From: Solidesulfovibrio sp.
GTDB lineage: Bacteria; Desulfobacterota; Desulfovibrionia; Desulfovibrionales; Desulfovibrionaceae
NCBI RefSeq assembly: GCF_038562415.1
Contig: NZ_JBCFBA010000029.1
Span: 1 to 56,177, forward strand
Direction: 5' to 3'
Length of the DNA: 56,177 nucleotides
Part shown: positions 1-56,177 of the stretch, in pieces
How positions within the stretch are numbered: the first letter of the stretch is position 1
How the letters are laid out: the number at the start of each line of letters is the position of its first letter
Notes under the pieces: model-generated
The model's database searches: none
The model's input: the letters and a program-made list of their open reading frames with translations, nothing else
What the model was told of the DNA's origin: nothing
Program-made: the position numbers and the translations under genes

Positions 1-157
1 GGCGAGCTGGCCGGCTTTGCGGCCTGCACCGCCCGGGGCGATTGCGCGACCACAACGGCCGACGCCTCGCCGCCCGCCGTTCCCGACCACGCCTCCACCC
101 GCCCCGTCGGGGGGGACCGGGGGGGATCATCCCCCCCGGCCGCCGGAGGCATCTTCC
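1..157 (-). repeat. Palindromic repeat, copy A (long form, cut by window edge)
   Basis: GC-rich repeat with a perfect hairpin at 117-139 (nine-base arms around ATCAT), followed by the family signature GGCCGCCGGAGGC at 138-150. Positions about 69-150 are nearly identical to the reverse complement of copy B (8413-8500). Positions 1-137 match, in inverted orientation, the last 137 or so bases of the window (copy F); the first 37 bases are identical. The element probably continues beyond position 1. No gene is supported in 1-210. Confidence 0.8.
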
Positions 158-164
158 TGCTTTT

Positions 165-215
165 GCCTCTTCTCCAACTCCGACTCCAAATCCAACTTCT
201 ACCCCAACTTCTACT
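165..215. repeat. Degenerate CTCCAA-type simple repeat
   Basis: A pyrimidine-rich run on the plus strand made of imperfect six-base steps (CTCCAA, CTCCGA, CTCCAAAT, AACTTCTA). It lies just downstream of the stop codon of the small gene at 211-414 and abuts repeat copy A. It looks like slipped-strand expansion. No function is evident. Confidence 0.5.
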
Positions 216-414
216 TCTCGCCGCCGACACCGGCCGGGTCGGTGGGCAAGTAGACGACTTGCGCGCCGATGGCCTGGGCGATAGCGTCCAGTTCGCGCTT
301 GCGGATATGCTCGGCAAAGAATTTGATGTCGCCCGTGGCGGCGACGACGCGGTAGCGGGGCTTTTTTTCGCCCTTTTCGATCTTGCGGCGCTCGCGCGCG
401 AAAATCTGGGACAT
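211..414 (-). CDS. Small conserved-looking basic protein
   Basis: A 67-residue protein starting MSQIFARERRKIEKGEKKPR. The N-terminal third is strongly basic (RERRKIEKGEKKPR), and the middle has alternating hydrophobic strands (YRVVAATGDIKFFAEHIRK). No signal peptide, membrane segment or cysteine is present. The start has a GGAGGTGAACC ribosome site. It is divergent from the PadR gene, and the PadR operator lies between them, so it may be a PadR target. The family is not recognised and the function is unknown. Codon use and a clear start support it as real. Confidence 0.65.
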   Translation of the reverse strand: MSQIFARERRKIEKGEKKPRYRVVAATGDIKFFAEHIRKRELDAIAQAIGAQVVYLPTDPAGVGGEK

Positions 415-449
415 GGTTCACCTCCGTGGTGAGCGGGTTGCCCTGGTTG

Positions 450-480
450 ATGTTAAGCTCAACATATGTGCTATAAGCAT
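450..480. promoter_or_regulatory. PadR-type operator and divergent promoter region
   Basis: ATGT at 450-453 and ACAT at 462-465 are separated by exactly eight bases. That is the ATGT-N8-ACAT operator form described for PadR-family repressors. It runs into a perfect ACATATGT palindrome (462-469) and a second inverted repeat TGCT-ATA-AGCA (469-479). A TTGATG box (447-452) and TATAAG (472-477), 19 bases apart, are a possible promoter for the PadR gene. Binding here would control both divergent genes. Confidence 0.6.
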
Positions 481-501
481 CTATGTCAAGGAGGAGTTCC
501 C

Positions 502-855
502 ATGTCGGACAAAATCGGGCCCGGGAAACCGGACCGCTACATGCAGCCCTCGATCCTCATGGCCTTGCTGGACGGGAAGTCCCACGGCTATGAGTTGCTG
601 CAACATATCGCCGAATATGGATTTTTAAAGGGAGACGCGCCGCCGGGCATGATCTACCGGCATTTGCGCCAGATGGAGGAGGAGGGCCTGGTGTCCTCGC
701 AATGGGATGCCACCGGCTCCGGGCCGGCCAAGCGGGTCTATGCCGTCACGGACGAAGGCCGCGAGGTGCTGGACGCCTGGGTGGGCTACATGGAGCGCCA
801 GGCGGCTTCGCTTGCGGCCTTCGCCAGGCGGTACCGGGACCGGGAAGAGGGCTGA
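502..855 (+). CDS. PadR family transcriptional regulator
   Basis: A 117-residue winged-helix repressor. After DRYMQPSILMALL come the PadR helices (GKSHGYELLQHI), the recognition region PPGMIYRHLRQMEEEGLV and the wing with KRVYAVTDEGREVL. A short C-terminal helix (WVGYMERQAASLAAF) is the usual dimerisation arm, so it is the small PadR subtype. Start ATG 502 was chosen over an upstream in-frame start because AAGGAGGAG lies at 488-496. The operator at 450-465 suggests autoregulation. The ligand is unknown; PadR proteins often sense small aromatic or toxic compounds and control nearby genes. Confidence 0.9.
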   Translation: MSDKIGPGKPDRYMQPSILMALLDGKSHGYELLQHIAEYGFLKGDAPPGMIYRHLRQMEEEGLVSSQWDATGSGPAKRVYAVTDEGREVLDAWVGYMERQAASLAAFARRYRDREEG

Positions 856-867
856 CGGCCGGGCGGG

Positions 868-1611
868 TCAGGCGGCCTTGCCGTCGCGCTTGCCCAGCGC
901 CGCCGTCCAGCGGCCCAGGCCCTGGGCGCGTACCTGGAGCACGGGCCGGCCGGCCCACAGCGACGGCCGCAGCCAGCCGCCCGTGGTCACGGCGTCGCCG
1001 GGCAGGGGCACCAGGGCGTCGCGGTCCACGGACACCACTTCGATGCCCCGGCGCCGGAGTTCGGCCACGGCCACCGTCTCGGGCAGGCGGCGCATGTCGT
1101 CCAGTTCGATGAACCGGCCGCACCAGCCGTGGCGGGTGAGGCCCACGGCCGCCGTGGCGCCGATGATGCCGTCGTTCGTGCCGCCGCAGCCGGCCAGGTG
1201 CACGTCGGCGGCGGCGGCCATGGCCGCCTGCTGGCTGACCCGGCCGCCGTTGCAGGACAGGGCGAAATCGACCAGCCCGGCGTCCACGGCCTGGGCCGTG
1301 GCCAGGCACACGCCCGGGTCGCTGCCCTGGGGCGCGTTGGCGGTCAGGAAGGCGGCCGCCGCCTCGAAAAGCCCCCTGGCCAGGGAGGGGTCGTCCGTTT
1401 CCAGGATGGCGCAGGCCGAGCTGTTGTTGCTGGTGTAGGGGATCTCCGGCAGCTTGGGCAGCTGGTGGCGCAGCACGCCGCGCAGCCGGTAGGTTTCGGG
1501 CAAGCCGGCGCAGAAGTCGCGGATGGTGCGGCCCGTGCCCTTGGGCGAGGTCTTGGTGTCGGTGTCGTCGAAGCCGAGGTAGAGGGTGACGGCGTCGGGT
1601 GTCGGATGCAT
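868..1611 (-). CDS. TiaS-like FDDTD-domain protein
   Basis: A 247-residue protein opening with LYLGFDDTDTKTSPKGTGR, the FDDTD motif typical of archaeal TiaS (tRNA-Ile2 agmatinylcytidine synthase) and relatives, where the acidic cluster binds ATP/Mg. Further motifs are TSNNSSACAIL, GSDPGVCLA and GCGGTNDGIIGATAAVGLT. The C-terminal OB and zinc-ribbon domains of TiaS are absent, so this is the nucleotide-binding part alone. ATG 1611 is preferred to an upstream in-frame start because GGGGGAA precedes it. It lies downstream of an AT-rich promoter at 1684-1720. The substrate is unknown; bacteria modify tRNA-Ile2 with TilS, so a tRNA role cannot be assumed. Confidence 0.7.
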   Translation of the reverse strand: MHPTPDAVTLYLGFDDTDTKTSPKGTGRTIRDFCAGLPETYRLRGVLRHQLPKLPEIPYTSNNSSACAILETDDPSLARGLFEAAAAFLTANAPQGSDPGVCLATAQAVDAGLVDFALSCNGGRVSQQAAMAAAADVHLAGCGGTNDGIIGATAAVGLTRHGWCGRFIELDDMRRLPETVAVAELRRRGIEVVSVDRDALVPLPGDAVTTGGWLRPSLWAGRPVLQVRAQGLGRWTAALGKRDGKAA

Positions 1612-1683
1612 GTGGTTCCCCCGTGGCGTTGGAAGTACGCCCTGAAAGACGTGTTCCCATACCACGGGGGCTTCGCGGGAGAC

Positions 1684-1720
1684 AATTATGAATATTAGAA
1701 ATAACTTATGTTATTAATGG
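1684..1720 (-). promoter_or_regulatory. AT-rich promoter with palindrome, upstream of the FDDTD gene
   Basis: An AT-rich island in very GC-rich DNA. It holds the perfect inverted repeat AATAAC-TTAT-GTTATT (1700-1715), and on the minus strand the -10-like boxes TAATAT (1692-1697) and CATAAT (1685-1690). The palindrome overlaps the expected -35 position, as expected for a repressor site. Inferred from sequence only. Confidence 0.4.
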
Positions 1721-1733
1721 CATGGGTTGCCGG

Positions 1734-1970
1734 CTATTTTTTCGGCTTGCCGCCGGAGGATTCCTGGCCGGTGAGGTGGTTCATGGAATAGCCGCCCTGG
1801 TAGATGACGCCGGTGGTGGTGTCCATGACGTATTCCAGTTCGCCGTTGGCGATGTACTGGTAGCGGCCGATGCCGCGGTTGCCGAGCAGGCCGTAGGCCG
1901 CTGCGGCCACGGCGGCGAGCATGGCCAGTTTGAAGACGACGTCCACGACGTCCTTGAGTCCTTGAGGCAT
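1734..1970 (-). CDS. Small single-pass membrane protein
   Basis: A 78-residue protein with one transmembrane helix near the N-terminus (about residues 9-28, VDVVFKLAMLAAVAAAAYGLL), then a polar domain containing YQYIANGELEYVMDTTTGVIYQ and a charged, Gly/Lys-rich end. GGAGAACACC precedes ATG 1970. It sits between the degenerate NifA-like regulator upstream and the FDDTD gene downstream, all on the minus strand. No family was recognised. The repeated aromatic and acidic strands suggest a small beta domain outside the membrane. Confidence 0.65.
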   Translation of the reverse strand: MPQGLKDVVDVVFKLAMLAAVAAAAYGLLGNRGIGRYQYIANGELEYVMDTTTGVIYQGGYSMNHLTGQESSGGKPKK

Positions 1971-2012
1971 GGTGTTCTCCGTGATGCGGACACGCGTCGG
2001 CCGGGCGATGGG

Positions 2013-3437
2013 TTAGGCGTTTTCGTCCTCGTCCCGGGCCAGGCCGTATTTGCGGATGCGGTAGCCGATCTGGCGCAGGGTCAACCCGAGTTCCCGGGCG
2101 GCCCGGGACTGGACCCAGCCGTGGCGGGTGAGCGCGCTTAAGACCTGCTGGCGCTCCATGTCGCGCAGCTCCGCCGCGTCCTCGGGCAGAACCGGCGGCC
2201 GCTCGCCCTCGGCCAGCATTTCCGGCGGGATGTCGGCGATGTCGATGCGGTCGTCGGGCGCGGTCACGGCCAACCGGCTGACCAGGACGCGCAGTTCGTG
2301 GATGTTGCCGGGCCAGTCGTAGGTTTCCAGCGCCTTGAGGGCCTTGGGCGTCAGCGACAGGCGCCGGCCGTCCCGGGCGGAGCCCAGGGACAGCAGATGG
2401 TCGAGCAGGGCCGGGATGTCCTCGGGCCGCTCGCGCAGGCTCGGCACGCGGATGACGGCCAGGTTCGGCGTGGCCGCCAGTTCCGAGCCGAGCCCCTGGG
2501 GCGGGGCCGTAAGCAGGAGGCGGCTGCGGCCGACGCGGGTGCGCCCGCCGCCCAGGCGGGTGAAGCTGCCGTCGGCCAGGTACCGGCCCAGCCGTTCGCA
2601 GACTTCGGGCGGCAGGCGGTGGGCCTTTTCGATGAGCAGCGTGCCGCCGTCGGTCTCCTCGATGAGGCCCGGCGCGCCGGGTTTGTCCAGGCTGCGGGAG
2701 CCGCCGAACAGGCGCAGGGCGACTTGCTGCCCTGCGGCCGCGTCGAAGACCGAAAAAAGGCGCACCGCCCGGGGCGAAAGCTCGTGGATGAGCCGGGCCA
2801 GCACGCCCCGGCCGCAGCCGTCCTCGCCGAGCAGGGCCACGGGCCCGTCCGACAGGGCGGCCCGGTCCACGGCGGCGCGCAGGGGGACCAGCAGGGGGCT
2901 TGAGCCCTCGGAAAAGACATGCTGGTAGCGCAACGACACCTTGGAGCGCAGGAAGGCGACCTCGCGGGCCAGGTCGTCGCCGCGCTCCCGGCCCTGGGCC
3001 GCCACGCGCACCATGGCCGCCACCGCCTCGGCCAGAAGGCCCAGCAGCCGCAGGTCGTCCTCGATGGGCGCGGGCGCGCCGAACAGGCCATCGACGAACA
3101 GCCAGCCCCAGGGCATGTCCTTCCCGGCGAAGACAGGCGCGGCCAGCAGGGGGGACTCGGCCGGGCCGGCGCCCGGCCGGCGCAGGATGCGGGGCGGCGC
3201 GTCCGCCTCGCCGCGCTCCAGGGCGGCGCGCAGCAGCAGGCCCACGTCCGGCGCGCCGAGCTGGGCCCGGATCGACGGCGCATGGTCCGCGTCGGCCAGC
3301 ACCACGGCGGCGCTCGAAAGCCCCGGCATGTCGGCCAGGGCCGCCATCAGGCGTACCAGCAGGTCATCCAGGCCGCGACCGGTGTCCGGGGCCAGCTCCA
3401 GGCAGGCCAGGGCCCGGCGGACGACGGAAACATCCAT
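2013..3437 (-). CDS. NifA-like regulator with degenerate AAA+ core
   Basis: A 474-residue protein laid out like a sigma-54 activator: N-terminal GAF-like sensor (about 1-150), central AAA+ domain (about 180-410) and a Fis-type helix-turn-helix (431-466, SRAARELGLTLRQIGYRI, close to NifA). The core is decayed. The P-loop reads GEDGCGRG (204-211), with arginine for the catalytic lysine. No GAFTGA loop follows LFGG. The Walker B region reads GGTLLIEKAH rather than GGTLFLDE. The sensor region SLRERPEDIPALL and DWPGNIHEL are kept. It can probably bind DNA but should not remodel sigma-54 holoenzyme, so it may act as a repressor, antagonist or sigma-70 regulator. Start ATG 3437. Confidence 0.85.
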   Translation of the reverse strand: MDVSVVRRALACLELAPDTGRGLDDLLVRLMAALADMPGLSSAAVVLADADHAPSIRAQLGAPDVGLLLRAALERGEADAPPRILRRPGAGPAESPLLAAPVFAGKDMPWGWLFVDGLFGAPAPIEDDLRLLGLLAEAVAAMVRVAAQGRERGDDLAREVAFLRSKVSLRYQHVFSEGSSPLLVPLRAAVDRAALSDGPVALLGEDGCGRGVLARLIHELSPRAVRLFSVFDAAAGQQVALRLFGGSRSLDKPGAPGLIEETDGGTLLIEKAHRLPPEVCERLGRYLADGSFTRLGGGRTRVGRSRLLLTAPPQGLGSELAATPNLAVIRVPSLRERPEDIPALLDHLLSLGSARDGRRLSLTPKALKALETYDWPGNIHELRVLVSRLAVTAPDDRIDIADIPPEMLAEGERPPVLPEDAAELRDMERQQVLSALTRHGWVQSRAARELGLTLRQIGYRIRKYGLARDEDENA

Positions 3438-3498
3438 AGGCGATCATCCCCTTGTTGTGGCGCTCGGGAGTCCTTGTTCCAGGTTTGCCCGCCCGGCG

Positions 3499-3531
3499 TC
3501 AATGCCCGGCCGGCCCGTGGCCGGGCATTGA
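3499..3531. promoter_or_regulatory. 13-bp perfect hairpin between divergent genes
   Basis: Inverted arms TCAATGCCCGGCC (3499-3511) and GGCCGGGCATTGA (3519-3531) flank a 7-base loop, and a third ATGCCCGGG copy follows at once. It lies in the 202-base gap between the divergent NifA-like gene and malQ, upstream of both, so it is not a terminator of either. It could be an operator or a leader structure. Confidence 0.45.
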
Positions 3532-3639
3532 TGCCCGGGCCGGGGCGCGTGGACAGGCGCGGACTTCTTTGCCACAGTGCGCCAAGGCGAGTTCCGGCCT
3601 GTCGCCCGGACATCCCCAAACGACGGAAAGGAGACCTTC

Positions 3640-5148
3640 ATGCAGCGCAGAGCCAGCGGCGTGCTGTTGCACGTAACCTCGTTGCCCTCCCCCTGCGGCA
3701 TCGGCGACTTCGGCCCCGGGGCGCGCCGCTTCGCCCGGTTCCTGGCCCGGGCCGCCCAGGCCTACTGGCAGATATTGCCGCTGACCCCGACCTCGTCGTT
3801 TATTGGCAACTCGCCCTACAGTTCCGATTCGGCCTTCGCCATCAATCCCCTGCTCATAAGCCCCGAGCAGTTGGCCGCCGACGGCTGGATCGAGCCGTCG
3901 GACAGCGAGGCGGGCCGTCCCGGCGGCAACCCGGCCGTGGTCGATTTCGCGGCCGTGGAGGCCTACAAGGAGGCCTTGCTGCGCCGGGCCTGGGCGCGCA
4001 ACCGCGAAAAGCCGGCCGAATATCCGGGACTTGCGGTTTTTTGCCGCGAGGAGGCGGCCTGGCTCGACGACTACGCCCTGTTTCGGGCCATCAAGGCCGA
4101 GCGCGGCGGCCAGGGCTTCGCCGATTGGCCGGCCGAGTTGCGCGACCGCTTCCCCGAGGCCCTGGCGGCGGCCCGGCGGCGTCTGGCCGACGAGGTGGAT
4201 TTCACCCGCTTCGTCCAGTACCTGGCCTTTTCCCAGTGGCGGGCCCTGCGCCGGCACCTGCGCGAAAACGACATCCAGGTCGTGGGCGACATGCCCATCT
4301 ACGTCACCCAGGACAGCGCCGACGTCTGGGCCAACCCGGAACTGTTCAAGCTCGACGCCCGCAAGCGGCCCGTGTTCGTGGCCGGGGTGCCGCCGGATTA
4401 TTTCAGCGAGACCGGCCAGCGCTGGGGCAACCCGGTCTACGACTGGCCGGCGCACGAGCGCACCGGCTTCTCCTGGTGGCTGACGCGGTTGGGGCACAAT
4501 CTGCGGCTTTTCGACGTCATCCGGCTGGACCATTTCCGGGGTTTCGAGGCCTATTGGGAGATCCCGGCCGCCGAGGAAACGGCCGTTCGCGGCACCTGGG
4601 TCAAGGCGCCGGGCCTGGCGCTGTTTAAGGCCATGGAGCGGCGCTTTCCCTCCCTGCCGCTGATTGCCGAGGACCTGGGCGTGATCACGGCCGAGGTGCG
4701 CGAGCTCATGGCCGCCTTCGGCTTTCCCGGCATGAAGATCCTGCAATTCGCCTTCGGCCCGGGCATCGCCGAAAACCGCGACGCCCCCCACAACTACGAG
4801 CGCAATTGCGTGGCCTACACCGGCACCCACGACAACAACACCACCCTTGGCTGGGCGCGTTCGGGCGAAGCCGGGGAGGAGGGGCGCAAGGCGCTTTTCG
4901 CCTACCTCGGCCGGGAGATCGCCCCGGAACAGGCCCCCTGGGAACTGATCCGCCTGGTCATGGGCTCGGCCGCGGCCACGGCCGTGACCCCCATGCAGGA
5001 CCTGCTCGGGCTCGGCGAGGGGGCGCGCATGAACATGCCGTCCGTGGCCAAGGGCAACTGGGCCTGGCGGGTGGCGGACGAGCAGCTCGAAACGGCTTTG
5101 GCCGAGCGGCTGCGCGGGCTGACCGAAATTTTCGGCCGCAAGCATTGA
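3640..5148 (+). CDS. malQ: 4-alpha-glucanotransferase (amylomaltase)
   Basis: A 502-residue GH77 enzyme that transfers alpha-1,4-glucan segments between maltodextrins in cytoplasmic glycogen and maltodextrin metabolism. Visible motifs: SGVLLHVTSLPSPCGIGDFG at the start, SPYSSDSAFAINPLLIS, the nucleophile in VIRLDHFRGF (Asp about 297), the acid/base in IAEDLG (Glu about 344) and TGTHDNNT (Asp about 398). Length is normal for bacterial MalQ. ATG 3640 was chosen because GGAAAGGAG precedes it and the family start aligns there. The stop overlaps the start of a methyltransferase gene. The branching enzyme glgB is 3.4 kb away. Confidence 0.95.
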   Translation: MQRRASGVLLHVTSLPSPCGIGDFGPGARRFARFLARAAQAYWQILPLTPTSSFIGNSPYSSDSAFAINPLLISPEQLAADGWIEPSDSEAGRPGGNPAVVDFAAVEAYKEALLRRAWARNREKPAEYPGLAVFCREEAAWLDDYALFRAIKAERGGQGFADWPAELRDRFPEALAAARRRLADEVDFTRFVQYLAFSQWRALRRHLRENDIQVVGDMPIYVTQDSADVWANPELFKLDARKRPVFVAGVPPDYFSETGQRWGNPVYDWPAHERTGFSWWLTRLGHNLRLFDVIRLDHFRGFEAYWEIPAAEETAVRGTWVKAPGLALFKAMERRFPSLPLIAEDLGVITAEVRELMAAFGFPGMKILQFAFGPGIAENRDAPHNYERNCVAYTGTHDNNTTLGWARSGEAGEEGRKALFAYLGREIAPEQAPWELIRLVMGSAAATAVTPMQDLLGLGEGARMNMPSVAKGNWAWRVADEQLETALAERLRGLTEIFGRKH

Positions 5149-5798
5149 ACCGCGACCCCTATGCCGTCGTGGCCGGGCTCTACGATCCGGTCACGGCGGC
5201 CTTCCTCGACCCCGTGCGCCGGCTGGTGCGGGAAACCCTGGCGGAACTGGGGGCGCAACGGGTCTGCGACGTCTGCTGCGGCACGGGCCGGCTGACCGGC
5301 CGGCTTCGCCAGGCGGGGTTCGCGGCCGTCGGCGTCGACGCCAGCCCGGCCATGCTGGCCAGGGCGCGGGCGGCCTGGCCGGGCCAGGCGGTCTTCGCCC
5401 GCCAGGACGCCCGCGCCCTGGCATTTCCCGACGGCGCCTTCGATGCGGCCGTGGCCACCTTCGCCCTGCACGAAAACGCCCCGGACGACCGCCTGGCCAT
5501 CCTGGCCGAGCTTTTTCGCCTGACCCGGCCGGGCGGCCACGTGCTGGTCGCGGACTACCTGGCCGGGCTTGCCTTCTCGCCCCTGGGCCTGCTCGTCGGC
5601 CTGGCCGAACGCCTGGCCGGGGCCGAGCACTTCGGCAATTACCGGGATTTCCTGGCTAGAAGAGGGGTTGCGGGCCTTTTTCAGGCGGCGGGCCGGCCGG
5701 TTGCCCGGCTTCGTCCGTGCCTGGGGGGGCGGGCGGCGCTGGCTGTGGCGCCGGTTGGGGCTGGTCCTGGGGCGGCTGTGGCGCCGGCTCGCCCGTGA
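5145..5798 (+). CDS. Class I SAM-dependent methyltransferase
   Basis: About 217 residues. It starts most plausibly at TTG 5145, whose last two bases are part of the malQ stop (TTGA), so the two genes are translationally coupled. Motif I is VCDVCCGTGRLTGRL, followed by GVDASPAMLARAR, the acidic D-A motif (RQDARALAFPDGAFDAAV) and a post-motif RLTRPGGHVLVADY; these fit the UbiE/Methyltransf_11 type. The substrate is unknown. Its last 143 bases overlap, tail to tail, the Pro-rich end of the opposite lipoprotein gene. The C-terminal strand (GGRAALAVA) looks like a genuine methyltransferase ending. Confidence 0.8.
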   Translation: MNRDPYAVVAGLYDPVTAAFLDPVRRLVRETLAELGAQRVCDVCCGTGRLTGRLRQAGFAAVGVDASPAMLARARAAWPGQAVFARQDARALAFPDGAFDAAVATFALHENAPDDRLAILAELFRLTRPGGHVLVADYLAGLAFSPLGLLVGLAERLAGAEHFGNYRDFLARRGVAGLFQAAGRPVARLRPCLGGRAALAVAPVGAGPGAAVAPARP

Positions 5799-6384
5799 CC
5801 TTGCGCACGCCGCGCAGCTTGGGGTCGCGCGGCGGCAGGGGCTTTTTCGCCGCCGCCTTGGCCGGCAGGCTGAAGTCGGCCTTGACCGGTTCGGCGTGGG
5901 CCTCGGTGATCTTCCACAAGAGGTTTTCGTCGCGCACCAGGGCGAAATAGCAGTTTTTCGCCGCCATCTGCGGCTTGCCGCGCTCCTGCCAGGCGAGCTT
6001 GGCCACCACGCGCACCGAGGCGGCCTCGTTTTTGGCCTCGATCTGCATGGGCTCGACGAACACGATGCGCAGTCCCGCCTGGCGCTCCTCGGCCAGCATC
6101 TCGGGCAGCCGCTGGGGCAATTCGCTCCCCCGGATGGGGCGCACGGCGTTGCCCAGCAGGGGCACGACCTTGGCGCCGTCGGCGTAGAGGCGCAGATTGG
6201 CCTTGACGTCGCCGCCCATGACCACGGCCGGATATTTCACCATGAAGTCGTGGACGTTTTTCGCGTCGGCCGAGGCGAAGCCCGTGGGCTTGGAGGGGGC
6301 GGCCTTTTTCTTGGACGGGCCGGCGCAACCGCCCAGGGCCAGGGCCAGGGCGAGCAGCGCGAAAAGGACGGGCAGCCGGCGCAT
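5656..6384 (-). CDS. Lipoprotein with NTF2-like domain and Pro-rich tail
   Basis: A 242-residue exported lipoprotein: signal peptide MRRLPVLFALLALALA with lipobox LGGC (Cys about 20), a Lys/Ala linker, then an alpha-beta domain (about 40-165; DFMVKYPAVVMGGDV, WKITEAH) resembling NTF2/SnoaL-like folds. The last 70 residues are Pro/Gln/Ala-rich low complexity, and that part overlaps the methyltransferase gene on the other strand. It follows the flavoprotein gene at 6395-7591 by ten bases and is likely co-transcribed with it. The fold is inferred from pattern only; the function is unknown. Confidence 0.75.
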   Translation of the reverse strand: MRRLPVLFALLALALALGGCAGPSKKKAAPSKPTGFASADAKNVHDFMVKYPAVVMGGDVKANLRLYADGAKVVPLLGNAVRPIRGSELPQRLPEMLAEERQAGLRIVFVEPMQIEAKNEAASVRVVAKLAWQERGKPQMAAKNCYFALVRDENLLWKITEAHAEPVKADFSLPAKAAAKKPLPPRDPKLRGVRKVTGEPAPQPPQDQPQPAPQPAPPAPPGTDEAGQPAGPPPEKGPQPLF

Positions 6385-6394
6385 GATGCTGTCC

Positions 6395-7591
6395 CTAACC
6401 CGAGGCCGGCCGGCCGTTGGCCCGGGGGCCGGCCGCCCGGCGCAGCAGGAACCGGTAGGAGCGCACGCCGTGGACCATCTCGCCTAAAAGCCGCCCGCCG
6501 CCGCGCACGAAACACAACAGCGGCAAAAAGCCCCAGGACTGGCTGGCGTAGAGCAGGCGCCGCAGTTTGCGCGACCAGACAAGCTCGGGCAGGATGTCGC
6601 GCCGCAGGCCCCGGCCGTAGACGGCGGCCGGGTCGGCGCCGCGCGAAAGCGCCGCCAGGGCGGCCTCGCCGGCCAGTTCGCCGCTGCGCAGGGCGTAGTA
6701 GATGCCCTCGCCGAAAAGCGTCTCCACGAGCCCGGCCGCGTCGCCGGCCAGCAGCACCCGGCCGTGCCAGGGCGCCTCGATGTAGTTGCCGTAGGGCAGG
6801 CCATGCCCCTTGGCCCGGTCGGCCAGCTCCCCGGGCAGGCCGAGAAATTCCACGAACTCCCGGAACTTGGACCGGAACTCCTTGGCATGGCGGGCGCTGT
6901 GGCCGCCGATGCCGATGACCAGCCTGTCCGCGTGGGGAAACACCCAGCCGTACCCGGCCCGGAGAAATCCGGCGTAGACCGTGGGGTGGGGGGCGTGCAG
7001 GTCCTGGTGGACCCGGCCCGCAAGCAGGGCGTCGTCGCGCGGCAGGGAGAACTCCATGGCCCCGCCGAGCCCGGCCTTCCAGGCGGCCCGGTCGAAGGGG
7101 CAGGCGGCGCGCACGAGGCTCGCCACGCCGTCGGCGCCGATGACGAACCGGCCGCGAAATTCCCGGCCGTCGGCCAGGCGCACCGCTCCGGACAGGGGGT
7201 CCACGGCCGTCACGCGGCTTTCCAGGCGCGCGTCGGCCCCGGCCTTGACCGCCCGGTCGAGCAGGTGCTTGTCGAAGACCCGGCGGCTGGTGAAATGGAA
7301 GGGGTAGAAGATCTCGCCGCCGGCGATGATGTGGTTGCGGAAACGGATGCGGTAGCCGGACACGGCGGCGTTGAACACGCCCGTGGCGAGCAGGGCCTCG
7401 GGGGTTTCGGCGAAAACGCGCTCCAGCACGTCCACGGCCTTCCAGGTGAGCAGCCCGGCGCACAGCTTGTCGCGGGGAAAGGCGGCCTTGTCGAGGACGA
7501 GGACGGAAACGCCCTTCTGGGCCAGCACATGGGCGGCGGTGGCCCCGGCCGGGCCGGCGCCGACGATGACGACGTCATGGGTTTCGGTCAT
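6395..7591 (-). CDS. Geranylgeranyl reductase family FAD-dependent oxidoreductase
   Basis: A 398-residue flavoprotein: N-terminal FAD-binding VVIVGAGPAGATAAHVLAQ, FPRDKLCAGLLT (typical of geranylgeranyl and isoprenoid reductases), GADGVASLVR, the second FAD motif LLAGDAAGLVETLFGEGI, and a C-terminal amphipathic end. This family reduces prenyl double bonds in lipids or quinones, often at the membrane surface. ATG 7591 (MTETHDVV) was chosen because the Rossmann fold follows directly; the upstream in-frame extension is Arg/Pro noise. It probably forms an operon with the lipoprotein gene. The exact substrate is not deducible. Confidence 0.87.
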   Translation of the reverse strand: MTETHDVVIVGAGPAGATAAHVLAQKGVSVLVLDKAAFPRDKLCAGLLTWKAVDVLERVFAETPEALLATGVFNAAVSGYRIRFRNHIIAGGEIFYPFHFTSRRVFDKHLLDRAVKAGADARLESRVTAVDPLSGAVRLADGREFRGRFVIGADGVASLVRAACPFDRAAWKAGLGGAMEFSLPRDDALLAGRVHQDLHAPHPTVYAGFLRAGYGWVFPHADRLVIGIGGHSARHAKEFRSKFREFVEFLGLPGELADRAKGHGLPYGNYIEAPWHGRVLLAGDAAGLVETLFGEGIYYALRSGELAGEAALAALSRGADPAAVYGRGLRRDILPELVWSRKLRRLLYASQSWGFLPLLCFVRGGGRLLGEMVHGVRSYRFLLRRAAGPRANGRPASG

Positions 7592-7686
7592 GGGGAACGG
7601 CTGGGCTAGAGGTTGGGCCGGGTTGCCATCGCGGGGCCTGCCGGCTAACGATACCCGGACCATAACCGCTGCCCGCCCCCGGGGCA

Positions 7687-8367
7687 ATGCGCAACCAAGG
7701 CCCGCCCGTGACGTACCGCATCCCCCTTGACGCCGTGGTCTTCGATTTCGACGGCACCCTGGCCGAACTGGTCATCGATTTTTCCGCCATGAAGGACCTG
7801 GTGGCGCGTTTCGCCGCCGGGCATCTGGCCGAGGTGCCGCCGGCCGACGGTCTGCCGGCCCTGGAATACGCCGGCCGGCTGGCCGGGCGCATCGCCGCGG
7901 TTTCCCCCGAGGCGGTCGAGGCGTTTTCGCGGGACGTGGCCAGGGGCATCCGGGACCAGGAGATCGAGGCGGCCGCCAAGGCGCGGCTTTTTCCGGCCAC
8001 CCGCAAGGCCCTCGCGCGGCTTGCCCGGGCCAAGGTCAAGGTCGGGATCATCACCCGCAACTGCCGGGCGGCGGTGCTCACGGTTTTCCCGGACCTGGCC
8101 GACTATGCCGGGGTGCTCGTGGCCCGCGACGACGCGGCCCGCGTCAAGCCCGACCCGCGCCACCTGCTGGACGCCCTGGGGGTCCTGGGGGCGCGGCCCG
8201 AGAGGTCGCTCATGGTCGGCGACCATCCCATGGACATCGCCACGGGCCGGGCCGCCGGGGCGCGCACGGCCGGCGTGGCCAGCGGCCGTACCTCGCTGGA
8301 AGAGCTGGCCCGCCATGGGCCGGACTACCTGGCCCCGGACGTCGGCGTGCTGGTGGCGATGCTGTAG
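7687..8367 (+). CDS. HAD-superfamily phosphatase (phosphoglycolate phosphatase-like)
   Basis: A 226-residue HAD hydrolase. Motif I is VVFDFDGTLAEL (nucleophile Asp about 20), motif II GIITRN, motif III with Lys in ARVKPDPRHLLDAL, and motif IV SLMVGDHPMDIATGRAAG. A helical cap lies between motifs I and II (about 35-105), the C1 cap arrangement of Gph-like phosphatases. The start is uncertain: ATG 7687 or GTG 7708 (MTYRIPLDAV), the latter with AAGG nine bases upstream. Substrates of such enzymes are small phosphorylated metabolites. The gene is divergent from the flavoprotein gene. Confidence 0.88.
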   Translation: MRNQGPPVTYRIPLDAVVFDFDGTLAELVIDFSAMKDLVARFAAGHLAEVPPADGLPALEYAGRLAGRIAAVSPEAVEAFSRDVARGIRDQEIEAAAKARLFPATRKALARLARAKVKVGIITRNCRAAVLTVFPDLADYAGVLVARDDAARVKPDPRHLLDALGVLGARPERSLMVGDHPMDIATGRAAGARTAGVASGRTSLEELARHGPDYLAPDVGVLVAML

Positions 8368-8410
8368 CAGCGGGGCGCGGGAGCGCGCGGGGGGGGGCGG
8401 CGGGGGAAGA

Positions 8411-8505
8411 AGGCCTCCGGCGGCCGGGGGGGATGATCCCCCCCGGTCCCCCCCGACGGGGCGGGTGGAGGCGTGGTCGGGAACGGTGGGCGGCGCGACC
8501 ACGGG
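8411..8505 (+). repeat. Palindromic repeat, copy B (long form)
   Basis: Signature GCCTCCGGCGGCC at 8413-8425, then a perfect hairpin 8424-8446 (nine-base arms around ATGAT), then a module through about 8505 that matches copy A (69-116, inverted) almost base for base. It occupies the convergent gap between the HAD gene and glgB (8368-8564), which otherwise holds nothing recognisable. Part of it may serve as a bidirectional transcription stop. Confidence 0.8.
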
Positions 8506-8564
8506 CGCCAGCGGCGAAGCGCCGCATTTGAAAGGCCTTCAAAAACAATTCCTCACCCTCACCG

Positions 8565-10490
8565 TCACCGCGCCGGGCACAAAAAGACGGCGGCCAGGGG
8601 GGGCAGGGTCAGGGTCAGGGAGAAGGGGTGGTCGAAGCTCTCGATCTCCTCGGCCATGACCGCGCCGGCGTTGCCCAGGCCCGAGCCGCCGTAGATTTTC
8701 GCGTCGCTGTTTAAAAGCTCCGTCCAAAGGCCCGCGACGGGTACGCCGATGCGGTAGCCCTCGCGGGGCACGGGCGTGAAGTTGAGCGCGACGAGCACCA
8801 CGTCGTCGTGGCGCTTGCCCCGGCGCAAAAAGGCCAGGACGCTGGCCTCGGCGTCGCGGTAGTCGATCCACTCGAAGCCCTCGGCCTTGAAATCGCGTTC
8901 GCTCAGGGCCGTCTGGGTCCGGTAGAGGCGGTTGAGGTCGGCCAGCCACTGGAGGATGCCCTGGTGCGGCGGGCTGTCGAGCAGCTCCCACTGCGGCTCG
9001 GCATCGTGGTTCCATTCCTGCCACTGGCCGAACTCGCCGCCCATGAACAGCAGCTTCTTGCCCGGATGGCCGTACATGTAGCCGTAGAGCAGGCGCAGGT
9101 TGGCGAAGCGCCGCCAGTCGTCGCCGGGCATCTTGGAGAGCAGGCTTTTCTTGCCGTAGACCACCTCGTCGTGGGACAGGGCCAGGACGAAGTTCTCCGA
9201 GAAGGCGTACCAGATGCTAAAGGTCAGTTCGCCGTGGTGGTACTTGCGGAAAATGGGGTCGCGGGAAAAGTAGCGCAGAGTGTCGTGCATCCAGCCCATG
9301 TTCCACTTCATGCCGAACCCGAGGCCCCCGAGGTAGGGCGGCCGGGACACCATGGGCCAGGAGGTCGATTCCTCGGCCATGGTCTCGGTGCCGGGGAAGC
9401 GGGTATAGACCATTTCGTTTAGGCGCCGCAGGAACTCGATGTTGTCCAGGTTCTCGCGGCCGCCGTGGACGTTGGGGATCCATTCCCCGTCGCGCCGGGA
9501 ATAGTCCAGGTAGAGCATGGAGGCCACGGCGTCCACGCGCAGGGCGTCCACGTGGTAGCGGTCGAGCCAGAACAGGGCGCTGGAGATGAGGAAGGCCCGG
9601 ACCTCGTAGCGGCCGGTGTTGAAGATGTAGCAGTTCCAGTCCGGGTGGTAGCCCTTTTTGGGGTCGGCGTGCTCGTAGAGGTGGGTGCCGTCGAAAAAGG
9701 ACAGGCCGTAGCCGTCGGTGGGAAAATGGGAGGGCACCCAGTCGAGGACCACGCCGATGCCGTTGTGGTGCAGCCGGTCGATGAGCGCCATGCAGTCCTG
9801 GGGCGTGCCGAAGCGGCTGGTCGGGGCGAAATACCCGAGCGTCTGGTAGCCCCAGGAGCCGAAGAAGGGATGCTCCATGATGGGCAGGAATTCCACGTGG
9901 GAAAAGCCGGCCCGCAGCACGTGCTCGGTGAGGCTGTCGGCCAGCTCCCGGTAGGACAGCGACCGGTAGCGCTCCTCGTGGACCCGCTTAAACGAGCCCA
10001 GATGGACCTCGTAGATGGATATCGGCGCCGAGAAGCCGTTTTTCTCGTGGCGCGAGGCCATCCAGGCGGCGTCTCCCCAGTCGTAGGCCAGGTCCCAGAC
10101 GATGGAGGCGGTGTTGGGCGAGGTCTCCCAGTAGAAGGCGTAGGGGTCGCCCTTGTCGGCCCGGTAGTCGCCCACGGCCGAGTGGATGTGGTACTTGTAG
10201 CGCGCCCCGGCGCCAAGCCCCGGGATGAAGCATTCGTGGATGCCCGAGGCGTCGTGGCGCACGGCCAGGCGGTGGCGGCCGGGCTCCCAGTCGTTGAAGT
10301 CGCCCACCACGGAGACGGTTTTGGCGTTGGGGGCCCAGACGGCGAAATGCACGCCGTCCTCGCCGTCCACGGCCATGGGGCGCGAGCCGAGCTTGTCGGG
10401 CAGGTCGAAGTGATTGCCCTGCTTGAACAGGTAGACATCGTGCTCGGTCAGCCGCGACACGTCGTGGCGGGGGGGCTTGGCGTCCCACAT
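8565..10490 (-). CDS. glgB: 1,4-alpha-glucan branching enzyme
   Basis: A 641-residue GH13 enzyme that makes alpha-1,6 branches in glycogen. An N-terminal CBM48-type domain (about 35-150; FAVWAPNAKTVSVVGDFNDW) precedes the TIM barrel with VEFLPIMEHPFFGSWGYQ, the nucleophile in DALRVDAVASMLY (Asp about 320), the acid Glu in MAEEST (about 373-374) and LSHDEVVYGK. The C-terminal beta domain is complete. ATG 10490 (MWDAKPP) is chosen for AAGGAG nine bases upstream. The longer N1 segment of the E. coli enzyme is missing, which is common. It lies 85 bases downstream of the metallo-hydrolase gene on the same strand. Confidence 0.96.
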   Translation of the reverse strand: MWDAKPPRHDVSRLTEHDVYLFKQGNHFDLPDKLGSRPMAVDGEDGVHFAVWAPNAKTVSVVGDFNDWEPGRHRLAVRHDASGIHECFIPGLGAGARYKYHIHSAVGDYRADKGDPYAFYWETSPNTASIVWDLAYDWGDAAWMASRHEKNGFSAPISIYEVHLGSFKRVHEERYRSLSYRELADSLTEHVLRAGFSHVEFLPIMEHPFFGSWGYQTLGYFAPTSRFGTPQDCMALIDRLHHNGIGVVLDWVPSHFPTDGYGLSFFDGTHLYEHADPKKGYHPDWNCYIFNTGRYEVRAFLISSALFWLDRYHVDALRVDAVASMLYLDYSRRDGEWIPNVHGGRENLDNIEFLRRLNEMVYTRFPGTETMAEESTSWPMVSRPPYLGGLGFGMKWNMGWMHDTLRYFSRDPIFRKYHHGELTFSIWYAFSENFVLALSHDEVVYGKKSLLSKMPGDDWRRFANLRLLYGYMYGHPGKKLLFMGGEFGQWQEWNHDAEPQWELLDSPPHQGILQWLADLNRLYRTQTALSERDFKAEGFEWIDYRDAEASVLAFLRRGKRHDDVVLVALNFTPVPREGYRIGVPVAGLWTELLNSDAKIYGGSGLGNAGAVMAEEIESFDHPFSLTLTLPPLAAVFLCPAR

Positions 10491-10575
10491 GGTCAGGCGC
10501 TCCTTGGACCGGCCGCGTCGCGGGCCGGCCTTGGCGAAGGGCATAATCAAAAGAGCCCCTTGGGGCAATTGCCGG

Positions 10576-11412
10576 CTAGGAGAAGGTCAGGGTCAGCCCG
10601 ACGCCCACTTCGTGGACGGGGAGCCTGGCGGCCAGGGCCAGCTTGGCGGCCAGGCCCGTGCAGTGGCAGGGGTAGAGGGCGCAGACGCCGGCCTCGGCCA
10701 GCCAGTCGGCCACGGCCAGCACCCGGTCCGGGGAGGCGTCGAAAAGATGCAGCCCGCCGACGATGGCCGCCACCCGGGACTCGCCCGTGACCTCGCGGGC
10801 GTGGGCCACGATGTTGCAGATGCCGGCATGGGAACAGCCCGTGACGATGACCAGCCCCTCCTCGCCGAGGTAGGCCAGGGCGGTGTCGTCGGGCAGGGTG
10901 TCCGGGGTGGTGCCGTGCGCGGTCAGGCGCACGCCCACGGGGGGCGCTTCCTCGAAGGGGAACTGGCGGGGAATCTCGCCCAGGAAAAAGAGCCAGTCCG
11001 TCAGACGCAGGGGTTCGCGGGTCAGGCGCGGGGTGAAGTGGTCGCCCAGGGTGGCCTCGCGGACCATGGAGCCGATGGCCAGGCCGTTTAAGCGCCTGGG
11101 GGAAAAGGCCTCGGGATGGGCCACCAGAAGCGGCCGCCCGGGCGGGCGGCCTTCCAGGGCCCGGGAGGTGAACAGGGTCACCAGATGGGCCAGGCCCCAG
11201 GTGTGGTCCAGGTGGCCGTGGGAAAGGGCCACCACGTCCACGGCGCCGAGGTCCAGGCCCAGGCGGGCGGCGTTGACGCACAGCACGTCGGAATAGCCGC
11301 AATCGAACAGCACCCGACGGCCGCCGTCGCGAAGCAGCAGCGAAAGGCCCGGCTCGCCCAGCAGGTAGCGGTCGGTGAGGGTGTTGTTGTCCACGAGAAC
11401 GGTCAGCCGCAT
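10576..11412 (-). CDS. COG1237 metallo-beta-lactamase-fold hydrolase
   Basis: A 278-residue MBL-fold protein with the metal motif LSHGHLDHTWGL, LVAHPEAF, the subgroup motif VTGCSHAGICNIVAH and a late YPCHCTG. The TGCSHAGI segment marks the COG1237 group, which includes a methanopterin-related archaeal branch; the bacterial substrate is unknown. The start is uncertain: ATG 11412 (MRLTVLVDN) aligns with the family and ATG 11421 is three codons earlier, but neither has a ribosome site. A predicted -10 at 11434-11439 would leave a leader of only a few bases, so near-leaderless expression is possible. Confidence 0.85.
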   Translation of the reverse strand: MRLTVLVDNNTLTDRYLLGEPGLSLLLRDGGRRVLFDCGYSDVLCVNAARLGLDLGAVDVVALSHGHLDHTWGLAHLVTLFTSRALEGRPPGRPLLVAHPEAFSPRRLNGLAIGSMVREATLGDHFTPRLTREPLRLTDWLFFLGEIPRQFPFEEAPPVGVRLTAHGTTPDTLPDDTALAYLGEEGLVIVTGCSHAGICNIVAHAREVTGESRVAAIVGGLHLFDASPDRVLAVADWLAEAGVCALYPCHCTGLAAKLALAARLPVHEVGVGLTLTFS

Positions 11413-11433
11413 GGTGGACATGTGGGCAAAAAA

Positions 11434-11462
11434 AGTAAAAAAGTCAAGGAAATCCTGGACAA
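11434..11462 (-). promoter_or_regulatory. Possible sigma-70 promoter giving a very short leader
   Basis: On the minus strand, TTGTCC and TTTACT (11434-11439) are 17 bases apart. Transcription would start near 11427, only 6-15 bases before the candidate ATGs of the metallo-hydrolase. The region is unusually T-rich on that strand. This is weak evidence, but it fits the lack of a ribosome site. Confidence 0.3.
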
Positions 11463-11520
11463 AGCATGACTCCTCGGGCATGAGGACGGAAAGTCGCGAT
11501 GCCTTGCGCGAGGGGGAACC

Positions 11521-11817
11521 ATGAACGGGAAAATGAAAAACGTCCTCGGCCTGCTTGTGCTGCTGACGGTCCTTGTCGTGGGCTGCAGCGTGTCCATCGA
11601 CCTGACGCCGCCGCCCCCGGCCGGCTACATCCGGGTGGTCGGCGCCGATTCGGTCAACGTGCGCGCCTGCCCCTCGCCGCAGTGCGAAGTGCGCACCGTG
11701 GTCTACCGCGGCCAGGGGCTGCGCGTGTACGAATACCAGAACGGCTGGGCGCGCATCGTGGTGTCCGATTCCGGCGTGTCCGGCTGGATGGACGCCCGCT
11801 ACCTGCGCATACCCTAG
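11521..11817 (+). CDS. Small SH3-domain lipoprotein
   Basis: A 98-residue exported lipoprotein: a hydrophobic signal (VLGLLVLLTVLVVGC, lipobox VVGC, Cys about 22), then a bacterial SH3 domain (about 38-96) with VVGADSVNVRACPSPQCEV, GLRVYEYQNGWARIVV and GWMDARYLRI. Such domains bind peptidoglycan peptides or envelope proteins. A GAGGGGGAACC ribosome site precedes ATG 11521; ATG 11533 is a less likely alternative. The gene stands alone between the metallo-hydrolase (divergent) and a convergent gene. Confidence 0.88.
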   Translation: MNGKMKNVLGLLVLLTVLVVGCSVSIDLTPPPPAGYIRVVGADSVNVRACPSPQCEVRTVVYRGQGLRVYEYQNGWARIVVSDSGVSGWMDARYLRIP

Positions 11818-11848
11818 GGCCGGCGGCGCGCAGGGAGAGGGCGCCGGC

Positions 11849-12619
11849 CTAGTCCCTGGCCCCCGCCGCCAGGGCGGCTTTCGCGCCGGCCGGATCGTCC
11901 CGGTACAGGGCGTCGGCCAGGGCGTCGAGGCTGTCGGCCACCGCCTCCAGGGGCGGCGGCGTGGGCAGGGCCGGAACCCCCAGGCCGGAGGCGTCCAGGC
12001 AGGCGTAGGCCAGGTCGTTGTCCAGGCGGCAGCCGTCGCCCGCGCCGCCGCAGGTGTGCTCCTGTTCCTGGCGCTGGGGGTCCAGGGACTTGGTGAAGCG
12101 CAGCATGTCCGAGGGGCACTGGCAGGTGTTGACGGCCGCGATCTCGGCGTTGAGCTTTTCCACCGTCTCCATCAGGTGGTGAAATCCCGGGACGCGGGCC
12201 TTGCGCCGGGGGTCCCGGGGATCGGGCACGTAGGTGCCGTCGTTGTAGAGTTCCAGTTCCCGGCGCAGGTTTTCGTAGGCGTTGCGCACGGTCCGGCGGT
12301 AGCGGCCGGCCGCGGTGAGGGCGAGGGCGGGCCGGATGCGCGGGCGAAGCGCCCCCTTGTCCCCGGAGGCGGCCAGGGCGGCCGGGTCGTAGCCCAGGCC
12401 GGCCAGGAAGGCGTCGGCCCGCTCCCCCCCCAGCAGCAACGCGCGGAAGGCGCGCCAGCGGGCCAGGGCGAGTTGCCCCTGGCGGGCCACCTTGTCCCGC
12501 ATGGCGGCGAACCCCTCCAGCCGCTCGTCCAGGCGGCGGCGGCGGGAGAAGAAGTTGTCCGCCATTTCCGTCAGCAGTTCCTGCTTGAGATCGTCGGCAT
12601 AATCGCTTCCAACCGCCAT
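11849..12619 (-). CDS. Conserved-looking cytoplasmic protein of unknown function
   Basis: A 256-residue, mostly helical protein starting MAVGSDYADDLKQELL. No signal peptide is present. The N-terminal half is rich in Arg/Leu heptads (FFSRRRRLDERLEGFAAMRDK). The centre carries a cysteine group (TCQCP about 167-171; HTCGGAGDGC about 188-197; YAC) that could bind a metal. The C-terminal 60 residues are Ala/Leu-rich helices. ATG 12619 is preferred because GGGAG lies six bases upstream. I do not recognise the family. It ends next to the convergent SH3 lipoprotein gene and is divergent from the diguanylate cyclase gene. Confidence 0.7.
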   Translation of the reverse strand: MAVGSDYADDLKQELLTEMADNFFSRRRRLDERLEGFAAMRDKVARQGQLALARWRAFRALLLGGERADAFLAGLGYDPAALAASGDKGALRPRIRPALALTAAGRYRRTVRNAYENLRRELELYNDGTYVPDPRDPRRKARVPGFHHLMETVEKLNAEIAAVNTCQCPSDMLRFTKSLDPQRQEQEHTCGGAGDGCRLDNDLAYACLDASGLGVPALPTPPPLEAVADSLDALADALYRDDPAGAKAALAAGARD

Positions 12620-12741
12620 GGCGCACTCCCGGCTCGGGTTGATCCTGTCCGCTGGTATCCTGCGGTTTTTGCCTTGGCAAGGCAAGGGAGCCATGACAAA
12701 CGTATCGCTTTCGGTTAGCCTATGCCTGAGGTGTGTGCAGC

Positions 12742-13785
12742 ATGGCCAGCGATGCCCGGGGCAAGGAACGGTTTACGGCCGAGATCGCGGCCCTCAATCG
12801 CCGGATCGCCGAGCTTGAGGACCTGCACGCCCAGTGCCTGGAGACGGAGCGGGCCTTGCGGCGCAACGAGGACCGCTATCGCCGGCTCCTGGAAAGCGTC
12901 ACCGACTACGTCTACACCGTGACCGTGCGCGACGGGCAGGCGCTGTCCACCGTCCACGGCCCCAACTGCCTGGCCGTCACCGGCTACGCCGCCGAGGAAT
13001 ACCGGGACAATCCGCTGCTGTGGCTGACCATGGTCCCGGAAGAGGACCGGCCGGCGGTGCTGCTGCACGCCGCCCGGGTCATGGCCGGCGACCCCGCCCC
13101 CCTGGAGCATCGCATCGTCCACAAGGACGGCACCATCCGCTTCGTGCGCAACACCCCGGTCATCCACCGCGACGCGGCCGGCTCCCTCGCCTCCTACGAC
13201 GGCATCATCAACGACGTCACCGAGCGGCGGCGGGCCGAGGAGCTCATCACCCGCATGTCGCTGCACGATGGCCTCACCGGCCTGCCCAACCGGGCGCTGT
13301 ACATGGACCGCCTGCGCCAGACGCTCAAGCTGGCCGAGCGCACCGGGGAAAAGGCGGCGGTCTATTTCATCGACCTCGACCGGTTCAAGGCGGTCAACGA
13401 CGCCTTCGGCCACGAGGCGGGCGACCGGGTGCTGGTGGAGGCGGCCAGGCGCCTTGCCGTCTGCGTGCGCCGCAGCGACACCGTGGCCAGGCTCGGCGGC
13501 GACGAATTCGTGGCCCTGACCCCGGGGGTGGGCGACGTGGCCAACGCCAGCCTCATCGCCGGCAAGCTGGTGGCGGCCATGCGCGCGCCCTTCCTGGTCC
13601 TGGGCCGGCGCTGCACGCTTGGGGCGAGCGTGGGCGTGGCCCTGTTCCCCGACGACGCCAGCCGGGCCGGGGAGCTGCTGCGCCTGGCCGACGCGGCCAT
13701 GTACGCCGCGAAAAACGCCGGCCGCAACGGTTGGCGCATGGCCGGCGACCTGCCGGCCGGGACTCACGGCAGCACGAGCGAATGA
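12742..13785 (+). CDS. PAS-GGDEF diguanylate cyclase
   Basis: A 347-residue cytoplasmic cyclase that makes cyclic di-GMP from two GTP. Layout: N-terminal coiled coil (about 8-45), PAS domain (about 45-160; YRRLLESVTDYVYTV ... GIINDVTERRRAEE) and GGDEF domain (about 170-335). The active site is intact (RLGGDEFVAL, 252-256), as are HDGLTGLPNRALY and the FIDLDRFKAVND metal loop. The product-inhibition site RRSD lies exactly five residues before GGDEF. There is no EAL domain or membrane segment. ATG 12742 with GAGG upstream is preferred to GTG 12733. The next gene begins almost at its stop. Confidence 0.92.
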   Translation: MASDARGKERFTAEIAALNRRIAELEDLHAQCLETERALRRNEDRYRRLLESVTDYVYTVTVRDGQALSTVHGPNCLAVTGYAAEEYRDNPLLWLTMVPEEDRPAVLLHAARVMAGDPAPLEHRIVHKDGTIRFVRNTPVIHRDAAGSLASYDGIINDVTERRRAEELITRMSLHDGLTGLPNRALYMDRLRQTLKLAERTGEKAAVYFIDLDRFKAVNDAFGHEAGDRVLVEAARRLAVCVRRSDTVARLGGDEFVALTPGVGDVANASLIAGKLVAAMRAPFLVLGRRCTLGASVGVALFPDDASRAGELLRLADAAMYAAKNAGRNGWRMAGDLPAGTHGSTSE

Positions 13786-13811
13786 AGCACCGCAGAAGGA
13801 TATGGCCAGAT

Positions 13812-14663
13812 ATGAAATACACCCGCGTACTGCTCCTGGGCTGCCTGCTGTCGCTTCCGTGGCCGGCCAGCTCCCGGGCGTCCGATCTGAGCGCGCTTTT
13901 CCAGGCCAACGAGGCCTCGGTCGTCACCATCCGGGCCGGTAAGAAAATCGGAACGGGCTTCTACGTTTCGCCGGAGTTCCTCGTCACGAACTTTCACGTC
14001 ATACGCGGCAGCCGCTCCGTCACGTATTACAACAATTACGCCGACGGCGGCACGGCGGTGACCTCCGTGGTGACCGTGGACCCGGTCAACGACCTGGCCA
14101 TCCTGCTGGCGCCGAAACCGGGAAAGCCCGTACGCCTGGGCGCCTACGACAGCGTGTCGCCGGGCGCCGAACTCTTCGCCATCGGCTCGCCCCAGGGCTA
14201 TGAGAAAACCATCACCAACGGCATGCTGAGCCAGAAGCGAAAAGACGGCCGCATGCAGATTTCCATCGCCGTCTCGCCGGGCTCCAGCGGCTCGCCCGTG
14301 TTCACCATGCAGGGGGACGTGGTGGGCGTGGTCGTGGCCCAACGCACGGATTCGCAAAACCTCAATTTCGCCATTCCGTCCGACCGCGTCCAGAACCTGC
14401 TGCAAAAGGCCAACGCGACCGCCCGGGCCGACCATATCAACGTGGCGGACAGCGATTTCTCGCGCGACGCGGACTCGTCCGGCGGCGTGGCCGGAAGCAT
14501 GGACGTCGATTTCGCCGGCGTGGACACCAGCTTGCCCGGCTGTCGCAACTATGCGTCCACGGCCTTCGAAACCAGCACCGCCAGCCTCATCAAGCTGTGC
14601 GTGTGCAATGAGTCCTCGATGCTCACCAACCGGCTGTGCCAGTGCCGGCCCTGCCGGCGCTAG
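13812..14663 (+). CDS. Exported trypsin-like serine protease with Cys-rich tail
   Basis: A 283-residue HtrA-like protease without a PDZ domain. The signal peptide MKYTRVLLLGCLLSLPWPAS is followed by the chymotrypsin fold with His62 (VTNFHVIRG), Asp94 (DPVNDLAIL) and Ser159 (SPGSSGSPVF). The family usually continues with PDZ domains; here about 70 residues end in a cysteine-rich segment (seven Cys in the last 60 residues, LCVC ... CQCRPC), probably disulfide-bonded or metal-binding. ATG 13812 with AGAAGGA upstream is favoured. ATG 13782, overlapping the cyclase stop as ATGA, is an alternative that would couple translation. Confidence 0.85.
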   Translation: MKYTRVLLLGCLLSLPWPASSRASDLSALFQANEASVVTIRAGKKIGTGFYVSPEFLVTNFHVIRGSRSVTYYNNYADGGTAVTSVVTVDPVNDLAILLAPKPGKPVRLGAYDSVSPGAELFAIGSPQGYEKTITNGMLSQKRKDGRMQISIAVSPGSSGSPVFTMQGDVVGVVVAQRTDSQNLNFAIPSDRVQNLLQKANATARADHINVADSDFSRDADSSGGVAGSMDVDFAGVDTSLPGCRNYASTAFETSTASLIKLCVCNESSMLTNRLCQCRPCRR

Positions 14664-14733
14664 CCGCGCCGGCCTCCCGCCCGCCGCGCCAGGCGGCGAA
14701 CGCCGTTCCCCCGGCCCGGGGCGCGTTGCCAAG

Positions 14734-14754
14734 CTTGTATCCGAACGGTACAAG
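14734..14754. promoter_or_regulatory. Inverted repeat upstream of the PEP-synthase-like gene
   Basis: CTTGTA (14734-14739) and TACAAG (14749-14754) are perfect six-base arms nine bases apart, 42 bases before ATG 14797 and 70 bases after the protease stop. The spacing suits a dimeric regulator site. No known regulator is assigned. Confidence 0.35.
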
Positions 14755-14796
14755 GGATTCGAGGCTTCGGACCATAACCCGGCCGGTGCGCCGGCC

Positions 14797-17481
14797 ATGG
14801 GGGACGACGTGTTCGGCACCATCAAGCGCGCGATTACCGGGCTTTTTGCCGGCAGGGACACCGACGACGCGGCCCAGGGGCTGACCGAGGAACAGATCCA
14901 GACGGAATTCAAGAAGCGCTACCACCATTTCAAGCTGCTGCTGACGGCCAACAAGAAAGCCCTGGAGATCATGTCCGAGATGGAGGAGGCCTTAAACGGC
15001 CGCCGCGCCTTCGGCATGGCGTTTATCCGCGCCCACTCCACCGCCGCCTCGGTCAACGTCTACAAGATCGTCGAGCACCTAAACGCCATCGCCCCTGGCA
15101 AATACGCCGCGCTCTACAACCGCATCAAGGACATCCAGCGCCGCATCGGCGAGTGCTGGCATCACGGCGGCGACGACGAAACCAGCGCCCTGGTCATCCC
15201 CCTGGAACAGGCCGGCCGCGACCTGGCCGATCAGGTCGGCGGCAAGATGGCCGGCCTGGGCGAGATCGTGCGCCGTGCCGGCCTGCCCGTGCCGCCGGGG
15301 TTCGCCGTCACGGCCCGGGCCTACCGCCGGCTGGTGGAGGAAAACGACCTGAAAGACGAGATCAACCGCCTGCTCCAGACCGCCGGCCCCGACGACCAGC
15401 GCAACCTGCTGATCTTAAGCTCCCAGATCCGCAACAAGATCACCGGCGCCACGGTGCCGGCCGACGTGGCCGAGGCGATCCTCGCCGCCTACAAGGCCCT
15501 GTGCGCGCCGCTGGGCCGTGCCGTGCCGGTGTCGCTTCGCTCCTCGGCCCTGGGCGAGGACGAGGCCGGCCAGACCTTCGCCGGCCAGTTCTCCTCCAAG
15601 CTCAACGTCGCCCCGGACGACATCCTGCAATCCTACAAGGAAGTCCTGGCCAGCAAATACAGCCCGCAAGCCATGACCTACCGGCTCAACAAGGGCATCC
15701 CGGACGAGGACGTGGCCATGTGCGTGGGGGTGATGGCCATGGTCGACGCCGTGGCCGGCGGGGTCATCTATTCCCGCAACCCCCTGGACATCCGCGACGA
15801 CGCCATCCGCATCCACAGCGCCCTGGGCCTGCCCAAGTCCGTGGTGGACGGGTCGGTGGCCACGGACGAGTTCGTGGTGCGCCGGGGCGAGCCGCCGGTT
15901 TTGGCCGAGCGCCACATCCGGCAAAAGGACCAGGTGTTCGTGTGCCTGCCGGGCGAGGGGGTCTGCCGGGCGGAGACGACCGGCGACCGGGCCGGGGAGC
16001 CGAGCATCACCGACGAACAGGCGATTTCCCTGGCCGCGGCGGCCGTGCGGCTGGAGACGATGTACGGCGCGCCCGTGGACGTGGAGTGGGCCGTGGACGC
16101 GGCCGGGGCCATCCTGTTTCTGCAGTGCCGGGAGTTGGTGCAGCTGCCGGGCGGGGCCTCGCCCGACCGGGCGCGGCGGGTCCACGGCGAGCCGCTTCTG
16201 GCCGACGGGGCCACGGCCAGCCCGGGGGTGGGCTGCGGGCCGGTGTTCGTCGTGCGCCGCGAGGCCGACCTGCTGCAATTTCCGCGGGGGGCGGTGCTCG
16301 TGGCCATCGAGGCCCCGCCGCGCTATGCCTCGATCATCGACCGGGTGGCGGCCATCGTCACGGAAAAAGGCGGCGCGGCCGGCCATCTGGCCAACGTGGC
16401 CCGGGAGTTCCGGGTGCCGGCGCTGATGGCCGTGGCCGGGGCCGCGACCCGGCTGGCCCCGGGCGTCGAGGTCACGGTGGACGCCGACGGCCGGGCGGTC
16501 TACCCCGGCCGCGTCCAGGAACTGCTCGACGAGGCCGAGGCCCGGCGCCAGCCGGCGCCGGAACGCCAGACCCCCATGCACGCCATCCTGCGCCGGGTCA
16601 TGGACCAGATCACGCCGCTTTTTCTCATCGACCCCAACGTGCCGGAATTTTCTCCGGAAAACTGCCGCACTCTCCACGACATCACCCGGTTTTGCCACGA
16701 GAAGTCCGTGACCGAGATGTTCACCTTCGGCCAGGAGTTCCATTTCTCCAAGCGGGCGGCCAAGCAGCTCAAGTACAAGGGCACGGCCATGAAGTGGTGG
16801 TTCATCAACCTCGATGACGGCTTCACCCACGACGTGCCGGGCAAATTCGTCAAGCTGGAGGAGATCTGCTCCATCCCGGTGGGGGCGCTGTGGGACGGCA
16901 TCGTCGCCATGCCCTGGCAGGGGCCGCCGCCCATGGACGGCCGGGGGTTCATGTCCATCATCGCCCAGGCCTCGACCAATCCGCATCTGGAGGCGGCGGC
17001 CCATTCGTCGTTCGCCGAGCGCAACTACTTCATGGTCTCGCGCAACTACCTGTGCTTGAGCTCCCGGTTCGGCTTCCATTTCTGCACGGTGGAGTCGCTC
17101 GTGGGCGACCGGCCGCAGGAGAACTACGTGAGCTTCCAGTTCAAGGGTGGGGCGGCGGAGTTTTCCCGGCGGCGGCGGCGGGCGGAGTTCGTGGCCGAGA
17201 TCTTGGAAGTGCGGGGATTTAGCTGCGAGGTCAGCGAGGACGCCTCGTTCGCCCGCATAAGCGCCGGCCCGGAAGAGGAGATGCTCACGGCGCTGAAAGT
17301 CATCGGCTACATGCTCATGCACACCCGCCAGCTGGACATGATCATGCACAACGAGGCCATGGTGCAAAGCTACAGGCAGAAGATTCTGGACGACCTGGTG
17401 ACGGTGGTCGGCGCGCCGGGCCGGGAGATGCCGGCCTGCCCGGCCAGGCCGGCCGAGGCCGCGATGGAGACGACCACGTAA
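14797..17481 (+). CDS. PEP-synthase-like phosphotransfer protein with novel C-terminal domain
   Basis: An 894-residue protein. Residues 1-130 are helical. Residues 150-445 match the nucleotide-binding domain of PEP synthase/PPDK (GGKMAGLGEIVRRAGLPVPPGFAVT, VSLRSSALGEDEAGQTFAGQFSS, GVIYSRNP). Residues 460-575 are the swivelling domain with phospho-His530 (TEKGGAAGHLANVAREF). The PEP/pyruvate-binding TIM barrel is absent. In its place residues 590-894 form an unrecognised domain with aromatic-rich segments (AMKWWFINLDDGF, ERNYFMVSRNYLCL). It can probably use ATP to phosphorylate its own His, but the acceptor should not be pyruvate. The start is uncertain: no ribosome site precedes ATG 14797. 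Plus-strand neighbours encode an exported protease and a transglutaminase-like protein. Confidence 0.85.
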   Translation: MGDDVFGTIKRAITGLFAGRDTDDAAQGLTEEQIQTEFKKRYHHFKLLLTANKKALEIMSEMEEALNGRRAFGMAFIRAHSTAASVNVYKIVEHLNAIAPGKYAALYNRIKDIQRRIGECWHHGGDDETSALVIPLEQAGRDLADQVGGKMAGLGEIVRRAGLPVPPGFAVTARAYRRLVEENDLKDEINRLLQTAGPDDQRNLLILSSQIRNKITGATVPADVAEAILAAYKALCAPLGRAVPVSLRSSALGEDEAGQTFAGQFSSKLNVAPDDILQSYKEVLASKYSPQAMTYRLNKGIPDEDVAMCVGVMAMVDAVAGGVIYSRNPLDIRDDAIRIHSALGLPKSVVDGSVATDEFVVRRGEPPVLAERHIRQKDQVFVCLPGEGVCRAETTGDRAGEPSITDEQAISLAAAAVRLETMYGAPVDVEWAVDAAGAILFLQCRELVQLPGGASPDRARRVHGEPLLADGATASPGVGCGPVFVVRREADLLQFPRGAVLVAIEAPPRYASIIDRVAAIVTEKGGAAGHLANVAREFRVPALMAVAGAATRLAPGVEVTVDADGRAVYPGRVQELLDEAEARRQPAPERQTPMHAILRRVMDQITPLFLIDPNVPEFSPENCRTLHDITRFCHEKSVTEMFTFGQEFHFSKRAAKQLKYKGTAMKWWFINLDDGFTHDVPGKFVKLEEICSIPVGALWDGIVAMPWQGPPPMDGRGFMSIIAQASTNPHLEAAAHSSFAERNYFMVSRNYLCLSSRFGFHFCTVESLVGDRPQENYVSFQFKGGAAEFSRRRRRAEFVAEILEVRGFSCEVSEDASFARISAGPEEEMLTALKVIGYMLMHTRQLDMIMHNEAMVQSYRQKILDDLVTVVGAPGREMPACPARPAEAAMETTT

Positions 17482-17503
17482 CGAAAGGGCATGGGAGGCC
17501 TCC

Positions 17504-18664
17504 ATGAAGCGCCTTGCGGTGTTGACGCTTTGTCTGTTTATCGGCCTTTCCGCCGTGCCGTGTCCGGCCGCTCCGTCCCGCGACGACGGCTGGGCCCTGG
17601 AACTCGGGCCGGATGCCGCGTTTTTTCCGTCCCTGGTCGTGGCCACGGCCGGCCTGCGCCTGGATACCGGGCCTGATCCCCGCGAACTCGGCGACGCCAA
17701 CGGCCTGCTCGGCGTCTCGGTCGTCGCCCCCCGCGACGGGGCCAAGGCGCAAGTGGAAATCGCCTCGGCCTCGGGCCTGGTCGCGCCCAGTTCCATCAGC
17801 GTCACCCTGCCCAGGAAGGGCGTGCGCTACGCCGTCTATCCCTTCATCAAGTACGACGCCGACCAGATGGTGCTCATCCGCCAGCCCTTCGCCGAGACGG
17901 TCACGGGCAAACTGCGCCTCGACGACCTGCCCCAGGGCGAAAAGACCGGCCGCGTCACCGTGCGCTCCATCAACGACTGCGTCTACGGCTACGACGAGGA
18001 CGGGCGCTTCAACGACACGTCCTGGCTCTTCGCCGCCTACGTCAACGAGAACCATCCGGCCGTGGAGGCCATCCTCAAGGAGGCCCTGGCCACGGGCCAG
18101 GTGGATGCCATTGCCGGCTACCAGGGCGACGCCGACGACGTGCGCGACGAGGTCGAGGCCGTGTGGACGGCCCTGGCCCGTCGCCGCATCCGCTATTCGA
18201 GCATCAAGACCGCCTCGGCCGAGTCGCCCAACATCTGGAGCCAGCACGTGCGGCTTCTCGGCGAGGCCCTGGCGGCGCGCCAGGCCAACTGCGTGGAAGG
18301 GGCCTGCCTGCTGGCCTCGGTTTTTACGAAAATGGGGCTCAATGCCTCGCTCGTGAACCTGCCCGACCACATGCTCGTGGCCGTGGACCTCGACGAGGAC
18401 GGCGACGAGGACCTCTACCTCGAAACCACGCTGCTCGGGGATTCGGACTCCTCGTTCGACGACGCCGCCGAGGAGGGTGAGAAGATCCACAAGCAGTACA
18501 AGGCCAAACTCAAGGCCGACCCCCGCATCCGCTGGCGCGACAAGCGGCCGCGAAAAAAAGGCGGCCCGGACGCGGTGGGGCTCATCAAGATCCAACTGGC
18601 CCGGGAAATCGGCATCCTGCCCATCCGGGAGCCGGGGGCGGACCGGGCCCGGTTTCGCCCCTAA
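17504..18664 (+). CDS. Exported transglutaminase-like protein
   Basis: A 386-residue protein with signal peptide MKRLAVLTLCLFIGLSAVPC. A beta-rich N-terminal region (about 30-175) is followed by a transglutaminase-like core with Cys263 (RQANCVEGACLLASVF), His289 (LPDHMLVAVDL) and an acidic residue in LYLETTLL (Glu307). The same core is found in bacterial peptidases, amidases and cross-linking enzymes. A strong site (GGGAGG) precedes ATG 17504, 22 bases after the upstream stop, so it is likely co-transcribed with the PEP-synthase-like gene. The C-terminus is Arg/Lys-rich. The substrate is unknown; the location should be the periplasm. Confidence 0.85.
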   Translation: MKRLAVLTLCLFIGLSAVPCPAAPSRDDGWALELGPDAAFFPSLVVATAGLRLDTGPDPRELGDANGLLGVSVVAPRDGAKAQVEIASASGLVAPSSISVTLPRKGVRYAVYPFIKYDADQMVLIRQPFAETVTGKLRLDDLPQGEKTGRVTVRSINDCVYGYDEDGRFNDTSWLFAAYVNENHPAVEAILKEALATGQVDAIAGYQGDADDVRDEVEAVWTALARRRIRYSSIKTASAESPNIWSQHVRLLGEALAARQANCVEGACLLASVFTKMGLNASLVNLPDHMLVAVDLDEDGDEDLYLETTLLGDSDSSFDDAAEEGEKIHKQYKAKLKADPRIRWRDKRPRKKGGPDAVGLIKIQLAREIGILPIREPGADRARFRP

Positions 18665-18704
18665 CGGGCGGATCCGGGGCGGGGGACCGTGGCGGCGCGG
18701 GCCG

Positions 18705-19931
18705 TTAGGGCGCGACGGAGATGGCCCTCGCCGCGAAGCGACGGATGAAGCGCCGGTCGATGGCGTCCTTGAGGGCCATGCACCAGCGGCCTTCGAGGAC
18801 GAGCGGCCCCTTGCGCAGGATGGCCCGGCCGTCGCCGCAATTGAGCAGTGACAGGAAGTTTTGGCCCGTCTTGCCAAAGGGGGTCAGTTGCCGGCCGGTG
18901 AGGAAGGCCAGCAGGTTGGCGAAAAGCACCGGCCCCTGGCGCACGGCGTAGACTCCGGCCCGGGGCAGGGGGGCGGGCGCGAAATGGATGCAGTCGCCGC
19001 CGCCGAAGATTTCCGGGAAAAGCGGGCTTTGCAGGAAGGCGTTGACCGAAAGCCCGCCGTCCGGCCCCAGGGCCAGGCCGGCCTGGGCGAAAAGCTCCGG
19101 TGGCCGTGTGCCCGTGGCCACCAGGCAGACGTCGCAGCGCACGCCGCCGCCGTCGGCCAGTTCCGCCCGGTCGCCCCGCAGGCGCGTCACCCGGCCGGTG
19201 ATGCGGCGCGCCCCGCGCCGGGCAAGGGCTGCATGGGCCAGCCGCCGGGCCCTCCCCGGCCAGCCGCACAGCAGCCCCCGGCCGGTGACCACGGTCACCA
19301 GCGGTTTTTTCACGCCCAATCCCGTCAACAGCCCCAGGGTGTTGCCCGCGACCTCGAAAGCCGACGTTCCGCCGCCGACCACCAGCACCTGCACGGCTTC
19401 GCCGGCCTCGACCCGGGATTCGATCGCGCGCCGGGCGAGCAGCAGGTTCTCGATGGGTTTGACCGGATAGACGCCGACGCCGGGCGAGGCGTCCACGGGA
19501 AACGGCGGCGCCACGACACTGCCGATGCCGAAGCTTACGGCGTCGTAGCGTATCTCCCGGCCGTCCGCCAAACGCAGCCGCCGCGCTTCGGGATCGATCC
19601 CGGCCACGCTCCCCCGCACGAACGCCCCCACTCCCTTTCCCCCCCCGCCAGGGGGTCCGGGGGGGATGATCCCCCCCGGTGGGGTGGTCCAGGAGGGGCG
19701 ACGCCCCTCCTGGCCGCCGGAGGCCTCCCGCACCATCCGCTCCACATCGAAGCGCAGTTCGGCCGGGGCGTAGCGGCCGGAAAGCATGCCCGGCCCCATG
19801 CCGGAATAGGACAGGTGGGGGCTCGGGGCGACGCAGGTGACGTCGATGCCGGCCTCGAAAAAGGCCGCGAGCCGCGACAGGGTGAACAGGTGGGCATGGC
19901 CGCCGCCGCAAAGGACAAGATGCCTGCGCAT
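18705..19931 (-). CDS. FAD-dependent pyridine nucleotide oxidoreductase with repeat insert
   Basis: A 408-residue NDH-2/SelD-N-type flavoprotein: FAD site HLVLCGGGHAHLFTLSRL, SYSGMGPGMLSG, NAD site VQVLVVGGGTSAFEVA, LVATGTRPPELF and the C-terminal FAD motif IFGGGDCIHF. Residues 69-100 (EASGGQEGRRPSWTTPP onward) are Gly/Pro-rich, unlike the rest, and coincide exactly with palindromic repeat copy C. Without them the strand FDVERMVR joins GAFVRGSVAGID as in the family. The insert lies in a surface loop before an FAD-domain strand, so the enzyme may stay active. Related proteins reduce quinones, polysulfide or selenium compounds. ATG 19931. Confidence 0.87.
   Translation of the reverse strand: MRRHLVLCGGGHAHLFTLSRLAAFFEAGIDVTCVAPSPHLSYSGMGPGMLSGRYAPAELRFDVERMVREASGGQEGRRPSWTTPPGGIIPPGPPGGGGKGVGAFVRGSVAGIDPEARRLRLADGREIRYDAVSFGIGSVVAPPFPVDASPGVGVYPVKPIENLLLARRAIESRVEAGEAVQVLVVGGGTSAFEVAGNTLGLLTGLGVKKPLVTVVTGRGLLCGWPGRARRLAHAALARRGARRITGRVTRLRGDRAELADGGGVRCDVCLVATGTRPPELFAQAGLALGPDGGLSVNAFLQSPLFPEIFGGGDCIHFAPAPLPRAGVYAVRQGPVLFANLLAFLTGRQLTPFGKTGQNFLSLLNCGDGRAILRKGPLVLEGRWCMALKDAIDRRFIRRFAARAISVAP
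19638..19730 (-). repeat. Palindromic repeat, copy C, inside the FAD oxidoreductase gene
   Basis: Two perfect hairpins: 19657-19679 (nine-base arms around ATGAT) and 19689-19713 (twelve-base arms around a single A). The signature GGCCGCCGGAGGC follows at 19712-19724. The element is read in frame with no stop, in the sense giving EASGGQEG. Its first 23 bases in the coding direction are identical to copy D in the lytic transglycosylase gene. Confidence 0.85.
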
Positions 19932-19976
19932 GCTTCCGTATAGGGCAACGGGCCGGTCGGGGGAAGGCGCGGGCCG

Positions 19977-21013
19977 TTACAAAAAAGGATTTGACGCGAA
20001 AACTCGTGTATAGGTCGGATATGGAGGGTTGCCCTCGGTCGGTCCGAAGTTGGCGACCAATTCCAGGGAGCCCATATCCAACGTGTAGGATTGGTAGGTC
20101 GGATAATCGTTGGTTGCTCGGTAAATGGCGCCGGAGTTCTTCGCGATGCCATCCGTGCCGGTGAAGGCGATGATATCTTGCATGTCCTGCATGTCGAGAA
20201 CGTTTTCCGAAGCCAGTTTCGACTCGAGGAGTGCCTTGTAGCTGTCAAAGCGCTTTTCATTGGCCAAATCGCCGGAGAATTCGTCGGTGGTCCCCGGCAG
20301 AAGGAAGGAATTCACGGCAGCGACCGTATTGGAAATTCCCCACGTAACGCCTTCGCGCAAAAGGGAGTCGTCTGTTCGCAGCCCCCTGGCCTCGGGGTGC
20401 TCCAGGTCGTTTTCCAGGACATAGGCGGCAGTCGTGTCGGCCAAAAATCCGATATACGAGTGCGTGTCCTGCTGGTTGAGGAGATAGAACCCGACGTCGG
20501 CGACGTTGTCGTACGCGGGGTCGGCGTTTATGTAGCGTTGTACGTTGTGGAGTTGCGAGACGACGGGCATGTCGTACCAGTCGAAATTGCGCCCGACAAT
20601 GGTCGAGCCCGTTGCCGATGCGGCGCCATACACGGCACCGCGGAGCAACTGCCTGGATCGATGACATCGTGCAACACTTCGAACACGAGAAGTTCGTTGG
20701 TCGACAACATGCCGTCGCCGAGTTTGTCGACCGGATAAGTGAAAACGGTGGTCATCCCGGCCAGCTCGTCCTTGTCGTCTTGCGGCATGCCGGCAATAAG
20801 GTCGTAGGCTCGTGTGATGAGCGTTGCGAACTCGGGCTGTTCCGGGGAGGCTTCCGAGGACAGGAGCAAAAAGAGGTCGATGGTGGCCCCGTAGCTGGGC
20901 AATGTATTTACAATTTCTTGGGCATAGGCTTGGCCGACTTCGAAGTGTGAGCCTTTCGTAAAGTCGAGGGTCGTTTTGTAGTACGTGCCGTCAATACGCT
21001 CTATCGTGACCAT
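19977..21013 (-). pseudogene. Frameshifted Ntn-hydrolase (C45/acyltransferase-like)
   Basis: Two overlapping reading frames (20528-21013 and 19977-20648) make one protein of about 342 residues when joined at 20634-20638. The first gives MVTIERIDGT ... HDVIDPGSCSAV with the presumed N-terminal nucleophile Cys123. The second continues YGAASATGSTIVGRNFDWYD, the classic post-nucleophile motif of C45/choloylglycine-type hydrolases. Removing GGCAC (or two bases) at 20634-20638 restores it. The start overlaps the stop of the receiver gene (TAATG). Codon use is less GC-rich than in neighbouring genes, suggesting transfer. It is a pseudogene unless the shift is a sequencing error or is suppressed. Confidence 0.8.
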
Positions 21014-21423
21014 TACGAGGCCTCGGGCGCGATGACGCCCAGGCGGGTCAGTTCGGCCAGGATGGATTTCTCGTCCACGGGCTTTTGCAGAAAGGAGGTG
21101 GCGCCGCCGAGATACATGGCGTTGTGGGTGTCCTCGCCGTCCTCCAACACCGAGGTGATGACGATCTTGCAGCAGGCATCGTCGGACAGGCCGAAATCCT
21201 TTTCGATTTCACGGATTTCGTTGAGGGCCCGAGGGCCGTCGATGACCGGCATGAGCAGGTCCATGAAGACCAGGGCGTAGGGGGTGCCGGCCTCCAGGGC
21301 CTTCTTGAAGGCCATGATGGCGTCCTCGCCGTTGACCGCCGCGTCGCAGGCGGCATACGGGTGCAGGATGTATTCGAGAAAACTGCGGCTGTAGAAATCG
21401 TCGTCGACAATAAGGGCCCGCAT
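21013..21423 (-). CDS. Single-domain response regulator (receiver)
   Basis: A 136-residue CheY-like receiver with no output domain. DDD at residues 7-9 (ALIVDDDFYS), phospho-acceptor Asp in VFMDLLMPVIDG (about 56), switch Thr/Ser in IVITSVL and Lys in FLQKPVDE (about 115) are all present. Its stop overlaps the start of the damaged Ntn-hydrolase gene (TAATG), so the pair was translated as a coupled unit. A GGAGGCGCC ribosome site precedes ATG 21423. No kinase is nearby. Single-domain receivers act in phosphorelays or by protein-protein contact. Confidence 0.92.
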   Translation of the reverse strand: MRALIVDDDFYSRSFLEYILHPYAACDAAVNGEDAIMAFKKALEAGTPYALVFMDLLMPVIDGPRALNEIREIEKDFGLSDDACCKIVITSVLEDGEDTHNAMYLGGATSFLQKPVDEKSILAELTRLGVIAPEAS

Positions 21424-21523
21424 GGCGCCTCCGGCGGCTGGTGATGGATCACGGTACCGGGCAGTGCGTTACGCCAAGTATTCCTACTGACCGGGGGGCG
21501 CTTCTGTCAAGAACGACTCTCCG

Positions 21524-22372
21524 TTATTCGTTTTTAAGTATGGTGGCGTAGTTGCCGGCGCAGTGGCAGTCCGTGGCGTAGCGCGCCACGTAGTCGAGCC
21601 GCGAGCGCAGGCAGGCGACCACGCCGTCGCGGAAAACCACCCAGACCCGGCCGTAGCCGGCGCAGACGTAGGTTTCCGGACCGATGACCGACTGCTTGAT
21701 GGCCGGGGGGTCGCCGAGCAGTTCCTTGACGCTGCCCATGGACATGCCGGGCACGACGCGCCGGGCGGCGAAGGCGGCGTCCTCGCGCATCTCGTTTTCC
21801 ATCTCCTTGGCCCGAAATTCCCGGTCCGCGCCGAAGGGGATGGCGGCCATGCGGGCCTCGCCAGCCAGCCGGTCCCGCTTTTCGGTCTCGGCCAGGGCGG
21901 CGGCGCGCAGTTCCGGATTGGCGGCAAAGGCCGTCAGGCGGTCGCCGAGGCCGGCATTGGGTGTTTTGGCCCGCAGCGTCAGGCGCACGGCCAGGCCGTC
22001 GGGAAGCTGGCGGACCTCCTCGTCGGCCACGGCCACGGCCAGCAGGCTGTCGACGAAGGCGCGCAGGTCCTTTGGCGACAGGCCGGCGCCGGCCAGGGCC
22101 GCATCCCGGCCCAGGCCCGAGGCGGCGTCGTCCAGGAGCCTGCCCCGGGCCTGCTGGGCGCACAGGCGCCTGGCTTGGGCCTGGTCCATGTGGGGGCCGT
22201 AGAAGCAGGTGGCGGTCTTGGAAAAGACGCGTTCGTCGGAAACCTGACGCCGAACGCCCCCGGCGGCATCGGGCGGGGCGGCCTCCGCCCCGGGGGCCGC
22301 TGGCGGCTGCGCCGGCAGGGGGCGCGGGAAAAGCGCGAACAGACAGGCCAGGACCGGCAACAGGCGGCGCAT
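21524..22372 (-). CDS. Exported protein with BamE/SmpA-like end
   Basis: A 282-residue protein with signal peptide MRRLLPVLACLFALFPRPLPA. After an Ala/Pro linker, residues 45-180 form a helical region (QAQARRLCAQQARGRLLDDAA). The C-terminal part (about 205-265) reads VPGMSMGSVKELLGDPPAIK then YGRVWVVFRDGVVACLRS, the pattern of SmpA/BamE-like domains found in envelope assembly proteins. Five cysteines, two in DCHCAG near the end, could be disulfides; there is no CxxCH heme site. A good ribosome site (AAGGAG) precedes ATG 22372. It lies just downstream of the tmc operon terminator, on the same strand. Confidence 0.75.
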   Translation of the reverse strand: MRRLLPVLACLFALFPRPLPAQPPAAPGAEAAPPDAAGGVRRQVSDERVFSKTATCFYGPHMDQAQARRLCAQQARGRLLDDAASGLGRDAALAGAGLSPKDLRAFVDSLLAVAVADEEVRQLPDGLAVRLTLRAKTPNAGLGDRLTAFAANPELRAAALAETEKRDRLAGEARMAAIPFGADREFRAKEMENEMREDAAFAARRVVPGMSMGSVKELLGDPPAIKQSVIGPETYVCAGYGRVWVVFRDGVVACLRSRLDYVARYATDCHCAGNYATILKNE

Positions 22373-22419
22373 GGCGGGCTCCTTGGTTGGCCCGAGACTA
22401 GCAAAAGACGTTCCGCATA

Positions 22420-22451
22420 AAAAGGGCGCGGCCGGTTTCCCGGCCGCGCCC
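22420..22451 (-). terminator. Intrinsic terminator of the tmc operon
   Basis: Twelve-base perfect arms GGGCGCGGCCGG (22424-22435) and CCGGCCGCGCCC (22440-22451) with loop TTTC, followed on the minus strand by TTTTA. It lies 27 bases after the tmcA stop. Confidence 0.85.
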
Positions 22452-22477
22452 GTGAAGCGCGTTTGCGGTTGGGCGGC

Positions 22478-22867
22478 CTATTTGACCGGCTTGTGGCAGT
22501 CGCCGCAGCTGACGGGGCCTTTTTTCTTGTCCAGGTGGCAGCCCATGCATTGCTTGTGGTAGGCGCGCATGAGCGGCGTGCGTCCGGGCTTGCCCGCGGC
22601 CGTGTGGCAGTCGGAGCAGGGAATGCCGGCGGTATCGGCCTCGGGGTCGCGCTTGCCGTCCTTTTCCCCGTGGTGGCAGGCCGTGCACTCGGCGATGGCG
22701 GCTTTTTCGTTGTGCTGGTCATGGGGGAAGACGGCCGGCAGGCGGGTCTTGCTGGCCAGCCCCTCGGCCGGGACCGTGGTCATGTCCTGCTGGCTCATGG
22801 CCGGGGCCGCCAGGAGCAGGGCGGCGGCGAGAGCCACAAGCGCAAGCGGTGTCGTGCGTCGTTTCAT
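22478..22867 (-). CDS. tmcA: Tetraheme cytochrome c3 of the Tmc complex
   Basis: A 129-residue periplasmic class III cytochrome. After a signal peptide (MKRRTTPLALVALAAALLLAAPAMS) there are four heme sites: CTACH 61-65, CSDCH 84-88, CMGCH 107-111 and CGDCH 121-125, with candidate axial histidines at 49, 52, 66 and 104. Length and spacing fit type II cytochrome c3, which takes electrons from periplasmic hydrogenase via type I c3 and passes them to TmcBCD. It is the last gene of tmcDCBA, 24 bases after tmcB, with AGGAGAA before ATG 22867 and an intrinsic terminator after it. Confidence 0.94.
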   Translation of the reverse strand: MKRRTTPLALVALAAALLLAAPAMSQQDMTTVPAEGLASKTRLPAVFPHDQHNEKAAIAECTACHHGEKDGKRDPEADTAGIPCSDCHTAAGKPGRTPLMRAYHKQCMGCHLDKKKGPVSCGDCHKPVK

Positions 22868-22891
22868 AGCGGGTTCTCCTGCGCGCCGGGG

Positions 22892-24211
22892 TTACTCGGC
22901 CTCGGGTTTCTCCATGAGCTCGTAGATCAGGTCGCCCAGGAACTTGGTGTGCATGCCGAGGCCAAACTTGCTGATGATGTCCTCCAGGCCGCCGTGGCAG
23001 TTGTGGCAGGGCGCGACCAGGGTGTGCACGCCCGTGGCTTTGAGCTGCTCGGCCTTGATGGAGTTGCCGACGATGCGGACGTTTTTGAAGGGAGGCCCGC
23101 AGTTGATGACGCCGCCGCCGGCGCAGCAGCAGTAGTTGTGTTCGCGGTTGGGCGACATCTCGACCACGTTCTCGCACAGGAAGTGGACCACCTCGCGCAG
23201 CTTGTCCATGAGCCCGCGGCCCCGGATGATGTTGCAGGGGTCGTGGATGGTGACCGGGTCGGCGTACTTGTGGGTCAGCTTGATGCGGCCCTGCTGGATC
23301 AGTTCCCAGAAGAACTCCACCGAGTGGACCACGGGCACGGGGTGCCATTTCCAGCCGAGCCAGCGGTTGGCCACGTCGTAGACGGCCCGGAAGGCGTGGC
23401 CGCACTCGCCCATGACGATGCGCTTGACGCGCAGCCGCTGGGCGGTCTCGTAGTGGGCCCGCTCCACCCGGGACATGATCTCGGAATCGCCGGTGAACAT
23501 GGCCATGTTGGAGTTGTCCCAGCCGGGCGTGGCCGGCATGGTCCAGGACACGCCGGCGGCGTTGAAGATGGCCGCCGCCTGGTAGATGAGCTGGGTGCGG
23601 AATTTCGGTTCCGGGGCGATGACCGAGTACATGAAGTCCGCGCCTTCGACGTCCAGGGGAATGCGCAGCCCGGGGAATTCCTCGCGGGCCTCGTCCTCCT
23701 GCCATTGCAGGGTGTCGGGCCACTCGTCGTCTTTGACCCACATCTGGTTGAGGGTGGCCGAGTGGCTGTGGGCGGTGTCTTGGATGTACTGGGGCGTGCA
23801 GCCCAGCTTGTGGCACAGCCGGCGCACCACGCTGATGATGTAGCCGGTGTCGATGCCCAGGGGGCAGTAGTGGATGCAGCGCCGGCAGAGGTTGCACTCG
23901 GTGTAGGCGATTTGCGCGCATTCGTAGATGACCTGCGGGTCGACCCGGCCGCCGGCGGCCAGAAGGCGCCACATGGTCTGGCTGACCTTGGCCACGGGCG
24001 TGTAGCTCGGGTCCTTGTGCGACATGTAGTAGTGGCAGGCCTTGGCGCACATGCCGCAACGCACGCAGGTTTCGACGTAGGTTTTGAGCCTGGCGCCGCA
24101 TTCGCCGGCGACGAGCTCCTTGAAGACTTTTTCTATCTTCTCCGGGGTCAGCCGGGAAACCCCGCGCCGCAGCCCCGTGTCCTCGATCAAACGATCGGCA
24201 ATGGTGCTCAT
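22892..24211 (-). CDS. tmcB: Tmc complex Fe-S/CCG subunit (HdrD-like)
   Basis: A 439-residue cytoplasmic-side redox protein. Two 4Fe-4S motifs near the N-terminus (Cys49/52/55/59 in CVRCGMCAKAC and Cys106/109/112/116 in CNLCRRCIHYC) precede two CCG domains of the heterodisulfide reductase D type. The second carries CCCAGGGVINCG and APCHNCHG; the first has the degenerate MGECGHAFR. It would take electrons from the membrane subunit toward a thiol/disulfide or sulfite-reduction partner. It follows tmcC by 15 bases. The start is at ATG 24211. Confidence 0.93.
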   Translation of the reverse strand: MSTIADRLIEDTGLRRGVSRLTPEKIEKVFKELVAGECGARLKTYVETCVRCGMCAKACHYYMSHKDPSYTPVAKVSQTMWRLLAAGGRVDPQVIYECAQIAYTECNLCRRCIHYCPLGIDTGYIISVVRRLCHKLGCTPQYIQDTAHSHSATLNQMWVKDDEWPDTLQWQEDEAREEFPGLRIPLDVEGADFMYSVIAPEPKFRTQLIYQAAAIFNAAGVSWTMPATPGWDNSNMAMFTGDSEIMSRVERAHYETAQRLRVKRIVMGECGHAFRAVYDVANRWLGWKWHPVPVVHSVEFFWELIQQGRIKLTHKYADPVTIHDPCNIIRGRGLMDKLREVVHFLCENVVEMSPNREHNYCCCAGGGVINCGPPFKNVRIVGNSIKAEQLKATGVHTLVAPCHNCHGGLEDIISKFGLGMHTKFLGDLIYELMEKPEAE

Positions 24212-24226
24212 GCAATCCTCCGGTGG

Positions 24227-24886
24227 CTACCAGTCCTTGGCGTGTCTGACGGACCCGAACTCCGAGGCGATGTAGCCCCGCGAAAAGACGGCGAACAACA
24301 TATGGGAGAGCCGGGTGAACGGGATGGCGATCAGCATGGCCTCGCCGCACAGGATGTGCAGGGTGGTCACAAGCAGGTTGTCGCCGATGCGATGATAGGC
24401 CAAAACGCCCGTCAGGAAGGTCAGGCCCACCAGGGACACCACCAGGATGTCCTGGGGGCCGGTGACGAAGCGCACTTCCGGGACGCTGACGCGTCGCCAC
24501 AGGAAGTAGGCGCAGATCACGACCACCACGATGGCCAGGGTGTCGGCCGCCCCGTCGGGCAGTGCCGGCCAGGACCAGCCCCGGAAGGTGTCGAAGAGCA
24601 CGATGTGGCCCATGAGGAAAAGCGGCACCAGAAACAGGCAGATGTGAAAGATGAAGGTGGCCGCCGTGACGCCGGGGTTTTCCTTCCAGCCCAGGGCGCC
24701 GAACGGCGTGAACCAGTGGGCCAGGGATTTGATGGCGTGGGGCCAACTGATGTAGGCCACGAAGGCGCCGTCCTTCTTGAAGGCCAGGGCGCGCATGGAC
24801 AGCAGCCGGTAAACCGAACCGAGGATGAAGACGGCGAAGGCCAGCCAGGCCAGGGGGCCGACGGCGAGATCGTACAGGGCGTGCAT
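24227..24886 (-). CDS. tmcC: Tmc complex membrane subunit (NarI/DsrM-like cytochrome b)
   Basis: A 219-residue integral membrane protein with about five transmembrane helices (about 8-26, 75-97, 110-130, 142-162, 172-195). Histidines that can ligate b hemes are in PHAIKSLAHW, FIFHICLF, VLAYHRI and LHILCG. The fold resembles the nitrate reductase gamma/DsrM group. It should carry electrons from the periplasmic cytochrome TmcA to TmcB. GGAGGGAGA precedes ATG 24886, 13 bases after tmcD. Confidence 0.92.
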   Translation of the reverse strand: MHALYDLAVGPLAWLAFAVFILGSVYRLLSMRALAFKKDGAFVAYISWPHAIKSLAHWFTPFGALGWKENPGVTAATFIFHICLFLVPLFLMGHIVLFDTFRGWSWPALPDGAADTLAIVVVVICAYFLWRRVSVPEVRFVTGPQDILVVSLVGLTFLTGVLAYHRIGDNLLVTTLHILCGEAMLIAIPFTRLSHMLFAVFSRGYIASEFGSVRHAKDW

Positions 24887-24899
24887 GACAGTCTCCCTC

Positions 24900-26168
24900 C
24901 TAACCCGCGAAGGCCGCGACCGGGGCCACGATGCGGTGCAGCTTGCCGTCGGCGATGCCCCGGATAAGGACTTTGGTCCCGTCCGGGGAAAAGGCCGGGG
25001 CGAAGCATTTGTCGAAGCTCTGGCCGTAGGGCTTGCCGTCGCACACCACGGTGTGCTTGCCGCCCCGTTCCACGTGCACGGCCAGATGGGCGCCGTCGGC
25101 GCTCCACACCGGGGTCCAGGCCATGTCGTAGCGGCCGGCCCAGACCTTGCCGTCGCACAGGACGGCGAAGGCGGTGTTGTGGTCGTTGCCGAGCGCGGCC
25201 ACGCGGCCGCCCGCGGGGCTTATGACCAGGTCCGTGATCACGGGAAAGGTCACGCCCCAGGGCGCGCCGTCCACGACCACGGTGAAATCGCCGAACCGCA
25301 CGGCGGCGATGGCGGCGAGCTTGGTGCCGTCGGCGGAAAAGGCCTGATGCCACAGTTGGGCGAAGCGCGGCTCCCAGGCCATCTTGTCGTCCACGGCCAT
25401 GCCCCAGGCCCCGGCCTTGCGCACGGGCGCGGCCACCTGGCCCGAAACCGGGTTGAACACCGGCCCCCAGGCGCAGGCGTAGGCGCCCTCCCAGGCCACC
25501 CCGTCCACGGCGATAGTGTAGTCGTAGAGCGTGCGGCGCACGGTCGCGGCCACGCGGCTGCCCGTGGCGTCGAAGGCCGGGTTCCAGCAGTTGACGAAAA
25601 TGTTGTTCCAGGCCTCGCCGTTCACCGCCACGGTGAAGATGCCCTGCTGGAAGGTCTCGATGTCCGCCTGGGCCAGGGACTTGGCCTGGACCACGGCGGC
25701 CGTGGCCTTGCCGTCCCGGGACAGGATCACCTGGTTGGCGTTCTCGTACAACGTTTCCCAGGCCTGCCCGTCCACGGCCAGGCCGTATTGCCCGTCGGCC
25801 TGGATGGGCGCGGCGATCACATCGCCGTCGGCGGAAAAAAGCGTGCCCCAGATGTAGCCGTAGGAAGTTTCCCAGGCCTCGCCGTCCACGGCCATGGTCC
25901 ACTCCCCGGCCGACTGGACCAGCGCCGTCAGGCGCCCGTCGGGCGAGAATCGGGGGTACCAGACCTTGTCGAACGTTTCCTCCCAGACCTCGCCGTTGAC
26001 CGCCATGGAAAATTCGGCGTCCGGCAAAGCGGCGACCATGGCCACGGCCTCGCCGTCCGGCGAGACGTAAGGTTCCTCCAGCCACTCGTATTCACGCGAA
26101 CATTTGCCCAAATCGTCCACGACGACGCGGGCGCCCGGCGTGAAATCCCAGGACTGCGCGACGGACAT
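24900..26168 (-). CDS. tmcD: Tmc complex subunit, beta-propeller-like repeats
   Basis: A 422-residue soluble protein made of repeats of about 45-50 residues built on SPDG/SADG turns followed by a V(N/D)GE-W-type strand (FSMAVNGEVWEE, WTMAVDGEAWET, YGLAVDGQAWET, FTVAVNGEAWNN, YTIAVDGVAWEG). This is a WD40/TolB-like propeller of about eight blades. No signal peptide is visible. It matches the TmcD position in Desulfovibrio operons; its exact role is unknown. ATG 26168 is set by AAGGAGG five bases upstream; the longer frame up to 26411 crosses the promoter and is rejected. First gene of the operon. Confidence 0.88.
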   Translation of the reverse strand: MSVAQSWDFTPGARVVVDDLGKCSREYEWLEEPYVSPDGEAVAMVAALPDAEFSMAVNGEVWEETFDKVWYPRFSPDGRLTALVQSAGEWTMAVDGEAWETSYGYIWGTLFSADGDVIAAPIQADGQYGLAVDGQAWETLYENANQVILSRDGKATAAVVQAKSLAQADIETFQQGIFTVAVNGEAWNNIFVNCWNPAFDATGSRVAATVRRTLYDYTIAVDGVAWEGAYACAWGPVFNPVSGQVAAPVRKAGAWGMAVDDKMAWEPRFAQLWHQAFSADGTKLAAIAAVRFGDFTVVVDGAPWGVTFPVITDLVISPAGGRVAALGNDHNTAFAVLCDGKVWAGRYDMAWTPVWSADGAHLAVHVERGGKHTVVCDGKPYGQSFDKCFAPAFSPDGTKVLIRGIADGKLHRIVAPVAAFAG

Positions 26169-26258
26169 ACCGACCTCCTTGACGGGTGGAAGACGCGCGG
26201 GGCCGCAGGTGCGAACGCGCGGCCCTGTTGCTGCAAACAGACCCCATGTGACTTCCCC

Positions 26259-26288
26259 TTGATAGTCACGAATTTCACGATTAGTCAA
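26259..26288 (-). promoter_or_regulatory. Predicted tmc operon promoter with symmetric element
   Basis: On the minus strand, -35 TTGACT (26283-26288) and -10 TATCAA (26259-26264) are 18 bases apart, about 90 bases before tmcD. The spacer holds a near-symmetric 15-base element (26266-26280) with GAA-T-TTC at its centre, and TAGTCA occurs twice at its edges (26263-26268, 26282-26287). A regulator bound here would block the promoter. Confidence 0.5.
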
Positions 26289-26356
26289 GGCCTCTCTCCT
26301 TTTGAGAGATGTAGTAATATCGCCATATACGACGTGAAAAGGTAGGATATCCCACC

Positions 26357-28639
26357 ATGCGAAGGACGGGAATTGTCCCCTACTCCGATCAATTTTGTTT
26401 GGTATTGTCAACCCTGGTTGTCGTGGCCCTTGCCCTCGCCTCGCCGCCGGCTTTCGCCGCCGCCGGACAGGCCTGGGATCCGCCGCAAAAACCGGCCGCC
26501 ACCCCCCTGCCGCGCTCGGCCAGGTTCGGCGCCGCCGTGGACCGCACGGCCAAATCCCCGGCCGGCGAAGCCACGCCGGCCGGCTACGAGACCGTGCTCG
26601 GCGTCAACGAGGTGCTCTCCGGCAAGCACAAGGAAGGCGCGGCCAGGCTCGCCGCCGTGGCCGGCCGGGCCGGGGCGCTGGCCGATGTGGCCGCCTACTA
26701 CCTGGGCCTTGGCCGTTTCCTGTCCGGCGACGCGCCGGGCGCCGCGGCCGCCCTGGCCGGCCTGGCCGAGGCGCCCCAGGCCTCGTTTCTCGGCCGCGAC
26801 GCCCAGTACCTGGCCCTGGAGGCCGCCTCCCGGGCCGGCGACAACACGCGCGCCCTGGCCCTGGCCGAGGCCTGGCTGACCGAGGCCGACCCGACGCTGG
26901 CTCCGGAAGCCTGGCTGCGGGCCGCGGTTGCCGCCAACGCCTTGGGCCAGCGGCGCAAGGCCGCCGATTTCCTGCGCCACCTGTCGCTCGCCTGGCCCGA
27001 CGCCCAGGCCGCCCAGGCCGGCAACGCCCTGGCCCGGGCGATGTGCGGGGAGATGGGACGGGGGGAAGCCTCCGGCGGCCAGGAGGGGCGGGGCCCCTCC
27101 CGGACCTCCCCGAAAGGGGGGGGAGAGGCGTGCTATGACCCCGATACGCCGGCGAACGTGCTGCTGCGGGCCGAGGCCATGGTGGAGAAGGGCGCGCCCG
27201 AAGCGGCGCTCAAACTGCTGGAGGGCAAATGGCCCTTCGACGCCGGCCAGGCCGCCCGGGCCGAATACGTGCGGGGCAAGGCCCTCTACCGCCTGCGCCG
27301 GTTCAAGGCCGGGGCCGAGGCGTTTGCCCGGGCGGCCGGGGCCGATCCGGCGGCGCCCTTGGCCGGCTGGGCGCGCTATCACGAGGCGCGCTGCCTGTGG
27401 CGGTCCTTCGAGGCCGCCGACCTCGACCGCATGGAGGCGCTGCTGCGCCAGGTCCTGGCCGCGCCCGGGCGCGACGATCCCCTGCGCGAGGTGGCGGCCC
27501 GGCACCTGGCCCTGCTGCTGGTCGAGCGCGGCCGCTTTCCCGAGGCCCTGGCCGCCGCCGGCCAGCTCAAGGGGCTGGCCGTCAGCCCGGATTTGGCCGC
27601 CCAGGGCGCCACGCTCACGGCGCTGCTGCGCTTCGTCACCGGCGACCTGGCCGGCGCCGTGGCCGATCTGGCCGCCTTCCCCGAGCGCTTTCCCGAGGAC
27701 GACTGGGCCGACGGGGCGCGCTACTGGCGCGGCAAGGCGCTCGCCGCCCAGGGCAAGCCCGAGGAGGCGGCCAGGGCCTACCTGGACGTCCTGTCCCGGC
27801 GGCCCAACAGCTACTACGGCGGCCGGGCCCAGGCCGCCCTGGCGGCCATGGGCCGGTCCGTGGGCCCGGGGGTGGTGGCCTCGCCCGTGCGCGAGGGGCC
27901 GCGCTGCCCGGGCCGGGGCGAGCCGGCCTCGGCGCCCGCCGCCGCCGCCCTGGCCAAGGCCCGGCTCCTGGCCGATTCGGGCCTGCCGGCCCTGGCCGAG
28001 ATGCAGCTCGATTTCGCGGCCAGGGCCATGCCCGACCGGGCCGACCTGGCCATGGCCCACATCGAGGCGGCCGAGGCCATGGGCCGGCGCGGCGCGGTCC
28101 TGCGCACGGCCTGGCGCACCTTCGGCGGCTGCCTCGCGCGCGGCACGGCCGGGGATTTGCAGCCCCTGCGCCAGGCGCTTTACCCGCGCGCCCACGCCGG
28201 GCTGGTGACCGCCGCCCTGGCCGGCTCGGGCATCGACCCGGACATCGTCTCGTCGCTGATCCGCCAGGAGAGCTTTTTCGATCCGGACGTGGTTTCCGGG
28301 GCCGGGGCGGTGGGGCTCATGCAGCTGATGCCGGACACGGCCCGGGCCGTGGGCGCCAAGCTTGGCCTGAAGGTCGATCGCCAGGCGCTGTTCGACCCGG
28401 CCGTCAACATCAGGCTCGGGGTGGCCTTTTTCCGGGAGCGCGTGGCCTCGGCCGGCAGCCTTTCCGCGGCCTTGGCCGGCTACAACGCCGGGCAGAACCG
28501 GGCGGCGGTCTGGACGCGGGGATTCGGGGGCCTGGGCGAGGAGCTTTTCACGGAACTGATCCCCTACACCGAGACACGGGACTACGTGCGGCGCATCGAC
28601 GCCAACGCCATGATGTACGGCCGGCTCTACGGGCGCTGA
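26357..28639 (+). CDS. Soluble lytic murein transglycosylase (Slt70-like) with repeat insert
   Basis: A 760-residue exported enzyme that cuts peptidoglycan glycan strands to anhydro-muropeptides. A signal segment (about 10-35) is followed by a long superhelical TPR-like region (about 70-580) and a C-terminal lysozyme-like domain with catalytic Glu in SLIRQESFFDPDV, then GAVGLMQLMPDTA, NIRLGVAFF, ALAGYNAGQNR and PYTETRDYVRRI. Residues 237-257 (EASGGQEGRGPSRTSP onward) coincide with palindromic repeat copy D and interrupt the helical region before CYDPDTPANVLL. ATG 26357 lacks a good ribosome site. The gene is divergent from tmcD and ends overlapping cheW by 13 bases. Confidence 0.9.
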   Translation: MRRTGIVPYSDQFCLVLSTLVVVALALASPPAFAAAGQAWDPPQKPAATPLPRSARFGAAVDRTAKSPAGEATPAGYETVLGVNEVLSGKHKEGAARLAAVAGRAGALADVAAYYLGLGRFLSGDAPGAAAALAGLAEAPQASFLGRDAQYLALEAASRAGDNTRALALAEAWLTEADPTLAPEAWLRAAVAANALGQRRKAADFLRHLSLAWPDAQAAQAGNALARAMCGEMGRGEASGGQEGRGPSRTSPKGGGEACYDPDTPANVLLRAEAMVEKGAPEAALKLLEGKWPFDAGQAARAEYVRGKALYRLRRFKAGAEAFARAAGADPAAPLAGWARYHEARCLWRSFEAADLDRMEALLRQVLAAPGRDDPLREVAARHLALLLVERGRFPEALAAAGQLKGLAVSPDLAAQGATLTALLRFVTGDLAGAVADLAAFPERFPEDDWADGARYWRGKALAAQGKPEEAARAYLDVLSRRPNSYYGGRAQAALAAMGRSVGPGVVASPVREGPRCPGRGEPASAPAAAALAKARLLADSGLPALAEMQLDFAARAMPDRADLAMAHIEAAEAMGRRGAVLRTAWRTFGGCLARGTAGDLQPLRQALYPRAHAGLVTAALAGSGIDPDIVSSLIRQESFFDPDVVSGAGAVGLMQLMPDTARAVGAKLGLKVDRQALFDPAVNIRLGVAFFRERVASAGSLSAALAGYNAGQNRAAVWTRGFGGLGEELFTELIPYTETRDYVRRIDANAMMYGRLYGR
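27063..27127 (+). repeat. Palindromic repeat, copy D, inside the lytic transglycosylase gene
   Basis: Signature GCCTCCGGCGGCC (27068-27080), then a hairpin GGAGGGGC-GGG-GCCCCTCC (27082-27100) and a G-rich end. Same orientation to the gene and same reading frame as copy C in the FAD oxidoreductase, giving EASGGQEGR in both proteins. Confidence 0.85.
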
Positions 28640-29094
28640 CGGGCGGCCAGCTCCTCCAGGGAGAACAGCCGGTCGGCGTCAAGGACCATGACGAAGGCGT
28701 CGCGCAGGCGGGCCAGCCCCTTGACGAAGCGGGGCGGCACGGACAGCCCCATGTCCGGCGGCGGGGCGATGTCGCGGTCGGGAATCTCCACCACCTCGTG
28801 CACGGCGTCGGCCAGGGCGGCGATGGCGAGCGTTTCGCCTTCAAAATCGCGTTCGACCACGATCAGGCACGAGGTGGCCGCGTCCGTTTCGCCCAGTTCG
28901 AGCTTCGCACGCAGGTCCACCACCGAGGCGGCGTTGCCGCGCAGGTTGACCACGCCGCGCAGATGGCCGGGGGAAAGCGGCACCCAGGTGACGGGAAGCA
29001 TGTCCAGCACCTCGGCAATGGCCGACGACTCCAGGGCGAAGCGTTCGCCGCCGAGCGTCAGGGTCAGGTATTGTCGCGAAGCGTCGTCGGCCAT
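28627..29094 (-). CDS. cheW: CheW-like chemotaxis coupling protein
   Basis: A 155-residue CheW domain protein that links receptors to CheA kinase. Family features: YLTLTLGGERFALESSAIAEVL, the conserved PGHLRGVVNLRGNAASVVDLRAKL block (about 40-67), then TSCLIVVE and a final VMVLDADRLFSLEEL. GGAAGGCAG precedes ATG 29094. No CheA or receptor gene is in the window, so it is an orphan that may serve a general array or a dedicated pathway. It ends overlapping the lytic transglycosylase gene tail to tail. Confidence 0.92.
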   Translation of the reverse strand: MADDASRQYLTLTLGGERFALESSAIAEVLDMLPVTWVPLSPGHLRGVVNLRGNAASVVDLRAKLELGETDAATSCLIVVERDFEGETLAIAALADAVHEVVEIPDRDIAPPPDMGLSVPPRFVKGLARLRDAFVMVLDADRLFSLEELAARQRP

Positions 29095-29207
29095 GGGCTG
29101 CCTTCCGTGTCGGGACTATGCTCCGGCGTATACCCGACCCGGGGCTTCGGGGCAATCGCCGCGAAAGACATCACGGCCGGTCGCGGGGGGGGGAGGGCCG
29201 GTCGGCC

Positions 29208-29651
29208 TCAGGCCGGCCGCACGGTCAAGACCGGGATTTTGGCCGTCTTGACCACCTTCTCGGCCACCGAGCCGAAGGGGATGCGGTCCACGCCGCGCCG
29301 GCCGTGGGTGCCCATGATGATCAGGTCCGCCGAGGCCTTGCGGGCGGTTTCCAGAATCTTTTCCGGGGCGTAGCCGTATTCCACCCGGCCCTCGGCCGCG
29401 ACGCCCAGGAACCGCTCGGCCATGAATTCGCCCATGACCCGGTTGGCTCCTTCGAGAATCTGCTCCACCAGGGCCTTGATGTTCTCCGTGGGCACGTACA
29501 GGCTGGCGTAGCGGTTCATGCTCGGCGAGACGTAGAGCACGAGCAGCCGGGCCTCGAGGCCCTTGGCGAACAGGGTTGCGTATTCGGCCAGGTACTGGGC
29601 CGCCTCCGAGAAATCCACGGCCAGCAGGATGGTCTTGACCTGGGGCGACAT
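29208..29651 (-). CDS. Universal stress protein (UspA family)
   Basis: A 147-residue Usp domain. ILLAVDFSEAAQYLAEYA at the start, LLVLYVSPSMNRY, ADLIIMGTHGRRG and the ATP-binding motif G-2x-G-9x-G-S (GTHGRRGVDRIPFGSVAEKV) are all present, so it belongs to the nucleotide-binding subgroup. GGAGGGACG precedes ATG 29651. It is divergent from the radical SAM gene, 149 bases away. Such proteins aid survival in growth arrest or redox stress. Confidence 0.93.
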   Translation of the reverse strand: MSPQVKTILLAVDFSEAAQYLAEYATLFAKGLEARLLVLYVSPSMNRYASLYVPTENIKALVEQILEGANRVMGEFMAERFLGVAAEGRVEYGYAPEKILETARKASADLIIMGTHGRRGVDRIPFGSVAEKVVKTAKIPVLTVRPA

Positions 29652-29800
29652 GGGAGCGTCCCTCCATGGGTTTTCCGCCGTGGGGAAAGTCTATCCCCGG
29701 ACCGGGCGGCAGGCAAGGGCGGCCCCGCCCGCCCCCAAGGCTTGAAGGAGGCGGCTTTTCGGCGTATGGCCAGGATCGCCGTCACGGCATTGGAGGCTTC

Positions 29801-31018
29801 ATGAGCAAACGCAGCAGCGTCGCGCTTGACACGATCATCAAACAAGCCGTCAAAGTGGGCCGCTATCCCTGGATGGCCGGCCGGCTGGCGGCGCTGGAAA
29901 AAGAGAAAATATTCTTTTCGGCCCTCAATCCCCAGGCCGAACTGGGACATGCCCGCAGCATCCGCCAGCTGTCCATCCGCATCACCGACATGTGCAACCT
30001 GCGCTGCCACACCTGCGGCCAGTGGGGGGATCACGGCTTCCTGCACGGCAAGAGCCTCAAGGACCTCAAGAAACAGGAAATTTCACCGGAACGCTACCTG
30101 GCGTTGCTCGAAGACCTGGCCCGCCACGGCCACCATCCCTCGGTCTACCTCTGGGGCGGCGAGCCGACCATGTACGACGGCTGGCTGGAGATCGTCGAAC
30201 GGGCGACGGAACTCAAGATGCCGACGTCCATCGTCACCAACGCCACCAAGCTCGCCGGCGCCGCCGACCGGCTGGCCGCCGCGCCCCTGTTTCTGCTCCA
30301 GATCTCCATCGACGGCCATTCCCGCGAGATCCAGAACGCCGCCCGCCCCTCGGCCAGCGGCGCCGGCGACAACTACCAGGTCATCCAGGATGCCCTGGAC
30401 GCCGTCCGGGAAGCCAAGCGGGCCCACAAGACGAAACTGCCCCTGGTGGCGTCCCTGACCACCATATCCAGCGCCAACGTCAACCATCTGGTGGATATCT
30501 ACGAGGCCTACAAGGACCGGGTCGACCTGTTCGTCTACTACCTGTCCTGGTGGATCGACGAGAAAAGCGCCAAAGCCCACGACGAGGACTTCCACCGCCG
30601 CTTCGGCTTCACGCCCAAGCTGCATTGGGGCTGGGTCGGCGATTGGACCATCAAGGACCACGAGACCCTCGACAGGCAGCTCAAGGAAGTCCGGCGCCGC
30701 TCCAAGGGCCTGGGCAAGCCGGCCGTCACCATCATCCCCAACATCACCGGCCTGGCCGACCTCAAGGAATACTACACCAACCACGAGGCCACTTTCGGCT
30801 ACGACCGCTGCATCTCCATCTACCAGGCCGTGGAGCTCGATTCCAACGGCGACATGTCGCCGTGTCGCGACTACCACGATTACATCGTCGGCAACGTGCG
30901 GGAGAAAACCATCACCGAGCTGTGGAACTCCGAGGCCTACCGCCGTTTCCGGGCGAGCCTGCACACCGAGGGGCTCATGCCCTCGTGCTCCCGCTGCTGC
31001 GGCCTGATGGGGTATTGA
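29801..31018 (+). CDS. Radical SAM protein with SPASM-like C-terminus
   Basis: A 405-residue enzyme. The radical SAM cluster is CNLRCHTC (Cys65/69/72), with the SAM-binding LWGGEPTMY. The C-terminal part has Cys residues in DRCISIYQ, MSPCRDYHDY and PSCSRCCGLMGY, matching SPASM/twitch domains that hold extra Fe-S clusters. These enzymes modify peptides, sugars or cofactors. TTGGAGG upstream fixes ATG 29801. Its stop overlaps the start of a glycosyltransferase (ATGA), so the substrate may be sugar-related or lipid-linked; this is inference. First gene of a plus-strand operon to 33814. Confidence 0.9.
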   Translation: MSKRSSVALDTIIKQAVKVGRYPWMAGRLAALEKEKIFFSALNPQAELGHARSIRQLSIRITDMCNLRCHTCGQWGDHGFLHGKSLKDLKKQEISPERYLALLEDLARHGHHPSVYLWGGEPTMYDGWLEIVERATELKMPTSIVTNATKLAGAADRLAAAPLFLLQISIDGHSREIQNAARPSASGAGDNYQVIQDALDAVREAKRAHKTKLPLVASLTTISSANVNHLVDIYEAYKDRVDLFVYYLSWWIDEKSAKAHDEDFHRRFGFTPKLHWGWVGDWTIKDHETLDRQLKEVRRRSKGLGKPAVTIIPNITGLADLKEYYTNHEATFGYDRCISIYQAVELDSNGDMSPCRDYHDYIVGNVREKTITELWNSEAYRRFRASLHTEGLMPSCSRCCGLMGY

Positions 31019-32133
31019 TGGCCGCATCCTCCCGCCCGGGCCGCCCGGGCCGTCCGGCCCGCCTGGTCATGCTGCTCCAGGACCTGGCCTTCGGCGGCAC
31101 CCAGCGCCAGGCCCTGGAACTGGCGGCGAGGCTCGACCGCGCCCGCTTCGCCCCGGAGTTCTGGATGCTCACGGGCCTTGGCGATTTCGCCCCTCATGCC
31201 CGGGCGGCCGGCATTGCGCTGGTGTGGCTTTCGTCCGAGCCCACGGTGGGGCTTGCCTCCCTTGGCGCCCTGCGCAAAAGGCTCGCCGCCGACCGGCCGG
31301 ACCTGCTTGTGCCCCTGACCGCCGTGCCCAACATCTGGGGCCGGGTGTTCGGCCGCCTGGCCGGCCTCAAGGCCGTCATCGGCACCTGCCGGGGCGGCGG
31401 GGCCATCAGGCGCCAGCACGAGCGGTTCCTCAAGGGCCTGGCCGCCCACCACATCGTCAACAGCGAACCCCTTCGCCGGGAGCTGGTGCGCCTGGGCCGG
31501 CCCGAGGCGGCGGTCACCTGCATCGCCAACGGCGTGGACACGGCCCATTTCGCCCCGCCGCCCGAGGAACTGCGGCCCGTGCGCGAGGTGGTCCTGTGCC
31601 CGGCCCGGTTTTGCCAGGACAAGGACCACGAGACCTTGATCCAGGCTTTCGCCCACACGGTGGCCAAGCGCCCCCGGGCCGAGTTGTGGCTGGTGGGCGA
31701 CGGGCCGCTACGCACGCGGGTACGGACGCTGGCCGCGCGCAGCCCGGCGCGCGGCGCCATCCGCACCTATCCGGCCGCGCCGGACCCCAGGCCCTTTTTC
31801 CAGCAGGCCTCGGTGGTGGTGCTGTCCTCGGTGCGCGAGGGCACGCCCAATGTGCTGCTCGAAGCCATGAGCATGGGCATCCCGGTTGCGGCCACGGCCG
31901 TGGGCGGCGTGCCCGACCTGGTCGTGCCCGGGGAAACGGGGCTGCTCTCCCCGGCGGGCGACGCCCGGGCCCTGGGCGAAAACCTGGCCCGGCTTCTGGC
32001 CGACGAGGCCCTGCGCCGGCGGTTCGGCCAGGCCGCCAGAACACGCGTGCTGGAGCGTTTTTCCATGGAAACGATGGTGCGCCGTCACGAAGCCGTCTTC
32101 GAAACGGTGTTGGCCGAAACGGCCGGTCGCTGA
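31018..32133 (+). CDS. Glycosyltransferase family 4 protein
   Basis: A 371-residue GT-B enzyme. The N-terminal acceptor domain has FGGTQRQALELA; the C-terminal donor domain has VVLCPARFCQDKDHETLIQAF, LWLVGDGPLR and the E-x7-E region VREGTPNVLLEAMSMGIPVAATAVGG. The ATG overlaps the radical SAM stop by one base, indicating coupled translation. No signal peptide or membrane helix is present, so it acts at the cytoplasmic face. A short Arg/Pro/Gly-rich leader (residues 3-14) precedes the fold. Donor and acceptor are unknown; it probably extends an envelope glycan or glycolipid. Confidence 0.93.
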   Translation: MAASSRPGRPGRPARLVMLLQDLAFGGTQRQALELAARLDRARFAPEFWMLTGLGDFAPHARAAGIALVWLSSEPTVGLASLGALRKRLAADRPDLLVPLTAVPNIWGRVFGRLAGLKAVIGTCRGGGAIRRQHERFLKGLAAHHIVNSEPLRRELVRLGRPEAAVTCIANGVDTAHFAPPPEELRPVREVVLCPARFCQDKDHETLIQAFAHTVAKRPRAELWLVGDGPLRTRVRTLAARSPARGAIRTYPAAPDPRPFFQQASVVVLSSVREGTPNVLLEAMSMGIPVAATAVGGVPDLVVPGETGLLSPAGDARALGENLARLLADEALRRRFGQAARTRVLERFSMETMVRRHEAVFETVLAETAGR

Positions 32134-32214
32134 CGGACGGGTGTCCGTGTCCGTTACGAGGCAAACCGCGGGGCTTGGCCGGGCCAGGCCGGCGCGAGGC
32201 GCAGGGAGCGGGTG

Positions 32215-32637
32215 ATGGTGTTTTTCGTGCAGCCGGTGCTTTGGGTGTTGCTGCTCGTGGCCATGCCGGCCATGGCCGCCCTGGCCGGGGAGCCGGACCT
32301 GTCGGGGTTGTGGCGGGGATCGCTGTACGGCTCGGATTTGCAGGCCCGGGTGGAGCAGGACGGCCACAACGTCAAGGCCGAGGTGGTGGTGGTGGCCATG
32401 ACCGGCGAAACCAATCTCTACCACGTGGTGGGGGCCGTTTTCAACGGCCATCTCTACATGGTCCACGGCAGCGGCCACGTGTTCGAAGGCGAGGCCCGCG
32501 GCGGCTCCCTGCGGGGCGTGCTGACCACCAAGGGCGGCAGCAAGCTGGAGCTGGAGGCGACCAAGGTGCCGTTGCCGCCGGCCGACCAGGCGCCGGCCCA
32601 AGGTTCCGCCGCGGCCGAAACCCGCCGGCCGGGCTGA
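32215..32637 (+). CDS. Small exported protein of a glycan operon
   Basis: A 140-residue protein with an N-terminal signal peptide or anchor (VFFVQPVLWVLLLVAMPAMAALAG). The mature part (about 27-120) is all-beta in pattern: LSGLWRGSLYGSDLQARVEQ, VKAEVVVVAMTGETNLYHVV, GHLYMVHGSGHVFEGEARGGSLRGVL, like small lipocalin/avidin-type barrels. The last 25 residues are Ala/Pro/Gln-rich. AGGGAG six bases upstream fixes ATG 32215. It lies 17 bases before the GT2 gene. The family is not recognised; a sugar- or lipid-binding periplasmic role is only a guess from context. Confidence 0.75.
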   Translation: MVFFVQPVLWVLLLVAMPAMAALAGEPDLSGLWRGSLYGSDLQARVEQDGHNVKAEVVVVAMTGETNLYHVVGAVFNGHLYMVHGSGHVFEGEARGGSLRGVLTTKGGSKLELEATKVPLPPADQAPAQGSAAAETRRPG

Positions 32638-32653
32638 TTTTCCAGGAGGATTC

Positions 32654-33814
32654 GTGCTCTATTTCGTTTTCGCGGTCATGGCCGTGCAACTGGCGGTCCT
32701 GACGGCGCTCTTCCTGCTTGGCCGCCGGCATGTCCTGGGCGGGGACGGCCCCGAACCCGCGCCGGAGGCGTACCCGCGCGTCGCGGTCATCGTGCCCGCA
32801 ACCGGCGACCATCCCGGCATGCGCGAGGCCGTCGCCTCGCTGCTCGACCAGGAGTATCCCGAGTTCACGGTCATTTTCGCCACGGCCACGGCCGACGACC
32901 CGGCTGTCGGGCTGGTGCGCGGCGTGGCCGGCGACGACGGGCGCGCGCTCGTGGTCACCGCCGGCCGGGCCGAGCGCTGCGGCCAGAAAAACCACAACAT
33001 CCTGGCCGGCATCCGGGCCGCCGCCACGGCCGAAATCTTCGTTTTCTGCGATTCGAGCCACCTGGCCGACCGGCGTTTCGTCACCAACCTGGCCGCGCCC
33101 ATCATCCGGGGCGACGCGCCCATGACCAGCGGCTTCCACCGGATCGTACCCGGCGACGGGGCGACCGGCACCATCGGCATGGCCATCACCTGCCTGGCCC
33201 TGCACCTGCTCCAGCCCATCCGGGCCATCACCCAGCCCTGGGGCGGGGCCATGGCCATCTCCCGGGCCGCCTTCGAGCGGTTTGGGCTGCGCGACCTGTG
33301 GGGCCGAAACATCGTGGACGATTTTTCCATGGGTCCCCACCTGCACCGCTTCGGCGTGGCCGCCTGGCCCGTGGCCGCCGCCTGCCTGGACACGCCCCTG
33401 GCCGGCATGACGCTTTCGCGCTGGGACGACTGGCTCACCCGCCAGCTGCTCTACCTGAAATTCTGCATCCCGCCGGGCTGGCTGGTGTCCATCCTGGCGG
33501 TTTTCGTGCTGTCCGCGCCGCCGGTCCTGGCCCTGGGGCTGCTGGCGGCCTGGCTCGCGGGTCCGGCCTGCGGCCTTGCCGCCCTCGGCGCCGTGGCCTA
33601 CCTGACCGCCTTCCTGGGCCTGGGCCTGGCCTACCGGGGCCTTTGCCCGCGCTGGGTCGGGGTGTTCCCCTGGCTTCGCGGCTACGCGGCCACCTTTGCC
33701 ATGCTGGCCTGGTGTTTCGGCCGCACCTTCACCACCAACACCATGTCCTGGCGCGGCATCGCCTACGAGGTCGGCTGGGGCGGGGTGGTCAAGCGGGTGC
33801 TCCGCCGGGGGTGA
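32654..33814 (+). CDS. Membrane glycosyltransferase family 2 (ceramide glucosyltransferase/HpnI-like)
   Basis: A 386-residue membrane enzyme with one N-terminal and about three C-terminal transmembrane helices (about 280-345). The GT-A domain shows VAVIVPATGDHPGMREAVASLLDQEYP, NHNILAG, then FCDSSHLADRRF where the family normally has DxD, GGAMAISRAAFERFG, VDDFSMGPHLHRFG and WDDWLTRQLLYLKF in place of the (Q/R)xxRW motif. The fold fits ceramide glucosyltransferase/HpnI (GT21), which transfer sugars to lipids. Start is GTG 32654 after CAGGAGGA. Last gene of the radical SAM operon, ending at a shared terminator. Confidence 0.88.
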   Translation: MLYFVFAVMAVQLAVLTALFLLGRRHVLGGDGPEPAPEAYPRVAVIVPATGDHPGMREAVASLLDQEYPEFTVIFATATADDPAVGLVRGVAGDDGRALVVTAGRAERCGQKNHNILAGIRAAATAEIFVFCDSSHLADRRFVTNLAAPIIRGDAPMTSGFHRIVPGDGATGTIGMAITCLALHLLQPIRAITQPWGGAMAISRAAFERFGLRDLWGRNIVDDFSMGPHLHRFGVAAWPVAAACLDTPLAGMTLSRWDDWLTRQLLYLKFCIPPGWLVSILAVFVLSAPPVLALGLLAAWLAGPACGLAALGAVAYLTAFLGLGLAYRGLCPRWVGVFPWLRGYAATFAMLAWCFGRTFTTNTMSWRGIAYEVGWGGVVKRVLRRG

Positions 33815-33836
33815 CGCCGCCGGTCGGGGAAAAGGA

Positions 33837-33873
33837 AACGGGCGCCGCTTCCGGCAGGGAAGCGGCGCCCGTT
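33837..33873. terminator. Bidirectional hairpin terminator between convergent operons
   Basis: Sixteen-base perfect arms (33837-33852 and 33858-33873, beginning AACGGGCGCC) with loop GGCAG. It sits between the stops of the GT2 gene (plus) and the flippase gene (minus). T-tracts are short on both sides. Confidence 0.75.
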
Positions 33874-33892
33874 GGCGTTTGCGCGCGGGGGG

Positions 33893-35356
33893 TCAGGCGA
33901 CGCCGACCTGGGCCTTCTGGGCGGCCAGCTCCTTTTTCCACTGGAAGACCAGGAAGACGAAGGGCACCAGGGCCAGCACCTCGGGAATCTCCCGGATGCC
34001 CAGCGGCGCGGTGGCGAAATAGAGCCCCGCCCCGCAGGCGCAGGCCGCGGCGATGCGCCACATGGATTTGACATCGATGATGCGCATGGTGGCCTGGCAG
34101 TAGGTCGTGGTGGTCACGGCCACGGCCGCCTTGGTGATGAGCATGGCCAGGCAGGTGCCGAGCAGGGGATCGGCCGGGATGAGCGTGGCGCAAAGCGCCA
34201 GGTTCACGGCCAGGCCGCCGATGTAGATGAAAAGGAGCAGCCGCTGCTTGCCCTGGCTCATCATGAGGTAGGCGGCCAGGTTGTGGACGAAGCCGCAGAT
34301 GATGGTGCCCACCAGCCACTTCTGCATCCACATGGCGTCCTTGTAGGCCCCGCCGTAGATGAGCCCGATGAGGCGGTCGGACTCGATGAACAGCACGAAC
34401 ATGATGGGGATGGAGGCCCCGATGAGCCAGCGCACGGAATTGTTGGCCAGCCGGTTGAATTCGCGGCGGTCGTTTTTCCACAGGCGTACGAACAGCGGAT
34501 AGAGGATGCTGCGCAGGAGCAGATTGGAGACCAGGATGGAAATGCCGTCCACCAACTCCCAGGTGACGCTGTACTGGGCCACCTTGGTCGGGCCGCCCTG
34601 GCTTTGCAGGAAATAGAGGTTGGCCTTGTTGTAGAGGATGGCGGCCAGGGCCATGAGCACGAAGGTGGTGCCGTGCTTGGCCGTGGCCCAGGTGCGGGCC
34701 AGGGACTTGCGTTTGAGGGTCAGCCCGGCGAAGTCGGTCTTTCGAAGCGCCATCCAGACGCCGCCGGCCAGGTTGGAGACGTTTTCGATGACCTTGAACA
34801 GGGCGATCCAGTGGGGCGCGGCGCCCAGGGCCAGCAGCGCGATGGCGTAGCCGTAGCCGAGGATGCCGGAAACCACCCGGATGCGGCCTTCCAGGTCCTG
34901 CCTCCCCTCCACCCGGATGGCCACGAAAAAGGAGCTGGCGATGGCTTCCAGGCCCACGCCGGCCGAGATGACCATGACCAGGTTTTTGAGCCCCGGCGTG
35001 TAGCCCTGCCAGTAGATGAAGATCACGACGCCGAGCCAGCCGCCGATCAGGAGAATGCTCTTGAGCAGCGTATACTGGGCCAGGATGTCGCCCTTGTGGC
35101 TGTATTTCTTGCTCAGCGAGGAGACGAGGGGCTGGTTGAGGCCGAATTCGCCCAGGAACAGGATGATGGAGGCCAGCCCGAAGGCGACCATGAATTCGCC
35201 GTAGTCGCTGGTGGACAGCCTGGCCAGGTAGATGAGGAAAAAGGTGTGCAGGCCGTCGTGAATCCACTGGGCGCCGGCCAGGTGGGCGAATTTGGAAACG
35301 ATGCCGTAGGAGGGGCGGATGGCTTTTCCGGTCGGTGAGGATGCGTCTTTGGGCAT
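33893..35356 (-). CDS. Polysaccharide flippase (Wzx/MOP superfamily)
   Basis: A 487-residue integral membrane protein with about 12-14 transmembrane helices and the opening FAHLAGAQWIHDGLHTFFLIYLARLSTSDYGEFM typical of oligosaccharide flippases; LGEFGLNQPLVSSLSKKY follows. Such proteins move lipid-linked oligosaccharides across the inner membrane. GGAGGGGG precedes ATG 35356. It lies 54 bases after a radical SAM gene on the same strand, a gap that holds a hairpin. Its gene converges on the operon holding GT4 and GT2, so it is a natural exporter for their product. Confidence 0.9.
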   Translation of the reverse strand: MPKDASSPTGKAIRPSYGIVSKFAHLAGAQWIHDGLHTFFLIYLARLSTSDYGEFMVAFGLASIILFLGEFGLNQPLVSSLSKKYSHKGDILAQYTLLKSILLIGGWLGVVIFIYWQGYTPGLKNLVMVISAGVGLEAIASSFFVAIRVEGRQDLEGRIRVVSGILGYGYAIALLALGAAPHWIALFKVIENVSNLAGGVWMALRKTDFAGLTLKRKSLARTWATAKHGTTFVLMALAAILYNKANLYFLQSQGGPTKVAQYSVTWELVDGISILVSNLLLRSILYPLFVRLWKNDRREFNRLANNSVRWLIGASIPIMFVLFIESDRLIGLIYGGAYKDAMWMQKWLVGTIICGFVHNLAAYLMMSQGKQRLLLFIYIGGLAVNLALCATLIPADPLLGTCLAMLITKAAVAVTTTTYCQATMRIIDVKSMWRIAAACACGAGLYFATAPLGIREIPEVLALVPFVFLVFQWKKELAAQKAQVGVA

Positions 35357-35366
35357 TGGGGATTCC

Positions 35367-35396
35367 CCCTCCCGGCCGCCGAAGCGACCGGGAGGG
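35367..35396 (-). terminator. Intercistronic hairpin between radical SAM and flippase genes
   Basis: Nine-base arms CCCTCCCGG (35367-35375) and CCGGGAGGG (35388-35396) with a 12-base loop. There is no T-tract, and the flippase ribosome site lies in the hairpin. It is more likely an RNA-processing or attenuation element, or a relic of the palindromic repeat family, than a strict terminator. Confidence 0.45.
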
Positions 35397-35410
35397 AAGG
35401 ACGAGTCCGG

Positions 35411-37069
35411 CTATTTCGCCTTGGCTTTCTTTTTGGCGGCCTTGCCGGATTTTTTCGGCGGCGCGGCCTTGGCCTTGGCGGCCTTGGCCGTCGGGATGGG
35501 AGCCGGTTCGGGGGCCGGGGCGGGCTGCGGGGCCGGTTCGGGTTCGACGACCGCCGGCGGAATGTCGACCTTCACGGCCGGCTGATGGATTTCCTTGGCC
35601 ACCGGCGCGGTTTCCTGGCGCGGGGCCGGCACGGCCTCGGCCGCCGGAGCCGGCTGGGGCTCGGGCTGGGGCTCGGGCTGCGGCTCGGGCTGCGGCTCGG
35701 GTTCGGGCTGGGCGACCGGTTCCGGCGTCGGTTCGGGCTCCGTGACGGGTTCCGGTTGCGGCGCGGGCGCCGGTTCGGGCTCCTTCACGGGCTCGGGGGC
35801 CGGTTCCGGCTGCGGCGCGGCCTGGGGCGCCGGGGCGGCCTTGCCGCCGCAGCAGCCGCCGCGCGGGGCGCACTGGATGAACGCGCCGAACTTCTCCAAC
35901 TCGTCCACCCGGCAGCTCCAGACCATCTTGCCGTCGTGCAGGATGGCGTCGGGACAGCCGTCGCACATGTTCTGGCGGCCGTCGTCGAAGAGGTCGCAGG
36001 GCTGGATGACCATGATGGACTGGATGTTGACGGGCTTGAACCACAGCCTGGGCCGGGTGAGCAGCTTGCCGAAGATCCTGCGCAGGCTGGCGTTAAACGG
36101 CGCCACCAGGGCCAGCTTCTGCAGCCACTGCATCCAGCACGGCCGCGAGTAGGCCAGGTAGGTGCCGAAGAAGAGGTGGTGGAAGATCTGCGTCCACTCG
36201 GCGAATTTCGGGTCGAGGTAGCCGAGGATCTCGTCTTTGGTGCCGGCCCGAAGCGTCAGCAGCCACTTCATGGACAGGGGGTCCTCGGTGCCGTTTAAAT
36301 AAGCGCAGGGCTCGTGGTCCGGGTAGGCCAGGCGGATGGCGTCGGCGATCTCCTGGGAGACCAGGTCCTGGTGGTCTTCCTGGTGGTCGAGCTGGTAGAC
36401 GAGGTCGCCGACGTCCACGGGCTTGCCATGGACGAAGACGTCGAAATTGTTCTTCTTCCTGGCCGAGCGGAACAGGATGTAGACCATGGTCTGGATGATA
36501 TCGATATGCTCGTGGGCAAAGCGCGTGAGCATGGGGATATCGGGGAGGGTGTCGCGGTAGATGGTGGCGTTAAACGAGCAGGCGATCCGGCCCTGGCCGT
36601 GCTCGTGGATCATCTCCGCGAGCTTCAGGCGCAGTTCGCACAGGTCCTTTTCGGAGGCGCCCTTCCAGCCGGGGCGCTTCTGGTGGGAGTCCACGTGCAT
36701 GGTGAAGCCGACCACGCCGGCCGCGGCCAGTTCGCGCACGAGCTCGGGGGTCAGCGCCTGGCCGTTGGAATTGATGACCGGCTTCCAGCCCTTGGAGGCG
36801 ACGTAGCGCACCAGCGGCACGATGTCGGGGTAGATCAGCGGCTCGCCGCCGGCGATGGAGATGTTGTCCGTGCGGCGCAGCTTCTTGACCGTCTCCAGTT
36901 CCCGGATGACGTCACTGAGCGGCCGATGCCCGTCGGGATCGTTTTCCCGGTAGCAGCCCTCGCAATAGAGGTTGCACTTGGTGGTGGGCTCGAGCCAGGT
37001 GATGGCGTTGTCGGCCAGGTTCCAGGGCAGACGGTAATACGTTTCCGGGGTCAGCGGTCGTTTTCTCAT
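35411..37069 (-). CDS. Radical SAM protein with long Pro/Glu/Lys-rich tail
   Basis: A 552-residue protein. Radical SAM cluster CNLYCEGC (Cys32/36/39) and SAM motif [12 protein letters not shown]. Residues 200-400 include an [18 protein letters not shown] block and C-terminal cysteines ([37 protein letters not shown]) that may bind auxiliary Fe-S clusters. Residues 410-552 are low complexity: PEP/PAP/PQPEP repeats, then a Lys/Ala end ([14 protein letters not shown]), resembling a TonB-type spacer or a polycation tether. A cytosolic radical SAM enzyme with such a tail is unusual; it may bind membrane phospholipid or a partner. ATG 37069. The flippase gene follows. Confidence 0.88.
35652..35699. 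repeat. Four tandem 12-bp units in the radical SAM tail
   Basis: Units GGCTGGGGCTCG (two copies) and GGCTGCGGCTCG (two copies) run head to tail at 35652-35699, encoding P-E-P-Q steps on the minus strand, with decayed units on both sides. Copy number probably varies between strains. Confidence 0.85.
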
Positions 37070-37182
37070 GGCGCTCCGGTCCGTTCGGCGGGGGTTTGGC
37101 CGCCGGGATGGCGACTCGGCGTTGCGTTATCGCAAATAGGCGGCAGTGGCAACCGCGCCGGCCGCCGGGGGGCCTGGGGCGG

Positions 37183-38166
37183 CTAAAATCCCCGGTCCAG
37201 GGCCCCGACCACGGCGCCGGGCGCGCCGCCGGCCGTTTTGGGCATGAGGTGGCCCAGAAGCGGCACGCGCCGGGCGGCCTCGCGAAAGGCCGTGGAGCGG
37301 CGCAGGTTGACCACGAGCAGGGTCACAATCATCACCGGGAAGGGCGCGATCTGGAACAGCGCCCCGGAAAGCCCGGGCAGGGCGTCCTGGAGGGCGATGC
37401 CGGCCACCTGGATGGCGGCGAAGAACAGCGCCCCAAAGGCCACGCGCACCGGTTTCCAGCCGCCGAAGATGACGATGGCCAGGGCGATCCAGCCGGCGCC
37501 CTCGCAGCCCTGCGGATGGCCCCAGCCGGGTTTGACGGACAGCGAATACATCCCCCCGGCCAGGCCGGCCAGGGCGCCGCCGGCCAGGCAGCACAGGAAC
37601 TGGACCTTTTTGACGGTCACGCCCCGGCTGGCCGCCGCCTTGGGCGACTCGCCCACGGCCCGCAGCACCAGCCCCGGCCGGGTGCGCATGAGCAGCCACC
37701 ACACGGCCGCCACGGCCGCCAGGCTCACAAGCACCACCGGGCTTTGGCCGAACACCGCCGGGCCGACGAAGGGGATGTCGGACATAACCGGCACGGACAG
37801 GCTGCCGAGGTCCGGTCCGGGCTGGCGGGCCACGCCGTGGCCCATGAAATAGGCCAGTTCCCGGCAAAAAAGCGTGAGCACGAACCCCACGGCCAGTTCC
37901 GAGGCGCCAAGCAGCAGGCCGAACACGGCCAGAACCAACGCCACCAGCGCCCCGGCCCCGGCCCCGCCCACAAGGCCGATCCAGGGGTTGCCCGAGGCCC
38001 GGGCCACGGCAAAGGCGGCCATGGCGGCCAAAAGGACCGTGCCGTCCATGGACAGGTTGATGACCCCGGCCCGCTCGGAAATGGTCTCGCCCAGCGCCGC
38101 CAGGATCAGCGGCGCGGCGGCGAACAGCACGGCGGCAAACAGCGCGGCGGCGTAGTCGTAGGTCAT
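37183..38166 (-). CDS. ABC transporter permease (BMP-type nucleoside importer), subunit 2
   Basis: A 327-residue membrane protein of the BPD_transp_2 family, with about eight or nine helices. Conserved segments: ILAALGETISERAGVINLSMDGTVLLAAMAAF near the start, LLGASELAVGFVLTLF, and VKKVQFLCCLAGGALAGLAGGMYSL. It resembles the second permease of nucleoside/BMP importers. ATG 38166 overlaps the stop of permease 1 (ATGA), with GGAGGGG upstream. Last gene of the four-gene operon bmp-ATPase-permease-permease. Confidence 0.9.
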   Translation of the reverse strand: MTYDYAAALFAAVLFAAAPLILAALGETISERAGVINLSMDGTVLLAAMAAFAVARASGNPWIGLVGGAGAGALVALVLAVFGLLLGASELAVGFVLTLFCRELAYFMGHGVARQPGPDLGSLSVPVMSDIPFVGPAVFGQSPVVLVSLAAVAAVWWLLMRTRPGLVLRAVGESPKAAASRGVTVKKVQFLCCLAGGALAGLAGGMYSLSVKPGWGHPQGCEGAGWIALAIVIFGGWKPVRVAFGALFFAAIQVAGIALQDALPGLSGALFQIAPFPVMIVTLLVVNLRRSTAFREAARRVPLLGHLMPKTAGGAPGAVVGALDRGF

Positions 38167-39203
38167 TTTGCCCCTCCGCCGTGTCCGGGCCACACCCGCC
38201 GGGCGGCGAACAGCGTCAGCACCAGCACGCCCTGGATGACGCCGGCCAGGGAGGAGTCCAGGGTCAAAGACAGGGGCAGCTGGATGGAGCCGACCGTCAG
38301 CACGGCGAAAAACAGGCAAGCCAGGGGCAAGGCGGCGAGGCTCCCCGAGGCCAGCAGCACGGCCAGGATGGCGGTGTAGCCGTAGTTGCCGGAAATGGAG
38401 GGAATGAGGCGGTGGTAGAGCCCGGCCACGAGCACGGCCCCGGCCAGGCCGGCCAGGGCGCCGCAGATGGCCATGGCCGCCAGGATGCGGGCTTTCGGCC
38501 GCAGTCCCAGGCGCGTTGCGGCCAGGGGGTTTTGGCGTACGGCCGAAAGGGTCAGGCCGAAAAAGGTGCGCCTAAGCAGCCAGGCCACGGCGGCGAAGGC
38601 GGCCACGGCCAGGATCGGCCCGACGGTGCTCATGGGCCGCCCGCCAAGCGTCGGCAGCCACAGCTCGGCCGGCAGGGTCTCGGTGCCGCTCATGGACGCC
38701 ATGCCCGGCCGCTTCCAGGGGCCGAGGATGAGCCACAGCGAGGCGCCCATGGCCACGAAATTGAGCCCCAGGCCGGAAAAGATCTCGTGGACCCGGCCGT
38801 GGGTGCGCAGCACGCCGGACAGCAGCGCCCAGGCCAGGCCGCCCAGGGCGCCGAACCCGAGGCCCAGGGCCAGGTCCAGGGCGGCCGGCAGCCCGCCGCC
38901 GGGGTCGGCGGCGCGCAGATACCCCTGGCAGCAGATGGCCCCCAGCGTGATCTGGCCCTCCACGCCGATGTTCCAGAGGTTGGCGGCGAAGGTGACGCAC
39001 AGGGCCGCGCCGCACAACAGCAGCGGCGTGAAGGCGGCCAGGGTGCGCAGCAGGGCCGCCTGGGACCCGAGGCCGCCGTCCAGCATGACCGCCAGCGTGG
39101 AAAGCGGCGGCGCGCCGGCGGCGACGAGGATGAGCAGCGTGACGCCAAGGGCGGCCAGCAAGGCGAAGCCGGCCCGGGGGAGCATGCCGAGGCGGGGCGT
39201 CAT
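38163..39203 (-). CDS. ABC transporter permease (BMP-type nucleoside importer), subunit 1
   Basis: A 346-residue permease with about ten helices. Diagnostic segments: CGAALCVTFAANLWNIGVEGQITLGAICCQGYL, GRVHEIFSGLGLNFVAM and LSAVRQNPLAATRLGL. This is the larger partner of the two-permease BMP/nucleoside importers. ATG 39203 overlaps the ATPase stop by four bases, and its own stop overlaps permease 2, so all three are translationally coupled. Confidence 0.9.
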   Translation of the reverse strand: MTPRLGMLPRAGFALLAALGVTLLILVAAGAPPLSTLAVMLDGGLGSQAALLRTLAAFTPLLLCGAALCVTFAANLWNIGVEGQITLGAICCQGYLRAADPGGGLPAALDLALGLGFGALGGLAWALLSGVLRTHGRVHEIFSGLGLNFVAMGASLWLILGPWKRPGMASMSGTETLPAELWLPTLGGRPMSTVGPILAVAAFAAVAWLLRRTFFGLTLSAVRQNPLAATRLGLRPKARILAAMAICGALAGLAGAVLVAGLYHRLIPSISGNYGYTAILAVLLASGSLAALPLACLFFAVLTVGSIQLPLSLTLDSSLAGVIQGVLVLTLFAARRVWPGHGGGAK

Positions 39204-40687
39204 GCCGCGCGCTCCCCGGCCGTGGCCCGGCCGGTCATCAGGTCGCCCACCTTGGCCGGATCGAGGCTGGCGGCGGGCAGGTCGGCGGCCATGTCGCGGT
39301 TGTAGAAGACCAGCACCCGGCCGGCGTGGGCGAGCAGCTCGTCGAGGTCCTCGGAGAAAAAGACCACGGCCGCGCCGGCCGCGGCTCGCTCCCGGAAATG
39401 GTCCCAGATCTGGGCGATGGAGGCGGCGTCCAGGCCCCGGGTGGGATTGTCGGCCAAAAGGAGTGTGGTGTCGTCGGGAATCAGCGACAGGAGCAAGCGC
39501 TGCTGGTTGCCGCCGGACAGGGAATCGGCCCGGGCGTCGGGGGTGTTGGTGAGGCGAAAGCGGCCCACGCAGCGCTCGGCGAAAATGGCCCGCGCCTCCT
39601 TGCGCCGGTCGGGGAAGGCCAGGCGCACGTGGTCGAGGAGGCTGAGCCCGGCGAAAAGCCCTTCCTCCATGCGGGCGGCCGGCAGGTAATGGACGCCGGC
39701 GGCGAGGAAACCGGTGGCCGGCTTGCCGGCCAGGGCCTTGCCGGAAACTTCCAGGGAGCCGGCCACGCACGGGGCGATGCCGGCCAGGCCGCGCAGCAGG
39801 GCTTCCTGGCCGCCGCCGGAAATGCCGGCCAGGCCCACGATCTCGCCGGGAAAAACCTCCAGGCCCACATCGGTCAGCACGGCCTTGTCGTCGGCGATGA
39901 CCAGGCCCTCGGCGCGCAGGAGCGGCGCGGCCGCGGCGGCCGGCCTGGGCGGCGGGGGCGGCGCGGCCTCGGCCAGGGAGGCGGCCTCGGCCCCGAACAT
40001 GGCCGTGAGGATGGCCTGGCCGTCCAGCGGGGCGGCGAACGTTCCGGCCAGCTTGCCGTGGCGCAGGATGAAGACCTCGTCGCACAGTTCCCTGGCCTCG
40101 GCGAGCTTGTGGGTGACCAGGGCGACCAGGCGTTGCCCGTCGGCGACGAAGGCCCGCAGCACGGCGAACAGCGTCTTTTTCTGGGCCGGGGAGATGCCCG
40201 AGGTCGGCTCGTCGAGAATGAGCAGGCGCACGTCGCGGTCGAACAGCCGGGCCAGCTCCAGGTGCTGGCGCTCGGCCACGGTCAGGTCGGCCACGGCGGC
40301 TTCCGGACGCAGGCAAAAGCCCATGCGCTCGCAGACCGCCCCGAGCCGGGCGCGGGCCTCGGCCCGGGTCAGGACGGGCCCGCCGCCCAGGGCGAAATTC
40401 TCCCAGACGGCCAGCGGCGGGAAATCCAGCGGGTCCTGGGGCAGCATGCCGATGCCCAGGCCCGCCGCCTCGTCCGGGGTCAGCCGGGCGCGCGCGGCGC
40501 CGTCCACGAGGATCTCGCCCCCGTCCGGGGCGTGCTGGCCGCACAGCACGCGCATGAGCGTGGACTTGCCGGCGCCGTTTTCCCCGAGCAGCCCGTGGAT
40601 GCGCCCGCCCCGCAGGGTCAGGCTCACGTCGTCGTTGGCCACAAGCGCCCCGAAGCGCTTGACGATATGGGAGAGGGCGACATCCAC
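39200..40687 (-). CDS. ABC transporter ATPase, tandem NBDs (BMP-type importer)
   Basis: A 495-residue protein with two fused ATPase domains. The N-terminal domain has an intact P-loop (GLLGENGAGKSTLMRVL, residues 33-47), LTVAERQHLELARLF and RLLILDEPTSGIS. The C-terminal domain has a degenerate P-loop (LAGISGGGQEALLRGL) but a good signature and Walker B (LSGGNQQRLLLSL, LLLADNPTRGLD). This asymmetry is normal for sugar and nucleoside importers. ATG 40687 lies 22 bases after the binding-protein gene. Confidence 0.94.
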   Translation of the reverse strand: MDVALSHIVKRFGALVANDDVSLTLRGGRIHGLLGENGAGKSTLMRVLCGQHAPDGGEILVDGAARARLTPDEAAGLGIGMLPQDPLDFPPLAVWENFALGGGPVLTRAEARARLGAVCERMGFCLRPEAAVADLTVAERQHLELARLFDRDVRLLILDEPTSGISPAQKKTLFAVLRAFVADGQRLVALVTHKLAEARELCDEVFILRHGKLAGTFAAPLDGQAILTAMFGAEAASLAEAAPPPPPRPAAAAAPLLRAEGLVIADDKAVLTDVGLEVFPGEIVGLAGISGGGQEALLRGLAGIAPCVAGSLEVSGKALAGKPATGFLAAGVHYLPAARMEEGLFAGLSLLDHVRLAFPDRRKEARAIFAERCVGRFRLTNTPDARADSLSGGNQQRLLLSLIPDDTTLLLADNPTRGLDAASIAQIWDHFRERAAAGAAVVFFSEDLDELLAHAGRVLVFYNRDMAADLPAASLDPAKVGDLMTGRATAGERAA

Positions 40688-40708
40688 GGGCAGGCTCCGG
40701 GGGATCGG

Positions 40709-41887
40709 TTACTTGGAGGCGCTGGCGCCTTCCATGCCCTTGAGCAACTGCGGGCAAAACCACAGTTCCTTGTCCGTGGCCGAGCGGCCGGCCGGCACGA
40801 AAACCGTGCCGTCCTGGTAGGCCAAGGGGCCGGCGAAGAGGTCCACCTTACCCGCGCCCAGGTCGGCCACGAACCGGTCCAGGGCCTGCTTGTTCTCGGC
40901 GGAAAGGGCCTGGCCGGGCAGGAAGCCGACCGGGCTCTTGTCCGGGTCGTTTAGGGCGGCGAAATCCGGGGACAGCCACTCGAAGGCCGGCTTGTAGGTG
41001 CCTTCGGCCACGGCCTTGGCGATGGCGAGCAGCGGCGGGCCCCAGTTGAAGTAGGGCACGCCGAGGCAGGCCTCGGGGGCGCCGCCGCAGGCCTCCTTGA
41101 AGTCGTAGGGCAGGGCATACACGTCGGCGCCGGCCTTGCGGCGGCTGGCGGCCACGGTCAGGGCTTCGGGGGTGTCGATGCCGGAAATGATCACGTCGTA
41201 GCCCTGGTCGAAAAACGAGCCGGCCACCTGGTTGGGGTCGGAGGTCACGCCCGGGATGTTGAACCAGAAGCCGATCCAGGTGACCTTGAACGACAGGGCC
41301 TCGGGTTTAAGGCCGCGCACCTTCTCCCAGGCGTAGCGCGCGCCGAGGTAGGCGGCGTCGGCCAGGCGGCGGGTCTCGTCGTTGATCAGCGGCCCCAGGA
41401 AGCCGATCTTGCCGGTCTTGGTGGTCATGGCCGCGGAAAAGCCGGCCATCATCTTGGCGTATTCCATCTTGGAGAAGACGTTGCCCAGGTTTTTCGGGGC
41501 CTTGCCCGTGAGCACGTCGTCGCCGGAAATGTGGACGAAGGTCAGTTCCGGGTGCTGTTCGGCGGCTTCGCGGATGCCGTCCTTCATGTCGTCGGAGCCG
41601 GCGAAAATAAGCGTCGCGCCCTTGGCCACCAGGTCGTCCACCACCTGGGGGATGGTCACGCCGGGCCGGTCGGCCGGGTTGACCTTGTCGAGGTAGAGCA
41701 TCTTGGCCCCGGGCAGGTGGGCCTCGACGTATTTGCCGCCCTCGTACTGGGCCTGGCTGTAGCCTTTGTCGTTGTAGGGGCCGACCAGCAGCAACCCGAA
41801 GGTCAGGGGTGTTTCGGCGGCCTGGGCGGAAGCGGCGAGGGCCAGGCACAGGGCCAGGATGGCCGGAAGGAAGCGGGCGGGGCGCAT
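40709..41887 (-). CDS. BMP-family substrate-binding protein
   Basis: A 392-residue exported protein: signal peptide MRPARFLPAILALCLALAASAQA, then the BMP (PnrA/Med) fold with TFGLLLVGPYNDKGYSQAQYEGG, ATLIFAGSDDMKDGI, GFLGPLINDETRRLADAAYLGARYA and DVIISGIDTPEAL. The signal lacks a lipobox, so it is a free periplasmic protein rather than the lipoprotein form usual in Gram-positives. PnrA-like proteins bind purine nucleosides; the closer ligand here is unproven. AAAGGAG precedes ATG 41887. First gene of the importer operon. Confidence 0.92.
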   Translation of the reverse strand: MRPARFLPAILALCLALAASAQAAETPLTFGLLLVGPYNDKGYSQAQYEGGKYVEAHLPGAKMLYLDKVNPADRPGVTIPQVVDDLVAKGATLIFAGSDDMKDGIREAAEQHPELTFVHISGDDVLTGKAPKNLGNVFSKMEYAKMMAGFSAAMTTKTGKIGFLGPLINDETRRLADAAYLGARYAWEKVRGLKPEALSFKVTWIGFWFNIPGVTSDPNQVAGSFFDQGYDVIISGIDTPEALTVAASRRKAGADVYALPYDFKEACGGAPEACLGVPYFNWGPPLLAIAKAVAEGTYKPAFEWLSPDFAALNDPDKSPVGFLPGQALSAENKQALDRFVADLGAGKVDLFAGPLAYQDGTVFVPAGRSATDKELWFCPQLLKGMEGASASK

Positions 41888-41963
41888 GGGGTTCTCCTTT
41901 GGGCGCTTGGATGCGGGCAATGTAAAAAAAGCGGGCGCGTTGCGCCAGGGGGGCCGGGCCATC

Positions 41964-43028
41964 TCAGGACCGTCCCGGCAGCAGGCCGTGGCGCAAAAAA
42001 TCCTCGACCAGGGAAAAGACGGTTTCGTTGCCGCAAAAACGGCCGCCGGCGATGCGGTCGCGCCGGGCGGGGAGGCCTTTTTCGAAATCGGGGAGCAGTT
42101 CGGGCGTCAGCCGGCCCATGGAGGCCATCCGGCCGTAGCCCAGGCGCTCCAGGTAGAGGGCGTTTAACTGCTGCTCGAAGGCTCCGGCCACGGGGAAGGA
42201 CAGGACCGGCTTGCCGTAGAAAAGCGCCTCGCTCATGAGGTTGTGGCTGCCGCCGCAGATGACGTAGGCGCAGGAGGCCAGGTCGTCGAGAAAGCCGTCC
42301 TCGGAATAGTCGCGGAAGGTCAGGTTGCCGTCGACCTGGTCCTTCTTGTAGCCGTAGACGCGAAATTCCCGGTCCATGCGGCGAAGGAAGGGGGCGAAGG
42401 CGTCGCAGATGCCGCAGCTTTGGTAGACCAGGATGTGGCTGCCGTCGGTCGGGCGGCGCTCCAGGACGCTTTGGCGCAGGATGGCCGGGGCCAGGCGGGC
42501 CCGGGCGCCGGGCTTGGGGGGCGGCTGGTAGAAGGAGATGGCCAGGTAGTCGGTGGCGGCGGAAAAAAGGAAGCGGATGGAGGCCCGGATGCCCCAGTAG
42601 TCGGGCAGAAGCCGCCAGGGCACGTCGTGGTCGCAGCAGGAGATGACGTGCTGGTGGTCGATGGACAGGCAGGGGATGCCGGCTTTTTTCGCGGCGATGG
42701 GCACGAAGTATTCGTAGTCGGAGATGGCCCGGTCGGGCTTGAAGGCGGCGATGAGCCCGGCCAGGCGGGCCAGTTCCGCGCCGCGCCGGGCCAGGGTGCG
42801 GCCGGCCAGGCGCAGGGTGGCCGGGGTGTCGAGCTTCTGGTTCCTGTAGCGGGTACCGGGGTTTTCGAACCGTTCCACCGGGAATTCCCGGGACAGCAGC
42901 CCCGCCCCCTCCTCGCTGGAGACGAACAGGAATTCGTGGCCCTTCGCCCGCAGGTGGCGGGCCAGGATGAGGGCGCGGATGGCGTGGCCGTGCTGGGTGC
43001 CGTGCACGCCGTAGAGAATGCGGGCCAT
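41964..43028 (-). CDS. GT28-like glycosyltransferase (MJ1255/VC2487 type)
   Basis: A 354-residue GT-B protein starting ARILYGVHGTQHGHAIRALILARHL, a motif of the MJ1255/VC2487 family. Other marks are LFVSSEEGAGLL, SDYEYFVPIAAKKAGIPCLSIDHQHVIS and the donor-binding YVICGGSHNLMSEALFYGKPVLSFPVAGAFEQQLNA, like MurG/GT28. It would transfer a nucleotide-activated sugar at the cytoplasmic membrane face. ATG 43028 was chosen over a longer, low-quality N-terminus; GGAGGA lies 11 bases upstream. An acyltransferase gene is upstream on the same strand. Confidence 0.88.
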   Translation of the reverse strand: MARILYGVHGTQHGHAIRALILARHLRAKGHEFLFVSSEEGAGLLSREFPVERFENPGTRYRNQKLDTPATLRLAGRTLARRGAELARLAGLIAAFKPDRAISDYEYFVPIAAKKAGIPCLSIDHQHVISCCDHDVPWRLLPDYWGIRASIRFLFSAATDYLAISFYQPPPKPGARARLAPAILRQSVLERRPTDGSHILVYQSCGICDAFAPFLRRMDREFRVYGYKKDQVDGNLTFRDYSEDGFLDDLASCAYVICGGSHNLMSEALFYGKPVLSFPVAGAFEQQLNALYLERLGYGRMASMGRLTPELLPDFEKGLPARRDRIAGGRFCGNETVFSLVEDFLRHGLLPGRS

Positions 43029-43146
43029 GGTTGGGGCTGTCCTCCGGCAAGGGGCCGCGCCCGCAAGCGGACGACGGTTGCAGGGACGTGTAAGGGGCGG
43101 GGCGGCCGGCGTCAATGGCGGGGGCGGCGCTGTCCGGGCCTGACGG

Positions 43147-43869
43147 CTAGAACAGCCAGATGTGTTCCAGTTCCTCGCCGTGGCGGCCCTCGGTGCGGCG
43201 TTCGCGCAGGACCGTGGCCGGCCGGCCGGCCACGACCATGTTTTCCGGCACGTCGTGGGTGACGAGCGCCCCGGCGGCCACGATGGCCTGCGCGCCCACG
43301 GTCACGCCCGGCAGGATGGTCGCGCCGGAATAGACCTTGGCATAGTCGCCGACGACCACCGGGGCGTAGAGGCGCTCGATGTGCGAGGCCTCGCCGTGGC
43401 TGTGGGTGTAGACGCGCACGTCCTCGGCCAGGGCCACGCCGTCGCCGAGGGTGATGCCGCCCTTGGTGTCCAGGAACACGTTGCGGTTGACGAACACCCC
43501 GGCCCCCACCCGCAGCAGCGGCCCGAAATTAAATCGCAGGTTCTCCTCGGCGGTGAAGGCGCTGCCGCAGGCCCCGAACAGCCGGTGGGCGATCAGCCGG
43601 CGCAGGGGGATGGCGAAGGGGACGATGAGGGAAAGCGGCAGCTTGTCGAAGGCGTCCCACAGGAAATGCAGGTGGCGCAGGGCCGGGGTGAGCGGACAGT
43701 CCTCGGCCCGGGGCAGGGTTTCGGCGTACAGGCGCAAATGGCACAACAAGTCCAGGGACAGGCGCGGGGCGTCGAGGGTGGCCAGGACGTCCTGAAGGAC
43801 TTCCGGGTCCTCGATGTTGTCCAATCGTTCGGCGATCCGCTCCAGGCGGGCCTTGAAGCAACTGGTCAT
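43147..43869 (-). CDS. Left-handed beta-helix acyltransferase
   Basis: A 240-residue protein. A helical N-terminal region (about 1-95) precedes hexapeptide-repeat coils (about 115-230): LLRVGAGVFVNRNVFLDTKGGITLGDGVALAEDVRVYTHSH, then VVVGDYAKVYSGATILPGVTVGAQAIVAAGALVT and GRPATVL. This is the maltose/galactoside O-acetyltransferase type with the catalytic His in YTHSH. AGGAGAGACC precedes ATG 43869. It probably O-acetylates a sugar or lipid intermediate made by the neighbouring glycosyltransferase, as inferred from position only. Confidence 0.9.
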   Translation of the reverse strand: MTSCFKARLERIAERLDNIEDPEVLQDVLATLDAPRLSLDLLCHLRLYAETLPRAEDCPLTPALRHLHFLWDAFDKLPLSLIVPFAIPLRRLIAHRLFGACGSAFTAEENLRFNFGPLLRVGAGVFVNRNVFLDTKGGITLGDGVALAEDVRVYTHSHGEASHIERLYAPVVVGDYAKVYSGATILPGVTVGAQAIVAAGALVTHDVPENMVVAGRPATVLRERRTEGRHGEELEHIWLF

Positions 43870-44045
43870 GGTCTCTCCTGGGTTGGGGACGATGGGCAAC
43901 GCCGTCCCTGGCGTGTCGTGTCCGAAAGGACGTTTCCGCCGGGCGGACCAATGGCGGCCCATGATGCCAAGGCCGCGAGTTCCCGGTCAAGGGCCGCGGC
44001 GGTTGTCCGCCGTGTTGCCCCTCGAAACCCTGGTTTCCCTGCCGG

Positions 44046-46217
44046 CTATGGTTTCTGGCCGGCCTGGCGCAGCAACCGGCCGTAGAGCCTGGCCGCTTCG
44101 GCGTAGTCGGGCCGGGAGGCGACCACCGGGCGCAACACGGCCAGGGCCTCGCCGGACTGGCCGGACCGGGCCAGCAGGAAGGCCAGGGCGTAGGCGTAGC
44201 GCGGGTTGTCGGGGCGCAGGCCACCGGCTTGCCGGGCGAAACGCAGGGCATCCTCGGGGTTGGTCGCGGCCAGCAGCAGGCCCAGGTTGAAGTGGGCCGG
44301 GGCGTCGTCCGGGGCCAGGCGCAGGGCCTCGGCCAGGGCCTGCTCGGCCGCCTCGGGCTGGCCCAGGCGGCCCAGGGCGATGGACAGGTTGACCAGCGGG
44401 GCCACGGCGGCCGGGTCCAGGAGCCGGGCCTTTTCGTAATACCCCACGGCCCGTTGCGCATCGCCCTGGCCGAGGGCGTGGTTGCCCAGGTTGTACTGCG
44501 AGGTCCACAGGTCCGGCCGGGCCGCAAGCGAAGCCAGAAATTCCGCGGTGGCCCGTTCCACGGCCGGAAGCGAAGTCGCGTCGAGGGCCTGGCGCGGCAC
44601 CCCGGACAAGGCCGCCGCCGCCCGCACGCGCACCAGCCGGTAGTCGTCGGCGCAAAGCCGCACCAGGGCCGCCAAGCCCTCGGGCGTGGGGCCATCGGTG
44701 AGCGCCTCGGCCGCCGCCGCCCGCACCAGGGGCGAGGGGGCCGAGGCGGCGGCCACTATCGCCGGCCACTTGCGCCCGTCGGCACAGGGCCGCAGCAGGC
44801 GCAGGAGCGAGGCGGCATAAACGGCGTCGCTTTTGCCGTCCGCCACGCAATCGAGCATGGCCGCAAGGCCCGACCAGTCGCCGCGCCGGGCGGCGGCGAC
44901 CAGTTCGGCCCGGGCCAGGACCGGGGCCTGGTAGTCGTTTGCGTGCCAGGCCCGGACCTGCCCGTCGGCCCAGGCCGCGTCCTTGTCGGCGTGGCAGAGG
45001 GTGCAGGCGTTGGGCGAGCCGTAGGCCAGGGTCGCCGCCGGGGTGGGCGGCAGCATGGAGTGGTCGCTACGGCGCATGCGGGCGAATTCCGTGGCGGGCA
45101 TGTGGCAGGACACGCAGCGGTTGCCGGGGCTGCCCTCGGGGTGGCGGGTGTGGCTTGAGGCGTTGTCCACCCGGTCGGCGTGGCAGGGCTTGCAGGCGTC
45201 GTTGGCCTTGGCCGGGTCGGCGAATTTGTAGCGGCCGCTGGAGGTGTGGCAGTGCATGCAGTCGAGCTGGCCGGACAAGGCGCAGGGGCTGCGGGCCCAG
45301 GAGGTCATGGTGTAGTTTTCGCCCAGGTCGCGGCCGTCGGGGTGGAAGTCCGGGTTTTCGTAGCCGATGAGGTCGAAGTGGTCGAAGTAGCGCTCGCCCG
45401 GGGCGAAGGAGACGGTCAGGGGCACGGTTTTGGCGTGGCAGGCGCCGCACAGGTCGTTTTGCTGGGCGTGGGTGAAGGCGCTGCCGCCCCGGATGAGCTT
45501 CATGTCCTTGGGCGGGTTGTTCTTGGGCGCGGCCTGGCAGACGCGGATGTGTTCCTGGCCCGGGCCGTGGCAGGTCTCGCAGTTGATGCCGGGTTCGGTC
45601 CAGGTGGTCGCGTAGGTGTCGGTTCGGGGGTCGTAGTTGGTGGAAAGCTGGCTGACGTGGCAGCCGTAGCAGCCGGTATTGAAGGTGTAGGGCCAGTCCT
45701 TCCAGGAGAGCGTCGGGCTTGGGCCGCCGGGGAAGTGGCGCGCGGCGCTGCCGGCCATGTCGTACCACTGCTTGCGGCGCACGTCGTAGGCGAGCGGCAG
45801 GGTCTGCAACCGGCCCCGCTCCAGGGGGGTCAGGAAATAGAAGACGTTCTTGCCGCCGAGGACCTGGGCGATGGGGTAGGTCTTGGTCTGGCCGTCGGTG
45901 CGCTCTTCCAGGAAGCCCTCGCCGGCGCCCAGGCGCATGCGGTAGGCGGCCTGGCCGATGACGATGTCCGCCTCCTGGGGGCCAAGCAGCGACGCGGCCA
46001 AGGCGTCGTCGTAGGGGCGCATGGCCAGGCCGTGGAAGGAGGTGGACCAGAGCTTGTAGAATTTCTCGTGGCAGTCGCGGCAACTGGCCGAGCCGGTGAA
46101 GGCCGGGGCGGCCGGGGGAGGAGCGGCTTTTTGGGCGGGTTTGGCGGAAGCTTCCGGGACGGCCAAGACGGAACCGAGACAGAGGACGAGGGCGGGGAGG
46201 TGCATCCAGTGGGGCAT
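44046..46217 (-). CDS. Exported octaheme cytochrome c with HEAT-like and TPR repeats
   Basis: A 723-residue periplasmic protein with signal peptide HLPALVLCLGSVLAVPEASA. Eight CxxCH sites at about 46, 183, 213, 257, 320, 342, 368 and 405 fit the cytochrome c554/nitrite-reductase-related multiheme type. Residues 440-570 are Ala/Leu-rich helical repeats (HEAT-like: SPLVRAAAAEAL, YRLVRVRAAAAL). Residues 590-720 are three or four TPRs (SQYNLGNHALGQGDAQRAVGYYEKA, VNLSIALGRLGQPEAAEQAL). Heme and protein-binding parts are fused, so it may dock partners for electron transfer. The start is uncertain (ATG 46217, weak ribosome site). Confidence 0.9.
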   Translation of the reverse strand: MPHWMHLPALVLCLGSVLAVPEASAKPAQKAAPPPAAPAFTGSASCRDCHEKFYKLWSTSFHGLAMRPYDDALAASLLGPQEADIVIGQAAYRMRLGAGEGFLEERTDGQTKTYPIAQVLGGKNVFYFLTPLERGRLQTLPLAYDVRRKQWYDMAGSAARHFPGGPSPTLSWKDWPYTFNTGCYGCHVSQLSTNYDPRTDTYATTWTEPGINCETCHGPGQEHIRVCQAAPKNNPPKDMKLIRGGSAFTHAQQNDLCGACHAKTVPLTVSFAPGERYFDHFDLIGYENPDFHPDGRDLGENYTMTSWARSPCALSGQLDCMHCHTSSGRYKFADPAKANDACKPCHADRVDNASSHTRHPEGSPGNRCVSCHMPATEFARMRRSDHSMLPPTPAATLAYGSPNACTLCHADKDAAWADGQVRAWHANDYQAPVLARAELVAAARRGDWSGLAAMLDCVADGKSDAVYAASLLRLLRPCADGRKWPAIVAAASAPSPLVRAAAAEALTDGPTPEGLAALVRLCADDYRLVRVRAAAALSGVPRQALDATSLPAVERATAEFLASLAARPDLWTSQYNLGNHALGQGDAQRAVGYYEKARLLDPAAVAPLVNLSIALGRLGQPEAAEQALAEALRLAPDDAPAHFNLGLLLAATNPEDALRFARQAGGLRPDNPRYAYALAFLLARSGQSGEALAVLRPVVASRPDYAEAARLYGRLLRQAGQKP

Positions 46218-46488
46218 GGCGTGCGTTCCGTGGACGGTTGGAATTTCGCCTCCCGCTGCCGGTCGGGCATCGGGTGGTAACGGCCGGCTCGCGGAAACCA
46301 TAGCATGGGTGCCACCGGGCTTGGAACAGCCTCGGCGGCGGTATCCTCCCCCTGGTGCGGTGGCGACGGCCGGTCGCTGCGGCGGAGCCGTTCGGCCGGT
46401 ATCGGGAACCGGGGGGCGGTTGGCCGCCGCTCCCCGGCCCCGACGCCGGCCAGGCCGGCCTGGGCGATGCGCTCGCGAACGCGGCAGG

Positions 46489-47079
46489 TTACCAAGTGGT
46501 GCAGGAATAAGGCTGCGGGCATTTCTCCAGGAACATGATCACGTCGTTGAAAAGAACGATCTTGTCCTGTTCGCTGAGACGTTCGATAGCGAGCCGGTAG
46601 TAGTGATCATAGCTGCAGCGGGTATTGTCGGCGGCATCGCGAATGTGGTTGTACCACCATTTGGCCACGTCACGCAGCGCATCCGCGGCCATATGATCCA
46701 CGATGTGGTAGGCCTTTCCCGTCGTCATCTCTACCTGGGCTTTGAGCGGCAGCATGAACGTACTGATGAATTTGGTGTGTGCCGTCAAATGTCCGGTATA
46801 GACATTTTCCGGGAAGGAGAATTTTTCCACAAGAATTTTCAGGAGGCCCTCTTCCAGGGTGAAATGCGAGCAGGAAAAAAGATCAAGGAAGGAAAATTTT
46901 TTTTGCATGTATTCGATGCAGCTAAGTTGCGGAATCCTGTTGTTGATGATTTCCGTGTGCCATGTGTTGATGAATCGGAGAATTCCCTTGTGCTGGCAGT
47001 TTATTATATCGATGACGCAGTCGTAGCTCTTCTTCCATGTGATGAACTCGACAATCGGGGCCGGGGATTCCTGCTGCAT
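46489..47079 (-). CDS. Bacteriohemerythrin
   Basis: A 196-residue cytoplasmic di-iron O2-binding protein. The full ligand set is visible: His in IINCQHKGILRFIN, H and E in HFTLEEGLL, two His in HLTAHTKFI, and His/Asp in WWYNHIRDAAD. It extends about 45 residues beyond the core with YDHYYRLAIERL. AAAGGA precedes ATG 47079. It is less GC-rich than most of the window and uses AT-ending codons, which may mean transfer or low expression. In anaerobes such proteins bind or sense O2. It stands alone between the octaheme cytochrome and alaS. Confidence 0.9.
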   Translation of the reverse strand: MQQESPAPIVEFITWKKSYDCVIDIINCQHKGILRFINTWHTEIINNRIPQLSCIEYMQKKFSFLDLFSCSHFTLEEGLLKILVEKFSFPENVYTGHLTAHTKFISTFMLPLKAQVEMTTGKAYHIVDHMAADALRDVAKWWYNHIRDAADNTRCSYDHYYRLAIERLSEQDKIVLFNDVIMFLEKCPQPYSCTTW

Positions 47080-47330
47080 GATACATCCTTTTGCAGAAGG
47101 TTCTGGAAAATCTTGAGACCGAACGGCGCGTGATGCCTCCTGAAATTCGTTTTTCGGCGTGCCCGGCGACGGCACTGGTTACCGAGATTGTCTGTTTCCC
47201 TAGCTTTGCCAAAGAAAAAAGTAAACGCTCGATCTCGGAATTGAGGGTGCACCGGAAGTGTCCCACCGAAAAGGGGGTCTGGGGCCATGTCCTTGCGGTG
47301 TTGACCGCCAAGCCAAGCCGGCGGCGTGTC
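47080..47330. other. Intergenic region upstream of the hemerythrin gene
   Basis: The gap between hemerythrin and alaS is 310 bases; the alaS terminator takes 47331-47365. No gene is supported here. There is a perfect 11-base palindrome CTTTGCCAAAG near 47204-47214 and an A/T-rich patch (47214-47226) that may hold a minus-strand promoter for hemerythrin, but no good -10/-35 pair is visible. Confidence 0.4.
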
Positions 47331-47365
47331 AAAAAAACAGGGCGGCCCCCTGTGGGGCCGCCCTG
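47331..47365 (-). terminator. Intrinsic terminator of alaS
   Basis: Twelve-base perfect arms CAGGGCGGCCCC (47338-47349) and GGGGCCGCCCTG (47354-47365) with loop CTGT, followed on the minus strand by seven T residues (47331-47337). It lies 25 bases after the alaS stop. Confidence 0.92.
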
Positions 47366-47389
47366 GCTGCGTCGTATGAAAATCGCTTC

Positions 47390-50029
47390 CTAGCCGGCCA
47401 CGGCCGCCTTGACCTTGGCGAAGGCCTCGTCGATGCCGGCCGGGTTGGTGCCGCCGGCTTGGGCCATGTCCGGCCGGCCGCCGCCGGAACCGCCCACCGC
47501 CGCCGCCGCGTCCTTGATGATGGCCGGGGCGGTGAACCGGCCGTGCAGGTCCTTGCTGACGGCCACAATGAGGCTCACCTTGCCGCCGTCCTGCTCGGCG
47601 GCGATGGCGATAACCCCCGAGGGAACCTTGCTGCGCAGGTCGTCCATGGCCTCGCGCAGGGCTTTCACGTTGGGCGCGTCTACCCGGGCGCACAGCAGCT
47701 GCACGCCGCCGACCTCCTCCAGCCCGGCCAGCAGGTCGCGGCCCTGGCCCGAGGCCAGCTTGGCGGCGAGCTGCTCTTTTTCCTTGCCCAGGGCCTTGAT
47801 CTCGTCCTGGAGCTTTTTGACGCGCGAAACCAGCTCCCCGGGCCGGGCCTTGACCGCGTGCAGGGCCTCGTCGAGCTCGCCGCGCATGGCCCGCATCTGG
47901 GCCAGGGCATTGAACCCGGTGGCCGCCTCGATGCGGCGCGTGCCGGCGGCCACGCCCGATTCGGACAGAATCAGGAAGCTGCCGGCCTGGCCCGTGGCCC
48001 GCAAGTGCGTGCCGCCGCAAAATTCCATGGACACGCCCGGCACTTCCACCACGCGCACGGTCGCGCCGTATTTCTCGCCGAAAAGCGCCGTGGCGCCCTT
48101 GGCCCGGGCCGCCTCGATGGCCAGGACCTCGGTCGTGACCGGCGCATCGAGCAAAATGGCCGCGTTGACCGCGTCCTCGACCCTGGCCAGCTCCTCGGCG
48201 GTCATGGCCGCGCCGTGGGTGAAGTCGAAGCGCAGCCGGTCCGGGGTGACCAGCGAGCCGGCCTGGTTGACGTGGTTGCCGAGCACGTCCTTGAGGGCCT
48301 TGTGGAGCAGGTGGGTGGCGGTGTGGTTGCGGGCCGTGGCGGCGCGCACGGCCGGGTCCACGGCCAACTCCGCTTCCTGGTCGAGGAGGACCTCGCCCTT
48401 TTGCACCGTGATGTGGTGGGCGGTCAGTTCCGGGCCGGCCTTGATGGTGCCGGTGACGGCCGCGTCGCCGGTCAGGGTCGTGATGGCGCCCACGTCGCCG
48501 GCCTGGCCGCCGGATTCGCCGTAAAAGGGCGTGACGGCGGTGACGAGATAGCCGGTCTGGCCGGCGGTCAGGCGCTCCACGGCCTGGCCCTCGGCGGAAA
48601 TGAGCGCGTTGACCCGGCTTTGGGCGGCCGTCGCCTCGTAGCCGACAAAGCGCGACTGCATGCCCGATTCGAGCAGCTCCAGAAACAGCACGGCCGGGTC
48701 GGTCTCGCCGCTGCCCTTCCAGGCCGCCTTGGCCCGGGCCTTCTGCTCGGCCATGCACACGCGGTAGCCGGCCTCGTCGGCGGCCAGGCCGCGCTTGCCG
48801 GCCACGTCGTTGACGATGTCCAGCGGAAAGCCGTAGGTGTCGTAGAGCTTGAAGGCGAAGGCGCCGGTGATGACCGTCTCGCCGGCGGCTTCCAGACGGT
48901 CGAGTTCCTCGGCCAGGATGGCCAGGCCCTTGTCGAGCGTCACGCCGAAGCGCTCTTCCTCCTCGCGCACCACCCGCTCCATGAAGTCGCGGCTGGCCAC
49001 CAGTTCCGGGTAGGCCTCGCCCATGACGTCCACCACCGTGCCGGCGGTCTTGTAGAGAAACGGATCGGACAGGCCGATGAGTTTGCCGAAACGCAAGGCC
49101 CGGCGGATCAGCCGGCGCAGCACGTAGCCCCGGCCCTCGTTGGAGGGCATGACGCCGTCGGCCAGGAGAAAGGCCACCGAACGGCTGTGGTCGCCGATGA
49201 CGCGCAGCGCCGTGTCGCTTTCCTCGTCCGCGCCGTAGGTCACGCCGGCGATGCGGGCGGCCGTGGCGATGATGGTCTGGAACAGGTCGATGTCGAAATT
49301 GGAGTGCACGCCCTGGACCACGGCGGCAATGCGCTCCAGGCCCATGCCGGTGTCGATGCTGGGACGTGGCAGGCCCACCCGGTTGCCCGGCTCGATCTGG
49401 TCGTACTGCATGAAGACCAGGTTCCAGATTTCCAGGTACCGGTCGCAGTCGCAGGTGCCGATGCCGCAGTTCGGGCCGCAGGCCATGGCTTCGCCCCGGT
49501 CGTACATGATCTCCGAGCAGGGGCCGCAGGGGCCGGTGTCGCCCATGGACCAGAAGTTGTCCTTCTCGCCCAGGCGGAAGATGCGGTCGTCGCTCAGGCC
49601 GGCGATCTTTTTCCACAGGCCGAACGCCTCGTCGTCGTCGAGGTAGACCGTGGCGTACAGGCGCGACTTGTCGAGGCCGATGACCTCGGTGAGAAACGTC
49701 CAGGCGAAGCGGATGGCGTCTTCCTTGAAGTAGTCGCCAAACGAGAAGTTGCCGAGCATCTCGAAGAAGGTGTGGTGGCGGGCGGTGCGGCCGACGTTTT
49801 CCAGGTCGTTGTGCTTGCCGCCCACGCGCAGGCACTTTTGCGAGGTGGTGGCCCGCTTGTAGCCGGGCTTGTCCTGGCCCAGGAAGACCTTCTTGAACTG
49901 GACCATGCCGGCGTTGGTGAAAAGAAGCGAGGGGTCCTCGCGCGGCACCAGCGGCGAGGAGGACACCAGTTGGTGCCCGTTGGCGACGAAGTAGTCCAGG
50001 AACTTGGCGCGAATCTCATTGGCCGTCAT
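47390..50029 (-). CDS. alaS: Alanyl-tRNA synthetase
   Basis: An 879-residue class II synthetase that charges tRNA-Ala. Motif segments: [53 protein letters not shown] and [11 protein letters not shown]. The editing domain has [12 protein letters not shown] and the zinc site EFCGGTHL. The C-Ala coiled coil and domain (about 700-879) is complete. Start is ATG 50029 or the adjacent ATG 50032. Longer frames reaching 50251 only translate palindromic repeat DNA and are rejected. It lies downstream of recA on the same strand across a repeat-filled gap. Confidence 0.97.
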
Positions 50030-50110
50030 CATCTCGTATGCCTCCGCATGGGGATGGAAGACCAAAGGACGCATCCCCCGCATCTTCCTCGAAATATAAA
50101 AGAGAAGAGC

Positions 50111-50331
50111 CAAAAGGGGCTTTGCCCCTTCTGGACTTCCCCATCGGGGGGGATGATCCCCCCCGAACCCCCTCGAAAGGGGTGGGGTCGCAATTGGGTT
50201 CCCGCCCACTTCCGTGGGGCCGAAAGGGCGTGGCCGCCGCAACCCGGCCACGCCCTTTCGGCCCCACCAGTGGGGAGGTCCAGGAGGGGATCATCCCCTC
50301 CTGGCCGCCGGAGGCATCTTCCCTCCGGACT
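50111..50331 (-). repeat. Palindromic repeat cluster, copy E, between recA and alaS
   Basis: The 302-base recA-alaS gap (50033-50334) is mostly stacked hairpins: AAGGGGC-TTT-GCCCCTT near 50115-50131; a seven-base-arm ATGAT hairpin near 50145-50165; a 22-base perfect stem at 50214-50235/50246-50267; and the family hairpin AGGAGGGG-ATCAT-CCCCTCCT (50282-50302) with signature GGCCGCCGGAGGC (50303-50315). No coding sequence is supported. These could slow or stop transcription from recA into alaS or protect RNA ends. Confidence 0.85.
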
Positions 50332-50334
50332 TTC

Positions 50335-51402
50335 CTACATCCCGTCTTCTTCCTCGATGGCCTCGGGGGAGGCGGGCGGCACGTAGTCGTGAAATCCCAG
50401 GTGCTCGCGCAGTTTGGTCTCGATCTGGTCGCGGATGTCGGTATGTTCCTGGAGGAAGGCCCGGACGTTGTCGCGGCCCTGGCCCAGGCGTTCCGAGCCA
50501 AACGAGAACCAGGCGCCGGACTTGTCCACGATGCCGGCCTCCACGCCCATGTCGATGAGTTCGCCCTCGCGGGAGACGCCCGTGCCGTAGAGGATGTCGA
50601 AAAGGGCCTCGCGAAAGGGCGGCGCGACCTTGTTCTTGACCACCTTCACGCGGCAGCGGCTGCCGTAGGTCTCTTCCTTGTCCTTGAGCGTCTGGATCTT
50701 GCGGATGTCCAGGCGCACGCTGGCGTAGAATTTGAGCGCGTTGCCGCCGGTGGTGGTTTCCGGGCTGCCGTAGCCGGTCATGCCGATCTTCATGCGGATC
50801 TGGTTGATGAAGATGACGGACGTCTGCGACTTGTGGATGGTGCCCGTCAGTTTGCGCATGGCGTGGGACATGAGCCTTGCTTGGCCGCCGACCTGCGTCT
50901 CGCCCATTTCGCCTTCGAGTTCGGCTTGCGGGATCAGCGCGGCCACGGAGTCGATGACGATGATGTCCACGGCGTTCGAGCGCACGAGCAGGTCGGCGAT
51001 GTCCAGGGCCTGTTCGCCGTAGTCGGGCTGGGAGATGAGCAGTTCCGGGGTGTTGACGCCCAGGCGCCTGGCGTAGTTGATGTCCAGGGCGTGTTCGGCG
51101 TCGATGAAGGCCGCCGTGCCGCCGAGCTTCTGGGATTCGGCGATGATGTGCAGGGCGAGCGTGGTCTTGCCCGAGGATTCCGGGCCGTAGATCTCGGTGA
51201 TGCGTCCCTTGGGGATGCCGCCGATGCCAAGGGCCAGGTCCAGGCCGATGGAGCCGGAGGGGATGGCCGGGATTTTCACATGGGCGGCGTCTTCCAGGCG
51301 CATGACCGCGCCCTGGCCGTGTTTGCGCTCGATGGTGGTGAGCGCCGTGGCCAGGGCCTCGTTGCGGAATTCCTCGGGTGACTGGGCGGGTTTGCGGGCC
51401 AT
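50335..51402 (-). CDS. recA: Recombinase RecA
   Basis: A 355-residue recombinase, full length. Walker [10 protein letters not shown] (73-81), Walker [15 protein letters not shown], loop L1 [17 protein letters not shown], the [16 protein letters not shown] block and the acidic C-terminus EAIEEEDGM are all present. It drives strand exchange and LexA/UmuD self-cleavage in DNA repair. AGGAG eight bases before ATG 51402. A -35/-10 pair lies at 51444-51472. No obvious LexA box was seen upstream. Confidence 0.98.
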
Positions 51403-51443
51403 CGGCCGTGCTCCTGGAAAAGGTGTATGGGCGCGAGGGCGGA

Positions 51444-51472
51444 CCTATAGCAAAATCCTTGCCGCCCGGCAA
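51444..51472 (-). promoter_or_regulatory. Predicted recA promoter
   Basis: On the minus strand, -35 TTGCCG (51467-51472) and -10 TATAGG (51444-51449) are exactly 17 bases apart, 42 bases before the recA start. A G+C inverted repeat overlaps the -35. No SOS-box consensus is evident in the 128-base divergent gap. Confidence 0.55.
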
Positions 51473-51530
51473 CTTCGGCGGGGCGCGCAAACCCCTTGCC
51501 AGGCGGCCGGCAACCCCTTAGCTACGCCGC

Positions 51531-52592
51531 ATGCAATCCTACCACGCCCTGGCCCTTTTCTCCGGGGGCCTCGACAGCATCCTGGCCGCCAAGACCGTCA
51601 TGGACCAGGGGCTCGATGTCCTGTGCCTGCATTTCATCAGCCCCTTTTTCGGCAAACCCGGCCAGATCGAGCGCTGGCGCGGCATGTACGGCCTGGACAT
51701 CGTTCCTGTCGACGTCTCCGAGGCCTATGTCGCCATGATGGCGGACGGCCCGGCCCACGGCCTGGGCAAGATCCTCAACCCCTGCGTGGACTGCAAGATC
51801 CTCATGCTGCGCCGGGCCAAGGAACTCCTGGCCACGTACGGCGCCTCGTTCATCCTTTCCGGCGAGGTCGTGGGCCAGCGGCCCATGTCCCAGCGCCTGG
51901 ACGCGCTCAACATCATCATCCGTGACTCCGGCACCAAGGGTATCCTGCTGCGGCCGCTGTGCGCCAAACGGCTGCCGGAAACCGAGCCGGAGCTGTCGGG
52001 GCTGGTCGACCGGCAGCGCCTGCATGCCATCAGCGGCCGCGGCCGCAAGGACCAGATGGCCCTGGCCGCCCACTACGCCCTGGCCGAAATCCCCACCCCG
52101 GCCGGCGGCTGCCTGCTGACCGAGGAACCCTCGGCCAAGCGGTTTTTTCCGCTGTTTCTCCACAAGCCCGCGCCCACGCCGGCCGACTTCGAACTGGCCA
52201 ACATCGGCCGCCAGTACTGGTCCGGCGACCGCTGGCTGGCCATCGGCCGCAACCAGTCCGACAACGCCCGCCTGGAACGGGCCGCGGCCCCGGGCGACCT
52301 GGTCTTCAAGGTCCGCTACCTGCCCGGGCCGCTGGGCGTCGCGCGGCCGCTTCCCGGGGCCGTCTGGGACGCGGCGGCCGTGGCCGATACCGCCGCCTTC
52401 GCCGCCTCGTTCAACCCCAAGGCCATGGCCACGGCCGGGCCGGTCCAGGTGGACGTGGCCGGTTTTCCCGGCTCGCCCGTGCTCGTGACGCCGAACCGGC
52501 AGACCCCCCTGGCCTTTGCCGAGCCGACCTGGGACGCGGCCAAGGAAGGCAAGCGCCAGCGCTTCACCCTCCACGGCGTCGGCGGCCGCTAG
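51531..52592 (+). CDS. PP-loop tRNA thiolation-like protein with NFACT-R-like domain
   Basis: A 353-residue protein related to MnmA/ThiI thiouridylases. The PP-loop is ALFSGGLDSILA (SGGLDS 11-16). Candidate catalytic cysteines are Cys85 and Cys88 (LNPCVDCKILML) and Cys194 (TPAGGCLLTEE). Residues 205-275 (FELANIGRQYWSGDRWLAIGRNQSDNARLER) resemble the NFACT-R RNA-binding domain reported next to such PP-loop enzymes. The canonical MnmA C-terminal domains are missing. The likely role is ATP-dependent sulfur insertion into tRNA, though the target base is uncertain. No ribosome site precedes ATG 51531. It is divergent from recA. Confidence 0.82.
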   Translation: MQSYHALALFSGGLDSILAAKTVMDQGLDVLCLHFISPFFGKPGQIERWRGMYGLDIVPVDVSEAYVAMMADGPAHGLGKILNPCVDCKILMLRRAKELLATYGASFILSGEVVGQRPMSQRLDALNIIIRDSGTKGILLRPLCAKRLPETEPELSGLVDRQRLHAISGRGRKDQMALAAHYALAEIPTPAGGCLLTEEPSAKRFFPLFLHKPAPTPADFELANIGRQYWSGDRWLAIGRNQSDNARLERAAAPGDLVFKVRYLPGPLGVARPLPGAVWDAAAVADTAAFAASFNPKAMATAGPVQVDVAGFPGSPVLVTPNRQTPLAFAEPTWDAAKEGKRQRFTLHGVGGR

Positions 52593-52664
52593 GCCGACGG
52601 CAGACCAGCAGAAAGACCCGCCCCGGGGGGCGCCGACGGCGCGGGCGAAGGCGGCGCAAAGGGG

Positions 52665-53336
52665 CTAGTCGTCGTCGCCGGAGGCGCCGAAGGCCGGGCG
52701 GTCCTGATTGCGGTCGATGGTGATGGAGAAGGCCACGGAATAGAAGTGGTGGAAGAAGTCGACGTATTCGACGTAGACGTCGTTTGGCACGGACAGCATG
52801 GCCGGGGAGTAGTTGATGATGCCCTTGACGCCGGCCTCGATGAGGAAGTTGGCGGCGCGCTGGGCCCGGTTGACGGGGGTGGTGATGAGCCCGATCTCGA
52901 TGCCGAGTTCCTTGACGGCGTCTTTCAGGCGGCGGGTGCACACGACCTCGAGGCCCGAGACCTCCTCGCCGATCTTGAAGGGGTCGCAGTCGAAGGCGCC
53001 GACGATGTCGAAGCCGCGGAACTTGAAATCCTGATGGCGCAGCAGGGCCTTGCCCAGGTTGCCCACCCCGACCAGGGCGCATTTCCAGACGCGGTCGACG
53101 CCGAGGGAATGCTTGATGGAATAGATGAGGTCCTGGACGTGATAGCCGACGCCGCGCACGCCGAATTCGCCGAAGTAGGCGAGGTCCTTGCGGATCTGGG
53201 AAGGGTTGACGCTGCAGGCCCGGGCCAGGAGCTCCGAGGAGACGACCTGGGAGCCTTCGCGCTTGAGCGTTTCCAGCACTTGCACGTACATGGCCAGGCG
53301 CTTGATGGTGGCCTTGGGGATGTGTTCGCTCTTCAA
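52665..53336 (-). CDS. rex: Redox-sensing transcriptional repressor Rex
   Basis: A 223-residue repressor that senses NADH/NAD+. A winged helix (about 1-80) contains SVNPSQIRKDLAYFGEFGVRGVGY; a Rossmann domain begins CALVGVGNLGKALL; and the C-terminal domain-swap helix includes YVDFFHHFYSVAFSI. Translation starts at TTG 53336 with AAAGGA eight bases upstream; no in-frame ATG fits the family N-terminus. It follows atpE on the same strand after a terminator. In Desulfovibrio, Rex controls energy genes, so linkage to atpBE fits. Confidence 0.95.
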   Translation of the reverse strand: MKSEHIPKATIKRLAMYVQVLETLKREGSQVVSSELLARACSVNPSQIRKDLAYFGEFGVRGVGYHVQDLIYSIKHSLGVDRVWKCALVGVGNLGKALLRHQDFKFRGFDIVGAFDCDPFKIGEEVSGLEVVCTRRLKDAVKELGIEIGLITTPVNRAQRAANFLIEAGVKGIINYSPAMLSVPNDVYVEYVDFFHHFYSVAFSITIDRNQDRPAFGASGDDD

Positions 53337-53375
53337 GGCGGCATCCTTTGGTACGTGCTGCTAGGCGGTTAAACG

Positions 53376-53403
53376 AAAGGAGGCCGGAAGCCCGGCCTCC
53401 TTT
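53376..53403 (-). terminator. Hairpin terminator after atpE
   Basis: Twelve-base arms AAAGGAGGCCGG (53376-53387) and CCGGCCTCCTTT (53392-53403) with loop AAGC, followed on the minus strand by CGTTTAA. It lies between the atpE stop and the rex ribosome site. Confidence 0.8.
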
Positions 53404-53417
53404 CCGGAGTGTCGTGA

Positions 53418-53819
<402 letters not shown>

Positions 53820-54536
53820 CTAGTGAGCGTGTTCCAGCGAGCCCTTGAGGTAGATCATGGCCAGCATGAAGAACACGAAGGCCTGGATGCAGTCGGCCAG
53901 CGAGAACAGGAAGTACATCGGGAAGGTGCCGACCACCGGCGCCAGGGCGAAAAGCAGCACCAGGACGATTTCCTCGCCGCGCACGTTGCCGAAAAGACGC
54001 AGGGTGAGCGACAGCGGCCGGGCCAGGTGCGAGATGATTTCGATGGGCAGCATGAGTGGCACCAGCCACCAGAACGGACCCATGAAGTGCTTGATGTAGC
54101 CGGCGCCCCACATGCGGATGCCCCAGAAGTTGTAGTAGACGAACACGGTCAGCGCCATGGCGGCGTTGGTGTTGACGTTGTTGGTCGGCGAATCCAGGCC
54201 CGGCACCAGGCCGATCAGGTTGCCGGTGATGATGAACAGGAACAGGGCGCACAGGAAGGGGAAGACCTTGCGGCCCTTCTCGCCGATGTTCTCGACGACG
54301 AAGGATTCCAGGCCGCCGACCACGACCTCGAAGAAATTCTGGAAGCCGCCGGGAACCATTTCGAGCTTGCGGGTGGCCAGCATGCCCACGACGATGAGCA
54401 GGATCATGGCGAACCAGGCGTAGATGACGTTGGAATCGATGACTTGGGCGTGGAAGACGTCGTTGAGCTTGTAGAGCCCAACGGCCTTCGCGGCCTCGTC
54501 GACGAGCAGAATCGGATGCGGCAACCCACCAGCCAT
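53820..54536 (-). CDS. atpB: F-type ATP synthase subunit a
   Basis: A 238-residue Fo stator channel with about six helices. The essential Arg180 lies in ARPLSLTLRLFGN, next to GEEIVLVLLF and ADCIQAFVFFMLAMIYLKGS. Length and topology are normal. The ATG is three bases after the atpI stop and the gene is followed by atpE after 60 bases. F1 genes are not in the window, as in other Desulfovibrio where Fo a/c and F1 operons are apart. Confidence 0.97.
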   Translation of the reverse strand: MAGGLPHPILLVDEAAKAVGLYKLNDVFHAQVIDSNVIYAWFAMILLIVVGMLATRKLEMVPGGFQNFFEVVVGGLESFVVENIGEKGRKVFPFLCALFLFIITGNLIGLVPGLDSPTNNVNTNAAMALTVFVYYNFWGIRMWGAGYIKHFMGPFWWLVPLMLPIEIISHLARPLSLTLRLFGNVRGEEIVLVLLFALAPVVGTFPMYFLFSLADCIQAFVFFMLAMIYLKGSLEHAH

Positions 54537-54539
54537 GTC

Positions 54540-54992
54540 CTATGCCTCCTTTCCCGTGAGCGTTTGGTGCGTCTTGGAGCCGACGTGGCGCCAGGCGCCC
54601 CAGACGAGGAAGTTAACCACCACCGTCGTGATGCCCGCCAGAAGCGGCAACGGCGCAGCCCCGAACCAGACGATGCAGGCGAAAAGCGCCGCTCCCGAGA
54701 GGGCCAGCCGGAAATAGAACCGGGCCAGCACGGCCGCCACGGCTTCGCGCCTGTTTGCAAACCCCGTGATCCGCTGGCCGAACTTGGCCAGGGAACAGAA
54801 ATTGGCCGAGATGATCACCGTGCCCGCGGCCAGGGACCAGGCCGCCGTGGATATCCCGGAAAACGGCAGCGTGCCGGCCAGCACCAAGGCGGTCAGCACG
54901 AGCTGGTTGCGCACGAGCTCGCGCACCTCGGGGTGCGTGTAGCCCCGGCGCAGCAACCAGCGGTCCAGCCTATCCCTCAGGTTTTTGATCAT
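54540..54992 (-). CDS. atpI: ATP synthase subunit I (AtpI-like)
   Basis: A 150-residue membrane protein with about four helices (about 32-55, 57-75, 92-112, 116-135). The segments NQLVLTALVLAGTLPF, GTVIISANFCSLAKFG and ARFYFRLALSGAALFACIVWF fit the AtpI/UncI group, which assists c-ring assembly. ATG 54992 (MIKNLRDRLDRW) has GGACGGGG upstream and overlaps the end of atpZ by 23 bases. It precedes atpB by three bases. Confidence 0.85.
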   Translation of the reverse strand: MIKNLRDRLDRWLLRRGYTHPEVRELVRNQLVLTALVLAGTLPFSGISTAAWSLAAGTVIISANFCSLAKFGQRITGFANRREAVAAVLARFYFRLALSGAALFACIVWFGAAPLPLLAGITTVVVNFLVWGAWRHVGSKTHQTLTGKEA

Positions 54993-55248
54993 CCCCGTCC
55001 TGTCCCTCGCGTTCGCCGGCATCGGCCTTTTGGATCTTCCGGACCTCGATCATGACGTTCTTGAAGCCGGCCGCGATGCCGAGCACCAGAAACGTCAGCA
55101 GAAGCCAGGGCTTGGTATCCAGCCACCTGTCCAGCCACCAGCCGATGAAAAGACCGACAAAGGTGGCCGACACAAGATTGAGCCCCACCACCGAAGCCGA
55201 GGCGATGGACTCGCGAACGCTTTTGTCCTTGATGAGCCTGCCGAACAT
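54970..55248 (-). CDS. atpZ: AtpZ/AtpI-associated small membrane protein
   Basis: A 92-residue protein with two helices (about 19-38 and 46-65): VVGLNLVSATFVGLFIGWWLDRWL and LLLTFLVLGIAAGFKNVM. This is the ATPase gene 1/AtpZ pattern, found next to Fo genes and thought to form a cation pore with AtpI or aid assembly. The acidic C-terminus (AGEREGQDGDDQKPEG) is encoded in the overlap with atpI. First gene of the atpZIBE unit, start ATG 55248. Confidence 0.85.
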   Translation of the reverse strand: MFGRLIKDKSVRESIASASVVGLNLVSATFVGLFIGWWLDRWLDTKPWLLLTFLVLGIAAGFKNVMIEVRKIQKADAGEREGQDGDDQKPEG

Positions 55249-55314
55249 CCCGTTCCCCTCTGCCTGGCGACAGTCCGGCCCCGCCGGGTCCCGTCCCGAT
55301 GGCGCGGGCGCTCG

Positions 55315-55367
55315 TGCACAAGTTCACAAGTCGCGATGGACTAGCATGGCCCCTCGCCAAAAGTCAA
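55315..55367 (-). promoter_or_regulatory. Predicted atp operon promoter with direct repeat at the start site
   Basis: On the minus strand, -35 TTGACT (55362-55367) and extended -10 TGC-TAGTCC (55338-55343) are 18 bases apart. Two CTTGTG copies separated by AA lie at about 55317-55330, over the expected start site. The second runs into CTTGTGCACGAG, a palindrome with one mismatch. These TTGTG half-sites recall Rex sites, but no full Rex consensus is present. Confidence 0.5.
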
Positions 55368-55487
55368 CGGGGCCGCGTCATTTTCCATCGTTTCGGGGCC
55401 GGGAAAGCTCGGCGGGGAATGGAGCCCTGTACGCCCGACGTTCCGGCGGCACAAGACTTTTTCGTGGCGGCTTTCCTGTTTTTGTGA

Positions 55488-55524
55488 TTGTCTCCATGAC
55501 AACACGCGGGAATTTTCGTATGCC
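55488..55524 (+). promoter_or_regulatory. Possible promoter with TTGTC-GACAA operator
   Basis: A five-base perfect inverted repeat TTGTC-TCCAT-GACAA (55488-55502) overlaps a weak -35 (ATGACA 55496-55501). TATGCC (55519-55524) follows after 17 bases, 41 bases before the Cys-rich exported-protein gene. Weak; sequence inspection only. Confidence 0.35.
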
Positions 55525-55564
55525 CCGTGAAAGCGGAAGTCTTTAGTCCGCAAGGAGGGAAAAC

Positions 55565-55987
55565 ATGAAGCGTCCCCTGTTCCTGTTCGCCATCCTGGCC
55601 CTGAGCCTGGCCGCCGCCAGCGCCGCCTCGGCCCAGACGCAAATGTATTGCGTCAAACCCGACGGCGCCGCCGTGGCCGCCATCGTGCTGCCCTACGGCA
55701 CGCAGCACGACCCGAGCGTGATCTGCAACGCCGTGGTGCCGCAGTGCTACCTGACCTGCGGCGCCGTGCTCCAGCTCCAGGACGGCCGGGCCGTCACCGC
55801 CGGCGTGCCCACCGTGCAGGTCACCCCGCAAATGCTCCAGCGCATCGGCAACCCGGCCCCGGAAACCCCGGCCATGTGCGCCAAGCAGTACCAGGACTGC
55901 GTGGCCAAATGCCGCGGCGACCGGGCCTGCGTCGCCTACTGCCAGTCCGTGCGCTCCGGCTGCGGCACCGGCAACCGGGGACAGTAG
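55565..55987 (+). CDS. Cysteine-rich exported protein
   Basis: A 140-residue protein with signal peptide MKRPLFLFAILALSLAAASAASA. The mature part has eleven cysteines: YCVKP, ICNAVVPQCYLTC near residues 54-65, and a C-terminal cluster (MCAKQYQDCVAKCRGDRACVAYCQSV, then GCG). The spacing C-x6-C-x3-C-x6-C-x3-C suggests a helical hairpin held by disulfides. No CxxCH heme site. AAGGAGGGAAAAC precedes ATG 55565, a strong start. The family is not recognised. It is divergent from the atp operon. Confidence 0.8.
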   Translation: MKRPLFLFAILALSLAAASAASAQTQMYCVKPDGAAVAAIVLPYGTQHDPSVICNAVVPQCYLTCGAVLQLQDGRAVTAGVPTVQVTPQMLQRIGNPAPETPAMCAKQYQDCVAKCRGDRACVAYCQSVRSGCGTGNRGQ

Positions 55988-56007
55988 GCAGTCGGGAGAA
56001 AGAGGAA

Positions 56008-56171
56008 TCGGGGCTCCGCCCCGTACCCCGCCGGGAGGGGATGATCCCCTCCCGGACCCTCCCCGACGGGGCGAGTGGAACGTCGGGGACAACGTCGGGC
56101 GGCGGGGCGTCGGTCCATGTGGTCGCGGAATCGGCCCGGGCGGTGCAGGCCGCAAAGCCGGCCAGCTCGCC
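56008..56171 (+). repeat. Palindromic repeat, copy F (long form), inverted relative to copy A
   Basis: A GGGGC-TCC-GCCCC hairpin (56010-56022), then the family hairpin with ten-base arms around ATGAT (56031-56055), then the long module. From about 56035 to 56171 it matches positions 1-137 in inverted orientation at roughly 85-90 percent by eye, with 37 identical bases at the outer end. No gene is supported from 55988 to the end. Confidence 0.8.
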
Positions 56172-56177
56172 CGGGCC

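Follow-up and report, generated by a model that had tools for sequence, protein, structure and literature searches.

What kind of element is a G+C-rich palindrome that recurs at six places in one contig, how did it spread and what keeps its two arms paired? These questions are raised by a 56,177-nt stretch of Solidesulfovibrio DNA (hereafter the window), which is the whole of contig C29 in a 5.07-Mb assembly of 51 contigs (genome G000). The RecA encoded in the window gave a 96% match to Solidesulfovibrio alcoholivorans. A reading of the letters alone (the sequence-only reading) had proposed a dispersed family of composite palindromic repeats, and a scan of the genome for further copies turned up many rather than few. 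The exact 13-nt tag GCCTCCGGCGGCC occurs 181 times (95 + 86), against 5 (3 + 2) for the reversed control pattern. The repeats are therefore real and genome-wide. The signature described for all six window loci was found at five, each of which carries the tag; locus F (56008–56171) is without it. The features of the window are as follows.

117..150, minus strand: element A; tag 138–150, hairpin about 117–139; 61 nt behind the codon-model gene 211–414 (minus strand)
1..116, minus strand: long-form module of A, ending at the contig end; loop core GGCCGCAAAGCCGGCC at 9–24
8413..8446, plus strand: element B; tag 8413–8425, hairpin 8424–8446; 45 nt past the stop codon of a HAD-hydrolase gene (7687–8367)
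8447..8507, plus strand: shortened long-form module of B; the 95-nt likeness to A spans 8413–8507
18705..19931, minus strand: Pyr_redox_2 gene (Pfam E 9.1e-21), host of C in frame
19638..19724, minus strand: element C; tag 19712–19724, hairpin about 19689–19713, second, tagless hairpin about 19657–19679
26357..28639, plus strand: TPR/SLT lytic transglycosylase gene (Pfam E 2.9e-25), host of D in frame
27068..27124, plus strand: element D; tag 27068–27080, hairpin 27079–27103, then a CCTCCCC-GAAA-GGGG hairpin
50110..50180, plus strand: distal inverted tagless unit of element E; 50134–50110 (minus strand) terminator-like in a scan
50214..50267, minus strand: central hairpin of E, 22 bp, with 22/22 pairs also in S. 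alcoholivorans
50280..50315, minus strand: first unit of E; tag 50303–50315, hairpin about 50280–50304; 20 nt past the recA stop codon
50335..51402, minus strand: recA, neighbour of E
56008..56171, plus strand: element F; tagless hairpins 56009–56023 and 56031–56055, then the long-form module with loop core 56148–56163, ending at the contig end

The long module that A, B and F had been said to share is indeed common to them, A matching B over 95 nt at 94% and F over 81 nt at 91%. A and F are the opposite ends of one contig, and both ends (1–81 and 56091–56171) lie within the long-form module. Across the genome, 10 of 12 exact long-form loop cores are no more than 250 nt from a contig end, which indicates that the module is cut by assembly breaks; the long-form repeat itself seems to break the assembly, and the repeats account for many of its contig ends.

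The anatomy of the unit was read from 845.6 kb of the same genome, window included (724 genes called by our own codon model, 88% coding), a sample partly centred on known tags, so that repeat density is not readable from it. The full tag is present at 64 of 72 GCCTCCGGCGG sites, and a hairpin by our criterion accompanies it at 61 of these. The unit is a fixed tag, a hypervariable hairpin and a GGACC-type tail: the hairpin takes in the last two C of the tag and closes with GG, and ACC follows in 53 of the 61. Upstream of the tag lies a purine tract, with 85% purine over 25 nt (30 units with room) compared with 48% in 395 control 3′ regions. In Solidesulfovibrio the tag usually follows such a tract, one that ends in GAAGAT; the tract is absent from the unoccupied genome at the one site compared and was mostly not seen at loci of other genera. 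The idea of a guide sequence, in which CCTCC of the tag pairs with an upstream GGAGG, was rejected, since GGAGG occurs in 13 of 60 tracts against 15.0 expected from shuffles. Units stand singly or as tail-to-tail inverted pairs, and seven outward-facing tag pairs were read by hand from the sample rows. In the congener G003, all three tags of one locus (L163, at 3916, 6030 and 8805) have in their hairpin slot a long AAACTTTTT stem that differs from the stems found in G000. A hairpin of the CCCCTTTTTTCAAAAAGGGG type, possibly a true terminator, lies farther behind units at C2:293180 and C3:249469 of G000.

Fifty-eight of the 61 units are intergenic, and 49 of these lie 7–90 nt past a same-strand stop codon; besides C and D, the units in genes comprise one that overlaps a called gene in its final 2%. 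Both neighbouring genes were called for 53 units: 28 of these point forward between genes of one direction, 9 are inverted, 16 stand between convergent genes and none lies in a divergent-gene gap, where 14.2 were expected by length (p 7e-8). A tagged inverted partner is present for 4 of the 9 inverted units. In ten other genomes, four of them of the same genus, 23 sightings (duplicates counted) at 20 loci comprised 10 units behind a same-strand gene, 11 inverted units, a single unit within a called gene and another that was left undecided, which suggests that strict orientation may fail outside G000; none of the 17 sightings with both neighbours called was divergent. The recA–alaS site, where E stands, is occupied at three further loci (L001, L002 and L004). 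In S. aerotolerans (L003, from about 4566), 430 nt behind recA hold other sequence and no tag.

Presence and absence at orthologous sites, which the sequence-only reading had put forward as a check, differ between species. Elements C and D lie in frame in their host genes, both of which keep their Pfam domain match. We compared the two sites in 12 genomes with usable loci (G001 and G006 of the genus gave fragments only). A unit stands at site D in four of them (G000, G002, G009 and G010), and the other 8 of the 12 have none there. Site C is occupied in the same four, although in another frame in G010 and as a hairpin only, at a contig edge, in G009; G003 and G011 have a short possible remnant, and 6 of the 12 are empty. 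Among the congeners examined, the six more distant ones have no unit at either site. The occupant of site D has a nested second hairpin in G002, G009 and G010 and a different, simpler form in G000, which indicates that a site can change its occupant. On the tree, G010 falls outside ((G003,G011),(G000,(G002,G009))); site D needs two changes and a single clade of D-occupied genomes is rejected (p-AU 0.0097), so that gain and loss at D are indistinguishable. In addition, G010 carries units at two intergenic sites that are empty in G000.

Neither transposition nor a target-site duplication or excision scar was recognised at these sites, whose occupied and empty alleles are too diverged to show a duplication. 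The differences between species nevertheless suggest that the units are mobile. No further in-frame copy emerged by codon score at 20 candidate loci chosen from open frames, a few of which read as C-terminal extensions. Units thus placed mark positions at which loops can be added to the proteins of these bacteria.

The family extends well beyond one genome. Tag counts range from 117 to 363 across G000 and eight congeners; we give copy numbers as tag counts because the covariance-model counts, at least 150 in 11 of the 14 genomes scored, are lower bounds in those 11. The pattern of tag, 8–36 nt and GGANCC, which requires no hairpin, matches 73 of the 199 genomes scanned from the order; sorted by hand, these are 67 of 139 in the family Desulfovibrionaceae and 6 of 60 outside it, the latter with one match each. 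Stem sets differ between genomes among the matches listed. No Rfam 15 family reached its gathering score in the window, and the 211-nt E element had no match in plasmid and phage collections, where the BLAST low-complexity filter may mask some. A published description of the family was not found among the matches listed (titles and abstract openings, mostly of the open literature).

The family had been described as having stems that centre on ATGAT/ATCAT or a GC loop and whose two arms change together, and the alignments confirm this. The first hairpin was aligned in 58 distinct cores: 36 from G000 (those distinct among the 61 pre-selected for a hairpin) and 22 from five relatives, found by the tag alone and kept from 32 after 10 apparent near-duplicates were dropped. 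Of 559 cells, 98.2% are paired and 10 are unpaired. Double changes occur in 8 of the 10 pairs and one-sided changes in none, and 0 of 500 shuffles equalled either the pairing or the covariation score; the number of pair types was no higher than in shuffles (308/500). The arms therefore co-vary. The long-form hairpin around GGCCGCAAAGCCGGCC behaves likewise, with 19 of 24 pairs double-changed, 96.6% pairing and 0 of 500 shuffles as high, in the 11 of 20 distinct copies that have both arms complete (the other nine are cut by contig ends). At the recA–alaS site, the central 22-bp hairpin differs between G000 and S. alcoholivorans in two pairs, both double changes, while the adjacent recA is 90.7% identical.

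G·U pairs are nearly absent from these stems. Counted among Watson–Crick and G·U pairs with the same scoring, they make up 1 of 636 in unit stems, compared with 24 of 287 in U-tract terminator hairpins and 4 of 74 in tRNA acceptor stems, both taken from the same genomic sample; the long-form hairpin has one in 262 cells. Among the matches listed, 102 distinct tag-to-tail strings of the family comprise 85 perfect stems and 66 distinct 5′ arms, with 1,051 Watson–Crick, 6 G·U and 14 other pairs. These strings were hand-picked from matches located through an exact tag and tail, and any that lacked a hairpin were excluded, so that a constant tag and some of the pairing follow from the selection itself. 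Selection on an RNA fold would tolerate G·U, and its near absence favours upkeep of the stems at the DNA level, although the G+C richness of the stems and the relatedness of copies can explain part of the low count.

The sequence after the hairpin resembles the mirror image of the hairpin. In 145 distinct elements from fetched loci, the mirror was ahead in 103 and the direct copy in 13, with 29 ties; by arm class (22 classes) the figures were 17, 3 and 2. When tails were dealt among class representatives, the mirror score was reached in 0 of 1,000 deals, and the copy score was not above chance (804/1,000). Anchored tests agreed, giving 198 against 162.6 (s.d. 4.0) for 40 distinct arm–tail pairs and 99 against 76.4 (s.d. 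3.0) for 23 arm classes. Behind the long AAACTTTTT stem at 6030 of L163 (minus strand), 17 of 18 tail letters are the parallel complement of the arm, with one G of a G-run skipped. At 1320 of another locus (L178), an odd arm, CAAGAGG, is followed by the tail GTACTCC, 6 of whose 7 letters are the parallel complement of that arm. A triplex reading of the flank would suit purine arms and not the AAACTTTTT stems.

The sequence-only reading had suggested a RAYT-type helper elsewhere in the genome, and this found no support. That reading had also not noticed how the units are placed and oriented at gene 3′ ends, their two in-frame insertions in genes, the polypurine tract, the scarcity of G·U pairs or the mirror-like flank. 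Its statement that the window holds no transposase was checked for the Y1 and reverse-transcriptase families. Y1_Tnp (PF01797) has one match in G000, and the E. coli control was detected; it was not found in G003, G009, G010 or G012, two of which are both rich in units and highly contiguous (G003, one contig, 121 tags; G010, three contigs, 363 tags). Over 30 genomes, its presence does not correlate with tag count (Spearman 0.04, p 0.82), and none of eight Y1 loci has a tag at up to one mismatch within about 1.5 kb on each side (some flanks were shorter or partly masked). We rejected a RAYT helper on this distribution, and a reverse-transcriptase helper because RVT_1 was not found in 6 of 14 Solidesulfovibrio genomes (G003, G004, G005, G007, G011 and G012) with 117–305 tags each. 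The helper is probably something other than a Y1/RAYT protein. The sole Y1_Tnp match in G000 (L088 1501–1854; C1:85989–86342) has no tag nearby and, by its own hairpins as judged by eye, looks like an IS200/IS605-type element.

Taken together, these data make it probable that the units form a REP-like, non-autonomous palindromic repeat family typical of Desulfovibrionaceae. New copies would arise by way of a single-stranded hairpin intermediate or by repeat-to-repeat copying. The tag would be the constant part that is recognised, and the hairpin would serve structurally, its sequence being nearly irrelevant. Units would then persist mainly past stop codons, where they are presumably least harmful, and those that are transcribed would fold and could affect 3′ ends. 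One alternative is that they are host RNA elements (terminators, 3′-end protectors or intercistronic attenuators) that selection maintains for the fold of the transcript and that dispersed long ago or by gene conversion. The location of units just past stop codons, with none in the sample between divergent genes, speaks for this, as do the stability predicted for the folds of the six window loci (z −0.79 to −3.04) and the occupied recA–alaS sites. So does the distal inverted unit of E, which a terminator consensus scan of window positions 40001–56177 listed; that scan also listed one tagless hairpin of F but not the tagged first hairpin of E. Yet the first hairpin has almost no G·U and no one-sided changes, which sets it apart from terminators and tRNAs of this genome, a U-tract is usually missing behind it (by eye), copies stand in frame within genes and separate terminator-like hairpins lie farther downstream of some units (by eye), so that we regard an RNA role of this kind as unlikely. 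Somewhat better placed, though still doubtful, is the proposal that one arm is copied from the other by quasipalindrome-templated correction, in which case pairing needs no selection. It would account for near-perfect pairing with free choice of sequence, for double changes without intermediates and for the orthologous 22-bp hairpin, with two double and no single changes beside a recA that is 90.7% identical. It leaves the fixed tag, copy number, 3′-end placement, insertion and mirror-like flank unexplained; as it concerns upkeep only, it could be compatible with a REP-like family.

The remaining explanations concern the mover. In a classical REP/RAYT system, a TnpA-REP protein would move the units, and the anatomy is alike: a tag 5′ of the hairpin, inverted pairs and placement at gene 3′ ends. 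However, GTAG is absent, G003 and G010 have 121 and 363 tags and no Y1_Tnp, correlation is lacking over the 30 genomes, the eight Y1 loci are untagged and the only match in G000 resembles IS200/IS605, all of which makes this account highly improbable. Retroelement-like spread by a reverse transcriptase would suit units oriented relative to genes, but with RVT_1 not found in six tag-rich genomes of the genus we give it hardly any credence. It is also conceivable, if improbable, that the units are a third type of tagged palindrome beyond GTAG and CGTC, moved by some non-Y1 machinery that reads a constant tag and the fold, though not the letters, of the hairpin, with the mirror-like flank itself under selection. 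Polymerases cannot copy mirror symmetry, which on this third-type reading would point to selection on parallel-strand or three-stranded DNA structure, or to a two-sided protein contact.

A single family here combines strong co-variation, presence and absence that can be placed on a tree, species-specific stem sets and no RAYT link. These four traits together make two open questions testable: by what means repeats with no known transposase, the CGTC type for example, come to spread, and whether it is RNA function, recognition of the DNA hairpin or templated copying that preserves the pairing. Counting G·U pairs offers a simple test for other repeat families.

The closest known systems are GTAG-tagged REPs and BIMEs, with which REPINs are grouped. 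According to Di Nocera et al. 2013 (PMC3733652) and Corneloup et al. 2021 (PMC8266576), GTAG-tagged REPs and BIMEs are short palindromes with a one-sided fixed tag, present in many copies, adjoining gene 3′ ends, located mainly in unidirectional and convergent intergenic regions, with inverted pairs and some intragenic copies. The Solidesulfovibrio units share the one-sided tag, inverted pairs, some intragenic copies and, as in REPs, high copy number (181 tags), a mostly extragenic location (58/61) and gene 3′ ends (0/53 divergent). As in BIMEs, they occur in inverse orientation (7 outward-facing tag pairs; 4 of 9 inverted units partnered). They differ in a 13-nt tag without GTAG, which was found beside the palindrome in 0 of 61 units on either side, in the missing RAYT link, in near-perfect stems that vary widely by copy and species, in the purine tract of Solidesulfovibrio and in the mirror-like flank. 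No cognate, flanked RAYT of the kind that defines a REPtron was found (no Y1_Tnp in the unit-rich G003, G010 and G012; 0/8 loci tagged), and the units are for that reason not classed as REPtrons. CGTC-tagged repeats, including Rickettsia RPE-4 and RPE-6, have no known dedicated transposase and include in-gene copies (PMC3733652). The in-gene, in-frame copies C and D, with their empty orthologues, are similar, but such copies are rare here (3/61 in the sample), and CGTC occurs in 0 of 61 units on the tag side and 2 of 61 on the other. With both tags missing, we class the family neither as GTAG REPs nor as CGTC repeats. Like intrinsic terminators, the units are G+C-rich hairpins behind genes, but they usually lack a U-tract behind the first hairpin (by eye), have far fewer G·U pairs and also occur in coding sequence. 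Like MITEs, they are non-autonomous, dispersed and foldable, but neither the terminal inverted repeats of a known transposase nor target-site duplications were recognised, the alleles being too diverged for the latter. The unit works as a REP does: it is a tagged, dispersed hairpin behind genes.
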